Below, piece after piece: positions 1 through 64,000 of a stretch of DNA of 64,000 nucleotides. Positions within the stretch are counted from its first letter, which is position 1. The number at the start of each line of letters is the position of its first letter. Source of the stretch: Apostichopus japonicus (lineage: Eukaryota; Echinodermata; Holothuroidea; Aspidochirotida; Stichopodidae); NCBI RefSeq assembly GCF_037975245.1, contig NC_092568.1, positions 40,292,631-40,356,630 on the forward strand, given 5' to 3'. Position numbers and translations under genes: made by a program. The notes beneath the pieces are model-generated. The model was not told the DNA's origin. It did no database searches and was given only the letters and a program-made list of their open reading frames with translations.

Positions 1-301
1 CATTTAAAGCCAAATGACTAAAAAGCACCAAAATCCCATATGCATGCTGATAGGCTAGGCCAAGTACCTCAGCATTGAAAGTGTGGTAGGTCTACCGTAA
101 CTTGAGAGTCTTGACATTTATCTTGAATAGATACTTTAAGGAAAACGTTCTCACCCATGCATTTGGAATCATCTTTTGTATCATAATTACCAAACAAACA
201 AAATAGTTTGTTTCTGTTCAAACCCATTAAAGCTTTTTCTGGTCTTCTATTTATAAACCTTTCTCATTAATGACAACACAAACTGTGCAAAGACACCATA
301 C

Positions 302-3300
302 CTGTGAATGGCACCGATTCGTACACAAGCCAGCATGGCAGCCACTGTAATTGGAGACACAGGCATATAGATGGCCACACGGTCACCTCTCTTCACTCCA
401 TGGGTCAGTAAAGTATTGGCAAGTTGATTGGTCATTTCATAAAGTTTTCTGGCAGGAGATTAATTAAGATGATGAGTATGGGAAATGATATAACTGAAAC
501 ATTAAATACAGTATATACAATAAAGAACCCTTGGAACTCCTGTGCCAATTATGGTAATTAATTTGATCTGTTTTCATTCATTTCCTGATACCAGGGCTAC
601 GTTTTATTGTCTTTCAAATTTTACATTGCTTAAAGGAAAACCAGTTTCTATAATATGTAGTCTGTGAGCTCAATCTTACAAATGTTTACAGATTTTTGAG
701 GGAAGCAAAATCTTCCCTAAATTCTGACAATCCACAGAGATGATCCTGGTTATCTGTCAAACGAACATCAAAACTGGAATGATTGTTTGTTTTAGTATCT
801 GCTGTTCTTTGGCTGAACTTCTTCAGATACCACTTATCAGTGAAAATTGATTGCCAAAAAAAAAAATACTTCAGATTTTGGAATGATGCATTCTAAATTT
901 CCATCGGCCAGCGAATTGAAAACTTGGATAACTAACCAGTGAGTGATGAATGGAGTACTAAAACAGTTTCCTGGATAAAAGAGACCAAAGTACAGACCGA
1001 ATACTTAAAGCCTACTTCAGTTGGATTCCTTGGCAACAGAAAAATACAGCACTTATAAAAATTCATATAAGCAACTCCACATAGGAGAATGCAGATGAAG
1101 GATAACATGTCACAAATTGATCATGACAACATCAATTAAAGACGAGTTTGCATGCGACAGCGAGACTCTTTCTTTTAACAACAGAGATGATCTTGTGGAG
1201 TCTCAAGGTCATCAAAGTTTCCCTCAAATTTAGTGTTTTGAAAAGTGCTCAACGTTTCAAAGAGTACTTGCCACGACTTTCTCCTGATTATTCCCAGACA
1301 AGGAGAGAGGGTTCACTTAGATGATTTCAAATGTCTGAGAGAAGAACAAACCCTCTAAGTGTGTACGATAGTAAAGTGACTGTTCATGTCTTAAAAGGGG
1401 TGACCAATGTTTGGACTCTCTAGCATACTTGGAGGCTATACTGGCTATCCCATTCACACATAAGTTTCTCGTCAATTTTACAATGGTTTCTGTGGTTGCA
1501 TGTGACAAGGTAGTGATTTTGTTTTCTTTGGACATCTACCTCAGGGGTCCTAAAGCACCTCTCGACCAGTCCTTGGATCCCTCCCCACCCCCTCCTCCTT
1601 CACACAGGCAAAAAAAGCCAACCAACATCTTCATTTCTTCTGAGACGTCACAACAAGTTGATCGACTGCTTTAACTCCGAGGTCACTGACATTGCTTTCC
1701 ATGTTGTCATGGATGAGTTGAAAATGACAAGAAGGGGGAAACGGTTTGTCTTGGTACAACGAATGTTTACTTCAATCACGATCAGTGAACTGAACCATTC
1801 ACAGCTTGTAGGCCACTTAGTAAATAATACAGAATAGAGATTCATAAAACAAAAGAAAGAAACCCTGGAAGGTACACTACCAAACAAAGTCAAACATCTT
1901 AGACTTTATATAGAAAACCTTCCTTTTGTTCTTAAATTTACTAGGTCCTTTGACCGTTACGATACCTTTCTTCAGATCAACATTCATCGAACCTCCTTAA
2001 AGCTAGCAGCCATTTTAAGCACAATCAAACTTGAGGCCATGGAGACAGACGACCTTAGAGGCAATAATTCTGAAAGTATTTAGACAAATTCTTGACAACT
2101 TGACAATAAGAAAGTTTACTTTTCTTCTCTAAACTGATCCTGCTTCATACAAATCCAAAACAAGCAATCAAACATGTTGCAGTCATTTAGTAATAGTTTA
2201 GGAGATAAGTGAAAGTTCAATATTTATCCAAGAAAGAGTAAACTATGGTGAGAAAAAGAGGAGGTGCATTGTAAGGGAAAGTTTAGACTAAAAATAACTC
2301 AAGCGTTGCCGAACAAAACCAACAGAAAGACAAAAGAACTGTGTGCTTGCACGGAGGTAGGCAAATAACCCTCTCTAACCTGTGTGGCTCTGAATGGAGT
2401 ACTATCCACAAACTGAAAATATACTGCATTGTTCAAAGACACTGAGCTAAGAATAAACTTGAACTAAAGCAGAGAGTTTGCAATGAATGGTGAAGTCTAC
2501 AGTTATAGAGTAGGGGACATATTTGGGTCTGGGAATAATGAATCTAATATTATTGGATTACAAACTGCTATAGATCTTTGGAAAATGAGCAATGTTCTAG
2601 AGACTGTTAAGATGTTTAGCAGTTTTTGTAGATTGATAGGCAACCATAGTATTTTATAAGAGACAAAAATCAACGCCAAGAAAACTGCTGCAAAATTAAA
2701 ACACTAAATAATTCCCTTTTGCTGTAGATTAACTTCAAATGAATTGCCTGTACCGATCCTTGATTGGAATTATGGATTCCAGTGTCAAGAAACTCACATT
2801 TTGTCTTGTAACGCTGTATGCAATTGGTCGGAATATTGAGGAGACTGTATCTTAAGAGAATCAAAGGTGCCAATCACACTTCACCAATACTGTGCATAAT
2901 AATTCAGCTCTAGAGCTAACATGTAACAGGGACTACAGCATTCATGGTTCTCACCATACTACACTTCTACAGTCCTAGATATAACATATACTGTAGGGCA
3001 GACCACAGCATACATGTATGGTTTAATTCACACTGAATACCTCTACAGTCCTGGATATGACATATAGGGCAGACTACAACATACTGTACATGTATGGTTT
3101 AACTCACACTGAACACCTCTACAGTCCTGGATATGACATATAGGGCAGACTACAACATACATGTATGGTTTAACTCACACTGAACACCTCTACAGTCCTG
3201 GATATGACATATAGGGCAGACTACAGCATACATGTACGGTTTAATTCACACTGAATACCTCTACAGTCCTGGACATGACATATAGGGCAGACTACAGCAT

Positions 3301-6300
3301 ACTGTACATGTATGGTTTAACTCACACTGAACACCTCTACAGTCCTGGATATGACATATAGGGCAGACTACAGCATACATGTATGGTTTAATTCACACTG
3401 AATACCTCTACAGTCCTGGACATGACATATAGGGCAGACTACAGCATACTGTACATGTATGGTTTAATTCACACTGAACACCTCTACAGTCCTGGATATG
3501 ACATATAGGGCAGACTACAGCATACATGTATGGTTTAATTCACACTGAACACCTCTACAGTCCTGGATATGACATATAGGGCAGACTACAGCATACATGT
3601 ATGGTTTAATTCACACTGAATACCTCTACAGTCCTGGACATGACATATAGGGCAGACTACAGCATACTGTACATGTATGGTTTAACTCACACTGAACACC
3701 TCTACAGTCCTGGATATGACATATAGGGCAGACTACAGCATACATGTATGGTTTAATTCACACAGAATACCTCTACAGTCCTGGACATGACATATAGGGC
3801 AGACTACAGCATACTGTACATGTATGGTTTAACTCACACTGAACACCTCTACAGTCCTGGATATGACATATAGGGCAGACTACAGCATACATGTATGGTT
3901 TAATTCACACTGAACACCTCTACAGTCCCGGATATGACATATAGGGCAGACTACAGCATACTGTACATGTATGGTTTAACTCACACTGAACACCTCTACA
4001 GTCCTGGATATGACATATAGGGCAGACTACAGCATGTATGGTTTAACTCACACTGAACACCTCTACAGTCCTGTATAAGATATATAGGGCAGACTACAGC
4101 ATACATGGTTCCCCATACTGAACACCTCTACTGCCCTGGATATGACATATAGGGCAGACTACAGCATACATGATTCCACCCCCCCCCCTACTGCACACCT
4201 CTACAGCCCTGGATATGACATATAGGGCAGACTACAGCATACATCATATTGTTTAACTCACACTGAATACCTCTACAGCCCTGGATATGACATACATACT
4301 ATAGCATACATAGCTACTCACATTGTAGAACTATGCAACCCTGGATATATATTTGCATACGTACAGTTCTTACAGTGCCTAAGTTATTCATACAGTGTTG
4401 TAGATACAGTAACATTATCTATGATATCCAAGTAACATACTTATGATCTTTTGTTATCTGGTTTACTATCAGCGCTATGTCAGATATACTGTATTCTACA
4501 GATCTATGCTATCTTAACATCACTAATATCAACCTAGATGATTCTTTGACTTTATGAGTGGATGACAAGTGACTGCACTCTGCTGTGTAAATAAAATGCA
4601 AACATAAACAATATTTACTCAGACTCATACTATGGCTTGCCTGTTAAGGGATAAATGTATGTAAAATAGAAAATATTTAACATCCACCCTTACATAAAGG
4701 CACCAACAGAATGTAAAAATCTATTTAGAATAGACAAAGCGTACTTAGTTTTATGCAGTACTCCAAAACTACTCAAACACAATTACAACTGGAAATTCAG
4801 GTGCTGACAACAGAGTGATGACCCTATATGACCTTTGACCTCCACCAAAATCACTAGAAAACTAACTATACTTTAATGGCCATGTACTCCAAACTTCCAA
4901 AAAAAACACAAAAACTGTTTAAAAGGTATTTTCTTGAACTCCACCAAAACTAAAAAAAAAAAAAAAACAGGTACTAATGACAGGGTACCTACCAACCTAT
5001 CACAAAGAATCACCATGAAGCTTTAGATATTGAGGAATAACCTTGTTAACATGGTTGTTATAGTTTGGTCAAGTGGAATGGGTAAGTAATTGTTTGAGTA
5101 TCACCAAAGTCCTCCCTCTCACTTACTGATAGGTAATCTTCTCCTCTTGGCCAGGTTCGTCTTTCTCCCAGATGAGCGCAACATTATCTGGATTAGCATC
5201 TTTGTGTCGATCAACACAATTTACTGGTAAAGAGACAAAATTGACATAAGAAAAATCAAATTTATGGTCTTTCCACAGACATTCTGGGCCTTGAAGAATG
5301 TATTATAAATTCAAGACCCTTAAAAGGACTCAAAATTTCTGGGTTTTGTTTTTTCTGGTTAAATGCAGTGGATTTAGCAATTTGCCAGTAGAAAGGGAAA
5401 GGCACTTGCATGTTTCTACAGGAGTCAGTAGACATTAAGAACATATGAATAAGTCGGTAATGATCATTAGTTAAAGAATCAGCAAATTTCGGCACCTAAC
5501 ATAAGACCCCCACCTATATTACTACTATATTATCAACAAATTTTATTGGGCTGTTCTCATAAGCCTGTACAGTAACTGATGTGTGCGGTAATTCAGACAA
5601 AAAAATTCAGAAGGTAGTGAACAAAAGGCTAATTTAATGACTGAATAATGGCGCTGTGAATGCTTAACAGGATAACAAAGGCTGAGAATTAACAAGGATA
5701 CACACACTTGCAAAATGGATCACAACAATCAAACCTCCCAGCTTCATAATTTGCTCTGTTGCAGTTCACTCACATAATTTGGATGAGTGTTTTGTGCAAT
5801 AACCTTTCAGGTCATACATGGATGTGTGGACTACAGGGACAAATTGCTTTTGGTTTCATTAAACTCACACATAGTGTGACATATTGTGAACTAACATATG
5901 GTTGTTATCATTCATAACTACAGTAGCACATTTTAGCAATGAAATGTTGCCCACTGTTGATTTGGCAACTTAACACACATCTTCTGGTCCTCAACCAATT
6001 ATCAGAAAACTTCAATGTTGAAGTATTTTGAATCACATCCCCCAAACTGAGTCTCAGCATTGAGCATCAGCAAAATAGGTCTCCAAAATGGAATATGCTG
6101 GACATAATCATACAGGGACTCTCCTTATAATTGTAGAAGACAATATATGTTTTAAAAATGTTGTCACAACCAGCACATAGATTGAGATATATGTTACAGC
6201 AGTGATATACAAAATCATTAGAGTTCTATATATACTGTACATGTGCATTTAGGACCAAGGGCTGTATCTAACTGCATTGTTAGGACCACTATGACACGCC

Positions 6301-7897
6301 CTCTGCTGAAACACTGAAGTCTGCACTAAGTTTTACTCACTACTTGATAGTAAACCTCTGCGACTTAATAACAGCAGTTCTAAGTCTGTAATACATCAAG
6401 TAGAGTACATGTATATACAGCACAAACTGAGAGTATCTGAATATCTTTGATGATATCAAGCTGAGGCAAACCAAACTGTGCTTATAAAGTTCACTAAGTA
6501 CTAGATTATAATACACATCAGCTGTATTTGATTTATCACTGATAGTGCCACTCTTATCTAAAATAAACATTTTTATCAGGTGAGGAACAAAGTCAAAGTT
6601 ATCTCCAAGTCATTGATTTTATCAGGTAGTTGACTGCGTAGTTATCCAGCAGAGGATTATGTGATAGAATTGTACTGTGAAGTACACATATAGGAATCAT
6701 AATAATAATGATTAAATTTATATAGCACCTGATCCAGAGAAAAGCTGCTCTAGGAGCTTTACAAACCAAATAAGAAGAATGAAAAATGCATACAAAAATA
6801 TATACAACAGACAGAATGAATTATCAAAATGTAAATTGTAAGGAAAAAATTTTCTTTTAAAAGAGTCAACTGATGGGGACTGTTTTAGATGAATGGGTAG
6901 TGAGTTCCAGAGTTTAGGCGCCGATAGAAGGAAGGATAGAAGGAATGATTGAGAACATAACACATTATTACCTATTCATGGAAGAATTAACAACCTTCCT
7001 GGCCTGAAGTCTATTTATGTTTGGATCCTTGGAAAGTTTTGAACTACGTTTCCCCAATGTTGATAACATCTAGAACTAGAGCAATTGCATAATACCCCAC
7101 AACTGACAGGCTTTTACATTGTTTACTTTTGGGACTTCCTGTCATAATCTGTGATACAGTATGGTTCAATCACCATTGCAGCCTAGCATAGCTAAGTTAC
7201 ACCTAGCATTAGGTATTTACTCCAACTATTAGCTTTTAGCTTCAGTAATTTAGTAAGCTGGTATCTTTTGGGTTACACTACAACTTTACAAGGTGATGAA
7301 CATTTTGTCATTGCATGCTGTCTTTGAAGTTTTCCAAAAGTGCATTATCGGGTTTTTTTTCCAAGGTCAACTGTGTTTACCTAGCCCTAGGCCAGCACTC
7401 TTTGCACTGCTTGTTCTAGTCGAGTCGTGATATAATTAAAAGTTGAGACCGTGCAATAACATGACCTAGGGGCCTAACCAATTCCACGAAAAATAATGGT
7501 TCAAACCTGCTACGTTCAACTTTCCACCAGAGAACCACTTTATTTTGCCTTCGGCAAGATCACAGTCCGATACTTCATGGAAGTCTTGAGCCCACTTTAA
7601 TCTAGATCTTGCAAATATGCCCCAGAATATGTCTGGATGTTGCAAGGAGAAATTATAGAGTTCTTGGTGGGTGTTGAAACCATAGCCTTTGCGTTCGAAG
7701 TCAGCTAGCTCGGGTATTTCACTTGATGAAATTTGGCTTGTTGAGACTGTTGGAGACAATGAAAAACTCCTCGAAAATTCGAAATGACTAAATTTACGAC
7801 CTGATTTCGTGCCAAGCAAATCTGAACATTGCAAGTGAAATCGTACAACATTACATGATATACGTTTCCATGCCCCGATTAGTCTAGCGGACGCCAT
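302..7897 (-). CDS. ACSS1: Mitochondrial acetyl-CoA synthetase, ACSS1-like (5' three exons; continues past left edge)
   Basis: Acetate-CoA ligase of the AMP-binding (ANL) superfamily: it activates acetate with ATP and CoA to acetyl-CoA, by family knowledge in the mitochondrial matrix. Coding exons on the minus strand are 7507-7897, 5127-5223 and 302-448. The phases join cleanly (G|TA, then CA|A, ending AG|), giving the family strings KIKWFSGGKLNVAVNCVDRH, NPDNVALIWEKDEPG and HGVKRGDRVAIYMPVSP. The ATG at 7895-7897 is in good context, with an in-frame TAA four codons upstream. The first ~45 residues are rich in Arg, Ser and Phe with few acids, which fits a mitochondrial presequence and favours ACSS1 over cytosolic ACSS2. 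Donors are GTTTGA (weak), GTAAGT and GTATGG-like; acceptors are CAG. Only about 212 of some 680 residues lie in the window, and the catalytic core is outside it. Intron 1 is 2.3 kb; intron 2 is 4.7 kb and holds a minisatellite. Certain for family, less so for paralogue. Confidence 0.9.
2930..4310. repeat. 71/76-bp minisatellite, about 19 copies, in ACSS1 intron 2
   Basis: Tandem array around the word CTCTACAGTCCTGGATATGA, followed by a CATATAGGGCAGACTACAGC block and a TGTATGGTTTAA block. Units come in two lengths that differ by a 5-base CTGTA insertion before CATGTATGG (about 71 and 76 bp), often alternating. Copies near the 3' end (after about 4060) are more diverged and include a poly-C expansion near 4176. 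No open frame runs through it. It lies wholly within an intron. Confidence 0.95.
5290..5600. repeat. Dispersed repeat, copy A
   Basis: Shares ordered word blocks with about 29010-29580: a GGATTTAGCA-TTTGCCAGTAGA block, a TAGACATTAA word and an AAGCCTNTACAGTAACT block. The spacing between blocks differs between the two copies, so one has an insertion or deletion. No coding potential or target-site duplication was recognised. Class unknown; lies in ACSS1 intron 1. Confidence 0.5.
6693..6963 (-). mobile_element. 3' end of a CR1/jockey-like LINE, 5'-truncated
   Basis: On the minus strand the translation contains APKLWNSLPIHLKQSPSVDSF, the typical C-terminal stretch of reverse transcriptase ORFs of jockey/CR1-type non-LTR retrotransposons. 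It is followed by a 3' tail reading GGTGCTATATAAATTTAATC and then ATT repeats (plus-strand positions 6693-6735). No catalytic domain remains, so this is a dead fragment. It sits in ACSS1 intron 1. Confidence 0.75.
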
Positions 7898-8228
7898 GAT
7901 TCTTGTTTACATGTTACACGGCAGGGAAGTATTTCGTCGCGTAACACCTGTAGTGTTCAGTAGTAATGTTGATAAATATACGGAAATATGAGGTACCCAG
8001 ATGAACACGTCATAGATTTTATGGCGGGAATCTATCGTTCATAGTATGATCTAAATTCCAAAAGAGCACTGCTGCTAATCAAGCACAGGTTTGAAACGGG
8101 AAAGGGGAAAGACAGAATATTGTTTGGTGGGGTTGGAGTTATCCCCTATGAAGACACCATGACCGCGTGGAAAAACTGATGTGAAAAATTATCCATAATT
8201 CCCTTTGCCCCGGTGTGGGGCCAGCTAG

Positions 8229-8341
8229 GTCCTGTTTCACGAGGGATAAGTCGCGTCTAAATAAGTATAGGACTTAGTGTTTCACATATCACTAAGTCGC
8301 GTACAGAATTAGTCCACTCTGCACTAAGTAGCGTAACAGGA
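8229..8341. repeat. Small palindromic element (possible MITE remnant)
   Basis: The ends read TCCTGTTTCACG and CGTAACAGGA, partly inverted, and the interior holds CTTAGTG and CACTAAG about 10 bases apart plus further copies of CTAAGT-GCG words. The pattern suggests a short palindromic mobile element, but no clear target-site duplication was seen. Confidence 0.3.
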
Positions 8342-8542
8342 TGTAATGTTTCTCTTGACTCCAAGCGTGTATAATGCAAGTTATAATCACAAGTACAAAC
8401 AGATGGAGAGATGTCAAAGAGCCTGAGTGTAACTACATATATCTTTATTCAATATGTTGGATACCACTCTGCTGATGAACAGCATTGTATATTGAATACA
8501 CAGTAACTCTTGTGGTCAAAGGGGTCTAGAACTAAGCTGGCA

Positions 8543-8805
8543 CCCAGCAAACACAAAACGTTATCATAACATTTTTAAAGAGCCTCTAAAATATGTATTT
8601 ATAACGTAAATGTGGTGTTATAAATACGTCGGCATAACGTTTTTATGAGATATTAATGCTATATTAATGTTTTAACGCAAAAATGTTTTGAAATAATAGC
8701 CTGAAAACGTTTTCGTGACATATTTATTACACCACAATAAACGTTATCAAAACAAAAGACGAAACGTTTTAATAACGTTTTAAAAACGTTTTTGTGTTTG
8801 CTGGG
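8543..8805. mobile_element. 263-bp MITE-like element with CCCAGCAAACAC terminal inverted repeats
   Basis: Starts CCCAGCAAACACAAAACGTT and ends with the inverse, TTTTTGTGTTTGCTGGG. The interior is built from repeated AACGTTTT/AAAACGTT words and is nearly free of G/C-rich sequence. It encodes nothing. No convincing target-site duplication was found at the termini, so the transposase family is left open. Confidence 0.7.
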
Positions 8806-9820
8806 ATAATTGTCAACCATTATGACATCATCTAAGGCAGGGTTTTCCTATATAACTTTACCACACCCCCCCCCCCCCCACGGACAACCTGTGGATGTCA
8901 GAGTTGATCACGAACCCCCAACTTTTCGAGACACGAAAAGGCTGAGTCATTATTATACTTTAATACGCATAACAGCCCGTGTCTGTTCAGGGATTCATCA
9001 CTGTACAACTTCCTGCAGTCTGTTTCATAATTCAGTTATTTATCACATATGCACGGTACTACTATGGCAACATATGCGTATGGAACGCGGATGAGATTGT
9101 CGACGATAGGTACGACTACTGTTCATTACTAAATTATATGATATATCAGATTTTAAAAAAAAAAGTACCCTAGTGTTGACTTTTAGAAACGTCTCACGAA
9201 CCCCTGGGATGGACTCACGCACCCCCTGGGGGTTCATGCACCCCAGTTAGGGACCGGCCTGATCTAAGGGGTAGAGATTTTTACTGTGGTTTGGGATTGA
9301 TACACTTTGTTACCAGGTGGTTTGCTATAGTTGCTCATCATTACACGGGACTTAGTCGACGTCTCGTCTGTACAAGACTTAGGGACTGATCTTAGTGTAT
9401 TACTAGTCATGTGGTTGATCTGGTGCCAATTTTGAAACTGTTAAGGCTGTGCAAGTTACACTATAAACAAACGATCTCAACTTCAACGATGATGGCCCCA
9501 CTTGCAATGATCTTATGCGAAAGAGTTGCTGCTGAACTACACAGAGAACACATATTCCGGCACCCGAGTTATCCTCTCGTCAGCTACAACGATGAAGACA
9601 TGCATGAGCGATATCGTTTCACGAGAAGCGGGTGCAGGGTTGATGGACATGCAAGTCACGCAATTGACGGATGCTCTGCAAACAAAGATAATTCACCTCC
9701 GAAGGTGTAATATCTTTCTTGAAGATCTGTATCGCTCTACGCTTTTATGCACTGGTCACGCGTACTTGGATCACCACGGAGTGAGTAAAGGCGGGTGGGT
9801 GCCTGATAGTTCGGAGAGCC

Positions 9821-9855
9821 AGCTCTCATCTGATCAGGATGATCAGATGAGAGCT
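9821..9855. repeat. Perfect 16-bp inverted repeat with 3-base loop
   Basis: AGCTCTCATCTGATCA (9821-9836), loop GGA, then its exact inverse (9840-9855). It would form a very stable hairpin or cruciform. There is no T-run after it and no gene beside it, so a transcription role is not supported; it may be the centre of an old palindromic element. Confidence 0.9.
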
Positions 9856-9926
9856 TGGGCGCCGTTACTAGATTCCTCACCACGCCACAATAAGTCATGG
9901 CAATTCGCAACGCAATGTGGGTGCAG

Positions 9927-10266
9927 CAGGCGCGTAGCCAGGAATTTGCCAAGAGAGGGGCGAAACTGCAGATTCGGCATTGCAAACTATCAGAGCCGTA
10001 TATAGAGATATATACGGCTCTGCAAACTATCTAAGCGTAGCGCCATCATGGATTGGCGCGAAGCGTACAAGAAAATTTTGGCTGTAAATGCCTCCCAGAT
10101 CGCCGGAAATGGCACTCACTTCCCATGCCTTGTAAGTTGCATCTTAGCATTTTCTCTTTTGAAAATACTAGCGATATTATAAAAACCTTTAAAAATTTTG
10201 TAAAAAATATGCTCAAGGGGAGGGGCGGTTGCCCCCTTCCCCCCCCCCCCCTTGGCTACGCGCCTG
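9927..10266. mobile_element. Non-autonomous hAT transposon (MITE), 340 bp, with 8-bp target duplication
   Basis: Terminal inverted repeats CAGGCGCGTAGCCA and TGGCTACGCGCCTG are exact over 14 bases. The element is flanked by the direct repeat GGGTGCAG at 9919-9926 and 10267-10274. CAG-initial termini and 8-bp duplications are the signature of hAT transposons. The interior has no transposase, an inverted repeat CAGAGCCGTATATA...TATATACGGCTCTG at about 9991-10022, and a poly-C tract before the right end. Confidence 0.9.
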
Positions 10267-11020
10267 GGGTGCAGCAATGTTGCGGGATTCCATCGCATTG
10301 TGAGTACAGTGGACTGTAGTCATGCTTTCCTCCGGGTTCGCGACTTGTGGATGATACCTACGTTTACGTCAACCGGAAGCGCCGTAAGTCAACCAACGCT
10401 CATTTATGACAGACGTTACAGAATTACTTACGTTGTCCCCTCACTTTTCAATTGGGATTGACGCCCCCACTTCTACCGTCTGCTCCTGATAATGCTCCTA
10501 ATACACGGTAATAAACACAGTCGGCGATATTGGTTGTTAACATAAAAACAAAAACAGGAAATAATTTGCAGCAAGCATAATTGTGATGAATATTTCAGTT
10601 CTGCCATGTGGTTATTTAACGCTACATGAGACATGAGACATGAGATAATTTGTGCTTTATTTATTTTTATATTTATTTTAATTTTTACAATTTTTTTCAA
10701 ATTATAACAATCATAGGGGCATCACTCTGAACAGTAAACTGTTTTCTTTTCAAGTAATGAAAACACAGTAAAATATTATAACAAATAGAATTTATCGGCA
10801 TTACTTGTGTTATGAATGATTGTCTGGATGACAGAATGCTGAAAATCGAGTTAGGCCTAAATTAATTAATTAATGATTCCCTTGTTATTTACCATCAGTA
10901 AGTGACATCAATCTTAAATATGGATAAAACATCCCCATGGTTGCGGGAAGTGTCGACCAAAATGCAAAAAGCTATACTTTAATCGATCTTAATCAAATGA
11001 AAAATACTTTTTAAGAAAAA

Positions 11021-11199
11021 GTCGCCCAGGAAAGAACCTGGGCACGAAAACCAAACTACTAAACGACTGATACGCTTCTAACCACAGTCCCCTTGCATCG
11101 GGACTGTGACTGTGTGATCATCGTCAGGTGTGCATCACCATTCCACTCGAAAGGGAACAGATACTACACAAGATCTTAGCCAAAAGGCCGAGAAATGAT
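11021..11199 (-). ncRNA. U2 snRNA-like 5' domain joined to an unfamiliar hairpin-rich 3' sequence
   Basis: Minus-strand 11199 to 11155 reads ATCATTTCTCGGCCTTTTGG, then CTAAGATCTTGTGTAGTATC and TGTTC: the 5' end of U2 snRNA, including the branch-site-recognition sequence GTAGTA, with only a few changes. After that it departs from U2. It then has a short hairpin GGTG-ATGCA-CACC, a 9-bp perfect stem CACAGTCCC/GGGACTGTG (11083-11108) and a 7-bp perfect stem GCCCAGG/CCTGGGC (11024-11043). A canonical U2 Sm site and stems III-IV are not recognisable, though GGAATGGTG-GCACACC faintly recalls the U2 3' end. It could be a chimeric or internally deleted U2 retro-pseudogene, or a divergent structured RNA. 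No snRNA promoter element was recognised upstream. Confidence 0.6.
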
Positions 11200-11238
11200 C
11201 AAATGATCAAATAATCAAATGAAAGATATGTCCATATC

Positions 11239-11640
11239 GCTGCATGTGGTCAAGTGGTTAAGGCAGTGGGCTTGTGCTCTAAGGATCACAGGTTCGAGCC
11301 CTGGCTAGATCATTGCGTTGTGTCCTTGGTCCGAGGCACTTTGTCTACATCGCCTCTCTCCAACCAGGTGAATAAATGGGGACTTGCGAGGTAACTTGTA
11401 AATATAGTTGCGTGCGCCGGTTTGTGGCTGCACCCTATGGGAAGTCCCCCAGGGGACACGTGGCTGGGGTGCACTGTGGTGCCCCAGGAGAGATTGATTG
11501 AATTGTGCACACTTTGGTGTGTGGGTGTGACAAGTTACCAATGACCAGTTACCAAGTTACCAATGTACAGCGCGGCGATACTTTTTTGTAAGTTGCGCTG
11601 TATAAGAACTGTTAATTATTATTATCATTACATAACTATT
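11239..11640 (+). mobile_element. tRNA-derived SINE with LINE-like 3' tail
   Basis: The tRNA-like head has an A box (TGGTCAAGTGGTTAAGGC) and a B box (GGTTCGAGCCC at 11291-11301). It is followed by a body containing a CTTGG-CGAGGCACTTTGTC block and ACCAGGTGAATAAATGGGGA, words I associate with SINE bodies of marine invertebrates. The element ends GCGCTGTATAAGAACTG and then ATT repeats. That tail matches the end of the LINE fragment at 55829-56110, as expected if that LINE family mobilises it. Confidence 0.8.
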
Positions 11641-13526
11641 GCTGCATTATAATTAGTATTACATAACTAATGCTTCATTACCATTGCTGCAGTGGATGAA
11701 GATAATACCTTACGAGTATGGGATTGTTTAATTATAGTCTTCGCCATTTTTGGTTAATATACATAAGTGCCAACCAAAAACATTTAACTGCATTAATAAT
11801 AAGGTATATGCGTTACATATGAAGAGTTTAGTGACATGTGCAAATAAAAGAAGTTCGTGTTCAATATGTAGGTTGTGTGCACACCACCCTAAGTATTATG
11901 AAAGGCAATGCATACCAATGTAATTGTACCTAATGGCATAATGGTAGCGCAGTGGTTTGTCAGACTTTAAGAAATTAAAAACTAGGGTATTTAAAATTGC
12001 AAACTAATGGTACTTTTCTTTCTGTCCTGCGTTCTCTTTTCGTCTTTGTTCTTCTTTCTTTCGTTATTTTGCGGTTTTTCTTTTCGTTTTTTTTTTCTTA
12101 AGCGGTTAATTATTACAGGTTTTTATATGAATCATGCGTGCTATATGTGATTAGAAAAGTGCAACTTGTAAAGGTGCCGATGACTTATAGTCACATGACA
12201 ATATTGTTACGTAACCTGTCTTTCGAGTTATTGAGAAAGCACTGTCATGCACAGTCACGATTCCATTTAATATAGTATTCTGTGGGAAAGTATTGACATT
12301 ATCATATAGGCATATCAGTGTAGGCCTATGTGTTTTTGATTACGCCTATTTACTTGACGTCTATTCGAACTGGAAAACAAATATAGGTGCAAATGATATA
12401 TGGCAATCAACTCGACGTGGGAAATAACAGCTTATGACGTCATCTTTGACGACAGAACACTAGGGTGGATCCAAAACCTGTTACCTTGCTACCATAGATT
12501 TGTAACGCAAAATGCAACAACAACAACAAACAGTTGCTAGTGTTACTGATGACGTAAAAGTTACGTGCCCACGATGAAATATACGAACGATATATAGCAT
12601 GATACCGTGGCTGATTTGATGAGGCGCTAACGTGTGAAGCGAAAAATCAAATATCTAGCTAAGTAAACATCAAATGCTAAGCAACTATCGTTTTTTTTTT
12701 CTAATTTTTTTTTTTTATCGAATGACAGTTAAAAAATGTATAGCTTCCTTTGGGCCAACCGTTCAACAATATATATATGACAAAATGCTTCAGTGGTTTT
12801 CAATGGAACCGATTGACGTTAAAGCTTTACAAATTCCTCTCTATTATTGTCTTTCTTACCTTTTGTTGTTGATTCACCGAAGTTGAACTCCCTTGGTCAA
12901 AATGAAAGAAGCAATACACGAGAGATCTGCTCATTGAGTGGTTGGATCGAATTAAAGTCAGACGTTCCACATTTTTGGAAAACTGGAAGGCATTATTTAT
13001 ATATTCGTAAGTTGAAATTAATCCTTCGTTCAGTAACATTAATACTGATTAATAGAGAGGTCAGTACTCTAAGTATACAGGTTTAATGTTTAAAAGATTT
13101 ATAGTTATTGTATACTTTGTGGAATCAGCAACCAATTTCTCCCTATCTGCAACAGGCCTGCCCCCCCCCCTCACCCCGACCTAACCAGGGAAGGGAGTGA
13201 AATAATAACGTATTGTTATATATAATATCCTCAAGCAGAATAATTAGCAAAATCTTGTATGACCAATTTGAAAGTTGAAAAAGTTACTGTAAAATCCATG
13301 TTTCGATATATTTATGTAGGCCCATTTATATACATATATATAACAAGCTGTTTTATATTCAGAACTGTTATTATTTCTTCAAAGCATATATTATATCTGC
13401 TATATTCTGGAAGACCTACTTAATAGTCACTCTCTGTTGATATGTTATATTGTGATATTACTGTTTTTCACCTCTTTAGTGATCTGTTATATTTTGCTAT
13501 TTTTTTCCCAACCTTGGTGTGTTTTG

Positions 13527-13529
<3 letters not shown>

Positions 13530-13606
<77 letters not shown>

Positions 13607-13645
13607 TATATATATACATATATTTTTATATATATATATTTATAT
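13530..13645. repeat. (TA)n microsatellite
   Basis: Long alternating TA run with occasional ACATA and TTTATA interruptions. Open frames through it encode only Tyr-Ile repeats and are not genes. Confidence 0.97.
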
Positions 13646-14039
13646 TATAAATTTCTTATCTATTACATCTTAACATCTACTGCCGTTATCAATTCTTTAT
13701 TTTATCTTGATCACCATTAATAAATGAGATCAAATGATTGCCTGCAATTCTTAACGTAACAAATATTATATTTATATAAGTATTGTCAAGCGGCACAACC
13801 TTTGGTGAAGTTAAGTTAAAGTACAGGGTAATTCAACGTTTTCAAAGGACAAAGAATAATAGAAAACAATAGGTTGGGTTCAGTACAAAAAACGATACAC
13901 TTGTGGGCCTGGGAGGGGCGGATGGGGAGAGGCGGAGGGGTGGAAGGGTGTCATACAGCGATCTGTTTGCTACGTTTCATCCGTTCGTATTTCATTGACT
14001 GTAAAAGAATACCCATAATTTTACAGTATATGTAGAAAA

Positions 14040-14170
14040 CCGACTGACCGGGTATACTCTTGACTCGAGCTGTATAGGAATCGAACTCGGACTCCAGTCT
14101 ACCGGACTCTGACTGCAACCTACGTCACTAGTAGACTTATATAAATAACCACGCTGTACGCTAGAACGAG
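14040..14170 (-). mobile_element. Possible tRNA-derived SINE remnant
   Basis: On the minus strand GAGTTCGATTCC resembles a tRNA B box and GTAGGTTGCAGTC could be a decayed A box upstream. The flanking sequence is not clearly bounded. Weak call. Confidence 0.3.
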
Positions 14171-14859
14171 AACAATATGGCGGCGAGGTATTCATTTAAG
14201 TAAAAGATGTTTGTGATTAAATTTTTGGGTAAATCATTAATTTCAATAATAATCATAAATAACAATAAATGACTTGTTGAAGGTCCTTAGCTATACGGGC
14301 ACTTAATAAATATATCAGTAGTGCAATGAATATTTCTTAAATAGTGCAGGTTATATTACGCAATAAGAATGCTGTTTCCAGTTTTGACTAAAACTACCAG
14401 CTACGGAATCTATAAGTGAATAAGAGTTTCATATACACTTGTACGAACATTTACGCCCAAGTGATATGCACTGTTTAGAATAGCAATAACATAAGTTATA
14501 TATTGATTCCAATTCACAGCTAAATTTAGGCAAAACAAATAAATTACAAAATTGCAAACTTTGAAATTAATGTCAAGAATAGGTGGCCTACGAATGAAAT
14601 TCCTTTAGTGACTATATACCATTAATTTGAAACAAACGTTCAGCTATTAATCACAGAAAAATATCCAACTTAGCAAATGCACACGGCGAGAAGGGTTCGT
14701 GGTTGCGATTATATTGTTAGCATATTTCTTTTAGCGCATTGTTTTGAGAAACTAATGTAAAGTATGTGATAAACAGTCAATATTCGACTACAGACAATGG
14801 AAAAGTCGAGAAAATATTCAAAACATTGACATAAACTACTATAATTTGGTAATAAAAAT

Positions 14860-15190
14860 CTTCAATATTTGCGTCAAAAAGTCTACTATTAAATATCACC
14901 TAAGTCAAGAAATAAGTCAATAAAAGTCAGCATCTTGAAAAAAAACTAAAACTTTTGAAAACAATAGTTTGAATTTTGAGATAAAAAGTCGGAGTTTTGA
15001 CATAAAATGTCGAAGCGTCAAAAATTTAGACAGGTTATGCGATAATTTCCAAATAAAAAGCTCAAATTTTGAGATAAGAATTAATCTTGAATCCGTTTCG
15101 ACATAGTCCGTCGATGCTCTCGAAAACTTTCAAGATTTCAAGAAAGGTCGACATGTGAACATAAAATAGTGGAAATGCTGAGATATAAAA
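14860..15190. repeat. Degenerate short tandem repeat built from AAAAGTC and TTTTGA-ATAA words
   Basis: Words such as TTTTGAGATAAAAAGTC, TTTTGACATAAAATGTC and AAATTTTGAGATAAGAA recur about every 19-20 bases but are strongly diverged. This looks like an old minisatellite; no gene sits in it. Confidence 0.45.
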
Positions 15191-18100
15191 TATATAATTT
15201 AATCAAAAGGTCTTGCTCTTATCGATAGCTTCATTCGCCGCTGGTTCGCCAGATGCAAGCAGTTAACAGCAATGGAACTGTGAATACACGAACAAATTAT
15301 GAACGAACAATTTTCTCTGTGTTGTTCCGTTGAGTTGACCGTTGAATGGACCAAAGGTATACATCCTCTGAGGGAGCTATTTCGATAGATTGAATTCGGT
15401 GACAGTACTCTTTCAGTGGTACTAATTTTGTCCATGAAACGATACAAACATATTACGTCGGCCTAATTTGGGAAAAATTGTCGTAATCCTTGCTATATAT
15501 ATATATATAATCCATTCGGACATGCGAGAGAGGAGATGTAAATGATACATCGCTTTAAGTTGAGACAAACGGGTATGAGGGGTGTTATTGGATCATAAAT
15601 TTTGCTTCCCACGCAACATACCCACCCCCCATTTCCCCGCACACTCGGACGTGAAGTACTCGGACAAACAGGTCTCGAGTACTCCGATCTAGACAAACAG
15701 GAGTACAGAAAACTTTATTTTGTTGTATAAATTGGTTTCCCTGAATCAAATATAGTTAATTAATCTTAAATCACAGTCTCCGTATTGTTGGAAATTTTGC
15801 TTTCATCTGAACAGACCGAAATTATAGTCATTAATCTTGGAAGTTTTCAATTTTCAGTTAGAAATACTTAGAATTTGCCTTCAAACATTGTAATTTGGCT
15901 TTAGGCCGTCGACGCAATATATCTGACAACAATCTCACAAATACAGGGTTAAAGTCAGCTGTTATAATGTCAAAAGTGGGTTACTAATGTTCCTATATTC
16001 TCATGATCTCTCCCACCCCGCCCCCCTCTCCTCTATTTCCTTTTGTGAGGGTGAGGGGCAACAAGCGGGTTGAGAAGTAGCTTGTCGGACTGAGTAGGTC
16101 CGTGCCTCCTGCCCTGTCCTCGCTGGTTACGTCACAGCGATAGTACGCCAATGTTCGCTTTTTCATTTTCTCGGCATCTTCCAGAATAATTCGGTATGAT
16201 ATATATAATGTAGTAGTTAACTTTCTCCGGCAGGGTAGTGAGCATATCCAATCCTGTACATGCCAAATACAACAAAATACACCATTACAGTAGCTATGCT
16301 GAACGTCAGGCGAGAAATCAACTAGGTCCCACTTTAAGAGTCTTATGTACGTGACGCAGCCGGGATTTGATCACTGCATGTTTAATTGGCTACAACTGAT
16401 TATACAAACACTTGGTAACTGGTAACTTACTTGAGAAGCAATGACTTGGACGTTAAGGACACGAACACTAATAACTCGAACTCATATTTTATAGACTCCA
16501 ATTCGACACTTTTGTTTCAATAAGAGGACTCTCAATGTAGTGGATAGAGGGTGGCCAAACCACCCCCACCCCCTTTCTTTAATTTCCATTTCTTTTGTAA
16601 GTTGTTCAAAGAGGGCGACATTTAAATGTCAAAGCACTGACTAACTGGACAAAGACCAACCAATAGTAATGTCGGGTTATTATCATGTGCTCCATTTCCT
16701 ACTGCGTCATAAGTTCATGCATATGTCATTCGTGTTTTGCTATACCAGTTAATTAACTAATATGTACGGATCCGGTTAAAAGGTTCGTCTTCCCTTCAAT
16801 TAAATACATATACATTCAGTTTTTATAACGTCTAACAATTACTGTACAAAGGGTCATTTATTTCCTCCTTTTTATAATACACTAGCCGGGGACCAAATCC
16901 CCCCCCCCCCCCCCAAACACACACACCCTTAACGTGCGGCTCCTTCACCCCATATACTTGTCAAATTGTTTCCAAATTCTATATCCATTTGATCACCAAC
17001 ATGCAACCGAATACTAATTTTACCCCCCCTTCCCCTTCCCCTCCCCATCAACACACACATATGAGTCACCTTCAAAGATCCCAGGTCACATCAATCCCTT
17101 CTAAACTCCCGACCCCCCCCCCCCCGCTTCCCCGTCGTTCGAGATAAACTGATAGAGCAGTGGCATAGGAAGCTATTAGAATGGAAAGAGGGAAGTAGAG
17201 GGTATTCCCCGGAAGAGTTTTAGTTTTGGATGTAACGTTGGAAATGTCAATAATTATCTCGAAAATTCGATGCGCTCCAAAATGACAACTTTTGTGTCAA
17301 ATTTCGACCATTGGTTCAAAATAACAACCATTGCCTACGGGGGAAGGGGTAGGGGGCTGGCGAGGGGCTGAACATGTGAAAATCACACGAAACTTCTGGA
17401 AGTGGGTGACGGTCCATGATTGGAATTATCCCCTGCAATTAAATGTGTGTTTTGTCAGATACGTAGACACATGTAGACCTTTAGATCACATCTAAGGCAC
17501 AATTACGGATAAGCACAGCATTTTTCTGCTCATAAGAACCCAAAACCCCTCGGATGAAAGGTGTAAAGTATATTACAATTGCGGGAATAGTCACAACGAA
17601 AGAAAGAAAGATTCCAAGAACTATACCAAGAACTAATTCACACGTAATCGGTGATTGGCTGTTGAAGTCAAATAACTATTTCAGAAAAGTTGTATCAATG
17701 CCAATGTTTAATTAGCTAAATGGGTTATTCGACCATAACCAGTTGAGGTTAGAGGTGTAACTGGAATTTACGATATAAAACAAGTTAATTACAATTTTTA
17801 AGGGAAAACCCCAACGTAAAATAAATGTATAGGTCCGTTACAAATGACAATCATCTAGCATTTACTTACTTCCTTGACCTTGTTCTCTTTGTTTTGCCTT
17901 CAAATATGGGAAGATTACTTTTCGATAGAAAGACATGAAGAGTAAATACAGTCAGGATTATGCTATGCTATTTAATCTATAATCTTGTCTCATCAAAATC
18001 GACCAACAAACTTGTCTTGAACAATCTAACACATCAAGTCCACGAGTCGCCCTGGTAACTTGGCGTGACATATTAGACAATAAGTCATCTCAAATCAGGA

Positions 18101-18500
18101 AGCAGATTGGTAAGGGGAAAACACCTCACAGCCCGAACAACCCACATTCTGCTAAATCACGAAAAGGAGCTTCTAACTCTATAACAGTTCCGTAGATTTA
18201 TACCAGAATGCTGTTATATTATATAGGCTCTTGAACAAGGACGGTGGAAGGGGGTGGGGAGCGGGGCAACCAGAGGCGTAGCCTATGCCTACCATTACCC
18301 CCCCCCCACACACACACACTCAATTGGTGACAAGGGTAATACAAATACTTGCCCTTTGTGATGGCAAGTAGAAAGTGCCCATTTGTTGTAATAAAGAAGT
18401 ACGATCAAGAAAAAAGTATTTATATTGAAGGTACTAACGACAGCTTCATCTTGGACGAGGTGAAAAGTAGTCGACTTATTTTTATTACTCATGTTTTCCC

Positions 18501-18506
18501 TTGTAG
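18501..18506 (+). other. Probable 3' splice site of a 5' UTR intron
   Basis: TTTTCCCTTGTAG follows a T-rich tract 54 bases before the zinc-finger ATG. It is a good acceptor match and suggests that the first exon is non-coding and further upstream. Confidence 0.45.
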
Positions 18507-18560
18507 ATATGATCATCAAATCCTTCCGTGTCCCCTCACCACAAATCGGGGTTTTTTACC

Positions 18561-19700
18561 ATGGAGAAGTGGTGGCTGACGGATGACGTCGACCTATGTG
18601 ACCCCGGTCGGTCACCCGATGAAATCTTTGGAAATCTTCCGAGTGATCACCTGTCAGAAAGTGTCTCAGAATTGTCGCTAGGTGGTTTTGATGACCTCGA
18701 CAAGCTCCTGAACAGCTATAGCAGTTTTGCGCCACTAGTGGCGACATTTGATGATGATGACGTCATCAATTCACCGCCACTTTCAAACCAGAGTGACATA
18801 TCGGATGGTATGACGTCACCAGATAAAGATGACTTTTGTCTCCTCGATAATCAAGGTTCGTTCGGAGTGAATCCGTCGCCTCATCTTGATAAAAGTGTTC
18901 CCGTGCCAGATTCTGGGTGTAGCGTTCCTAGTGTCTCCTCCCCTGATACAGCAAGCAGTGTGGACTTTGATAAAGCTCTGCCGACGATCACAAAATCACA
19001 ATTTAATACGGCTGAGGATATTTTGACTTCTCTGATAGCGGAATCCTCACCAACTATGCCTAAAGCTGTAAATCATTTAGTAAGTGTACTCGATTTATCA
19101 AAGTCCGCCAATTACTCGGACAGCCTGTTTACGCCATCGCCCCCTGCAGGTTACGTCACACCGCCATGGTCCCCGGAATCCACCGCTCTCATCAACAAAA
19201 GCACTCAGATGTTGAATGGTGACGAAATTGAAAAGCCACGTTCACTTTCGGAAGGATGCCTAAATATTTATTACTGTCAGTACTGTGGACGGGAATTTAA
19301 GCACAAGATAGGATTAAAAAATCACGAACGCAGCCATCTTAGAGGTGAAACGCACATGTGTGGTTACTGTGGCAAAAAATTCCGTTATAAGAATAAGTTG
19401 CGTCGCCACGTGAACGTACACGCCCGAGAGCTAAGAATATGTCGTTTCTGTGGTCAAGTGCAATCGAACGACTACGAACTAGTTCAACACGAGAAACAAC
19501 ACAAGAAAGACGGCGAGAAAGTATCCGATATGAAGTCTCTTCCTTGTAACTCATTGAAATGTTTAGACAACCTTTTCTCGACCGACAAAGAAAATTCCAC
19601 CAAGGTACCTCAATTCTCCAACCAACCATGGTCCTCGTTACGCATGGCGTTCTTGAGAACACAACCTTATCCCAAACCCATGCGTCTAAACTCAGTTTAA
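18561..19700 (+). CDS. C2H2 zinc-finger protein, three fingers, 379 aa
   Basis: Probable nuclear DNA-binding regulator. Three Cys2-His2 fingers sit near the C-terminus: C239/C242/H255/H259, C267/C270/H283/H287 and C294/C297/H310/H314, all C-x2-C-x12-H-x3-H. The linkers are not canonical TGEKP. Residues 1-60 are acidic and hydrophobic (MEKWWLTDDVDLCDP, DDLDKLLNSY), like an activation region, and the middle is Ser/Pro/Asp-rich with S/T-P sites (YVTPPWSPES). I chose the ATG at 18561 (TTTACCATGG, a strong Kozak match) over the in-frame ATG 33 bases upstream. A polypyrimidine tract and TTGTAG at 18501-18506 look like a splice acceptor, so a 5' UTR exon probably lies upstream. The coding part is one exon. 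I do not recognise an orthologue. The coding sequence is richer in G/C than its surroundings. Confidence 0.85.
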   Translation: MEKWWLTDDVDLCDPGRSPDEIFGNLPSDHLSESVSELSLGGFDDLDKLLNSYSSFAPLVATFDDDDVINSPPLSNQSDISDGMTSPDKDDFCLLDNQGSFGVNPSPHLDKSVPVPDSGCSVPSVSSPDTASSVDFDKALPTITKSQFNTAEDILTSLIAESSPTMPKAVNHLVSVLDLSKSANYSDSLFTPSPPAGYVTPPWSPESTALINKSTQMLNGDEIEKPRSLSEGCLNIYYCQYCGREFKHKIGLKNHERSHLRGETHMCGYCGKKFRYKNKLRRHVNVHARELRICRFCGQVQSNDYELVQHEKQHKKDGEKVSDMKSLPCNSLKCLDNLFSTDKENSTKVPQFSNQPWSSLRMAFLRTQPYPKPMRLNSV

Positions 19701-19809
19701 AAAGAGATTATGATATCAAACTATGCAGAGAGTGGTGGTCAGAGAGAGAGAGAGGGGTTGTGGGTGCGGGTGGGGAGGAGGGGGCTAAGGGATTTTCTTC
19801 ACAAAAATC

Positions 19810-19848
<39 letters not shown>

Positions 19849-22830
19849 AAGCAAAGGTTGGTAACTGATTCAAATATCATGCCCAATGTTTTAAGGGCAA
19901 CTGATAACCAAAATATTCATGAAAGAATCTTAATTTGTTAATTAAATTTTACTTAGTGCTTTTCGTATTCGCAGCATCACGTTGATCACCACAAGTGTTT
20001 TTAAGTTTTGTCTACAACAAGAACAGTCACCTTGTGAAATATACAGTCATCTTGTGAAGAAAATTACATACCCTTGGTCAAAACCTGAGAATATATTCCC
20101 TAAAATTTGTAGTTGCATAGAAGATACGTGGTTATAAGTCTCGGGGATTGGGGAAAATAGTTGAGTAAACATGTCCACTTTCGGATCTCTAGAGGATACT
20201 TTGGAGTAAAATTCTCACCCCTCTTTCCCCCTCCCTTTACCTACCACCAATTACTTGTCACAAGTATCCATGGTAACTGCTTATATTTAGCAAGAGGCAA
20301 CTGGACAGGCCTGCCTATAACAGAAACAGTTGATACTTAAAACAGTAGAATATATAGTCTTGCTATATATTAATGACGACCTTCATAACAAGAAAAGTAC
20401 TGGTCAGGTCAAATATACATATTACTAAAAATGAACAAATCAGTGACTGCATCTAAGAAATGAGCAATCCTTTATTTAAAAGTACCAAAGAAGCATCTGA
20501 ACAAATAAAAAATTGGGGTCTTCTTTCACTTTTTTCCCTTTACTTTTTATTAATAGAAATTCATATTTTGATCTGTACTTCTAATGAAATTGAGAACCTT
20601 GCATAAAGTTTAGTGACTTGAGACTCACTTAAGATGAAATAATTCCTCATGCACTGCAAGGTGATACTGGCGTTCAGTAATTTACAGCATTGAGGATAAG
20701 TTGAGTTTGCAATTGCCCACTGTATATGATTGCCGCATTGCACGGACCATTGAGTTTTACCCAGATTTAGGCTTAATGCATATGTACATTACATAGTTAT
20801 ATTATATATGGAAATTATATATTAAAAGAAATACCAAATAGAGTAATATATACTTCTATTGCAGTTAATCCAACTTCAATTTTAGTGTGTCACTATTTTC
20901 TTTCTGTTCATTTATTTTTGCAATGAGAAGCTCATGACACTACATATGTTTATTTAAAGCTTATGAAAACCATGAATATACTACAGACCATGCAACATGA
21001 AATGTGGATTCTTCATTTCCTGATTACCGGAGGAGCTTCAAGCCTAAACATTTCCAGCAACTGGACTACAAATATATGAGCACTATATATATCTTTTGCT
21101 GCAAATGATCTGCATCTTCAGGTCAACAGCAATCCTAAAAACATTTTGTATCGTGGAACAAAAAGTCGTGAAAATCTTATGAAATTTAACAACTGCAGAG
21201 CTGGCAACAGCAGACTTTATTTGGTGATGTCTGCTTGGCAAATTTTGCTGAGAAATATCAGTAGTGTTTCTTTATTATTTTAAAAATCATTGAAGAAGCA
21301 AGTTTTGACACTGATACCAGTCTAATTGCAGTCAACTTTGACAACTAAAGCAAACGTTAATGTAACACATTTCAAGGATCAATTTGACAATCCACATTAC
21401 ATTAATGTAAAGCTTGTGTATTACATATGCCATGTTGACATCACAGATGACATGTGATGACCCACTTCCTGGAACAAAGAATGGGTTCATCTGGTAAAAC
21501 TAGTTAAAACTTAAAAATATGTCTCTATACTTAGGAATATGAGACATTCAGATGAAGCTTTCAACTAACGAGTACCGAATCCTTTCCCTTTCATATATTT
21601 TTGTCACCAGAATTGAAATATTTTTGTCACCAGTAGTAGAGAACAACACCCTGAAAATTGTAACATGGTGACCAGCACCTCAACACTTATTCTCCTGGCT
21701 ACACTGCTCTGTACAAACACAAACTCATAAATTACATCAGCACACACACACACATTTTCCGTTGTACACCCTTGTTTTAGTTGTAGGTCACAGGTGAATT
21801 TTTAACCAACCACACAGTACATTGTGTGGCATATATTATATGCATTGCATGTATAGTATATATATTGCCAGAAAATAAGTATTGGTCAGCCTAAATTTAT
21901 ATTTAGACCATAAAGTATATAGACAATATGGCATATGGTTAATCTAATGAAAGGTACAAAAGATTGTTGTAGAGTATTATTTTATAAAATTTTACAATAG
22001 ATTTCTATTCTTAAACAAACAAAAACAAAACTCCTGAGAAAACTAAGAAAATACAAAAACAGTTCAAATGGTAGTTAATGGTATGACCTAAGAAAATTGA
22101 CCTTTGCTTTCACAAAAGGCAGACAAACTATGAGAAAGTTTTGTCAATAATATAAATATGCGACCACAAATTATGGCCACACAGAGTAAACAAATTAAAC
22201 AATATACTTAAGGCATATGAGACTTGCGTGAGAAACTATTATTTTTCAAGGTCAAACATAAAGTACTCGAGGAGGGGTGGAGGGGGTCAGTCTGTCTAAT
22301 TATACATTAAAGTATTTGCATTTTGGGGGTTACTTTTGTTTTGTGTAGAAAATAATGAACCTTTTCCAAATTTCTAAATTAGTGCTTACTTTAAATAACT
22401 TTTCAGGGTGCTGACAAGGACAGGCATAGACATGTTTTAATGGAAAGAATTTTGCATAAACTTAAAAAAGATAATTTTCAAAATAATACATTAGGTTAAA
22501 TGCCGTACTCATGGCTTTCACATCTGAATCTTTTCAGGTTAACGTAGGTAATGTTCTGTCACTGACCAGCTTTTAATCGATGATTCTTTAGGAAAGCTCT
22601 GTAACTATGACATGGTTCTAGATCTCCCTCTTCTCAGGTATAACATTGTTACGCAATTAAGCTTTATGGAAGACTTCCCTCCACTTTGTTCTTTTGTGGA
22701 AAAACAAATAAATATATAAAACATAGGTGATATTCTGTCACTACGCAACTTTGAAGGATTCTTGAGAACAGCTCTGTGAACTAGCTACTTCAGACAATAT
22801 TTCCTTTTGAAGTCAACTTGATAGTTATGC
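19701..22830. other. Intergenic stretch, zinc-finger gene 3' side to vasohibin 3' side
   Basis: No coding gene was recognised. It contains a poly-T tract of about 35 bases (19810-19844) and a small palindrome TTACATTAATGTAA near 21400. The 3' UTRs of the two convergent genes probably occupy part of it; TTTATT words, which read AATAAA on the minus strand, occur near 20471 and 21268 but none can be assigned firmly. Confidence 0.5.
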
Positions 22831-25800
22831 TTAGTCACTCTCTACCTCTGTGTCTTTTGATGTAAACACCACTGCAGGGGAATATCCCCTCGAGTTCCTG
22901 AGACTGTGAGATCCCACGAAGGGTTCCTTTCTGGGAGATGTAGAGTATGGACTGAAATCTTTGACATGCTGATAACTCGATCCTTGAAAACTACTCCAGG
23001 AATGCTGAAGGAATATAGCATAAAAATATAAAATTATTACCATCAAATATACTCAAAATATATAACATAACACCAGTCATACATGTGAAGTTGATCAAGG
23101 GAGTGAAAGATTTCAAGCATTCAATTTCACTATCATGTATTTACATCCAGACGTTAAACTATAAAGTGAATGATAGAAAGAATGTTATTGTGTCCTAAAT
23201 TACAACTAAGAGTGCATCTGCAAAGCACATCAGGTATGTCCTTGGGAATGATAGACAAATTAATTGGCTTCATCAAGCATCCTGGGAAGGATTTAATACA
23301 ATTAAAACCTCATTATAATAAAGTAATCACACAAGCTTGATAATGTCCATTTGCTCTTGGCCGGAATTTAACCCATTCACAGTCTTTCAGGGGATATATG
23401 CAAAATTCAGACTATAACCTCGCCTGTGTTTACTCATGCAAAATTTTAATCAGAAACATGCACCGGCCAGTGTATTGACCTATCCATTTAAAACTGTACA
23501 TTAGGATATATGCTGGACTATGTACTACTTGCTGTTGGCATTTATACCTAATGTTTGGCTCTCTCTAACACAACGTTACCACAGCCGAGCAAACCCATTG
23601 AATGACAAATTTAACAAATACCTTCGCGGCACGCCTAAGTTTTAATGGTTGTTCAGTCAACCGAGATATTACATTACAGAAATATAGTTATTTATATCAT
23701 ATTTAGATTAAATTGAAGTAAATACCTCCAAACAGTGAACAATGATAAATTATTTCACCCCCAAAGCTGGTATTCTATTCCCCAAACCTACACATCTCTC
23801 ATTTAGTGTATATATTGGTGTTCTAATCACCAAACCTATACATCTCTCCTACAGTGTTCATATTGGTATTATATTCACCAAACCTAAACACATCTCTCCT
23901 ACAATGAACATATTATTGTTCTATTCACAAAACCTACACATCTCTCCTACAGTGTATATATTGGTGTTCTAATCACCAAACCTATACATCTCTCCTACAG
24001 AGTACATATTGCTGTTCTATTCACCAAACATATACATCTCTCCTACAGTGTTCGTATAAGTATTCTAATCACCAAACCTACACATCTCTCCTGCAGTGTA
24101 CATTTTGCTCTTCTAATCACCAAACCTACATATCTCTCCTACAGTTTACATGTTGCGGTTCTAATCACCAAACCAACACATCTCTCCTACAGTGTACATA
24201 TTGGTGTTCTATTGGCCAAATCTAAATATCTCTCCTACAGTTTACATATTGGTGTTCTATTCACCAAACCTACACATCTCTAATAAAGTATACATATTGG
24301 TGTTCTATTCACCAAACCTATACATCTCCCCTACAGTGTTCATATTAGTATTCTAATCACCAAACCTAAACATCTCTCCTACAATGTACATATTGGTGTT
24401 CTTTTCACCAAACCTAAATAGCTCATACAGTGTACATACTGCTGTTTTAATCACCAAACCTACACATCTCTCCTACAGTGTTCATTTAAGTATAATATTT
24501 ACCAAACTTAAGAGTGTTCACTGTGTAGCCTATATTGTTTTTGTTTTTCCAGTATGAATTAACTCCTATGGCCAATGCACTTGCTTAAAATTTTGAAGTG
24601 ACTGTATGTGGATGAACACAGGAAAGCCTTGTCAATGTCTGAAGTTGTATTTTGCTTCTTCTCTGCTAATGGGCAAAAATGTTAGCAAAAAAAGTACCTT
24701 ATAATGATTGTAAGATTAACAACAAGATATGAACAAGATATGCATGCCCATCATATGAATGCATGAACAAGATATGCAAGCACAAGATATGCATGAACAA
24801 GATATGCATGCACAATATGTGCATGCACAAGACATGCATGCACAATATATGAATGCACAAGATATGCATGCATGCACAATTATATGCACAAGATATGCAT
24901 GCACAATATGTGCATGCACAAGACATGCATGCACAATATATGAATGCATGAACAAGATATGCATGCACAAGATATGCATGCACTAGATATGTATGCACAA
25001 TATATGAATGCATGAACAAGATATGCATGCACAAGATATGCATGCATGCACAATTATATGCACAAGATGTGCATGCACAATACATGCATGCACAATATAT
25101 GAATGCATGAACAAGATATGCATGCACAAGATATGCATGCACTAGATATGCATGAACAAGATGTACATGCAAAAGGTAGGCATGCATAAGATATTCAGAT
25201 TGTCATAACTTTAGGTCAGATGGAAATTTATGACCCTGTGAGTGGTACCACACATTGTAGACTAGTTGGTAAATCGCTACATGTTGTTTTTCCAGCTGAA
25301 ACAAATGCGACTTAACACTGCCAATTGTGATCAGTTGTAAATCTTGAGCACACATACACTGCCTAGACGATAAACACAATTTACCAAGTAATGGTGGTGG
25401 AATTAATTTGTGTAGTGATCTGTTGGACAATATGCAGCACAGCTTGATTCAAACAGATTTCAGTAGATTTATCCTGTCACAGGGAATGATAAGTGTAAGT
25501 GAAGAACAGGTACTTATATGTATACTATAATATGAAGCAAACATCACACAACAATTTTTTTTTAATTAGCCCTTTCTTCAGTTACAGTTATATTTTCACC
25601 ACGGTTGAATGGACATACCTACGTAACAAACAATCCATAAAAATTTTATGATTTCCTTGATAATTGGAATAATTTCCCCCATTAAGTTTTACAACAATCC
25701 TCTGCTTTTTTAAAGTGTAATTTGTATTGTTTGCCACTGGAATACCCCTTTAATTGTTGTTAACTATATCAAGAAAGAGCTCACTGGAGTCGATATGTCT

Positions 25801-28800
25801 AAAGACCAATTTAATGGTGTGTGGATTTCAACACAAAAGCAGAACCGGTAAAATACTCTGCCAAGTGGGTATTGCTTTCACTTGCGTCACAACCATAATA
25901 CTTTTTCACCGCAGACAATGAAGGCTCATTTTTTGTCTAATTTGTTTACCTTGGAATACTGATTTACCACAGAAGACAAACATAAAGTCAAACAGGATGT
26001 CATGAACAATCAAAACACTGGTGTTTCGGAAACTCAGTGGTGGAGACACTCTCCTTGAACTCTCACCCCTAGGTTAGGCAGGTGGAAGTTCTGGTAGTAA
26101 GAATCGGTGCAAAAGTTACATGTATCCATCTCTTTCTTACTTCTCTGGATGCTTAGTTTTAAGGAGAACACTTGCTATCAGTCGGGTGTTTATATCCAGA
26201 ACCATCACAATGACAACTTCTCAAATCAGCTATGATGTAAAGATTCTGTAAGCTAACCATCAGACCGAACCAGATTGAACCGGACCAGGCCAGATTGAAC
26301 CAGGACTGGGCCGAACCAGACCAGACTGAACTGTCTGCTTAATAATATAACAGACTAAATGGAAGATGGTGAGTTGATGAAGAGACTTACCCTGGTTTTC
26401 ATCTCCCGAACAAACTTATCCAGACTTTTTTCTACATCTGGTCTAGATAGCTTCACCATCTTGAGAGTGGTAGCCTGTTAAATGACAAGGTTTATTTCAT
26501 CTTAAAATAAAGTTGTACTGTTTAAGGAATTTGTTTGTCATAAGTAGGTTCAGACCTGTGCAATAAATGATATGTTGAAGGAGTTTACTACTGCAGGTGG
26601 TATCTCTCTCTCTTATGATTATGACTAAATATGGCGATGGACATGTTCAAGTGGATCAAGTCACCTATATGGATATCCTTTCAAGTCAAGTCACCTACAG
26701 TTTAAGGATATTCTTTTCAATTCAGCTCACCTACAAGGATATCCTTTCAAGTCAAGTCACCTACAAGGATATCCTTTCAAGGCTACTCACCTATAAGGAT
26801 ATCCTTTCAAGTCAAGTCACCTACACCATTGGTGACCATAGTCACCATAGTCACCATTTATGGTGACCATAGTCACCATTTATTAGAGTAAATAGTGTTC
26901 ATAGCCATAACACAAGAGGTAGTAGTTTTAATTTTCAACTTCCCAAAATTAAAACACACTGTGCTGGGTCTTTTTATTACAATGCAATTAAAAACTGGAA
27001 CAGGCTACCTGAAAACATAAAATCCATCCTGCTGAAATACAATTTTAAAAAAGATGCCAAAGCCTACCTTTTAAATCATATGAATGTCTAGCTTGTAAAT
27101 ATCTTTCTTTTTTACAGTGTTTGTATGCATGTTTTAGTTTTTTAATAGTTTATTTCTTATCTTTTGTATTTTAATGGTTTTAAGGACCCCTTTGGAATTA
27201 AGCTTTTAGCTTAAAGGGTTATCCTTGGCATGTTATCTTCTTTTTGATGCATTTAAGTATATTCCCTTCTTGTATTTTAAATGTTTATCTTTATGTGCAA
27301 TTTTTTTTTTTTTGTATGCAGATGAAGATTGATATCTTGCCGAATAAATTCAAATCAAATCAAGGATATCCTTTCAAGTCAAGTCACCTTCAAGGATATC
27401 CTTTCAAGTCAACTCAATGGGTTTAAGAATGTTTGGACGAGCACTTTAAGCATTGTAACCGGGTCTGAGTGTTTGTGTCTTCAGTTTTTTTTCCTCTCTC
27501 TACAGGGTCCTTGATGGGGACTTGAGTGTCCCTCCTGATCCTTTTTTCTACTAAACTAAACTAACTCACCTACAAGAATATCCTTTAGACCTTGCAACTT
27601 TTTTGTTTTTCTAAACATAAAACGGAAAAATAGCTAACAATTTGCATAGACAACATTAGAATGCTAAACGAGTCCATATTTTGTTTCATTGTCAATACAT
27701 TGACATTATGTTAATTAAGTTAATACTGGACAACATATCATATATAAAGTTTTAGATTCGTTGCTAGGTTACTACAAACTTGAGCCACTGCAGACTTAGG
27801 ATTACATTGAGACACAACAGTTTGCTGTTTTTGTGTACTCTCTAAAATGAATTGTTGTACTCATAGGAAACTTAAAAAAGTTTAGCTTCAGTTTCTGCAT
27901 TTTAAGTCCTGAACTAATGCCCAGACAACAACCAGGCCTTTGACCTGTGCCAACGACCTAAACGTTGTCAAAACTTGACTTACATCACAATATATGGCAT
28001 GCAATCAGCTTCTTTGATTTTTATCTCTTTTTCAGTTGTTTAATTTCTTTTTCAGCAGGTTCTACCATGAATAAAGAAAGTATGTAGACAATGCCAAAAG
28101 CATTTGAACCAACAAGGTTTTACAAAACAAATTCAGGATCCAGCTGTTATGATCTCGACCTTTTGAAAGTCATCAAGTTTGCTTTGGGTTCGGGAATAAC
28201 CAATTTGTTTCAGTTATTGTCTGTTTCCTTTTGTTATTGTTTTCTTTTGTTTGGTTCCTTTCATTTCAAATGTTTTAGTCCTTTGTTTCCCTTTGTCTAA
28301 CTTCTGTATGTAGTTTGTACAATTATTTAGTACCCTTAGGGTAACACTAAACTATAGTCTACACAAATCAGTTGTCAGGAGCTAGATACAAATTTCCACT
28401 GTAAAATAATACAATTTTTGAATAATCAAATCATATATCATATTAATATAAATATATTAAAAAAACTACAATAATATTTGTAATTTTTCTCATGTCCTTT
28501 TATGGAAGGTTAGCTAGGGGTGGAAGGTGGCAAGGGTAATAGGGGGAAAAGATTTTAATAAATACCTTCCAATTAATGGTTTCCATACTATGAGGGTCAT
28601 GTGACACTGGCCATCCAATCTTCACTTTCCTTAGGGTGTGAAAGTCTGAGAAAGAGAAAATGTAATCGTAAGCCTAGGTGATTCTAACAACAAATGATTA
28701 ATATTGTAGAAATATTAATATTTGTGTGGGTTTGATAGAGTTATTAAACAAAGCACTAATCCTTGATAACCCAGATTAATTTGTTCTTTCAACTCTCATG

Positions 28801-31800
28801 TCAAATTGTTCGGTGCTGTTTCAGTTTACCAGTAAGGTAGTATAAAAATATCTTTCACACGCGACAAGTAATTAATATATTATGACTGTATATATTTTGA
28901 GTGATATCAATCTCTGGTTTAATACTGCACAAAGGGTTTCATTGCTAGAATTATTAAAACCTGACAAAAAGGATGGTTAGGTGGGTTTGGAAATAGAAGA
29001 AATTATCTTCAGGCCTAGAAATTCAGGCTTTTTACTGGCTAAATCCCAGAGGATTTAGCAGTTTGCCAGTAGACAAAATGGAACTGACATTTTTCTGCCA
29101 TTAGACATTAAAGGGTGTGAAGAGTCGCGCACAAAGAAACGTCTCATGCCGGTAATCTGACCTAGTTTCTAATGAGGTGTAACAGAAGTGTTAGACACCA
29201 CCATCGATCCCAGAAAATACACACAGAGCTTGCTACCGTCAGTAATTAGACACTAGTGTACAGTCAGTACATGCAGCTACAGTCAATGCCCAAAACACAG
29301 TGTACATAGCAGCGATGGACATCTCAGGTCTAGATAAAAGATAACAAGGTACCAGGTTTCATTACTGTCTGCATTTTGAAGCGACAAGAAGAAAACTTCA
29401 CTTGCAAGCAACAGAAAGTTAACTTTTTCAGAGCGCAGCATGTGGTTTGGGGCGAGTCTTCAATGCCTTTAAGAACATGCATGCATACATACATACATAA
29501 GTCTATTATCAGCAAATACTAGTAGTCTGCTCTTAAAAGCCTATACAGTAACTATAAATGTGTGTGATAGGAACATAACATTGAGAACTTGATTATAGCC
29601 AGTTTTAGCTATTTACAATACAATACAAATTTGTTATGGAGAAATGGTGGTCATGAAATTTGTGCTTATAGATATCCTCTTTTCTGGCAGTGATATCAGA
29701 ATTGATCAAACAATGGATTACCCTAAACAGTTGGACTTGGATTGTGGAGCTGAATATCAAATTTATGTCTTCAACAAAGCATTACAAATGTTTAACATGG
29801 TTTTTTAGTAGTAAATATCTTGAAATCTAAAATAAATCTTGAGCCATATATAATACCTGTGTTTACTTTTTGCTAATTTGTTGGTTTATGGCCTATCAAG
29901 GCTGACAAATAAATTATGTCTAAAGCCATTCTATAGCAAAATATACCAAGGGGAGGGTGGTGTGTATATCCAGGAGGGTAATTACATGTAAAAATAATTT
30001 GTTCATATCAGATATTTTGAAGACATGCAGCATTCTCTCTGTGTATATTAGGTCGCTATGTTGCTTCAAAGTAGACTGAAGGGAGATACACAAGGGAGAA
30101 TCATTTATAGATTTACCTTGATACATACAAGGGGGAATTTATGACAAGAGGGACAGGGAGGTGCACAGAAGGGGTGGGGGAAGGGAGGGGGAAACAGCAG
30201 TCTGCTATGAAAAAGTTTCCTTAGATTACCAGAGGTGACGAGGTGAGTCCACATGCAATCTTATACCGATTACAATCATTTACCCTGCACTGTCATTAAG
30301 CAAAAATGTTTCTGACACATTCATAGATAATTATGACCAGTTTACACTGTATACCAACAAAACAACCAACTTACTGCTTGCATACGATTCCTCAAAGTCA
30401 TAAATAAGGTCTGACAAGGACTGAAAAATATAAAGAGAAATGGAGAAAAATAAAAATAATTTAATATTTCAACTATTTGTTTTGGAATATACAGGAGGGA
30501 GATACATACAGAAAACACACCCACAAAATGGGGGGAGGGGGAGTTAAAGGGGGTGGGCGTAAAGAAAACCAATGCATTAGCACTGGAGTAAATTCACTGA
30601 ATTGTGCAACAAAAATAAGATAACAAAAAAAGACCAAAGGGACAAATAACAAACTATTATTTATTAATAATTCATTAACACGAATGTTTGTTCTTTCAAC
30701 GGCTCCTTCAGAGGAATAACTTGCCAATATAAGCATACACCGGCCTCTTTACTCTGTTTAATTTTAAAAAAAAGGTTCATCGACTGGAGCAAGACTGCTG
30801 TTTATCCATTTGTATCTGTAAGCAGAAACTTAATAATTTGATGTTTTTGAGGAATGGTACATAATTTCAAGACAGAATAGCTAGGGTTGATATATGTGTT
30901 ATCTGCAGCTACATAATATCTATGTGTCAAAGCATTCTGTCTTTAATGTTTAGGAAGTTTTATGTTTGGCAATTAAAAACCTCATTGACAGTGGCGGAGC
31001 GTCCATACAGTCAGGGGGGGGCGGATGCCCCCCCTGACGGACTCAAATGGACTGCTGGCGCCCTTTTCAGCTCTTTAACACTTTTTACTTATTCGCGATT
31101 ATTGACTTTTTTATTGTGCTCTCATCTACCTCATTTTGTTAGTGTAATTTGGCGATGACACCTATTTATGCTTCGTTTATCTGCAAATTAGCCAGGCCCG
31201 GAAAGGGTCATATCAGGCGATCTAGGGAGTATCTTTACTCAAAAAATTTCTGTACGCTACGCGCCAACCTGTGGTGGCGCTCCGCTTAGATAGTGTCGAA
31301 AGCGCCCCTACAGACCAATCTCGCCCCTCCTGACCAATACCCCTAGCTCCGCCATTGCTCATTGATGTACATGTATGAACAAAGCATTTAAATCAATTGT
31401 AATCTCACCAATCTTCGTTATTTAAACTTTGTCCTACATAGTTTCTGTTCTCCCCTCTTGATTACTGCATGAAGATTCGTTTGATACAGACGACAATTAA
31501 TAGTTTTAATGAATTGGCTAGAAAACGAAACTCAACACAACAGGCAAAAACCTTTAGACAATATACAGTCAAATAAAGACAACAAAATTATTATTAAACA
31601 ATTTTAAAGTATCAGAAATAGAAACACAAATGTAAAAGTTGATATTGATGAAGAGTAACCTGGAATTCTAAAGGTTTGTACATCAAATCTTCTCTCCTAC
31701 TCATCCCCATGGCACCATACCTGCCGCTGGAACAGACCCCAAGAACAACATGGCTATGAACGTGACCAGAAAAGGAAGTCTTAAAACTGATGGGGAACCG

Positions 31801-34800
31801 GTGAAGGTTACTGGTACCGTTGGTGAGGTAACTGAATAATACAGATATAATTAAGGTGTCATTGGCACAGTAGAATGTATTTGGTTTTAATAATACAACA
31901 TTTTTAATACTTCTTGCAGTCCTACTCAAGAAAATTTGTGCTGTAGAAAGAAGGCATTAAAAGTTAAGACTATGTACGTCTCATCCCACACAGCTGGTAC
32001 TTCAGCAATTCTAAGAGCTGGCATATAGCTAGTCCAGTATTCTGATCTCCAAAAGCAAGGAGGCTATAGGCTATGTTTATCCAGTCTTAACAGTGAACTA
32101 AAGCTATTGTCTTATGCCATGATATCACAGTTTTACTCAATTCAACAAAGTTCTTTCATGTCATTGATATTTCAACCTAATTCAGTGACCTATTTATGTA
32201 CAATTTTTCGTAAAGCAATGTCATTGACTTGAACAATGGAAAGTCAATATATGTCAGTAGTGATTGATGATCCTAAGCAAACAATGGAAAATATTCGTCA
32301 AGTGTGAAATCCCACGATAGCACTGACTAAATTCTACCTGATAATAAACTAATGAGAGTTCAAAATAATGCATTTCTTAACAGTATAAATCATTCAATTA
32401 CAAGTTATTTTGACGACCCAAAACTTCAAACATTTAACTCTCAATAGAGAATTTTGTAGCCCATAAATCAAAGACTCAGACTCTCCAAATTGATCTGCAT
32501 TCTCTTGAATGTCCTTGAAACAAGTCGATTTCAGGACATCAATCCTGTTTTTATTATAAACCAGTCATTGTGTATTAATTATAGCTGACACACCCTAATT
32601 GTTCATCAAGTTTTGGTCACTTCAAAGTCTTCGAGAAGATTATTGATAGAGTTTAATTGTAGAACCAGGCTTCAAAATTCAGGCAACTACTGGCTCAAAG
32701 TCAGTGGATACATCTGACTATTTACTGGTAGAAATAAAAGACAGTTTTCTATTGATTTATGCTGGTTTTCGTGTTAATTCAAGTGAAATGCTAGTGGGGA
32801 TTTAATTTTAGACAATATAATTTTTCTATGTAATGGCATTATCTATCAAGTGGTCCAAATTGTGAAATTCTCAGCCTGTAGTTCTATAAATATTTAAGTC
32901 AGTTTTATTCTTCTTGTAAAACTTTTCTGTCATACACAATGTAGTCTAGGATCAGAGAGAAGACATTTCATATCTCAAGGGGGAACAAAATGTAAATTAA
33001 TTATGAAACTTTACTACAAAATTCCACTGGAACCTTTTCCTCTTAGCCTTCATAAACCTCTTTTCTGAGCATGTAACATCCCATCCCATTATGTAAATGG
33101 AATCCCCCATACACGACAGAGCACTAGGTTAGGTGTTTACTAGTAACAGAATTTTGGTACCTTCAAGTTAAAATCACTCTTGATAAGAATAATGGGAGAA
33201 ACCAAATGTTACACCTGTTGAAGCTTTTCAAGGCAATCTGATGGTGAGACAGTTTACACTGCAACAAAGGAATCACAAATGATTTCCAGTTGGTAAGCAT
33301 CATGTTTCATCTCTATAGTAAGGCAAATATGTCACCAAAACAGAACTAGTATTGTTCGATACAGGTGGCAGACACCTACAGTGGCTTTACGACCTTCCTT
33401 ACCGGTTTCGAACCTCTGGACATACAATCAGCGTCCATAGCCTAGTGGTAAGGGTGTCCGCACATAAAGCGGGAGGCCCTGGTTAAAATCCCGGTGGAGG
33501 CTGGAAGTTTCTTCACTGTTCTGGATTTTCCAACTCATTACGATATCAATTATATATATATTCATTCACCTTTGTTGTTTACCTCCATTTCATTAAAAAA
33601 AGTCTGTTTAAAGTATCTCTTTCGAGAACCGGCTTTAGGAATCACAAATGATTTCGAGTTGGTTGGCATTATGTTTGATCTCTAGAGCAGGCAAAAACGT
33701 TACCAACACAGAATTAGTACGGTTCGATACAGGTGACAAGCACATGAGTGTATATATATGTATATATATGTATATATATATATATATATGTATATATATG
33801 TATATATATGTATATATATATATATAGATATATATATCACATAATATACTTAACTAAACTACCATCATACTGCTACTCGGAGTTTAACGGGTACGGCTCG
33901 CGCACCGATCATCAGGCAACTGAACAACACAGGCTATCTCGACTTCAGGCGTGTGTGTTTACGGTTGCCATGGCGACAGTGCGATAACTTCTGTTCTGTT
34001 CTGGTGTGTGTCGGATTGCACCGCCTTACAACGCAGCGCTAAAGAAAAGCGGGTACGAACGTACCATCTCATACGACGACGGGGGCGCACCAACAAAACC
34101 CAAGAAAAAAAGAAAGAACCGCCAGAGGAAGATCACGTGGTTCAACCCACCATTTAGTAGGAACGTGGAAACCAACGTGGGGTCACAGTTCCTCAAGCTC
34201 ATAAATAGGCACTTTCCACGTGGGAGCAAGCTGAGGAAGATCTTCAACAGAAACACAATGAAAGTGAGCTACAGTTGCATGAAAAACATGGATTCCATCA
34301 TCAAGTCCCACAACGCCAGAATAATGCGGCAAAACAACCCAACAACAAATGCCACCAAAACTTGCAACTGTAGAGATAAAGGAGCCTGCCCTCTGCGTGG
34401 AGAGTGCTTAGCCGATTCAATTGTGTACGAAGCCACCGTCACTTCCAGTTCCGACTCGCAGCCATACGTTGGGCTCAACGGGGGTGATTTTAAATCTAGG
34501 TACCGCAACCACACGAAGTCGTTTCGCAACAAAAAATATGAAAAGGAGACAGAACTATCCAAGCATATCTGGGCACTGAAAAGCAAGGGGAGCGATTATA
34601 CTATTGAATGGAACATATGGAAGCAATCCGACACACACCAACGCGAACCAGGATCATGCAATCTATGCATGGAAGAAAAGCTGGCCATAATACAATCGAA
34701 GGACAGATGCATCAACAAAAGAACAGAGCTGTTATCCCACTGTCGCCATGGCAACCGTAAACACACACGCCTGAAGCCGAGATAGCCAGTGTTGTTCAGT

Positions 34801-37800
34801 TGCCTGATGATCGGTGCGCGAGCCGTACCTCTGAAACTCCGAGTAGCAGTATGATGGTAGTTTAGTTAAGTATATTATGTGATATTCTAGCTCTGCCTTG
34901 GCATAGAGCACTCTTTGTGAATATTGGCCACCATTATATGTGATATATATGTATATATATATATATATTTATCTTTATCTAGGTATGGCAAACCCAATGC
35001 TCAATAATTGGACAAAACAGCTTTACTGACAGATAAAGCAAGTTTATCTATAATTATTTAGCATTTGGCATGTCATATTTTCATGCCTACTTAACAGTAG
35101 ACAATCATGGCAATATGACATACACAGTCCAGCTAGTTATTAGGCGATTATGAAAGGTCGCACTGTTAGAATGTCGGTGATAGTATTGGAAATAGCCTCT
35201 CAGAAAACTCAGAAAATTAGAAATTATATGACGAGAAATATCAACAGAAATGGCAAAAGTATTTTAATTTTGACATGATTTTATCCTCCTTAAAAATGTC
35301 AATTATATCTTATAGAGGTAAATGAGTTTCTTTCTTTTCAACCCAAAGTACAGCTTAAGACCAATTCAATTTTAATAAACACTAACTTGCAACTGCAGCA
35401 GAAATCCACTTTCCCTTCCATGTATTAAACACATCCCATACTCCTCTAGATAAGGTTTACTTCGATCTTAACCCCAAAACATTATTTTGCATTTGCTAGT
35501 TATGTCATGAAGCAAGAAAAATGATCTTAAGGGCTAAGAAAAGTATGTTTTCTGGAAGATTTTGAAGCTGGACATTCATGCCAGAAGGGGGGGGGGGTAG
35601 GTGAGGGATAGCAATTTGTTTAGTCTCATGTACATTTCTAAGGTACAGCCATGAAGGGAAACTTAAGCTAATTCCTTCCTTTTCTATTTTTTTTTTTTTG
35701 TTCTCCTTAGTTTCATGTGAAGTATAAACAAATATTAGTGGCTAAATAATGTGTGCATTTGTAGTTACTACTTCTATACAAAAAGTACAAATTTATAAGC
35801 AAAGAAAAGATTAAAAATTATAGCATTAGTATCCCTGCCTTATTATTATTATTATTATAATTGGTTTAATAATTTCATCATGGATGTATGTACAGTAGTT
35901 GTATTCAGAGCAATGCTTTAATAGGTATCAAAATACACATAGAGATGTTTGCTTTAACAATTTTAGGGAACTGTCCACAATTAATGTTACTATATAAATT
36001 AGACTATCGTGAAGGCTGGTTATACCTACACATTCATTTCCAGGTTTGCATATATATATAGAAGTTCCCATTTTCTAGCTGCTCATTTTGTGAGGGAGCT
36101 GTTTAACAATTAAAATCATGACAATATGGCACTGTGAACTGAAGACTGGATCACATCTCATTTTAGAATGGATCACCATTGACATCGATGGCATAGTTAG
36201 TTCTTTACAGGACTAACATCATCTGATATCATCTTCTCAGCTTTTCATCTCATTTGTGAAGTCTATTTAGTACACTATTCATTGTTCATTAATCCAACTA
36301 AGTTGTCTGCCAATCTGTTTAGTTTTATTGTGTCCTTACTCTATTCTAGGTTCAGTTTGCCTTTGAATGAGAATTCCACTGTAGGAGGTGGAGTAGATAA
36401 ATGAGAGAGACAAACTTCTAAGAGAAGCAACGAAGCATTTATTATTGGAGCAGCTGTCATAATCACAGAGATGAGTGTGTTTTAAGGATACATGCCAAGA
36501 ATGACAGCTTCCAGACATTTGATGGGGAGAGATTCTCTGATCATGTCTTTAGCCACTTCTAGTAATCTATTGATGAAGAAAGAAACAAATGGAAATATTT
36601 ATATTAAGGTAGCAGATAGTCCATTCCAGTATTCATCTTCTCAGGCACTTCCCAACCTCTTTTTGTGCTAAGCCTACACATGTGTGTGTGTGGAAGAAAC
36701 TGAATGGCTTTCAACTCATGCTTCACTTCGGCTGGCTATCCAATTTAAAGTTTTAGATCATTTGTTTGTTTCGTTTAAGAGCATTTCAGACTGGACAACT
36801 GTGGATTTCTCCTGAAGAGACCCACCTTACGTTAGCTAGCCAAAACTCAAACACACAACCTCCTAGATGCTAGGTTTTGTTGCTTCGGACAGCAACGCCT
36901 TTATCAACTCAACCATAGCAACGGTTGAAATGGGACAATGGTACTCTTGGAAGGCTGAAAGAATTGATTGCCAACACATACAATCAGCATCTTTGATATC
37001 TTTTATAAAGAAAAATCCAGTAATAATACAGCACTTTATGAAAATTGCCATTTTTAAACTGTTTATGGAAATTTAAAATCTAACTATTCAATTACATTCA
37101 ATCCTGTGACAATCAAATTGAGACACAAGCCAGTAAAACAAGGCCAAAAAGTACAATCAATAACAACCGCAAAGGATCATGAATAAAATTATGATTTCAA
37201 ACTTTGGAAAGTATTGTAGTATTTTCTGCCAAATGGTTTGCTTATAACTTTACAAGTCTCTGCTGACTTTTCTGAAAACAATGAGTTCTGCTGAGATATG
37301 GGAAAGGTCTAAGGGGGTCTAAGGTATATTACAGTCTAACCTTGCTCTTAGGATTTTGATCACACAAACAAAAAAGAAACATTCCAATTGTCTATGGCAG
37401 TTGTCTACTGAAGCCCACTTACCCCTACTCTAATTTTCAATGCTAGTGGTAATGTTACTCACCCTGCAAGAGGTCTGGTCTTCTTAATCTCAAAAAATTG
37501 CATTCCAGTGTGATTATATCTGTCCAAGCAGTCAAGGGATCAGATTTCAGAAAGATATTAAGCAATAACAACAAATATGGTAAAACTTTAAAACAAAAAG
37601 AAGGATAATACATTATTTGAGAGGTATCTGTTTGGCAATACAGAATTAAGAGGGTAACAGCTATGGACAGGAATTACAGCTTTAGAAGTAAAAACTTGAA
37701 GGTTTTGTTTTCCAATGTAGACTTGCATGTCAGATATTTGCATTACATAATCCTATGAAAAGAGATAACAGGTCTGCATTATTTTTATGAGGTATTGCCT

Positions 37801-40793
37801 CAAAATAAGCCAGAAAATCAAATAATGATCAGTTATGGTTGTAATGCAATATCTTGATAAATTTCAATAAATATTTGAGTGATTACTAGCATTACCTGAA
37901 TTTTATATACAAACATTGTCTAAAAATTGCATGTCAATATTGACCTTTGAAGCGACTGCTGAACTGGGATGAAACAATACCTTACACTTTAAGGCTTGCC
38001 CATAATTATTATACAGCTCTTGTGTAATCGACAGTCAGGTTAAACGAGATATAAAATTTGTCTCTAATTTAATCAAACAAGAGCTAGAATGTCAAATCAG
38101 TACTGACTTCTTGTTGTTATTGACTTCTCTTTGACTCGGCAAGACTAATCAAACACCTGGGCAATTTAAATCTAGACCTGCTGGAACATATTCCACAATA
38201 CATTATATGCAATTCCAAATGTTTACAGGGAAACAGTTAACACTGTTTACAGTATATGGATTGTAATTATGTTTCCATACATTAACCTAAATAGATCATA
38301 CATGTTTTGTTTTAGAGCAGTTTTCGCTAAAGTTTCATAACCTTTAGGACATTTCGGAAAACAACATGACAAGCATAATAACAGATGAAACAGCCTTGGC
38401 AGATGGAAGGAGAGAAATAGAGTGATGGGCTGGTAGGCTTAGAGGGCAGTATTTAAATACTGTTTGACTGCTTAAGAGACATATTAGTAAGAGGATACTG
38501 TAATTGGCTCATATAATGTTGTATGGACTGAACTTTAGAAGCTGGACTTGTGGCTGCAGAGGTTGCAGGATGAAAGCTTGGTGGCTGAGGTATGGCTACC
38601 TGCGAAACAAAAAAATATAAAAAAGTATTAGGCAAAGAAAGTCCCAATATTTATAGCATAGATCAAGATTTGTTTTAAAGCACTGTTCTGATGGCTGCTA
38701 TGCACAATATACATAGTTCCAAAATTATCTTAAAACTTGATGGTGGATGAACACCTTTTGCTTATCGGCTTACATCTGGTGCTTTATAAAGTTACTTTTT
38801 AACTGATACAAGCTCTGTCCATCATATGGTTTGGGGAAGGGGGGGGGGGGGTCAGCACCCCATCATGAAGGCAAGAATTTGATATGAAGCCTGTCTTTTT
38901 CTCTGCAGTCTGTCCTGGCATGTTTGCTATGGTTTTTGCTGCATTATATTCTTCATGTGATTTTTTACTTAATGATGTAATTTCACATCATTTCATTCAG
39001 CTATAATGTTTATGACAGTGACCGTGAGCTAGCTTCTCCTCTACGTCTTACTCCACTTGTATGGATTGCTTAAGTTAATATCTAATCCGAAATGTAATGT
39101 CACAGATGAAACTTAAAGGATTGGTTCAGTTATCATACATGTTTACTGTATGTAATATGAAAGAGGACAATAAAAGAAACACAATGGTGAAAAACTGTTC
39201 AAATATCTTTTCAGTTAAAGAGATATTCAAGTGTAAAGTTTTATCAGATTGTGTAGAAACTGCTGAAATCTGACTAGCTGTGATGTCACATCCTCACATT
39301 CCTGAAAAGTCTTCGTTTTTTCCTCTAAATATTTTGTGAGATTTCATGACTTTCAACCAAAAGATATGTCAGGAGATCTCATATTTGTCAAAGGAAGTAT
39401 TTGAGATTAAACATCTGAAGAATTTTTGATTATAATATTTTCAAATGTGTTAAAAAATGTAAATAATTTGTAAAAAGAAATATATTCACAAATGTTAAGG
39501 AAGTGAGGATGTGACGTCACACCCTCACAGTAAGTCTTTCTAGACCAGTCGTTTTCAAAGAAATTCTTCAAAGTGTCATATCTCCTTAACAGAGCATGCT
39601 ATCATGGTACAGTAGTTTCTTCACTGTTCTTTTTGTCATTTTGTGCTCTTTCATACAAAATAGACATGTCAAACACCTGAACCAATCCTTTAAATATTGA
39701 AATACAATATTTCTCAAATTTAGATATGAGCAGAGTCTGTGACTTTTCAGTGTGCCATTAAGTTATAATTTAATCTCATAATAATGTAATTGATTTTTTG
39801 TTTGTTTTTGTATGTGATACAGTAGACTAGATTTTTTATGGTTGTTCACCAATTTCTGCTGATTTGATCAAGCTTACCGAATACTCATCAAATGATAATT
39901 TATTACGAATAAACTAAGACTCTGCTCCTAGATTTATCCAAGATATCAATTGCTGTTACTTCATAATTCAAGTTGATTATGAATCATTGTGATGATAACA
40001 TACTTTTTTCATTGTAGTTGTAACCACAAGTATACAAAACTGTATATAAAGGAAATTTTACATACAGAGCTTTGGCCTTTTACAAGATCATTCTTTAAGA
40101 TAAATTGCATTCATTGGTTTTACGGCAAATTTAAATCAAATGATGACAAATTCAGTGCAAAATACTAGTGCGATCATTGCATTGGTTGCTATAATTGTCT
40201 TGAGGTCTAAGAAATTTTCAGTGATTAAATGCCATGCAAAGAACAATTTAGGATACATATTTCAAGGCAGTTATATGATATATTTGATACATTTGCCACT
40301 GAAATACTGTATATTAAGCCATTTGGTCACTTACTGGTCAATTATCCATTTTCATTTATCATATAAATCAGACCTTATTTTACAGTGGCTATATTAGTCA
40401 TATATACTTTTCAATCTGCAAATGAGGTTACATTTAGAGTCGGTATCCCATTTGTGATTGTCAATAAATGGCCCCTTTGCATCAAGCTCCTCTCAAACTG
40501 AAGTAACAGTTGTTGGTCCAAATGTCACCATCAAGCAGAGGATAGGCCCTTCAAAAGTTTAAAGTCCTGTGCCCCTAACTTACTTTAGGAAGACTGTCCG
40601 AAGTTTGAATGCCCTCTACCATCTTTTCTCCCTCTGGGTGCACCTTGGCAACATGGTCCCACATTTTCTGCAATGTCTTCGATGACAGAGGCACTCCATC
40701 CTTGTTAACATAGAACAGAACTCCTCCAGGAGTAAATGATGGTTCTTTGGACTTGTCATCTTCATCATCTGATTTTGATGCATCTCTATCCAT
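22831..40793 (-). CDS. VASH: Vasohibin (tubulin carboxypeptidase), complete, 9 coding exons, 332 aa
   Basis: Cysteine peptidase of the transglutaminase-like fold. With the small partner SVBP it removes the C-terminal Tyr of alpha-tubulin. Exons, minus strand: 40584-40793, 38499-38599, 37463-37519, 36492-36566, 31660-31831, 30375-30420, 28566-28645, 26391-26474 and 22831-23004. All phases join, giving 999 bases. Family strings: GVLFYVNKDGVPL, KMWDHVAKVHPEGEK, YNHTGMQFFEIKKTRPL, LPIKCLEAVILG, RFPISFKTSFSGH, GRYGAMGMSRREDLMYKP and KIGWPVSHDPHSMETINW. The predicted active site is Cys140, His175 and Ser192, each exactly 29 below human VASH1 Cys169, His204 and Ser221. The acidic N-terminus is shorter than in human VASH1 (365 aa), and the C-terminal tail is Ser-rich and lineage-specific. 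Introns 2 and 4 carry U12-type donors. Whether this is the single pre-duplication gene or a VASH1/VASH2 type cannot be told from one copy. Confidence 0.96.
23750..24520. repeat. 48-bp minisatellite, about 16 copies, in vasohibin intron 8
   Basis: Unit built on ACACATCTCTCCTACAGTGT, then ACATATTGGTGTTCTATTCA and CCAAACCT. Copies differ by scattered substitutions. The 48-bp period is a multiple of three, so a plus-strand frame stays open for a while, but it encodes only the repeat. Confidence 0.95.
24720..25190. repeat. ATGCATGCACAA-rich tandem array in vasohibin intron 8
   Basis: Short units of about 15-16 bases (ATGCACAAGATATGC and variants ATGTGCATGCACAAG, ATGAATGCATGAACA) are arranged in larger blocks repeated at about 24780-24890, 24890-25000 and 25020-25140. 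Both strands stay open in more than one frame simply because of the repeat. Rich in TGCATGCA palindromes and purine-pyrimidine alternation. Confidence 0.95.
26640..26830. repeat. 30-bp minisatellite in vasohibin intron 7 (left part)
   Basis: About six copies of AAGGATATCCTTTCAAGTCA plus AGTCACCTAC. The same unit returns at 27358-27418 and as a worn copy at 27564-27588, so the array has been split by the LINE fragment between them. A short inverted repeat GGTGAC-CATA-GTCACC lies at the junction near 26831-26880. Confidence 0.9.
26882..27360 (+). mobile_element. 3' end of a jockey/CR1-like LINE interrupting a minisatellite
   Basis: The plus-strand frame 26882-27091 encodes VHSHNTRGSSFNFQLPKIKT and NAIKNWNRLPENIKSILLKY, then a stop: the C-terminus of a non-LTR reverse transcriptase ORF. 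About 270 bases of 3' UTR follow, ending in AATTCAAATCAAATCAA, a short repeated LINE-type tail, immediately before the minisatellite resumes. Heavily 5'-truncated. Confidence 0.8.
27358..27418. repeat. 30-bp minisatellite in vasohibin intron 7 (right part)
   Basis: Two copies of the AAGGATATCCTTTCAAGTCA unit, directly abutting the tail of the LINE fragment. They continue the array at 26640-26830. Confidence 0.9.
29010..29580. repeat. Dispersed repeat, copy B
   Basis: Same ordered words as 5290-5600 (GGATTTAGCAGTTTGCCAGT, TAGACATTAA, AAGCCTATACAGTAACT), but with about 300 more bases between the blocks. In vasohibin intron 6. Confidence 0.45.
30989..31357. mobile_element. Non-autonomous hAT transposon (MITE), 369 bp, with 8-bp target duplication
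   Basis: Ends CAGTGGCGGAGC and GCTCCGCCATTG are inverted with one mismatch in 12 bases. Direct repeats CTCATTGA flank it at 30981-30988 and 31358-31365. This is the hAT pattern: CAG-initial ends and 8-bp duplication. No transposase is encoded. The termini continue into imperfectly inverted G-run/C-run sequence. In vasohibin intron 5. Confidence 0.9.
33269..33371 (+). repeat. Direct repeat, left copy, flanking a SINE
   Basis: GGAATCACAAATGATTTC, a CATGTTT-ATCTCTA word and GTTCGATACAGGTG recur in order at 33638-33739, roughly 80% alike. The two copies are 369 bases apart, start to start. Confidence 0.75.
33431..33560 (+). mobile_element. tRNA-derived SINE or tRNA pseudogene head
   Basis: Folds as a tRNA: acceptor arms GCGTCCA and TGGAGGC with one mismatch, A box TAGCCTAGTGGTAAGGG, anticodon stem CCGC-ACATAAA-GCGG and B box GGTTAAAATCCC at 33481-33492. 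The anticodon loop lacks the invariant T33 and the B box has lost TTC, so it is not a working tRNA. It continues into a tail GGAAGTTTCTTCACTGTTC. On the plus strand in vasohibin intron 4. Confidence 0.65.
33638..33739 (+). repeat. Direct repeat, right copy, flanking a SINE
   Basis: Partner of 33269-33371. It runs directly into the TA/TATG microsatellite before the Penelope-like element. Confidence 0.75.
33741..33833. repeat. TATATATG microsatellite at left edge of the Penelope-like element
   Basis: Alternating TA with a G about every 10 bases. A similar tract of about 45 bases lies on the other side of the element (34943-34972), suggesting insertion into, or seeding of, an AT microsatellite. 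Confidence 0.9.
33989..34785 (+). pseudogene. Penelope-like element ORF, C-terminal part with GIY-YIG endonuclease
   Basis: Open to the stop at 34783-34785 with no ATG near its start, because the reverse transcriptase part is missing. The linker region holds RIAPPYNAALKKSGY, ITWFNPPFSRNVETNVGSQF and RKIFNRNTMKVSYSCM, strings I recognise from metazoan Penelope-like ORFs. A Cys-rich motif CNCRDKGACPLRGEC follows, then the GIY-YIG nuclease: IVYEA, YVGLNGGDFKSRYRNH and TELSKHIW. A terminal C-x2-C sits in CNLCMEEK. In complete elements this nuclease nicks target DNA for target-primed reverse transcription. No frameshift is visible in the part kept, so the insertion may be fairly young. Confidence 0.9.
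34799..34850 (+). ncRNA. Hammerhead-ribozyme-like motif in the Penelope-like element right arm
   Basis: Core CTGATGA at 34804-34810 and GAAA at 34833-34836. Stem III is ACT-CCG-AGT (34836-34844) with the cleavage-type sequence GTA, and stem I pairs GTTGC (34799-34803) with GCAGT (34846-34850, one G-T wobble and one T-G). Hammerheads with short stem III are known in Penelope-like elements. The region between the two cores can pair (CGG/CCG or GGTGC/GTACC) but leaves unpaired bases next to GAAA, so it is probably a decayed ribozyme. The inverted left-arm copy has TTAAAC instead of TGAAAC and would lack the conserved G. Confidence 0.6.
36690..36930 (-). mobile_element. Possible tRNA-derived SINE remnant
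   Basis: On the minus strand an A-box-like TGGTTGAGTTGATAAAGGC is followed about 40-50 bases later by GTTGTGTGTTTGAGT, a decayed B box. Boundaries unclear; in vasohibin intron 3. Confidence 0.3.
39117..39689. mobile_element. 573-bp MITE with TTAA target duplication (piggyBac-like)
   Basis: Terminal inverted repeats AGGATTGGTTCAG and CTGAACCAATCCT are exact, flanked by TTAA at 39113-39116 and 39690-39693. TTAA duplication is the mark of piggyBac-type transposition. Sub-terminal inverse blocks GTCACATCCTCAC and GTGAGGATGTGAC lie at about 39285 and 39506. No ORF. In vasohibin intron 1. Confidence 0.85.
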
Positions 40794-42400
40794 CCCTCAC
40801 AGGCCTTGAAATTTATCACCTTTACTATGGAAGACAAAGTATGGTAGGTTAAAGAAACTGTATGTACAAGTACGTATTGAAAAAGTTTAATAGTTTTATC
40901 ATTTTCGTTCAAGGGTGTAGTTCGTTACTTTGCTAAGCCCACCAGTGTTTGTAATGCACTTCTTTTCACTTCATGCTTTTTCCTTTCATTTGTATGTACT
41001 CTTTGATTTTCTCTGGACAAAGGTTGTGAAGAAACAAATAAATAAATAAATGAAATGAAATGAAATTTTAGTATTTTGGGCCAAATCTTGTCACTAGATC
41101 TCATCGGCTACGAGCCTCATCTGTCAATTATTTCGTTTTATTGGAAAACAGTGATATCTCTTGTTAAGGCTTGAAATGATTCATGTGCTTCAGAAAATAA
41201 AATTAATGTTTTCCTTGGAATAGTTTTAACTATTTTCGTTGCATGGTGTTGATTCAAATAATATTTGAAAACGTGGAAACAATTTGGCAAATGTTAATTT
41301 TACTGACGATCAGGTAAATAAGCACCATTGCATTGCTTACAAGACAATAGCGTAATTAAGTACTGTAGCAGTGTCACATGATCCCTGTTGAACCCACGAT
41401 CAGGTAAATCAGCACCAGTGCAATGCAAAATTAAACCAAAAATCAGGTAAATGTAAACAAGAGCGCCATCCTTATTGAGCTGGGGATCGAGTCATTAGTC
41501 ACTAGTAGTCATGCTTATTGAATTGTGAAGGAAGGGAACATCCACTTTGATGGCTGTGGTTCTTTCACAAATTATTCCACCCTCTTACTAGAATTATACA
41601 GTTAATATTAATGCCTACACAAAGTTCGAAAGGTGGTCAACCGCTTCACTCTGCAGCTGGCAGTATATGAAAAACCATTATGCTATCTACCCTGCAGTCA
41701 GAGGAAAAGATTACAAGTTCAACCTGGTTTGCCCTCCCTTGGTTTTTATCAGGGAAAAACAGCAATTTTCTAGGTATCACCTGACCTACGAATTAACCAA
41801 AGCTATCTTCCTTATCTTAGCTAGCTATTTCTGGGTATAAACCAAGAGAGGACTAACCAAGTTGAACACGTAATAAAGGTCTATGAATCTGGCAGACGGG
41901 TCAATTCAGGGGATTCTTCATCTTTTAATTTCCTCTACAGCTGGATGAATAAGGGCCAAAGCAATTGCACTATTACCCTGGCTGCCAGGCCAAAAGAAAG
42001 GGTATCATGTTATTCACCCATCAGCCAGATAAACAGAGTCACAAATATGACTCTGCTGACAAATAAGGCATACTGCCCTCATATTCATCAGGATGCTTGG
42101 CGAATGAAAGGACCTGTTTCGTTGATCACCTGACAGCTGAACAAGTGTGAAATCGGATGTAAAACGCTGCATGTTCTGTATCTAATTCATAAAAATATTA
42201 CAAATAGAATAGTGAACCTGTTTACACATGAGGATTAAGAGCCTACCGAGAAAGCTGGTTACTAAAATTGCACCTAATTAAATTAATTAAGAATCGATTC
42301 TCATTTTTTCAACACCATAAGGCATGTTTTAAACTGAATGTGCAGGTTGACCAAATATACTCCCACAACATATGGTGGTGTAAGGTAACTTCATGTCCCC

Positions 42401-42516
42401 AAAATTTGCTAAGTACTGACAGCAACTGTACTGTAGTTGCCATGTTCATAATATCATTAAAATTTACTAAGTACTGACAGCTACTGTACTGTAGTTGCCA
42501 TGTTCATAATATCATT
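42401..42516. repeat. 58-bp tandem duplication
   Basis: Two copies of a unit containing CTAAGTACTGACAG, CTGTACTGTAGTTGCCATGT and TCATAATATCATTA, differing at only a couple of bases. A recent duplication. Confidence 0.9.
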
Positions 42517-42893
42517 AAAATTGTAATTTGTAACCACTTTTTACTTTACCCTACGGAAAACGCCAAAATTGTGAAACAATTAGGAAACAACATTTTTTTA
42601 TTTGGAGACACTTTCATGGATTATCCACCCAATTAGCTAAATTATACATTAGGCGTAGGCCGAAACAGATAAAGTTTAAACTTGCACCATGGGTCAAATT
42701 AGGGAAATTTTTCCTCGCTTCGAAAAGTTTGATTACCAACCTCTACAAGTATAATTCTTTCCATTTCTGCTGGAATCTGGTCAAACCATCCATAAAATCA
42801 CATGTCAGAAGGATAGCCTAGAGCTAAGCCAAATCTGGGAGTTCATCAACACGGCTATGGTTTAAAATACATAAAGGTACATACCGCCATACC

Positions 42894-42929
42894 TTTCGAT
42901 CCTTTCCGCCACTGCGGAAAGGATCGAAA
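42894..42929. repeat. Perfect 16-bp inverted repeat within a longer imperfect palindrome
   Basis: TTTCGATCCTTTCCGC, loop CACT, then its exact inverse. Outside it CCGCCATA and TATGGTGG pair with one mismatch and GGTAC flanks both sides, so the whole palindrome spans about 42877-42946. Confidence 0.9.
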
Positions 42930-44722
42930 CCTATGGTGGAAAGGTACATTTAGCAATAGATTTTCCACTATTTTTTTTTTTTAATAACATAGACAAGTCT
43001 ACCTATATACTATCGCAAATTTAGTGTAGGCAGTAGGCTATAACATTATCAATGCAAAGGTTGTGTTGGGTACAACGTTGGGAAGTTAATTGAATCATAA
43101 AGTTCTGTTATCTCACCCTACAGAATATGAAATAGCTTTATCAAATTTAGGGCTTTACTATTACATGTGCTACAGGTACCGGTTACACGAAAGTTCGCCG
43201 ACAAATTCTTCACTTCATATATTCAACATTATAACTTTACTCACTGTTAACTGGTAACAAGTCACTGCTACCGACGTTACATGCGTCCTCCAACTTCTTG
43301 CATTTTTGGCAAAAAGTTAGCTTCTTACATGCAAACTTTTTCTATTACTGAAATGGAATCTGAGCGTGATACGGTGCTGGATAGAAAAATAGCGTTCTGG
43401 GCACCGTAGCAACGTGAGATGGCGCCGTTTACAAATTGTCATTTTGGCTTGCATGAATGCTACAAGTTTATGTGCAGCATACACTCAGCTGTAGAATTGT
43501 AGAAAAACAAGACGCACAACCAACTACTAAAAGTACTAACTAGTAAAATTGGTGTACCATGCAGATAGATTTATGCACACAGAGTCTTAGAAGGTAATAT
43601 CTGATATTGCTATAATTATTAATTATTAAAACCATCCCTTGAATTTTCTGATTGTTTGTGGCTCTAACTTATGAAATGAATAAGTGATGCAACTACTAAT
43701 ACCATAGGCTAGGCTTAGGCCTATATTGTGTAACTAAGTAAGGCCTAGGCTTAAGACAGCCTGCCTAAACTAGTTAGAAATCGGCCTAATTAATTCAAAC
43801 CTTGTTCCATTTACTTTAACATTAAGGAATAAATAGCCTAATGTGTTAGGGATAAACATACTAACGGGTAACCTCCACTCTTTTAACCTACATAAGGTTA
43901 TGACCGTACATCAACTTGGATAATTATTATGCTTTTATGTGTTGTTTTGAATGTAGACCGATACAATATTGTTATTATGCCCAGCTTCAATCATATCCTG
44001 CAGATACCATGGCTAGGGATGAAGAGTAAATAGGCAGCTGAATAACAAAATAAGTAATTATTAATTTTCTAACTTCACACACAAACTGTACTTTTAAAGG
44101 TCAAAGGTAATAATGATATCTCTGACTTTGCTCTGTGGTTTATTTTTATTTTTTAACTATTACTTTGATCAGATTCAGCCAGAGTAATATATATATAGAC
44201 TTGGAAAGGTCTTGAGATCTTTAGATCATAGGAAACAATGACTCATTTTTACCCACCGACCAGATGAATATGAAGGCACTATTCCATATTAACCTGGTTG
44301 CCTGGTGAATAACATGATATGTGTCTGCGGTCTCCCATCAGTTGTGTGACATATCTGATGAATGTGTTGCTCTCATCATAAATAAAATATTGTTTCAAAA
44401 TTTCATGCAAAGGCAACTTAAAAGAACTGTTATGATGAATGAACATGATGAACATCCTATCACTGTTGAAAATCTTTGCTCTAAATGTATTACCATTAGC
44501 AGAGATCATATTAGGTTTTCCTTTTACTGTAGCTATGGTATTAAGTAGCAGTCATAACCATTTCTAGGTACATGTCTGCCAACTTACCAACATGTTAAAA
44601 ATAGTTTAGTAATAACAGGAAGTATACTTTTTGCTTTATTTTGTTTAAAACTTTAACTCTTTCACTGTATACTGTTTCAGATGAAGACTTTTGGGAACTG
44701 AGACTCATTTTTGTCAATTAAG

Positions 44723-46833
44723 ATGAATTCTGCTGCTGTTGGAAATGCTTCTTGGGACAATTTTGTTCAAGGTAAAGTCATCAATGACCAGAGTCAGAAT
44801 GAGCTAAAGTTTCTATCATATGTTTCCTTACTCTGTTCCATATCATATTCATATTCATATTCATACATGTTGACAGTGACAGAGGTCTACCAAATTTGAC
44901 AATGAAAGCTAACATGGCAAATGGATAAACTCAACTAACCAATTTCAAAATGTGAACATTTAAATTTAAAACAAAAGTGCTTGTAATCAATTGAATGATG
45001 CTTCGTCTAGAATAAAACAAACTTCAAGACTGATATCTTTATCATTTTCTGTCCGCTTTTGTCTTTGTTTGTGCAGATCATTTGCTCCAACATGGCATCA
45101 TTGATGGAGTTTGTCTCATCTCAAAGCTAGGGCAGATTCTGTACCAGTATGGTGTTCTGGTGGAATTGACAGAGGTTTGATATCCATAGATTCCTTACTT
45201 AATGTGTGCAACACAGTCAAAGAAATTTGTGATTTATTGAGGAAGTTTTATTTGAAATTATTATATGCAGCAGCTACAGACAGTTTTAATGCATAGCAGA
45301 TAACTGAACGGTAAATTGTTAAGAAACTTCCAAACATCAAAGAAAGTTTGGCTAGGTGGAGACCTAACTAGTGACAATGACCTTGGGAGTAGAATGTCTA
45401 TGCTTTATCAACTAAGCCTATCCAGCCCCTAAATCATCCTTCCTCATGGCTAGTATGTCAGTCAAGAGTTGTACTACCTTTTATTTTACAGTAAGTATTG
45501 CATACCCATAGTATATGTGCACAAATAACACTGAAAAATGTCTTCACTTTTCATGGCAGTCAGTTTTGAAAATATTTGTGTATAAATAATGTCATGTAAC
45601 TCTCATTACTATAATTAAAGGTATGGTTGGTGGCCGAGCTGACTTGTTAGCTCCAAATTGTTAAAAAAAAAGTCCATTTGATGATCATATTTCTATGTGT
45701 TTACAGTATATTTCACATAGGAAGACTGTTCTCTCTGGATGTTCAAACATTTTGGAATAAAAATTCTAAACTGTTAAATCCATACCACTGAATCAATTTG
45801 GTAATGTAAATAAGAGATGGACATCTCTAATCTTTTCTTGGTCTAACTTGATTCTGGGACAAATTTAACTCACTTAAGTCAGATGTGTTGAATTTTGAGC
45901 AAATTTATATGGCAAGCAATCACAATGCCAACTGGCTTTCTGGTTTTCTTTTAGAGTAAAGTCAGCCAATTCCTCCTCCATTTTGCAAACTCCAAGGATG
46001 AAGATGCAGACCAACTTATGCAGAGAGGGTTTTGTGTGACTTTAAAGGGTGCACCAGTGGCATTGCATATCAACAAAAAAACTAAGTCTAGGTAAGTTTA
46101 AAGTTTAAAGGAACTTACTTGACTTTATAATTCAAACAAAATATGGCAAAGTGAGCATATTTATCTTCAAAGGCTCAGCTAATATGAAATTTAAATGTGA
46201 AGGTCAGTCAGTGGCTTGGCTTTTTAAGGTCATGACCAAATGATAAAGCAAGATAACTTGTACCTGCAGTAGGAGAATTTGTCTGTCAAGGAATTTCTTT
46301 GTAACGTACTCATCCTTATTTAAAGATTCCTCTTTGCCGAGACATTGCCTTTTTATGTACATGATGAAGGTTGAAACAATGCTCAGCTGTGACTTGGTCC
46401 AAGATCTTAATTAATTAAAATTGATTTCTATTTAAACTCAAAGCATGAATAGACAGAACACTGGCTTGCTGACCTCCTTTCCAACTCAATCTCTTGTCTC
46501 TCTCACTCTTCTTCAGAATAAAAAGACAATTTAAAAAAAAACATTGGCCAATGGTCAACCTGGGCTGCAAACTTTCTGAAAAATCACTCTTGTAGTATCT
46601 TATGTGTTCACTTTTTTTGTTTATCAGTCACATACTGCTTTGTACAGATTATCTTCACCATGATTTCATGTTTACTTTGCAGTGTTTATGCAGTAGCTGG
46701 TGGCAGCCAAATGGCTCTGTTGGTCGGTAATCTTCCCCATGGTGTATTACTCTGTACCCATGTCCCTACTAACAAGACAGCTGGCCAAGCCATCAAACAG
46801 TTTGAACAGGTCTGTAGTCTGCTTCGAACCTGA
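44723..46833 (+). CDS. Profilin-like actin-binding protein, 4 coding exons, 144 aa
   Basis: Exons 44723-44771, 45077-45174, 45955-46091 and 46683-46833 join in phase to 435 bases ending in TGA. Donors are GTAAAG, GTTTGA and GTAAGT; acceptors are GCAG, TTAG and GCAG. The protein begins with a profilin-type N-terminal helix (SWDNFVQDHLLQHG, with the conserved Trp) and strand (GVCLISKLGQILYQYG). It goes on through SKVSQFLLHFANSKDEDADQ and GFCVTLKGAPVALHI, then strands SVYAVAGG and MALLVGNLPHGVLL and a C-terminal helix AGQAIKQFEQVCSLLR. Length and order fit profilin (about 125-140 aa). By family it would bind actin monomers and proline-rich partners; the sequence is divergent, so it could be a specialised, for example testis or ciliary, profilin. 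An acceptor (GTTTCAG at 44674-44680) lies 42 bases before the ATG, suggesting an upstream non-coding exon. A six-codon upstream ORF starts at 44681. Confidence 0.8.
45300..45430 (-). mobile_element. Possible tRNA-derived SINE remnant in profilin-like intron 2
   Basis: On the minus strand GGCTTAGTTGATAAAGCATA resembles an A-box region and an anticodon-arm-like stretch follows, but the B box is worn. Weak call. Confidence 0.25.
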
Positions 46834-48987
46834 GAGAGGCATCTATGGTACCATCTAAGATGGATGAGAGAACCAGAAGATGCAAGTCACAGAGGAGACG
46901 GAGGAAAAGTTGAGAGGACATCAAGTAGTCCTGCAAGGATAAAGGCTCTGTCCGACAGAAAGAGCTAAAATTGATAAACAAATCTGAAAAGAAATTTAAC
47001 GAACCAACCAAGCAATAATTCTTCCCAAGTAACTTTCCCTTGGGATTTTGACAAACAGGAATCCATGAGAGGCATGAGAATGAACATGCTTGAGTCATTG
47101 GGTTTGGAGGTCCAAGATGTTTAGGAAAGTCTAACCATGATGAGATTGTTCCAGGTACATTATATTAGATTGTGGGTGATGTTAGTTGTATCTCTATTAT
47201 GTGACCATGTAAACCTCTAGGCTGGCTGAAGAGACAAATGCAATCAAATAACCACACGCAACACAATACTGTTTTTGTCATATATTTATTGTTTACTATA
47301 ATCGACCCACAGAAGGTTCATATTTGAAATATTTCCTTAACTGGATCAATTCTCTATTAATTTCTAAACCAGATAGTTGTCCTAATTCAACAAACAACCT
47401 ACTTTTAACCTCTTGTAAGAACTTTGGATGAAGTCTGCCACTAAAACACATTCATCATCGTCGTTATACACTCAAGGATACTTTACACAGGATGTGCGCA
47501 GTAATCACAATTCATGGTTCACGCATGTCACTCAAAACAGACGGTTTCAAGATATGTCAAGCAAATGTGGAAAACATGGTCGCGTGGTCTTCACCGTTCA
47601 GATGGAGCGCTTTGCCTATGGGTTAATACATCGCATCTCACTGGATCAGAAAAACAGCTAGAATAGGTCTGCTGTTTGCTTAACCATTTTTGGTTGTCTT
47701 TTTCACTAATGATGAGTGTAAGGCTCATTGATTTCCACTATCATAGTGAAAAGCAGTTCCACGTGAATTCCAAATCTTATAGGAATAGTAACATTTCCTT
47801 CGGCAATGCCAAACCTAGAATATCAGATATACTGGTTAAAGTCACAGCATATGCTGTGCAATATTATGTTGAATAGTTCAAATTTCAGAAAACCATGGAA
47901 GAGATCTAAGAACAGAATTCTGAGCGATATTACGAGGAAGAGAATTGAAAAAATATCCCTTTCTAACCTTTGAAATGGCATTAAGTTTGCAAAACTTACA
48001 AATGTTTTAACTGCAGTGAGTAACAGTGAAGAGAGGAATTATCACAAAATTTCAAGGTTTTAATATGTGTCCTGTCAAATGGGGGGTACCTTGTTAATCT
48101 TACATTCAAATCGTTTCAATTAAACACCGGCAGACTCCAAACAAGTTGGACTTTGTCTTTCAACTACTACTACACAAAGAATTTGAGAGCTTTCTTTAAA
48201 GATTAAATATTTAACTTCTTAGGAATTGATATGTCCAACAAAAGGCAGCAGTAGTTAAATATGGAGCTGGTTGAAAAGATCCTTCCCTGAAAATTGTCGA
48301 TTCATCCATCTCCTCTTATAGACTTAAGAAAGTGGTATAATCCTTTTTAAAGGCAAATACAAGTTCATAGGCGAGTAAAAAGTTCATAATAACAAGCACA
48401 TATTTTGCACCAGCTTACCACCTGTTACTCTATTTGCACATAATTCTCATACAGCAATGCAAATATTCCTCACTTTGGTAATTTTAAAACAATAACTTCT
48501 TCTACAACCTGAACTGTCTTTTGACCTCCTTTTCACCTTTATCTTACCCTGGGTATGCAGAAATATTTATGAATGAATTAACCTTGCAAACATCTTCTTG
48601 AAATAAGATCCAGAATAAATCAATAAGATCCTACCTCACCTCCCCTCTTCTGCCCTCATTCCCACCTATTTCTGTTCCTCTCCCTCCCCTCCCCCTCCCC
48701 AGCCATACAAAAAGATTGAATCATCCCAGAAGTGATGTTGATACTAAAACGAGAATATTAAGAACATGAGCAATCCCAAATATAATAACTTGTTTCAAAA
48801 AGTGCTTGGTCAAACAAATATAAACAGCAACTTGCAAACTGTTAAAGAACTTGGTAACTTTTAGTATATATGCTTAAAGAAACAAATCACTAGAAAACCT
48901 GCCAGTATAAAAGCTTAGGTCATGATAGCCTTGTTTTAAAATACTTAAAACTGACATGCATAATAATAAAAAAAGATAGGGTAAGCC
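46834..48987. other. Convergent 3' region between the profilin-like gene and ITPK1
   Basis: No coding exon was recognised. It should hold both 3' UTRs. A minus-strand AATAAA (plus-strand TTTATT near 47286) could serve ITPK1; no clear plus-strand signal was assigned to the profilin-like gene. A C/T-rich tract lies at about 48635-48700. Confidence 0.5.
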
Positions 48988-51900
48988 TCAGCTATCACTG
49001 TTGGCTGTTATTGCAGCTCGTTTTTGGAAGAATTCCTTCTCGTTTTTTTGTCCGTTTCGTAGATGATCGCTGAGGGTATCGCTACTGGATGATAGAGAGC
49101 GCTTCAACTGACGTAGCTGCCCATCCTTGCAAAGTTCTTTCTCTGTGAGGTCATAACTCAGGATCTCTTTGATCGATGCCTCCTTTGGGCTGCTCTCATC
49201 CTCTGACGACAGACAATTGTTCTCAGAGTTGAGAGGAAGAATGGAATTGGTCACTTTTGAAAGCTCTTGTTGCACATGATTAAATAAAGCTTGGCGAAAC
49301 TCTGGTACTCCGTCATAACCTGTGAGCAAAACACACAATTGGATCATTAATATCTGGTACCTTGTCATAACCTGCAAACAAACACAACTCGTCATACATG
49401 TCTGGTACTCTGTCATAACATGTTCACAAAACATGACAGATCATGGATCTCTGTTACTCTGTCATAACCTGTGAGCATAACACACAACCGATCATAGATC
49501 TCTGGTACTCCGTTATAACCTGTGAGCAAAACACACAACTGATCATAAATTGCTGCCAAATACACAAACGCACCAGTTCTATGGTTGTGTGGATCAAAGG
49601 ATTCAGTATAATGAGAAATGAGCCCGAAACATCATCATTTTCTTTCCAATTGGAAAATAACTATAGAGTGTTAATTGGACTACTTTCAAATTTGACATAC
49701 ATGCTACAAGCCATAGGACCCTCCCCCATTGTAATACACCTGCATTGTAAAATACCCATTTTTATGACATTTTTTTTTATTACATGCAGTAACTGTATCA
49801 ATTATGAACTCATTAATAACAAATCATACTTGCAAGCTTACTTTGCAACCACACAAGTTTATAGATAACATTATTGCAATATTTAGTGCTTAGCCCTTAG
49901 CCAGGAATTCTGAGTTGAAGTGGCTAAAACAGTATATGGCGGGACCAACAATTTATGGAGCAGCACAAGGCTCATGTCCTGTATTCTTCATTTTTGTTGT
50001 TGAAGTTTGCACATATGAATGTGGAAAGGATGGGGAAGGGGAGGGGAAAGTAGTCTACAAGGGGATGACCATCCACCCCCCCAAACCCCTGCACTGGTCT
50101 GGTTACCAGACTGTCTTAGCCTGATGATAACTTCAACTTAATGTTATACAACCCTGTCAATGGCTAAGAAAACATCTGCGAAGCAGAAAAATACACAGCT
50201 CATCTGCTTCAGTTTGTTTGACATGACAATTATACAACCCTGTCAATGGCTAAGAAAACATCTGCGAAGCAGAAAAATACACAGCTCATCTGCTTCAGTT
50301 TGTTTGCATGACAATTACTTTCACTTTGTAAAGCATAGCGAAGTATAAGAGTCCACACTAGTTCATTATTAGAGTCCTTAGGGGAAGCAACAGACTGCGA
50401 CAAAACCAGGAAATAACTTACAAATTCTAGAGATCTAAATATGTCAAAGTCTTTGCATATAATTGGAACCTCATCGTCCAGACGAAAGTAAAAAGAACGA
50501 AAGTGCACGATTGCAACTTTTACCCTTCGCCACTTTCTCCCTACCTCACCATCCCAAACCCGAAATCCTCAATTCATCCCTACCTCACCCACCCAAACCA
50601 AAAATCTCCAACTTGTTAGTAACCGATTACACAGTTAAATATACAATGGATATATATATAGTCCTTGCCACACTGTACATACCTGGGAATGCATTAATAT
50701 CTATGATATAATGAATACCAGAATTATTCTCTACGATCACATCAACTCCAAACAGAGCCATGCCCAGTTCAATTCGTAAAACCTTGGCTAGTCTATTTAA
50801 GGTGTCTGATTCAGGTTCTATAGCTCGCCTGTTTAGATCCTTTTCGTCCAACTGAAAAGAAAACAACGAGAAAAAGATGTTGTCTCTGCTCTCTGAGGAC
50901 AACAATCGAGACTTGTTCATCTTAACATTCCAGGTACTTAAAAGGTCAAAGTTCAGATCAGACATGACCTGAGGGATGTCCTCAGTAGTACTAAAACAAT
51001 TCATAGTAGGTGAAGGACATACTAATACTGACTAATAATAAAGAAAAGAGTACTTTGAAAAATCATATTTATCTTGATTCAAAACACAAAGTAAATGCAG
51101 TCTCAATGATTAACTAAGTTTCATTTTGACAAAGTAATGCAGGTACATGAAGACAAACAACAAGAGCGAATTTCAGTTTCATTTCCATTTAGACCTCCAG
51201 TACAGTTTGTGATGAAATTTTGTGATGAAATTTTGTGATCTTTTTGTGATACATTTTGTGATCTTTTCAATACATTATCGTCTTAATTTTTAATGAATCA
51301 CCAACTATGCTTGGTCCATCCCCTTTCTCTCTCTTCCTCACCTCACCAATCTCTGTCTTAGGGAATAGAAAGCTATGGTACATCAACAGATCAATTCACT
51401 ACATTCTAGAAAAGCTAGATACAATATAATGATGAGGTTAAGTATTATTTAAATTACACTCATTCAAGAATTTTACTCACCTCGTTGAGAAAGCTAGAGG
51501 AGTTCGGTTTAGAGACATCATGACTGTCAAAGAATATTGTACTATGCTCTGTAAACAAAAAGAAATGATATAAAGGCATTGATTTCCTTCAGTCCCCAAC
51601 TTCATCAACCCCAAGTTTTTTCTCAAGATAAGAATACCAAACTAGGCTTTAAAAAAATAAGCTCCTTCATATATAGCTATTGAGTTTTTATTCTACTGGC
51701 TTCTAAAATTGTATAACCCAAACATTTCATTTGCTTGTTGTTTTTTTCTATTTACTATGTCTTCCTTCTTTCATACCTTATATTTTTCTATGCATATCCA
51801 TCCCAAAATTTTGTATTTCTACACACACATATTTTAGATTTAATTATTTGCCAAGAAAAACTGACTTCTCAAGCTGATGAATTGCCTTCTGAAGTTCTGA

Positions 51901-54900
51901 TGATACTTACTGAAATTTTACCAAAAATCAACATTATAAACTGATTTAAAGTGTGACCAGGCAAGGAATTCATCAGATCATTATTCAGGTATTGTAATGA
52001 GTACTCCTGTTGATGAGTACTCCTGTTGATGAGTACTCTTGTTGATGAGTAGTCCTGTTGATGAGTACTATTGTTGATGAGTACTCCTGTTAATGAGTAC
52101 TCATGGTACTGCACAATCATGGTTTGGACACCGTTAGTCCCAGTTTGTTTAACTTTAACTAGTCTGACCAAAAGTCATAAATTACATGTAAAAACTATGA
52201 ATCTCTTGTGACGATGACATTTGACCTCTGTGACTATGACATTTGACCTCAGCAGCAGATCCTACAAGAGTCCATACATCAGGTCCTTTCAACTGCTACG
52301 AGAGGTCTCGTGATGAGAGGTACTCCTGGAATGACTCTTCTTCACAAAGCCAAGCAATGTTTTGGAGGAAATGGAGCCCAGAGCACACCAGACCAGTCAA
52401 GAACAGGCCGGGCGATTGTAAGAAAACATGGTTGAAAAGTGAACTGACAAAACAGCTTTTAACTTGGTATGGCTGTCTCAGATGTAATAAATACTGAGAA
52501 ATAAGAAACGTTAGCTTATAATCATCTAACACTTACAACGTTTACCACGACTCAACCACTACTCACCACCGGCTGTGAAGTTTTTCAGCGATGGCCTTTG
52601 CACAGTAAAGTACTGATCCCCGATAAAGAATAGCTTATATAGAACTGCATTATGACTGATAAACGTTTGGGCCACGTAAGGAGCGACTACGTCTTTAAGA
52701 CCAGCCTCGTTAAATATGATTGCCATCTGTGAAAGAATGCAGAACATGTTATGCTACAACTAAAATCTACAAATTCAGAAATAAAGTTAAAACTGTGGGC
52801 TCCTCAGAGGAGATGTGAAGTTGAAGCATTCAAAACACTTAAATCGCCCAAAAAAAATACTTGACCAGTTAACTGTCAGCTCATATGATAATCCTTTAAG
52901 AAAAGATGCAATCATGTTTGTAATACTAAAGCATTATTTTTGCATCGAATCTCACAACTTATTGTTTTGTGTCACAACTTTAATTTCACTGCACATGTTC
53001 CCTAAATTATCACACTTAATTCAGTCATGAAAAGCTGAGAGGTATTTGAATTAATTTTTCATCTGGTAGAGCAAGTGATTTTCATAATTGTTAAATGCAA
53101 CAATTCGTCTCAGCAAACCAACTTAACAGAATGGATTCAACTGGTCCGAGTTTTGTCAGTATATTTTGAACAAAACTGGCCAATGGTTAAATGCTTGATA
53201 AAAGGATTCTAAACTAATGATAAAACAATAATGTCTCTCATTAATGTGTTCATGACATACTAAAGAAATGTTCCACTTGTAAGACCGTCGGCTTAGGTAT
53301 AGTGAAAATGATTTCAGAAATTGTATTTTGTGGACAAGAACTTCAAGGTAGATGTGTTTACCTTGTGAGAAGTAACAGATCCGTGGGCCTGTGATGGCTT
53401 GCATACTGTAGAGAGAAGAGAGACATCGTTCCTTAGCCGAAGAAGTAAAGTCACCCATGACAAGGTGCTGGTAATGAACACCACTAACTCTCACTCACCC
53501 GCACCCAAAACTTACTCCTTCCCAACCTGCAAACCCCACAAGACGGACACTAGGGTAAGTATGGCATTACGTTGTACACTTTTACAAATATACAGATATG
53601 GTGGACAAAAGTAGCCATAAAAATGTAAACTTCTAACAACAAGATTCCTATTATTTGTAGACCAAAGCATTTCTACAGAAATGCAGATAATTCTTGAGTG
53701 TAAGTTATAACACTATTTGATCATACTTAAACTCTACACCTGTGACATGATCCTATCAGCTACAGCCAGATAAGTGCTGTCTCATTGAGATTTTTCATGC
53801 ACCAATTTAGTCTCAAAACGATTGCTACTGTACTATATACAGTACCAAGTGAGATCCCCTTCACTGCATAATATTATCAATTCCACAGAATACTCTCCAT
53901 GGTTGATGACTGTAAGTGTCAAAGTTCCCATCCTCAATCTTTGTCATTGAAACACTTTATCGAATAATGTCGATAGGCACTAAGCACAAATAAATAAAAT
54001 ACACACAGATGAAACGGTTTGAATGTAAAAGAGACAATTTACACAAAGGTTACTGGATACTTGTCAATGAGAGGCTATGATACTCTGATCATGCATGATC
54101 AAACAATTGTATCATTACTTGACTAAAAGTGAAGGTTTCTCCCTAAAACTATCTGTTGTGCTGCTTTTCTAACCACATTACTGAATCTTATCCACATCTG
54201 TGTGAAAAGGTATTTTACTTTTAACTCCTCCTATCTGTACTTTTGAAATAGTACATATTTCAAAAGATATGTCTGATTGCAAATATTGGCTACCTTGGCA
54301 TACTTTATTTTCAATTTTTGTCAAAATTGAGCATACATAGAAATCAACTGAGATTTTTGTTTTGTCATTCTCTTCTAACATGCACAAAATGGTCTTAATC
54401 TTCATTTTGTTTTTTGTTATATAAAATGTGAAGGAACAACAAGCAGATGACCAGAAAGTCAATTGCTTTCCTTTTTGTCTACAAAGTTTTCAGACCTTGA
54501 CCTATGTTGACCTCGAAGATGTACTTTTTGAGTTATATAGTGTTTTACAAGGTTCTAGACTTTGACCTCTGTCGTCCCCAAAATAAACTTTGACCTCTTG
54601 AATGCAACTAGACAGATCTACATGCCAAAGTTATAAATTTGATCCACCATGAATATTTCGAGTAACAGTGTTTATCAGCAGGTGTCACAAACACAAGCAC
54701 CCACACACACACATACTGTACATACACACAGACACACTCGCCATCACCATCTCATAGATCCCTCCTGCCTCTGGCAAGCAATAAAAAAACAAGCAGATAA
54801 ATAGTAGGAGCTAGACATGAAGGCACTTTCTGAACCTATCGGATGTGTACAGAATATGATGTTAGAACACCCTCTTGGACCTCTCCATCATCAAATTGAG

Positions 54901-57900
54901 TAGCCTGCTAACAGAGTTGGAGGAGAGCAAAAGAGCAACAGAAGATATATCCCAAGTAATGGAAATCTAATACTTAATAATAGAAAACTACCCAGCAATA
55001 ACACTTCTTTCAATTCATCACATCTCTGCACTTGAGAAGGCTTGGGTCATATTCATGACATACTTGTACTGCGTAGACAAAGCGGAAAGCCTACAGCGAT
55101 GCATTCATCTGACATTAGAGATGAGAGATAATGATCTGAAACTTCCCTTGAACTAAACAAGATACTAACCAATTCACTCAGAGAGATATAAATCATCAAT
55201 GTTACTGAGAAAGTCATGTCTGGGGAGGAGGGGGGGGGGGTTTCATACCTGCCCCAAAGACGTACTGCTTTGGGGTATTAACCAACGACAATACTAACCC
55301 GTCTCCCTTACCTACGCACACATAAGTGAGGAGTGAAGTTAATACGGTTGAACTCACACGAACTTGCTAGCAAACCCAAACAAGATCATAACTGTAATAA
55401 AGTTTAAGTGTTAATATATATCTCTCATCTTGGTTTTTTTCTCCCAAGGTGATCATCGAATTGACAAGGGGCCCTCTTACCACATGGAAAACTGACTTGA
55501 GCACATTTGAGTGCGGCAGCTGCCTTCTGCGTGGAGATGGAAGAACTCTTGATTTCAAAGAAACGTGGAACAGCTACTTTGCCTTTAAGCTCTGGGTAGA
55601 AAGAAATAAAGAGAAATAAAGAGAGAATAATAATAATCATACAACCAACCGAATCATGAATCACACACATCGTGTCAAGCGATATCTACATCTCTCAAGG
55701 TCTGAGTTCATAACTACATCCATTCAATGTTAACTTCATTGATAAAACTTGAATCAGTTAAACCTTTCATTATGTGCCATACTGTAGGTAACAAAGGGTT
55801 TGTAATAGCAATAGTATAATGCTCTTTTGCCGTCGCCGCACCGGTGCTATGGAACGCTACACCAGTCAATATCCCCACATCTATGTCCACAAAACATTTC
55901 AAGAAACAACTGAAAACATTCCTCTTCAAAGTGGCCTATGAAGGTCACAATTTTGTCAATTAATTTGTCTTTCTACTCTGTACTTTTTCAGTCGTGAATT
56001 TTTGTCTGTGTTGTTTTTTAGGTTTCTGTGCTTTTTTTGTTGTTTTTCCAGTGCATCGAGATGTTTTTAATGTTTTTTGCGCTTCATAAGAACTGTATAT
56101 TATAATTATCTTTACTCGTAATTTCAGTACAAATCGTTTTTATCGGGAATATTTACAGCCTACAGCACTGTTCAGCTGTATAATCTGACCATAGATGGTT
56201 AACAGTGATAAGGTTTCATTCTACAGTCTGCTTCAAAAAATGGGGTAAAGGCTATCGTACCATGGAACCGTAGAGGAAAGAGGAAACAAAAGTAGAATTA
56301 CTGTCCTCTATGGACAGATAAAAGACTATATTAAACATGTCTGATGTATATATACCTTCTAACCGTGGTTTGTGTTTATCAGTATCTCAAGCAATCAACA
56401 GGCATATAACTTAGGCTATATAAAGTAAAGCTAGGACTGTACTTTAAGGAGTTTATTTATACTTAGAGTGCTTACATGACATTGAGAATGTAAACTTAAA
56501 ATTAACATTTTTTTTTAAAGTCTTTTGCTAACCTGCTGGGGCTGTGATATCAGGCTTGTCCCCCCCCCCTCCCCAACACTAGGGAGATGTTCAGTATCTG
56601 TATCAAACTATAAGGAGCATCACAGTGTAAGAAACAAAGACCTTTGTCATGTGTTGTTTTAATTTTGCTATACAATGCCTGCACACAGTCAACATTTCTA
56701 TTCTATAAGGTTTCTATAGACAGAAAAATCTGAATTGTTTGTTTAAATGTCACAGAGAGCTAGACTTCCTGCAATGAGGTACAGTATGGTTCAAAACATC
56801 TGCGCAGGATGTTAGGTTCACACGGAGTATCGACTACTGTTGTGATATACTGATATATCTGTTCAAGTACTGTGTATGGAAGGAGACACAAATCAGACCA
56901 TCACTATTGGTCTATGTGATAGAGATAACTGTCATGAACAACTTCCAAAACAGCAACGAAAAATCTAAAATCTCATTCCATTTGGGAGACGGCACTGATT
57001 TTATGTTGCTTTGTAAATAAGGCTGGAGTCTTGATCAAGTCTAAATATGACACCATTGAGACACTTGTGCTTTAATATTTTGGTCTCTCTTTGTATATAT
57101 ATATTACAATGTTTATTTTCTGTAATGGAGATGGACTTTGCAGATGAATCATATATATTGAACTTCCTTAATTTCATGACCTCATGATGACATTGGTCTC
57201 TGAGTCAACACATTAACATTCTGTCTTGTAAATAAATAAGAAAGAGAATGTCAAAAGTTGCAGATGCTAATTGTACTATGCCATCACATATTTACAAAAT
57301 GCAGCTCTCAGACACACCTTTTAAGCTACTGTAGCATATATTTCATAGATGGAATTTAAGATTTTTCTTTGCAGGAGTTTTTCTTCACAAATATCTCTGT
57401 CATATTATACAGCATACTGTACAGTATGCTTTTGTACGTGTCCATTATAATTATTCTCACCACAGAGACTAAAAAAAGCAAGCTATGTGCAAAGAATTTT
57501 CAATTTTGTAGACTTGAGTACAATTATTTTCTGAGAATTGCAAAGTTATTTGTGATATGCTAGTACCTCCAAACTGATCAGTAGCAAGCCTGGTACAACT
57601 GCATATATGATACCTACTTAGACTACAGGTATAATACTGTATGTTAATTTTTATATGCAAAGTGGATGCTACGCAATTGTCATGCAAATTGTGTACATAT
57701 ATGGTAAAATTCTCCTAAAGCCTCAAGGTCACTAAGTTGCAATGGGTGTGTGTCCTTTAACTACGTAGGTTTTACTTTACATAGAGTTGTAGTAATTGTC
57801 AAGTGCCCAAATGCTTTCAACGTTTATTCCTTTTCTTTTTTTATTCCATTTTCTTTTCCTGCTGACTTCAAACCCATGTGATTCTTCCTTTTTTGTTGCG

Positions 57901-60655
57901 TTAAATTAGTACACATTTTCAGTCAATGTAATATTATACATGAATCAAGAATATCTTGAATTTTCCAAATTTTCCAAATAAACAAAATATGAAAGGTTTG
58001 TAGCTTCGGCATCTACAATGTCAACTCTCTCTAATCTGAACTGCAGAGATCCCAATCCTTCCAATTTACACAGATGTCTAGGTAAACCAGACCGTCCAGA
58101 CGCAGAAGTTATAGTATGGGTCAACCAAACAGAAAAGTTAACCAAATCAGCTAATATTTTGCTGAGAGTAAAATATTTCATGAGACAATGATGAATGCAT
58201 CAGGCCAAAACAACATTCATTAAAGGATCTTGTTTACATTGGAAATTTACCAGTTTTGATCAAATAAAGTGATTGCAACAAGTCTAAGTCACTCACTAGA
58301 AGAATACTGCACTATCTAGCATTGAGTAATGCTCAACCTTACAGTATAAGGTCAGCAGCATTGCCAGATAGCAACAACAAAAAAGAAAATCTCATATTTT
58401 GTGACTGCTTCCTGCTTTACACAGTTTACTTTGTAGGTTTCATTTTACCAGTAGAGGATTGTAAAAGCAGCTTGATATGCTTACATATGTAGTCAACCTA
58501 TAAATACATGTACTTCCACCTAGTAATCTTTAGCAAAGAGTCACCCAAATGCCAAGAAGACATATAAATACATCGTAAATCCTGTCAGGGCTAAGGAACC
58601 CTTTAAAACTGAGCAACAACAGTGGACGTTAATCAAAGCAATAAAACCTCAGGGACCCTCTTTAGTCTAAAGAATAAAAACATATCAGGATGGAGGGAGG
58701 GATATTGATCATTATCCAGAAACTACCTGTTTTAATAGGACTGGTATTTAAGTGAGAATATCTTTGCATGAAGCATACTCCATACTACAGTAAGTTAACT
58801 TGAAACTTCCTTCAAATTCATAGCATTGATAGCACTGTAAGTCATGAATACTACGGTAACTCAACTCACTAACAGTTGAATGTTTGTTGTTTTCTTCTTC
58901 TTTTTCTGGTCTTAGACTTCTTCATACCAATTACTCACCTTTGTTTCTTCTTATACAGTCCTGTATGATCTGATAACTTTGGTGTCTGTCCATGAGCTTT
59001 CTAACGGCATTGATTGGATCTAGAACTATTACGTGAGGGTGCTTTCGTACATACTCCTGCGAAGGAAAATAAACAAGATTCACATCATGACTGCAACACT
59101 GAGGATAGTCAACACTAAAACTCAATATGCACGTAGGTCATTTTTGAACAGTATGAAAGACACTCAAATAAAGTAGTTAAACTCACTATGTACTTAGGTC
59201 ATTTTTGAACAGTATGAAAGACACTCAAATAAAGTAGTTAAACTCACTATGTACTTAGTTCATCTTTGTACAGAATGAAAGACACTTAAATAAAGTAGCT
59301 AAACTCACTATGTACGTAGGACATTTTTGTACAGTATAAAAGACACTTAAATAAAGTAGTTCATGTAGAACAGAGAGAGCATAGCTAAAATTTTACCAAG
59401 TGCTAAACACAAAGAGGAGCAAGAATGCAGTCATTGTGAGGAGACAGGGAAGGTGAGAGTGAAGTAACTATAAAATATTGTATCACTACCAAACAGTGCA
59501 GTTAGTTGAAATTAGCCTCAAATTCATCAACATATAAACCATGTCCGCCCCGATTCTTCTATGCAAAGTGAGCCATGTAGTAATAATGGGCTTGGGCTTC
59601 TCCCAATTTTGCCAACATTAATGGTCCCTGGAATTGTCCAAGTCTAATTAAATATCCTGATATTTTGTTCAGACAGTTAACATGAAGTTTTCTTGATCAA
59701 TGACACTTGAGAAGGCTACAGAATGATACATTTCCTCCTTCACTGGACGCTAACTAGAGCAGCATCGGAAAAACAGTCGACCAATACTTGATTGTATTTG
59801 CGTATTCTGTAATATACTGTGTCAGACATACTGTAAATAACTCTTTATTCAGTGGTCAAACAGGATGCCATACTTGCTTCCTGCATGCAAATATAAACAG
59901 ACGGCTACACTGGCTCTTAGCAACAGGCATATTATACAGAAGTGTACAATTAATGTTGATGCTATCCAGGGAATCATTTATCACCTATCGCATTGCAAAA
60001 TGCTATGCAAATTTGGTCAACTTGGGTATATATCAGCATTTTCTTTACACAGGAACCAAAGTATTTAATAGGAGACTAATTCAAAGCCTTCAATACTGAG
60101 CTATGTAACAACATTTGAACAGTAAATTATTCCTGCTACCATTAATGGAAGTCATGCAATTGACTGGTTAAGTCAAAGAGATCTAGATCTAAAGACAGAG
60201 GACACAGTATGCTCTAAATTTTCTACATTCAAAAGTTTACTTAAGACCCATGCATCTTTTCACTACTTCTTTTGTAAATTAATTCGCTCTCTTTGTAAAG
60301 TGCCTTGAGCAGTGACTTTTGTCTACTGATTTGGCGCTATATAAGTCTCATTTATTATTATTATTATTAATATTATTATTATTAAATGAATGAGTATATT
60401 CCCAAGGAAATGAAGTCATGTTTTGCAAACTTTGTGTTGTTTTGAGAACTCCTGTAGTTGTCTCGAGGAACAACCAGAGGAAAGAATCCGTTCCTATTTG
60501 CGGAGTAAATTTGAAGATTAGTTTCTTACTTGTAGATTTGACATCATCTGTTTGGCTTTATTGTCTCCGTCCTGAGCTCGAGTGATGACATCTGTAAGTT
60601 TGTGAATGATGAGGTCATATGGTCCTTGGTCCTCCAAAGATTGTAGTAAGTCCAC
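48988..60655 (-). CDS. ITPK1: Inositol-tetrakisphosphate 1-kinase, 8 exons (first coding exon(s) not in view)
   Basis: Cytosolic ATP-grasp kinase that phosphorylates inositol phosphates at the 1-, 5- or 6-position. Minus-strand exons: 60530-60655, 58939-59056, 55481-55591, 53362-53405, 52567-52726, 51481-51548, 50683-50851 and 48988-49319. The phases are consistent and total 1128 bases (375 aa plus stop). Family strings: GPYDLIIHKLTDVITRA, HVIVLDPINAVRKLMDRHQS, SHNAVLYKLFFIGD, VQRPSLKNFTAG and IFFDSHDVSKPNSSS. Catalytic elements are kept: the HG of QAHGS, the SHK of the 44-base exon, the Lys of VLYKLF, and the metal ligands in GVDV and IIDINAFPGYDG. The missing N-terminus is about 45 residues. 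The C-terminal tail (about 100 residues, Ser- and Lys/Glu-rich, RSLSSSSDTLSDH) does not match the vertebrate tail. The tiny fourth exon was found by phase and by the VCKPSQAHGSVTSHK match. All donors are U2-type. Confidence 0.95.
49295..49550. repeat. ~50-bp tandem repeat copying the last ITPK1 splice acceptor
   Basis: Five units start at 49301, 49353, 49401, 49450 and 49501, each with TCTGGTACTC-GTCATAACCT followed by GTGAGCAAAACACACAA or a variant. The first unit is the real exon border: on the minus strand GCTCACAG|GTTATGAC. Units 2, 4 and 5 keep the AG; unit 3 has lost it. Confidence 0.9.
50146..50314. repeat. 85-bp tandem duplication in ITPK1 intron
   Basis: 50146-50230 and 50231-50314 are almost identical (one base missing in the second copy), starting TATACAACCCTGTCAATGGC. 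The near-identity indicates a very recent event or an assembly artefact. Confidence 0.92.
51996..52110. repeat. 18-bp minisatellite in ITPK1 intron
   Basis: About six copies of GATGAGTACTCCTGTT with small changes (TCTTGTT, TAGTCC, TATTGTT). Confidence 0.93.
55829..56110 (+). mobile_element. 3' end of a CR1/jockey-like LINE, 5'-truncated
   Basis: Frame 55829-55963 reads AVAAPVLWNATPVNIPTSMS then KKQLKTFLFKVAYEG and a stop: a reverse transcriptase ORF C-terminus. A T-rich 3' UTR follows, ending GCGCTTCATAAGAACTG and AT-rich repeats. It lies on the plus strand in the ITPK1 intron between exons 58939-59056 and 55481-55591. Confidence 0.82.
59120..59362. repeat. 61-bp minisatellite, about 4 copies, in ITPK1 intron
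   Basis: Unit AGGTCATTTTTGAACAGTAT, GAAAGACACTCAAATAAAGT, AGTTAAACTCACTATGTACT. The later copies are slightly diverged. Confidence 0.93.
60120..60385 (+). mobile_element. Worn LINE 3' end with ATT-repeat tail
   Basis: A frame fragment STFKSLLKTHASFH, resembling the LKTHLF ending of CR1/jockey ORFs, is followed by TTTGGCGCTATATAAGTCTC and (ATT)n. It lies on the plus strand in an ITPK1 intron, downstream of the 60530-60655 exon in the sense of that gene. Confidence 0.55.
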
Positions 60656-63600
60656 CTGAAACAAAGGAAAATAAGTTGTATTTAAAATTGGCAAATAACA
60701 TGTACAGTAGTAGGATAAATCAGAGAAAATCACAAGAAAAAAAACACATCTCAACTGAACATTGCAGTAGTGCTAACCCAATATTTACCATTCATAAAGT
60801 ATTACAAAAATTACATGGTCCGTTTCTGTGACTTTTAAAACTCATCAGGCAAACAAAGCAATGACAAACCTCTTAAACTCTTCAAGTTGAACACAACTGA
60901 GCATAATATACTGTAACCATCACAATATATTAAGCCTATATTTAAAAATATCAGAAATTTGACTTTACTGTATACTGTGAATTTACCACCAATCTGTATA
61001 CAATGACCAAAGCTTTTCACAAAATATATACCTGCATTGAATACTGCAATGTATATATGGTTTTTATTTGTTTTCTAATTAAATACTTACATTTACTAAT
61101 TGATTCCAATTTAAAACTAGTACAAAGTTACTACCACCCCATCTCACTGAATCCTCTCCAATAAATATCGAATGAAAAAAATATAAAAAAAAACAACAAG
61201 ACACCTGATCAGTAACTCAATCTAGTCTCATTTTACTTACATTAATTTGCATACAACAAGTGCATACTTACTGTATGCAACGCCCAACAGATATCATATC
61301 CATATCACTGTATTGATCATGTTTGATCACTGTCAGTTAGTCAGTACTTTATACAGCTGTATTCATTAACGTCAGGCCCACTTACTATACACATTCTCTT
61401 ACACAGGCTCTTTTATGGATAAACAGTTTGCTAACAGCTTTTAATTTTTTTTATTTTCATTAGTAAGAGTCAGAATATATGCTATACGGTCATCAGAGCT
61501 GTCGTGGTATAAATTAATGTTGCGAATTGTTTGCATTTTCAGAATTACTGTCCAATACAGTACTGTACTTAATTGCACTGTACATCTTCAGTAGGTAACA
61601 AACTAAGGTTAACCTGTCTGGAATTATCCTTCTTGAGGATGATATTCATCAGCATAACCTTTGTCATACATCAGAATATTATTCATTTTTACCAGTTGTT
61701 CTCCTAACTCTTGAGCCAATGACATCTCCATTTGTAGCACTGTATAATACACTGTACTAATACTACCTTTTACAGAGTATCGTACCTATTATATACAAAA
61801 CACAAAGCAATCAAGATTTTAATTAAAGAACAGAAAGTACAGTCCAGTACCATACATGTGTGTAACTTCTCTAGTTACTAAATTTGAATAAATTTTCAGA
61901 TTACATTCTCAGAATCACTGTCCATTGCGAATGCACACATCAATGAAAAACCTGATAGCACATTCAATCTGTACAAACATTTCTGTTTATTAGTCATTCT
62001 GAAATATTTCTTTTAAGATATATGCACGGCATGATTGGCATACATACTGTAGACCTTCATTATGTGATCTGCAAGTATGACGCTTCATATGGGTTATTAC
62101 TGTCAACAGCTTTAATTACATACCGCAGACTCTGTAACAATGTCAAGTGTATACATAGATGTGCACAGTTATATTGACTTTGTCTACAGTAGTAGTGAAA
62201 CTGTATTATTGTACAGTGTACGGGCTAGCTGTAGCCTGTAGCTACGGTAATGAGAACGATGAACTAGCAAGCCGACATACTGCACACCTGCTACGTATGT
62301 ACATTAAATGATCACGGTATAAATGACGGGAGATGATAATAAAATTAACCACGCCTAGAATTTAACAATTAGAGCCGCATTCTAATAATAAATGTGCTGG
62401 CTAAAATCAAGTCCTCACTTGCAATTTTCCTAAAATGCAACTCATAACATTGATCAGTTACCATACAGGATTTAGAAAGCAGCCTAATATATCTTTCCTG
62501 ATATATCAAGCAGTATTAAATTGACTTTTCTGAGATACAGAAATCATCCTTATTCTTCAAATAACTGAAGACTGTTACAATCCTTCATTTATCATGTGTT
62601 TAAGCTCTTAATGGCTACTGGCAGAAAATACCTACTGTATAGGTGCCTTTTTTTTCTATTGGCAAAAGTCAAATTTTACTGGGATCTAGCCACAAAAATG
62701 CTCAAATTTTCAAGGCCTTATTAACAATCTGGAGATCTCTTAACATTCATTAACTGATATGATTTCTAGTCCAGTTATTAACAATTCAATACAGTCTCAA
62801 ATATTCATTTTACTACTCTCATTAACTAATTTGACTCGCTAGAGTGATTCCATGATTAAACACCGTCGTCCATTAATAAACCTGTGATACTGATTTCTGT
62901 GATTATGTTGTAGCTTAATTTGATCAGGGTTGGCGATTTCTTAAATATTTCTAATTATATGTACAGTACGTTTACATTTTTCATGCATTAATTGTTGTAG
63001 ACACTTTGTGAACATGTTTACAGCACAGTGTACTTTTAATGGTGTTTATTGCCAATACTTGATTCCACAAACTTACTTCTGGAACTTCTGGAAAAGCAAC
63101 CATAAAGATACTGAGAACTGCTAATAAAGCAAAAGGCCTGTTTTGAAAAGTGCGCACAAAGGCAAAAGTTCATACAGCACACATATAAATAAAGCATGAT
63201 GCACTAAAGACAACTAAGATTTTGCACAACTGGTACATGTACAAAAAAATAGACAGGCATGACAGGAAATGTAATAAAATCTTCAAGTCCAAAAATCTGC
63301 AACATTTAATATGATACTTATCAGTGCTTGATGCAGGTAATGTTATATTGAATACAGGTCCTAGCTGCCTGCAGAAACTTCACCATAAACTTTTAAACCA
63401 ACAAGATTCCAATGGATGTAAATCAAACTAGAAAAACAGTTGTGAGCCTTGAGGATGGTAGATTTGGAAGGAAGAGATAGGTGTTATGTGGGGGCGCAAT
63501 GCTAAAATGTTACAAACTGTTATAGGCTACAGTAGGTAGATTAAGTGCATAAGTAGAATGGAGACATGTAAGAGAGCGAGGTGTGAAGTAATTTGAACGA

Positions 63601-64000
63601 TTTTCATGCTACATTAAAGACTTAACCACAGAGAGTGTATTGATATTTTAGTATTTAAAAAAACAAAAATTATATCAACCAACCTGCCTTATATTAGATT
63701 GGCTAAATATTGATCACTTCCCTGTTTTACTACATTAAGTCATGGCTGGTCATGTAACAAATCTTGTTTTGTTTTTTTCTGTATGTCTTACATTCCTTCA
63801 GATATTATCATTAATACTCTGCCTAGAGAAGCAGACACCAGCAATTCCAGATTAAATTTAATCCCTGAAATCTGATACAAGTTTAATGGTGGTACCCCAC
63901 CTGAGCAGTACGTACTACACATGCATACAACAAACTTTAACTGGTTCCAATTAAACACATTGACTGAGATACACTGTACACAAGTTTGTTCCACTTGTAA
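60656..64000. other. Upstream ITPK1 intron or 5' region; no exon recognised
   Basis: By family the residues before VDLLQSLEDQ (roughly the first 45) should be encoded upstream on the minus strand, but no GYW-type N-terminal exon was found here, so it probably lies beyond 64000. The stretch is AT-rich with many TACAGTA/TACTGTA words and no long open frame. Confidence 0.5.

Follow-up and report, generated by a model that had tools for sequence, protein, structure and literature searches.

A U12-type intron has already been reported in the vasohibin family. A mouse study, citing U12DB, gives Vash1 as a gene with a U12-type intron, and the passage concerned names the gene without specifying the intron (PMC2787017). 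Apart from a newt lens paper, this study was the only open-licence literature found to link vasohibin, VASH1 or VASH2 to U12-type introns. The portions of the vasohibin gene-structure literature that were covered did not state, for either VASH1 or VASH2, which type the introns are or where the splice sites lie.

U12-type introns in general are biased against phase 0, over-represent T at position -1 of the donor, disfavour A and G at this position in phases 1 and 2, and cluster in the same genes in 21 of 21 genomes tested (PMC7367187). Eight U2 introns misfiled as U12 have also been described; the six with the best donors have AG before the donor, and in the remaining two the base at -1 is A and the donors are poorer (PMC10853781 Table 1). 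For vertebrate U12 genes, the orthologous intron is absent in 194 of 267 invertebrate orthologues (PMC2831892), and the minor introns common to human and acorn worm number 127, those common to human and sea slug 116 (PMC10639083).

The window analysed here is a stretch of 64,000 nucleotides from Apostichopus japonicus. It contains a vasohibin gene whose second coding intron (V2) is very probably a GT-AG U12-type intron that would be removed by the minor spliceosome, most likely an old animal intron that has been kept, and whose intron V4 is likely a second of the same type.

The vasohibin gene and its surroundings

On the minus strand, the vasohibin gene runs from about 40.8 kb down to about 26.4 kb. 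Reading frame, homology and splice consensus, with some donors set partly by eye, gave the positions of eight coding exons and of the seven complete introns between them (a slash marks the exon-intron boundary throughout). The exons are as follows.

40584..40793, minus strand: exon 1; reading frame and splice consensus, rather than homology, set its start codon and 3' end
38499..38599, minus strand: exon 2, ending ...YMSQLQ; last residues aligned to VASH chains
37463..37519, minus strand: exon 3, YNHTGMQFFEIKKTRPLA; placed by frame and homology
36492..36566, minus strand: exon 4, LLEVAKDMIRESLPIKCLEAVILG; placed by frame and homology; contains the motif IKC, with the catalytic Cys of human VASH1
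31660..31831, minus strand: exon 5; placed by frame and homology
30375..30420, minus strand: exon 6; placed by frame and homology
28566..28645, minus strand: exon 7; placed by frame and homology
26391..26474, minus strand: exon 8; placed by homology, 3' end by splice consensus

A protein of 177 residues, in which the end of exon 2 is joined to exons 3-8 and exon 1 stands outside the alignment, matches the Pfam family Vasohibin (PF14822) with 288.8 bits against a cut-off of 24 (E 3.7e-86). In the PDB, the spliced protein finds 19 distinct sequences, each a tubulinyl-Tyr carboxypeptidase 1 or 2; the matches span 175-176 residues, with E values from 1.8e-72 to 1.9e-69. The gene is not an obvious pseudogene, since its frame is open across the placed exons. 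A further C-terminal exon probably lies below 26390, with a candidate frame near 22.8-23.0 kb. Pattern matches were found in 4 stretches of viral_contigs and 24 of genome_contigs, none of them encoding a relative, as expected because these collections hold viral and prokaryote DNA.

Intron V7 (26475-28565, minus strand) is in phase 0 and has a weak donor, AAG/GTATTTATT, 12 of 26 pyrimidines before its AG and a U2 score; that it is a converted intron would be speculation. The donor of V5, CAG/GTTACTCTT, is unusual as well, yet both V5 and V7 score as U2 and were rejected as U12-type candidates.

Several other features were observed in the window. An ITPK1 (inositol tetrakisphosphate kinase) gene, identified by Pfam PF05770 and by a tblastn search with a human sequence, occupies 49240-60660 on the minus strand. 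An acetyl-CoA synthetase-like gene lies at 250-7906 on the minus strand, with an exon at 7466-7906 that matches ACAS_N and, on inspection, further exon-like frames within 5126-5302 and 250-459. Long tandem repeat arrays are present at 2961-4294 (period about 147/218/365 bases), 23768-24485 (about 48 bases) and 24729-25194 (about 15/64/174 bases). On the minus strand at 11154-11199, about 46 nt at the start closely match the 5' end of U2 snRNA before the match collapses (49.6 bits, gathering 46); this is probably a truncated U2 pseudogene. No minor-spliceosome snRNA was found within the window at Rfam gathering scores.

Splice signals and junction of the second coding intron

The original prediction, made from the sequence alone, was that V2 looks like a U12-type intron. 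Its elements are listed below.

37520..38498, minus strand: vasohibin coding intron V2, 979 nt, phase 2, GT-AG; classed as U12-type from donor and branch scores, junction fixed by homology
38490..38498, minus strand: putative U12-type 5' splice site GTATCCTCT of V2; +14.2 bits U12/U2 with approximate matrices
37531..37539, minus strand: putative U12-type branch motif TCCCTTGAC of V2, branch A at 37532; 12.4 bits

The predicted span and strand are exact. The donor had been described as one mismatch from the U12 consensus, and ACA/GTATCCTCT does differ from GTATCCTTT only at +8; in its extended form, GTATCCTC, it agrees with RTATCCTT at 7 of 8 positions. It was also said to lack a U2-type form, and inspection agrees, as the donor has only GTA in common with the U2 consensus CAG/GTAAGT, so that pairing with U1 would be very poor. 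The branch motif TCCCTTGAC (37539-37531) fits TTCCTTRAY at 8 of 9 positions, as claimed, and its shorter form CCCTTGAC fits TCCTTRAY at 7 of 8; the branch A at 37532 and the final base of the intron are 12 nt apart. The reported lack of a polypyrimidine tract holds as well, with 15 of 26 pyrimidines before the AG and a longest run of 6, against 20-23 of 26 in V1, V3, V5 and V6. A missing tract is not diagnostic alone, because the U2-scoring V7 has even fewer pyrimidines.

The junction was predicted to be required by the phase and the protein, and this is what the alignment gives. Exon 2 ends in TTACA and exon 3 starts with ATATAATCACACTGG, which together encode L-Q-Y-N-H-T-G in phase 2; across the boundary, TTA CA/A TAT AAT reads LQYN without a gap against the PDB VASH1/VASH2 chains. 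The junction is unable to slide by one base because the first G of the intron differs from the first A of exon 3, and it is unable to slide the other way because the last A of exon 2 differs from the last G of the intron.

Phase 2 counts in favour of a U12-type intron because of the published bias against phase 0 (PMC7367187). The bases before the donor, CA in V2 (CA/GT, with no AG dinucleotide) and AT in V4, count in the same direction, since most misfiled U2 introns show AG. The A at -1 counts against V2 as a U12-type intron, because this base is disfavoured in phases 1 and 2 (PMC7367187); the preferred base is a tendency and not a requirement.

Scores across the window and the intron V4

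The U12 and U2 matrices used for scoring are approximations to the general shape of the published human ones, and not the published files. With these approximate matrices, the comparison that had been named as the check on V2 favours U12 over U2 for its donor by +14.2 bits (log2 U12/U2). On the same approximate scale the other vasohibin donors score -16.5 (V1), -30.6 (V3), +14.3 (V4), -10.1 (V5), -14.6 (V6), -7.8 (V7) and -18.8 (V8), and the five donors read in the neighbouring ITPK1 gene score -16.4 to -30.9, all five U2-type. Thus V2 and V4 alone among the 13 donors score as U12, the other 11 being U2 (-7.8 to -30.9). This control is partly circular, because a U2 look helped to place V1, V8 and several of the ITPK1 donors; in a stricter set of six junctions inside the ungapped VASH alignment (V2-V7), two donors score as U12 and four as U2. 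When the matrices were perturbed (n=2000), the V2 donor stayed positive in 99.9% of trials and the V4 donor in 100%, compared with at most 9.1% for any other donor (V7). Among 7582 GT sites on both strands of the window, the V4 donor ranks 6th and the V2 donor 7th by U12/U2 score.

Branch motifs were scored at 8-21 nt from the intron end. The V2 motif (12.4 bits) is equalled or beaten at only 4 of 7523 AGs in the window, whereas the five other complete vasohibin introns apart from V4 score -4.2 to 2.6. In a wider search (7-40 nt), V2 is still best. The donor score, this near-best branch motif, the phase and the junction together bear out the original prediction for V2.

The donor motif by itself is too common to identify such introns: the window has six copies of GTATCCT, each on the minus strand, and four of them lie at no placed exon end. 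At these four sites (47481, 40256, 20199 and 5701) no coding-exon end could be placed within 150 nt upstream in three frames, and they were taken as chance occurrences.

Intron V4 was absent from the original finding on V2, and its recognition as a likely second U12-type intron in the same vasohibin gene is the addition made here. Its elements are as follows.

31832..36491, minus strand: vasohibin coding intron V4, 4660 nt, phase 2, GT-AG; second likely U12-type intron by its scores, junction by homology
36483..36491, minus strand: putative U12-type 5' splice site GTATCCTTA of V4, T at -1; +14.3 bits U12/U2
31850..31858, minus strand: branch-like motif CACCTTAAT of V4; 6.8 bits; branch A at 31851, at a distance of 19 nt from the intron end

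The extended donor of V4, GTATCCTT, agrees with RTATCCTT at 8 of 8 positions, and its branch-like motif, in the form ACCTTAAT, fits TCCTTRAY at 7 of 8. Two U12-type introns in one gene would be unsurprising, because such introns cluster in genes (PMC7367187). It is unlikely that V2 is U12-type while V4 is U2-type or in transition, which would leave only one U12-type intron in the vasohibin gene. In favour of this, the V4 branch motif is weaker, 118 of the 7523 window AGs have one equally good, it lies 19 nt from the end, and in the wider search it is exceeded by the branch-like TACCTTAAT of the U2-type V3 (8.5 bits). The V3 motif, however, is 37 nt from the end of its intron, and V3 itself was rejected as U12-type on its plain GTGAGT donor. 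Against a U2-type V4, the donor CAT/GTATCCTTA scores strongly as U12 and carries the T at -1 that is over-represented among U12-type introns, and the 17 of 26 pyrimidines before the AG, with a longest run of 4, make a poor U2 tract. V4 is likely, with good confidence, a U12-type intron.

That V2 is itself a U2-type intron, with a weak donor and a branch that resemble U12 by chance or by decay from an older U12 intron, is highly improbable: misfiled U2 introns have been published, two of the eight with A at -1 like V2 (PMC10853781 Table 1), A at -1 is disfavoured among phase 2 U12-type introns (PMC7367187) and GTATCCT recurs outside placed exon ends, but the six misfiled examples with the best donors carry AG before GT where V2 has CA, the donors of the two with A at -1 are poorer (PMC10853781), and V2 combines a suitably spaced branch motif, fitting at 8 of 9 positions, with a donor to which U1 would pair very poorly.

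The roles of U11, U6atac and U12 in minor splicing are well established. For V2 as a U12-type intron, U11 and then U6atac would pair with the TATCCT donor, U12 would pair with the CCTTGAC branch motif near the acceptor, leaving the branch A (37532) bulged out, and 37521-37520 would supply the acceptor AG. Sequence motifs, phase and junction are the basis on which we infer that V2 uses the minor spliceosome.

Two further features lie inside intron V4. Within 33834-34885, between inverted arms of 173 nt that are 92% complementary (33834-34006 and 34713-34885), the plus strand has an open frame that encodes 265 aa (33988-34785). The frame has no Pfam or NCBIfam match; on inspection we take it to resemble the GIY-YIG end of a Penelope-like retroelement. 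At 33430-33503 on the plus strand there is a tRNA-like sequence called as Tyr with the odd anticodon ATA (Rfam tRNA 42.5 bits), perhaps a tRNA-derived repeat.

Comparison with known vasohibins and U12-type introns

The gene described here contributes a U12-type intron with good support, and a likely further one, to a family in which such an intron was already reported, and the general picture is unchanged by them. A wider reading starts from two U12-type introns in the gene that flank exons 3 and 4, exon 4 carrying the IKC motif with the catalytic cysteine. Without minor splicing no active vasohibin enzyme would then be produced, and the detyrosination of tubulin would rest on the minor spliceosome, possibly since early animals. 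We consider this quite unlikely.

Compared with known vasohibins, nothing was seen in the protein that sets it apart from VASH1 and VASH2. VASH1A is described with seven exons (PMC6540211), as compared with at least eight coding exons here. The U12-type intron of Vash1 belongs to the same gene family and, like V2, lies directly beside an exon; the likeness is at the level of the gene family, as the mouse study's passage gives no position for the Vash1 intron (PMC2787017). Because a U12-type intron, whichever it may be, is reported in Vash1, V2 is most likely an old animal U12-type intron kept in the lineage that holds it. Neither loss nor retention of such an intron would be remarkable, since both are on record (PMC2831892; PMC10639083). 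Should the positions turn out to coincide, V2 would be a further minor intron retained across animal lineages, here in a microtubule-controlling enzyme.

The catalogued GT-AG U12-type introns (U12DB, IAOD, MIDB) have in common with V2 and V4 the donor RTATCCTT and the GT-AG ends, as well as a non-zero phase and co-occurrence in one gene; the branch TCCTTRAY is shared by V2, and V4 has a weaker, branch-like form of it. V2 deviates from this class at donor +8, at the second base of TTCCTTRAY and in its A at -1, and V4 at donor +9 and in two positions of the branch motif. Judged by its sequence against this class, V2 is most likely a genuine U12-type intron of an ordinary, catalogued kind.
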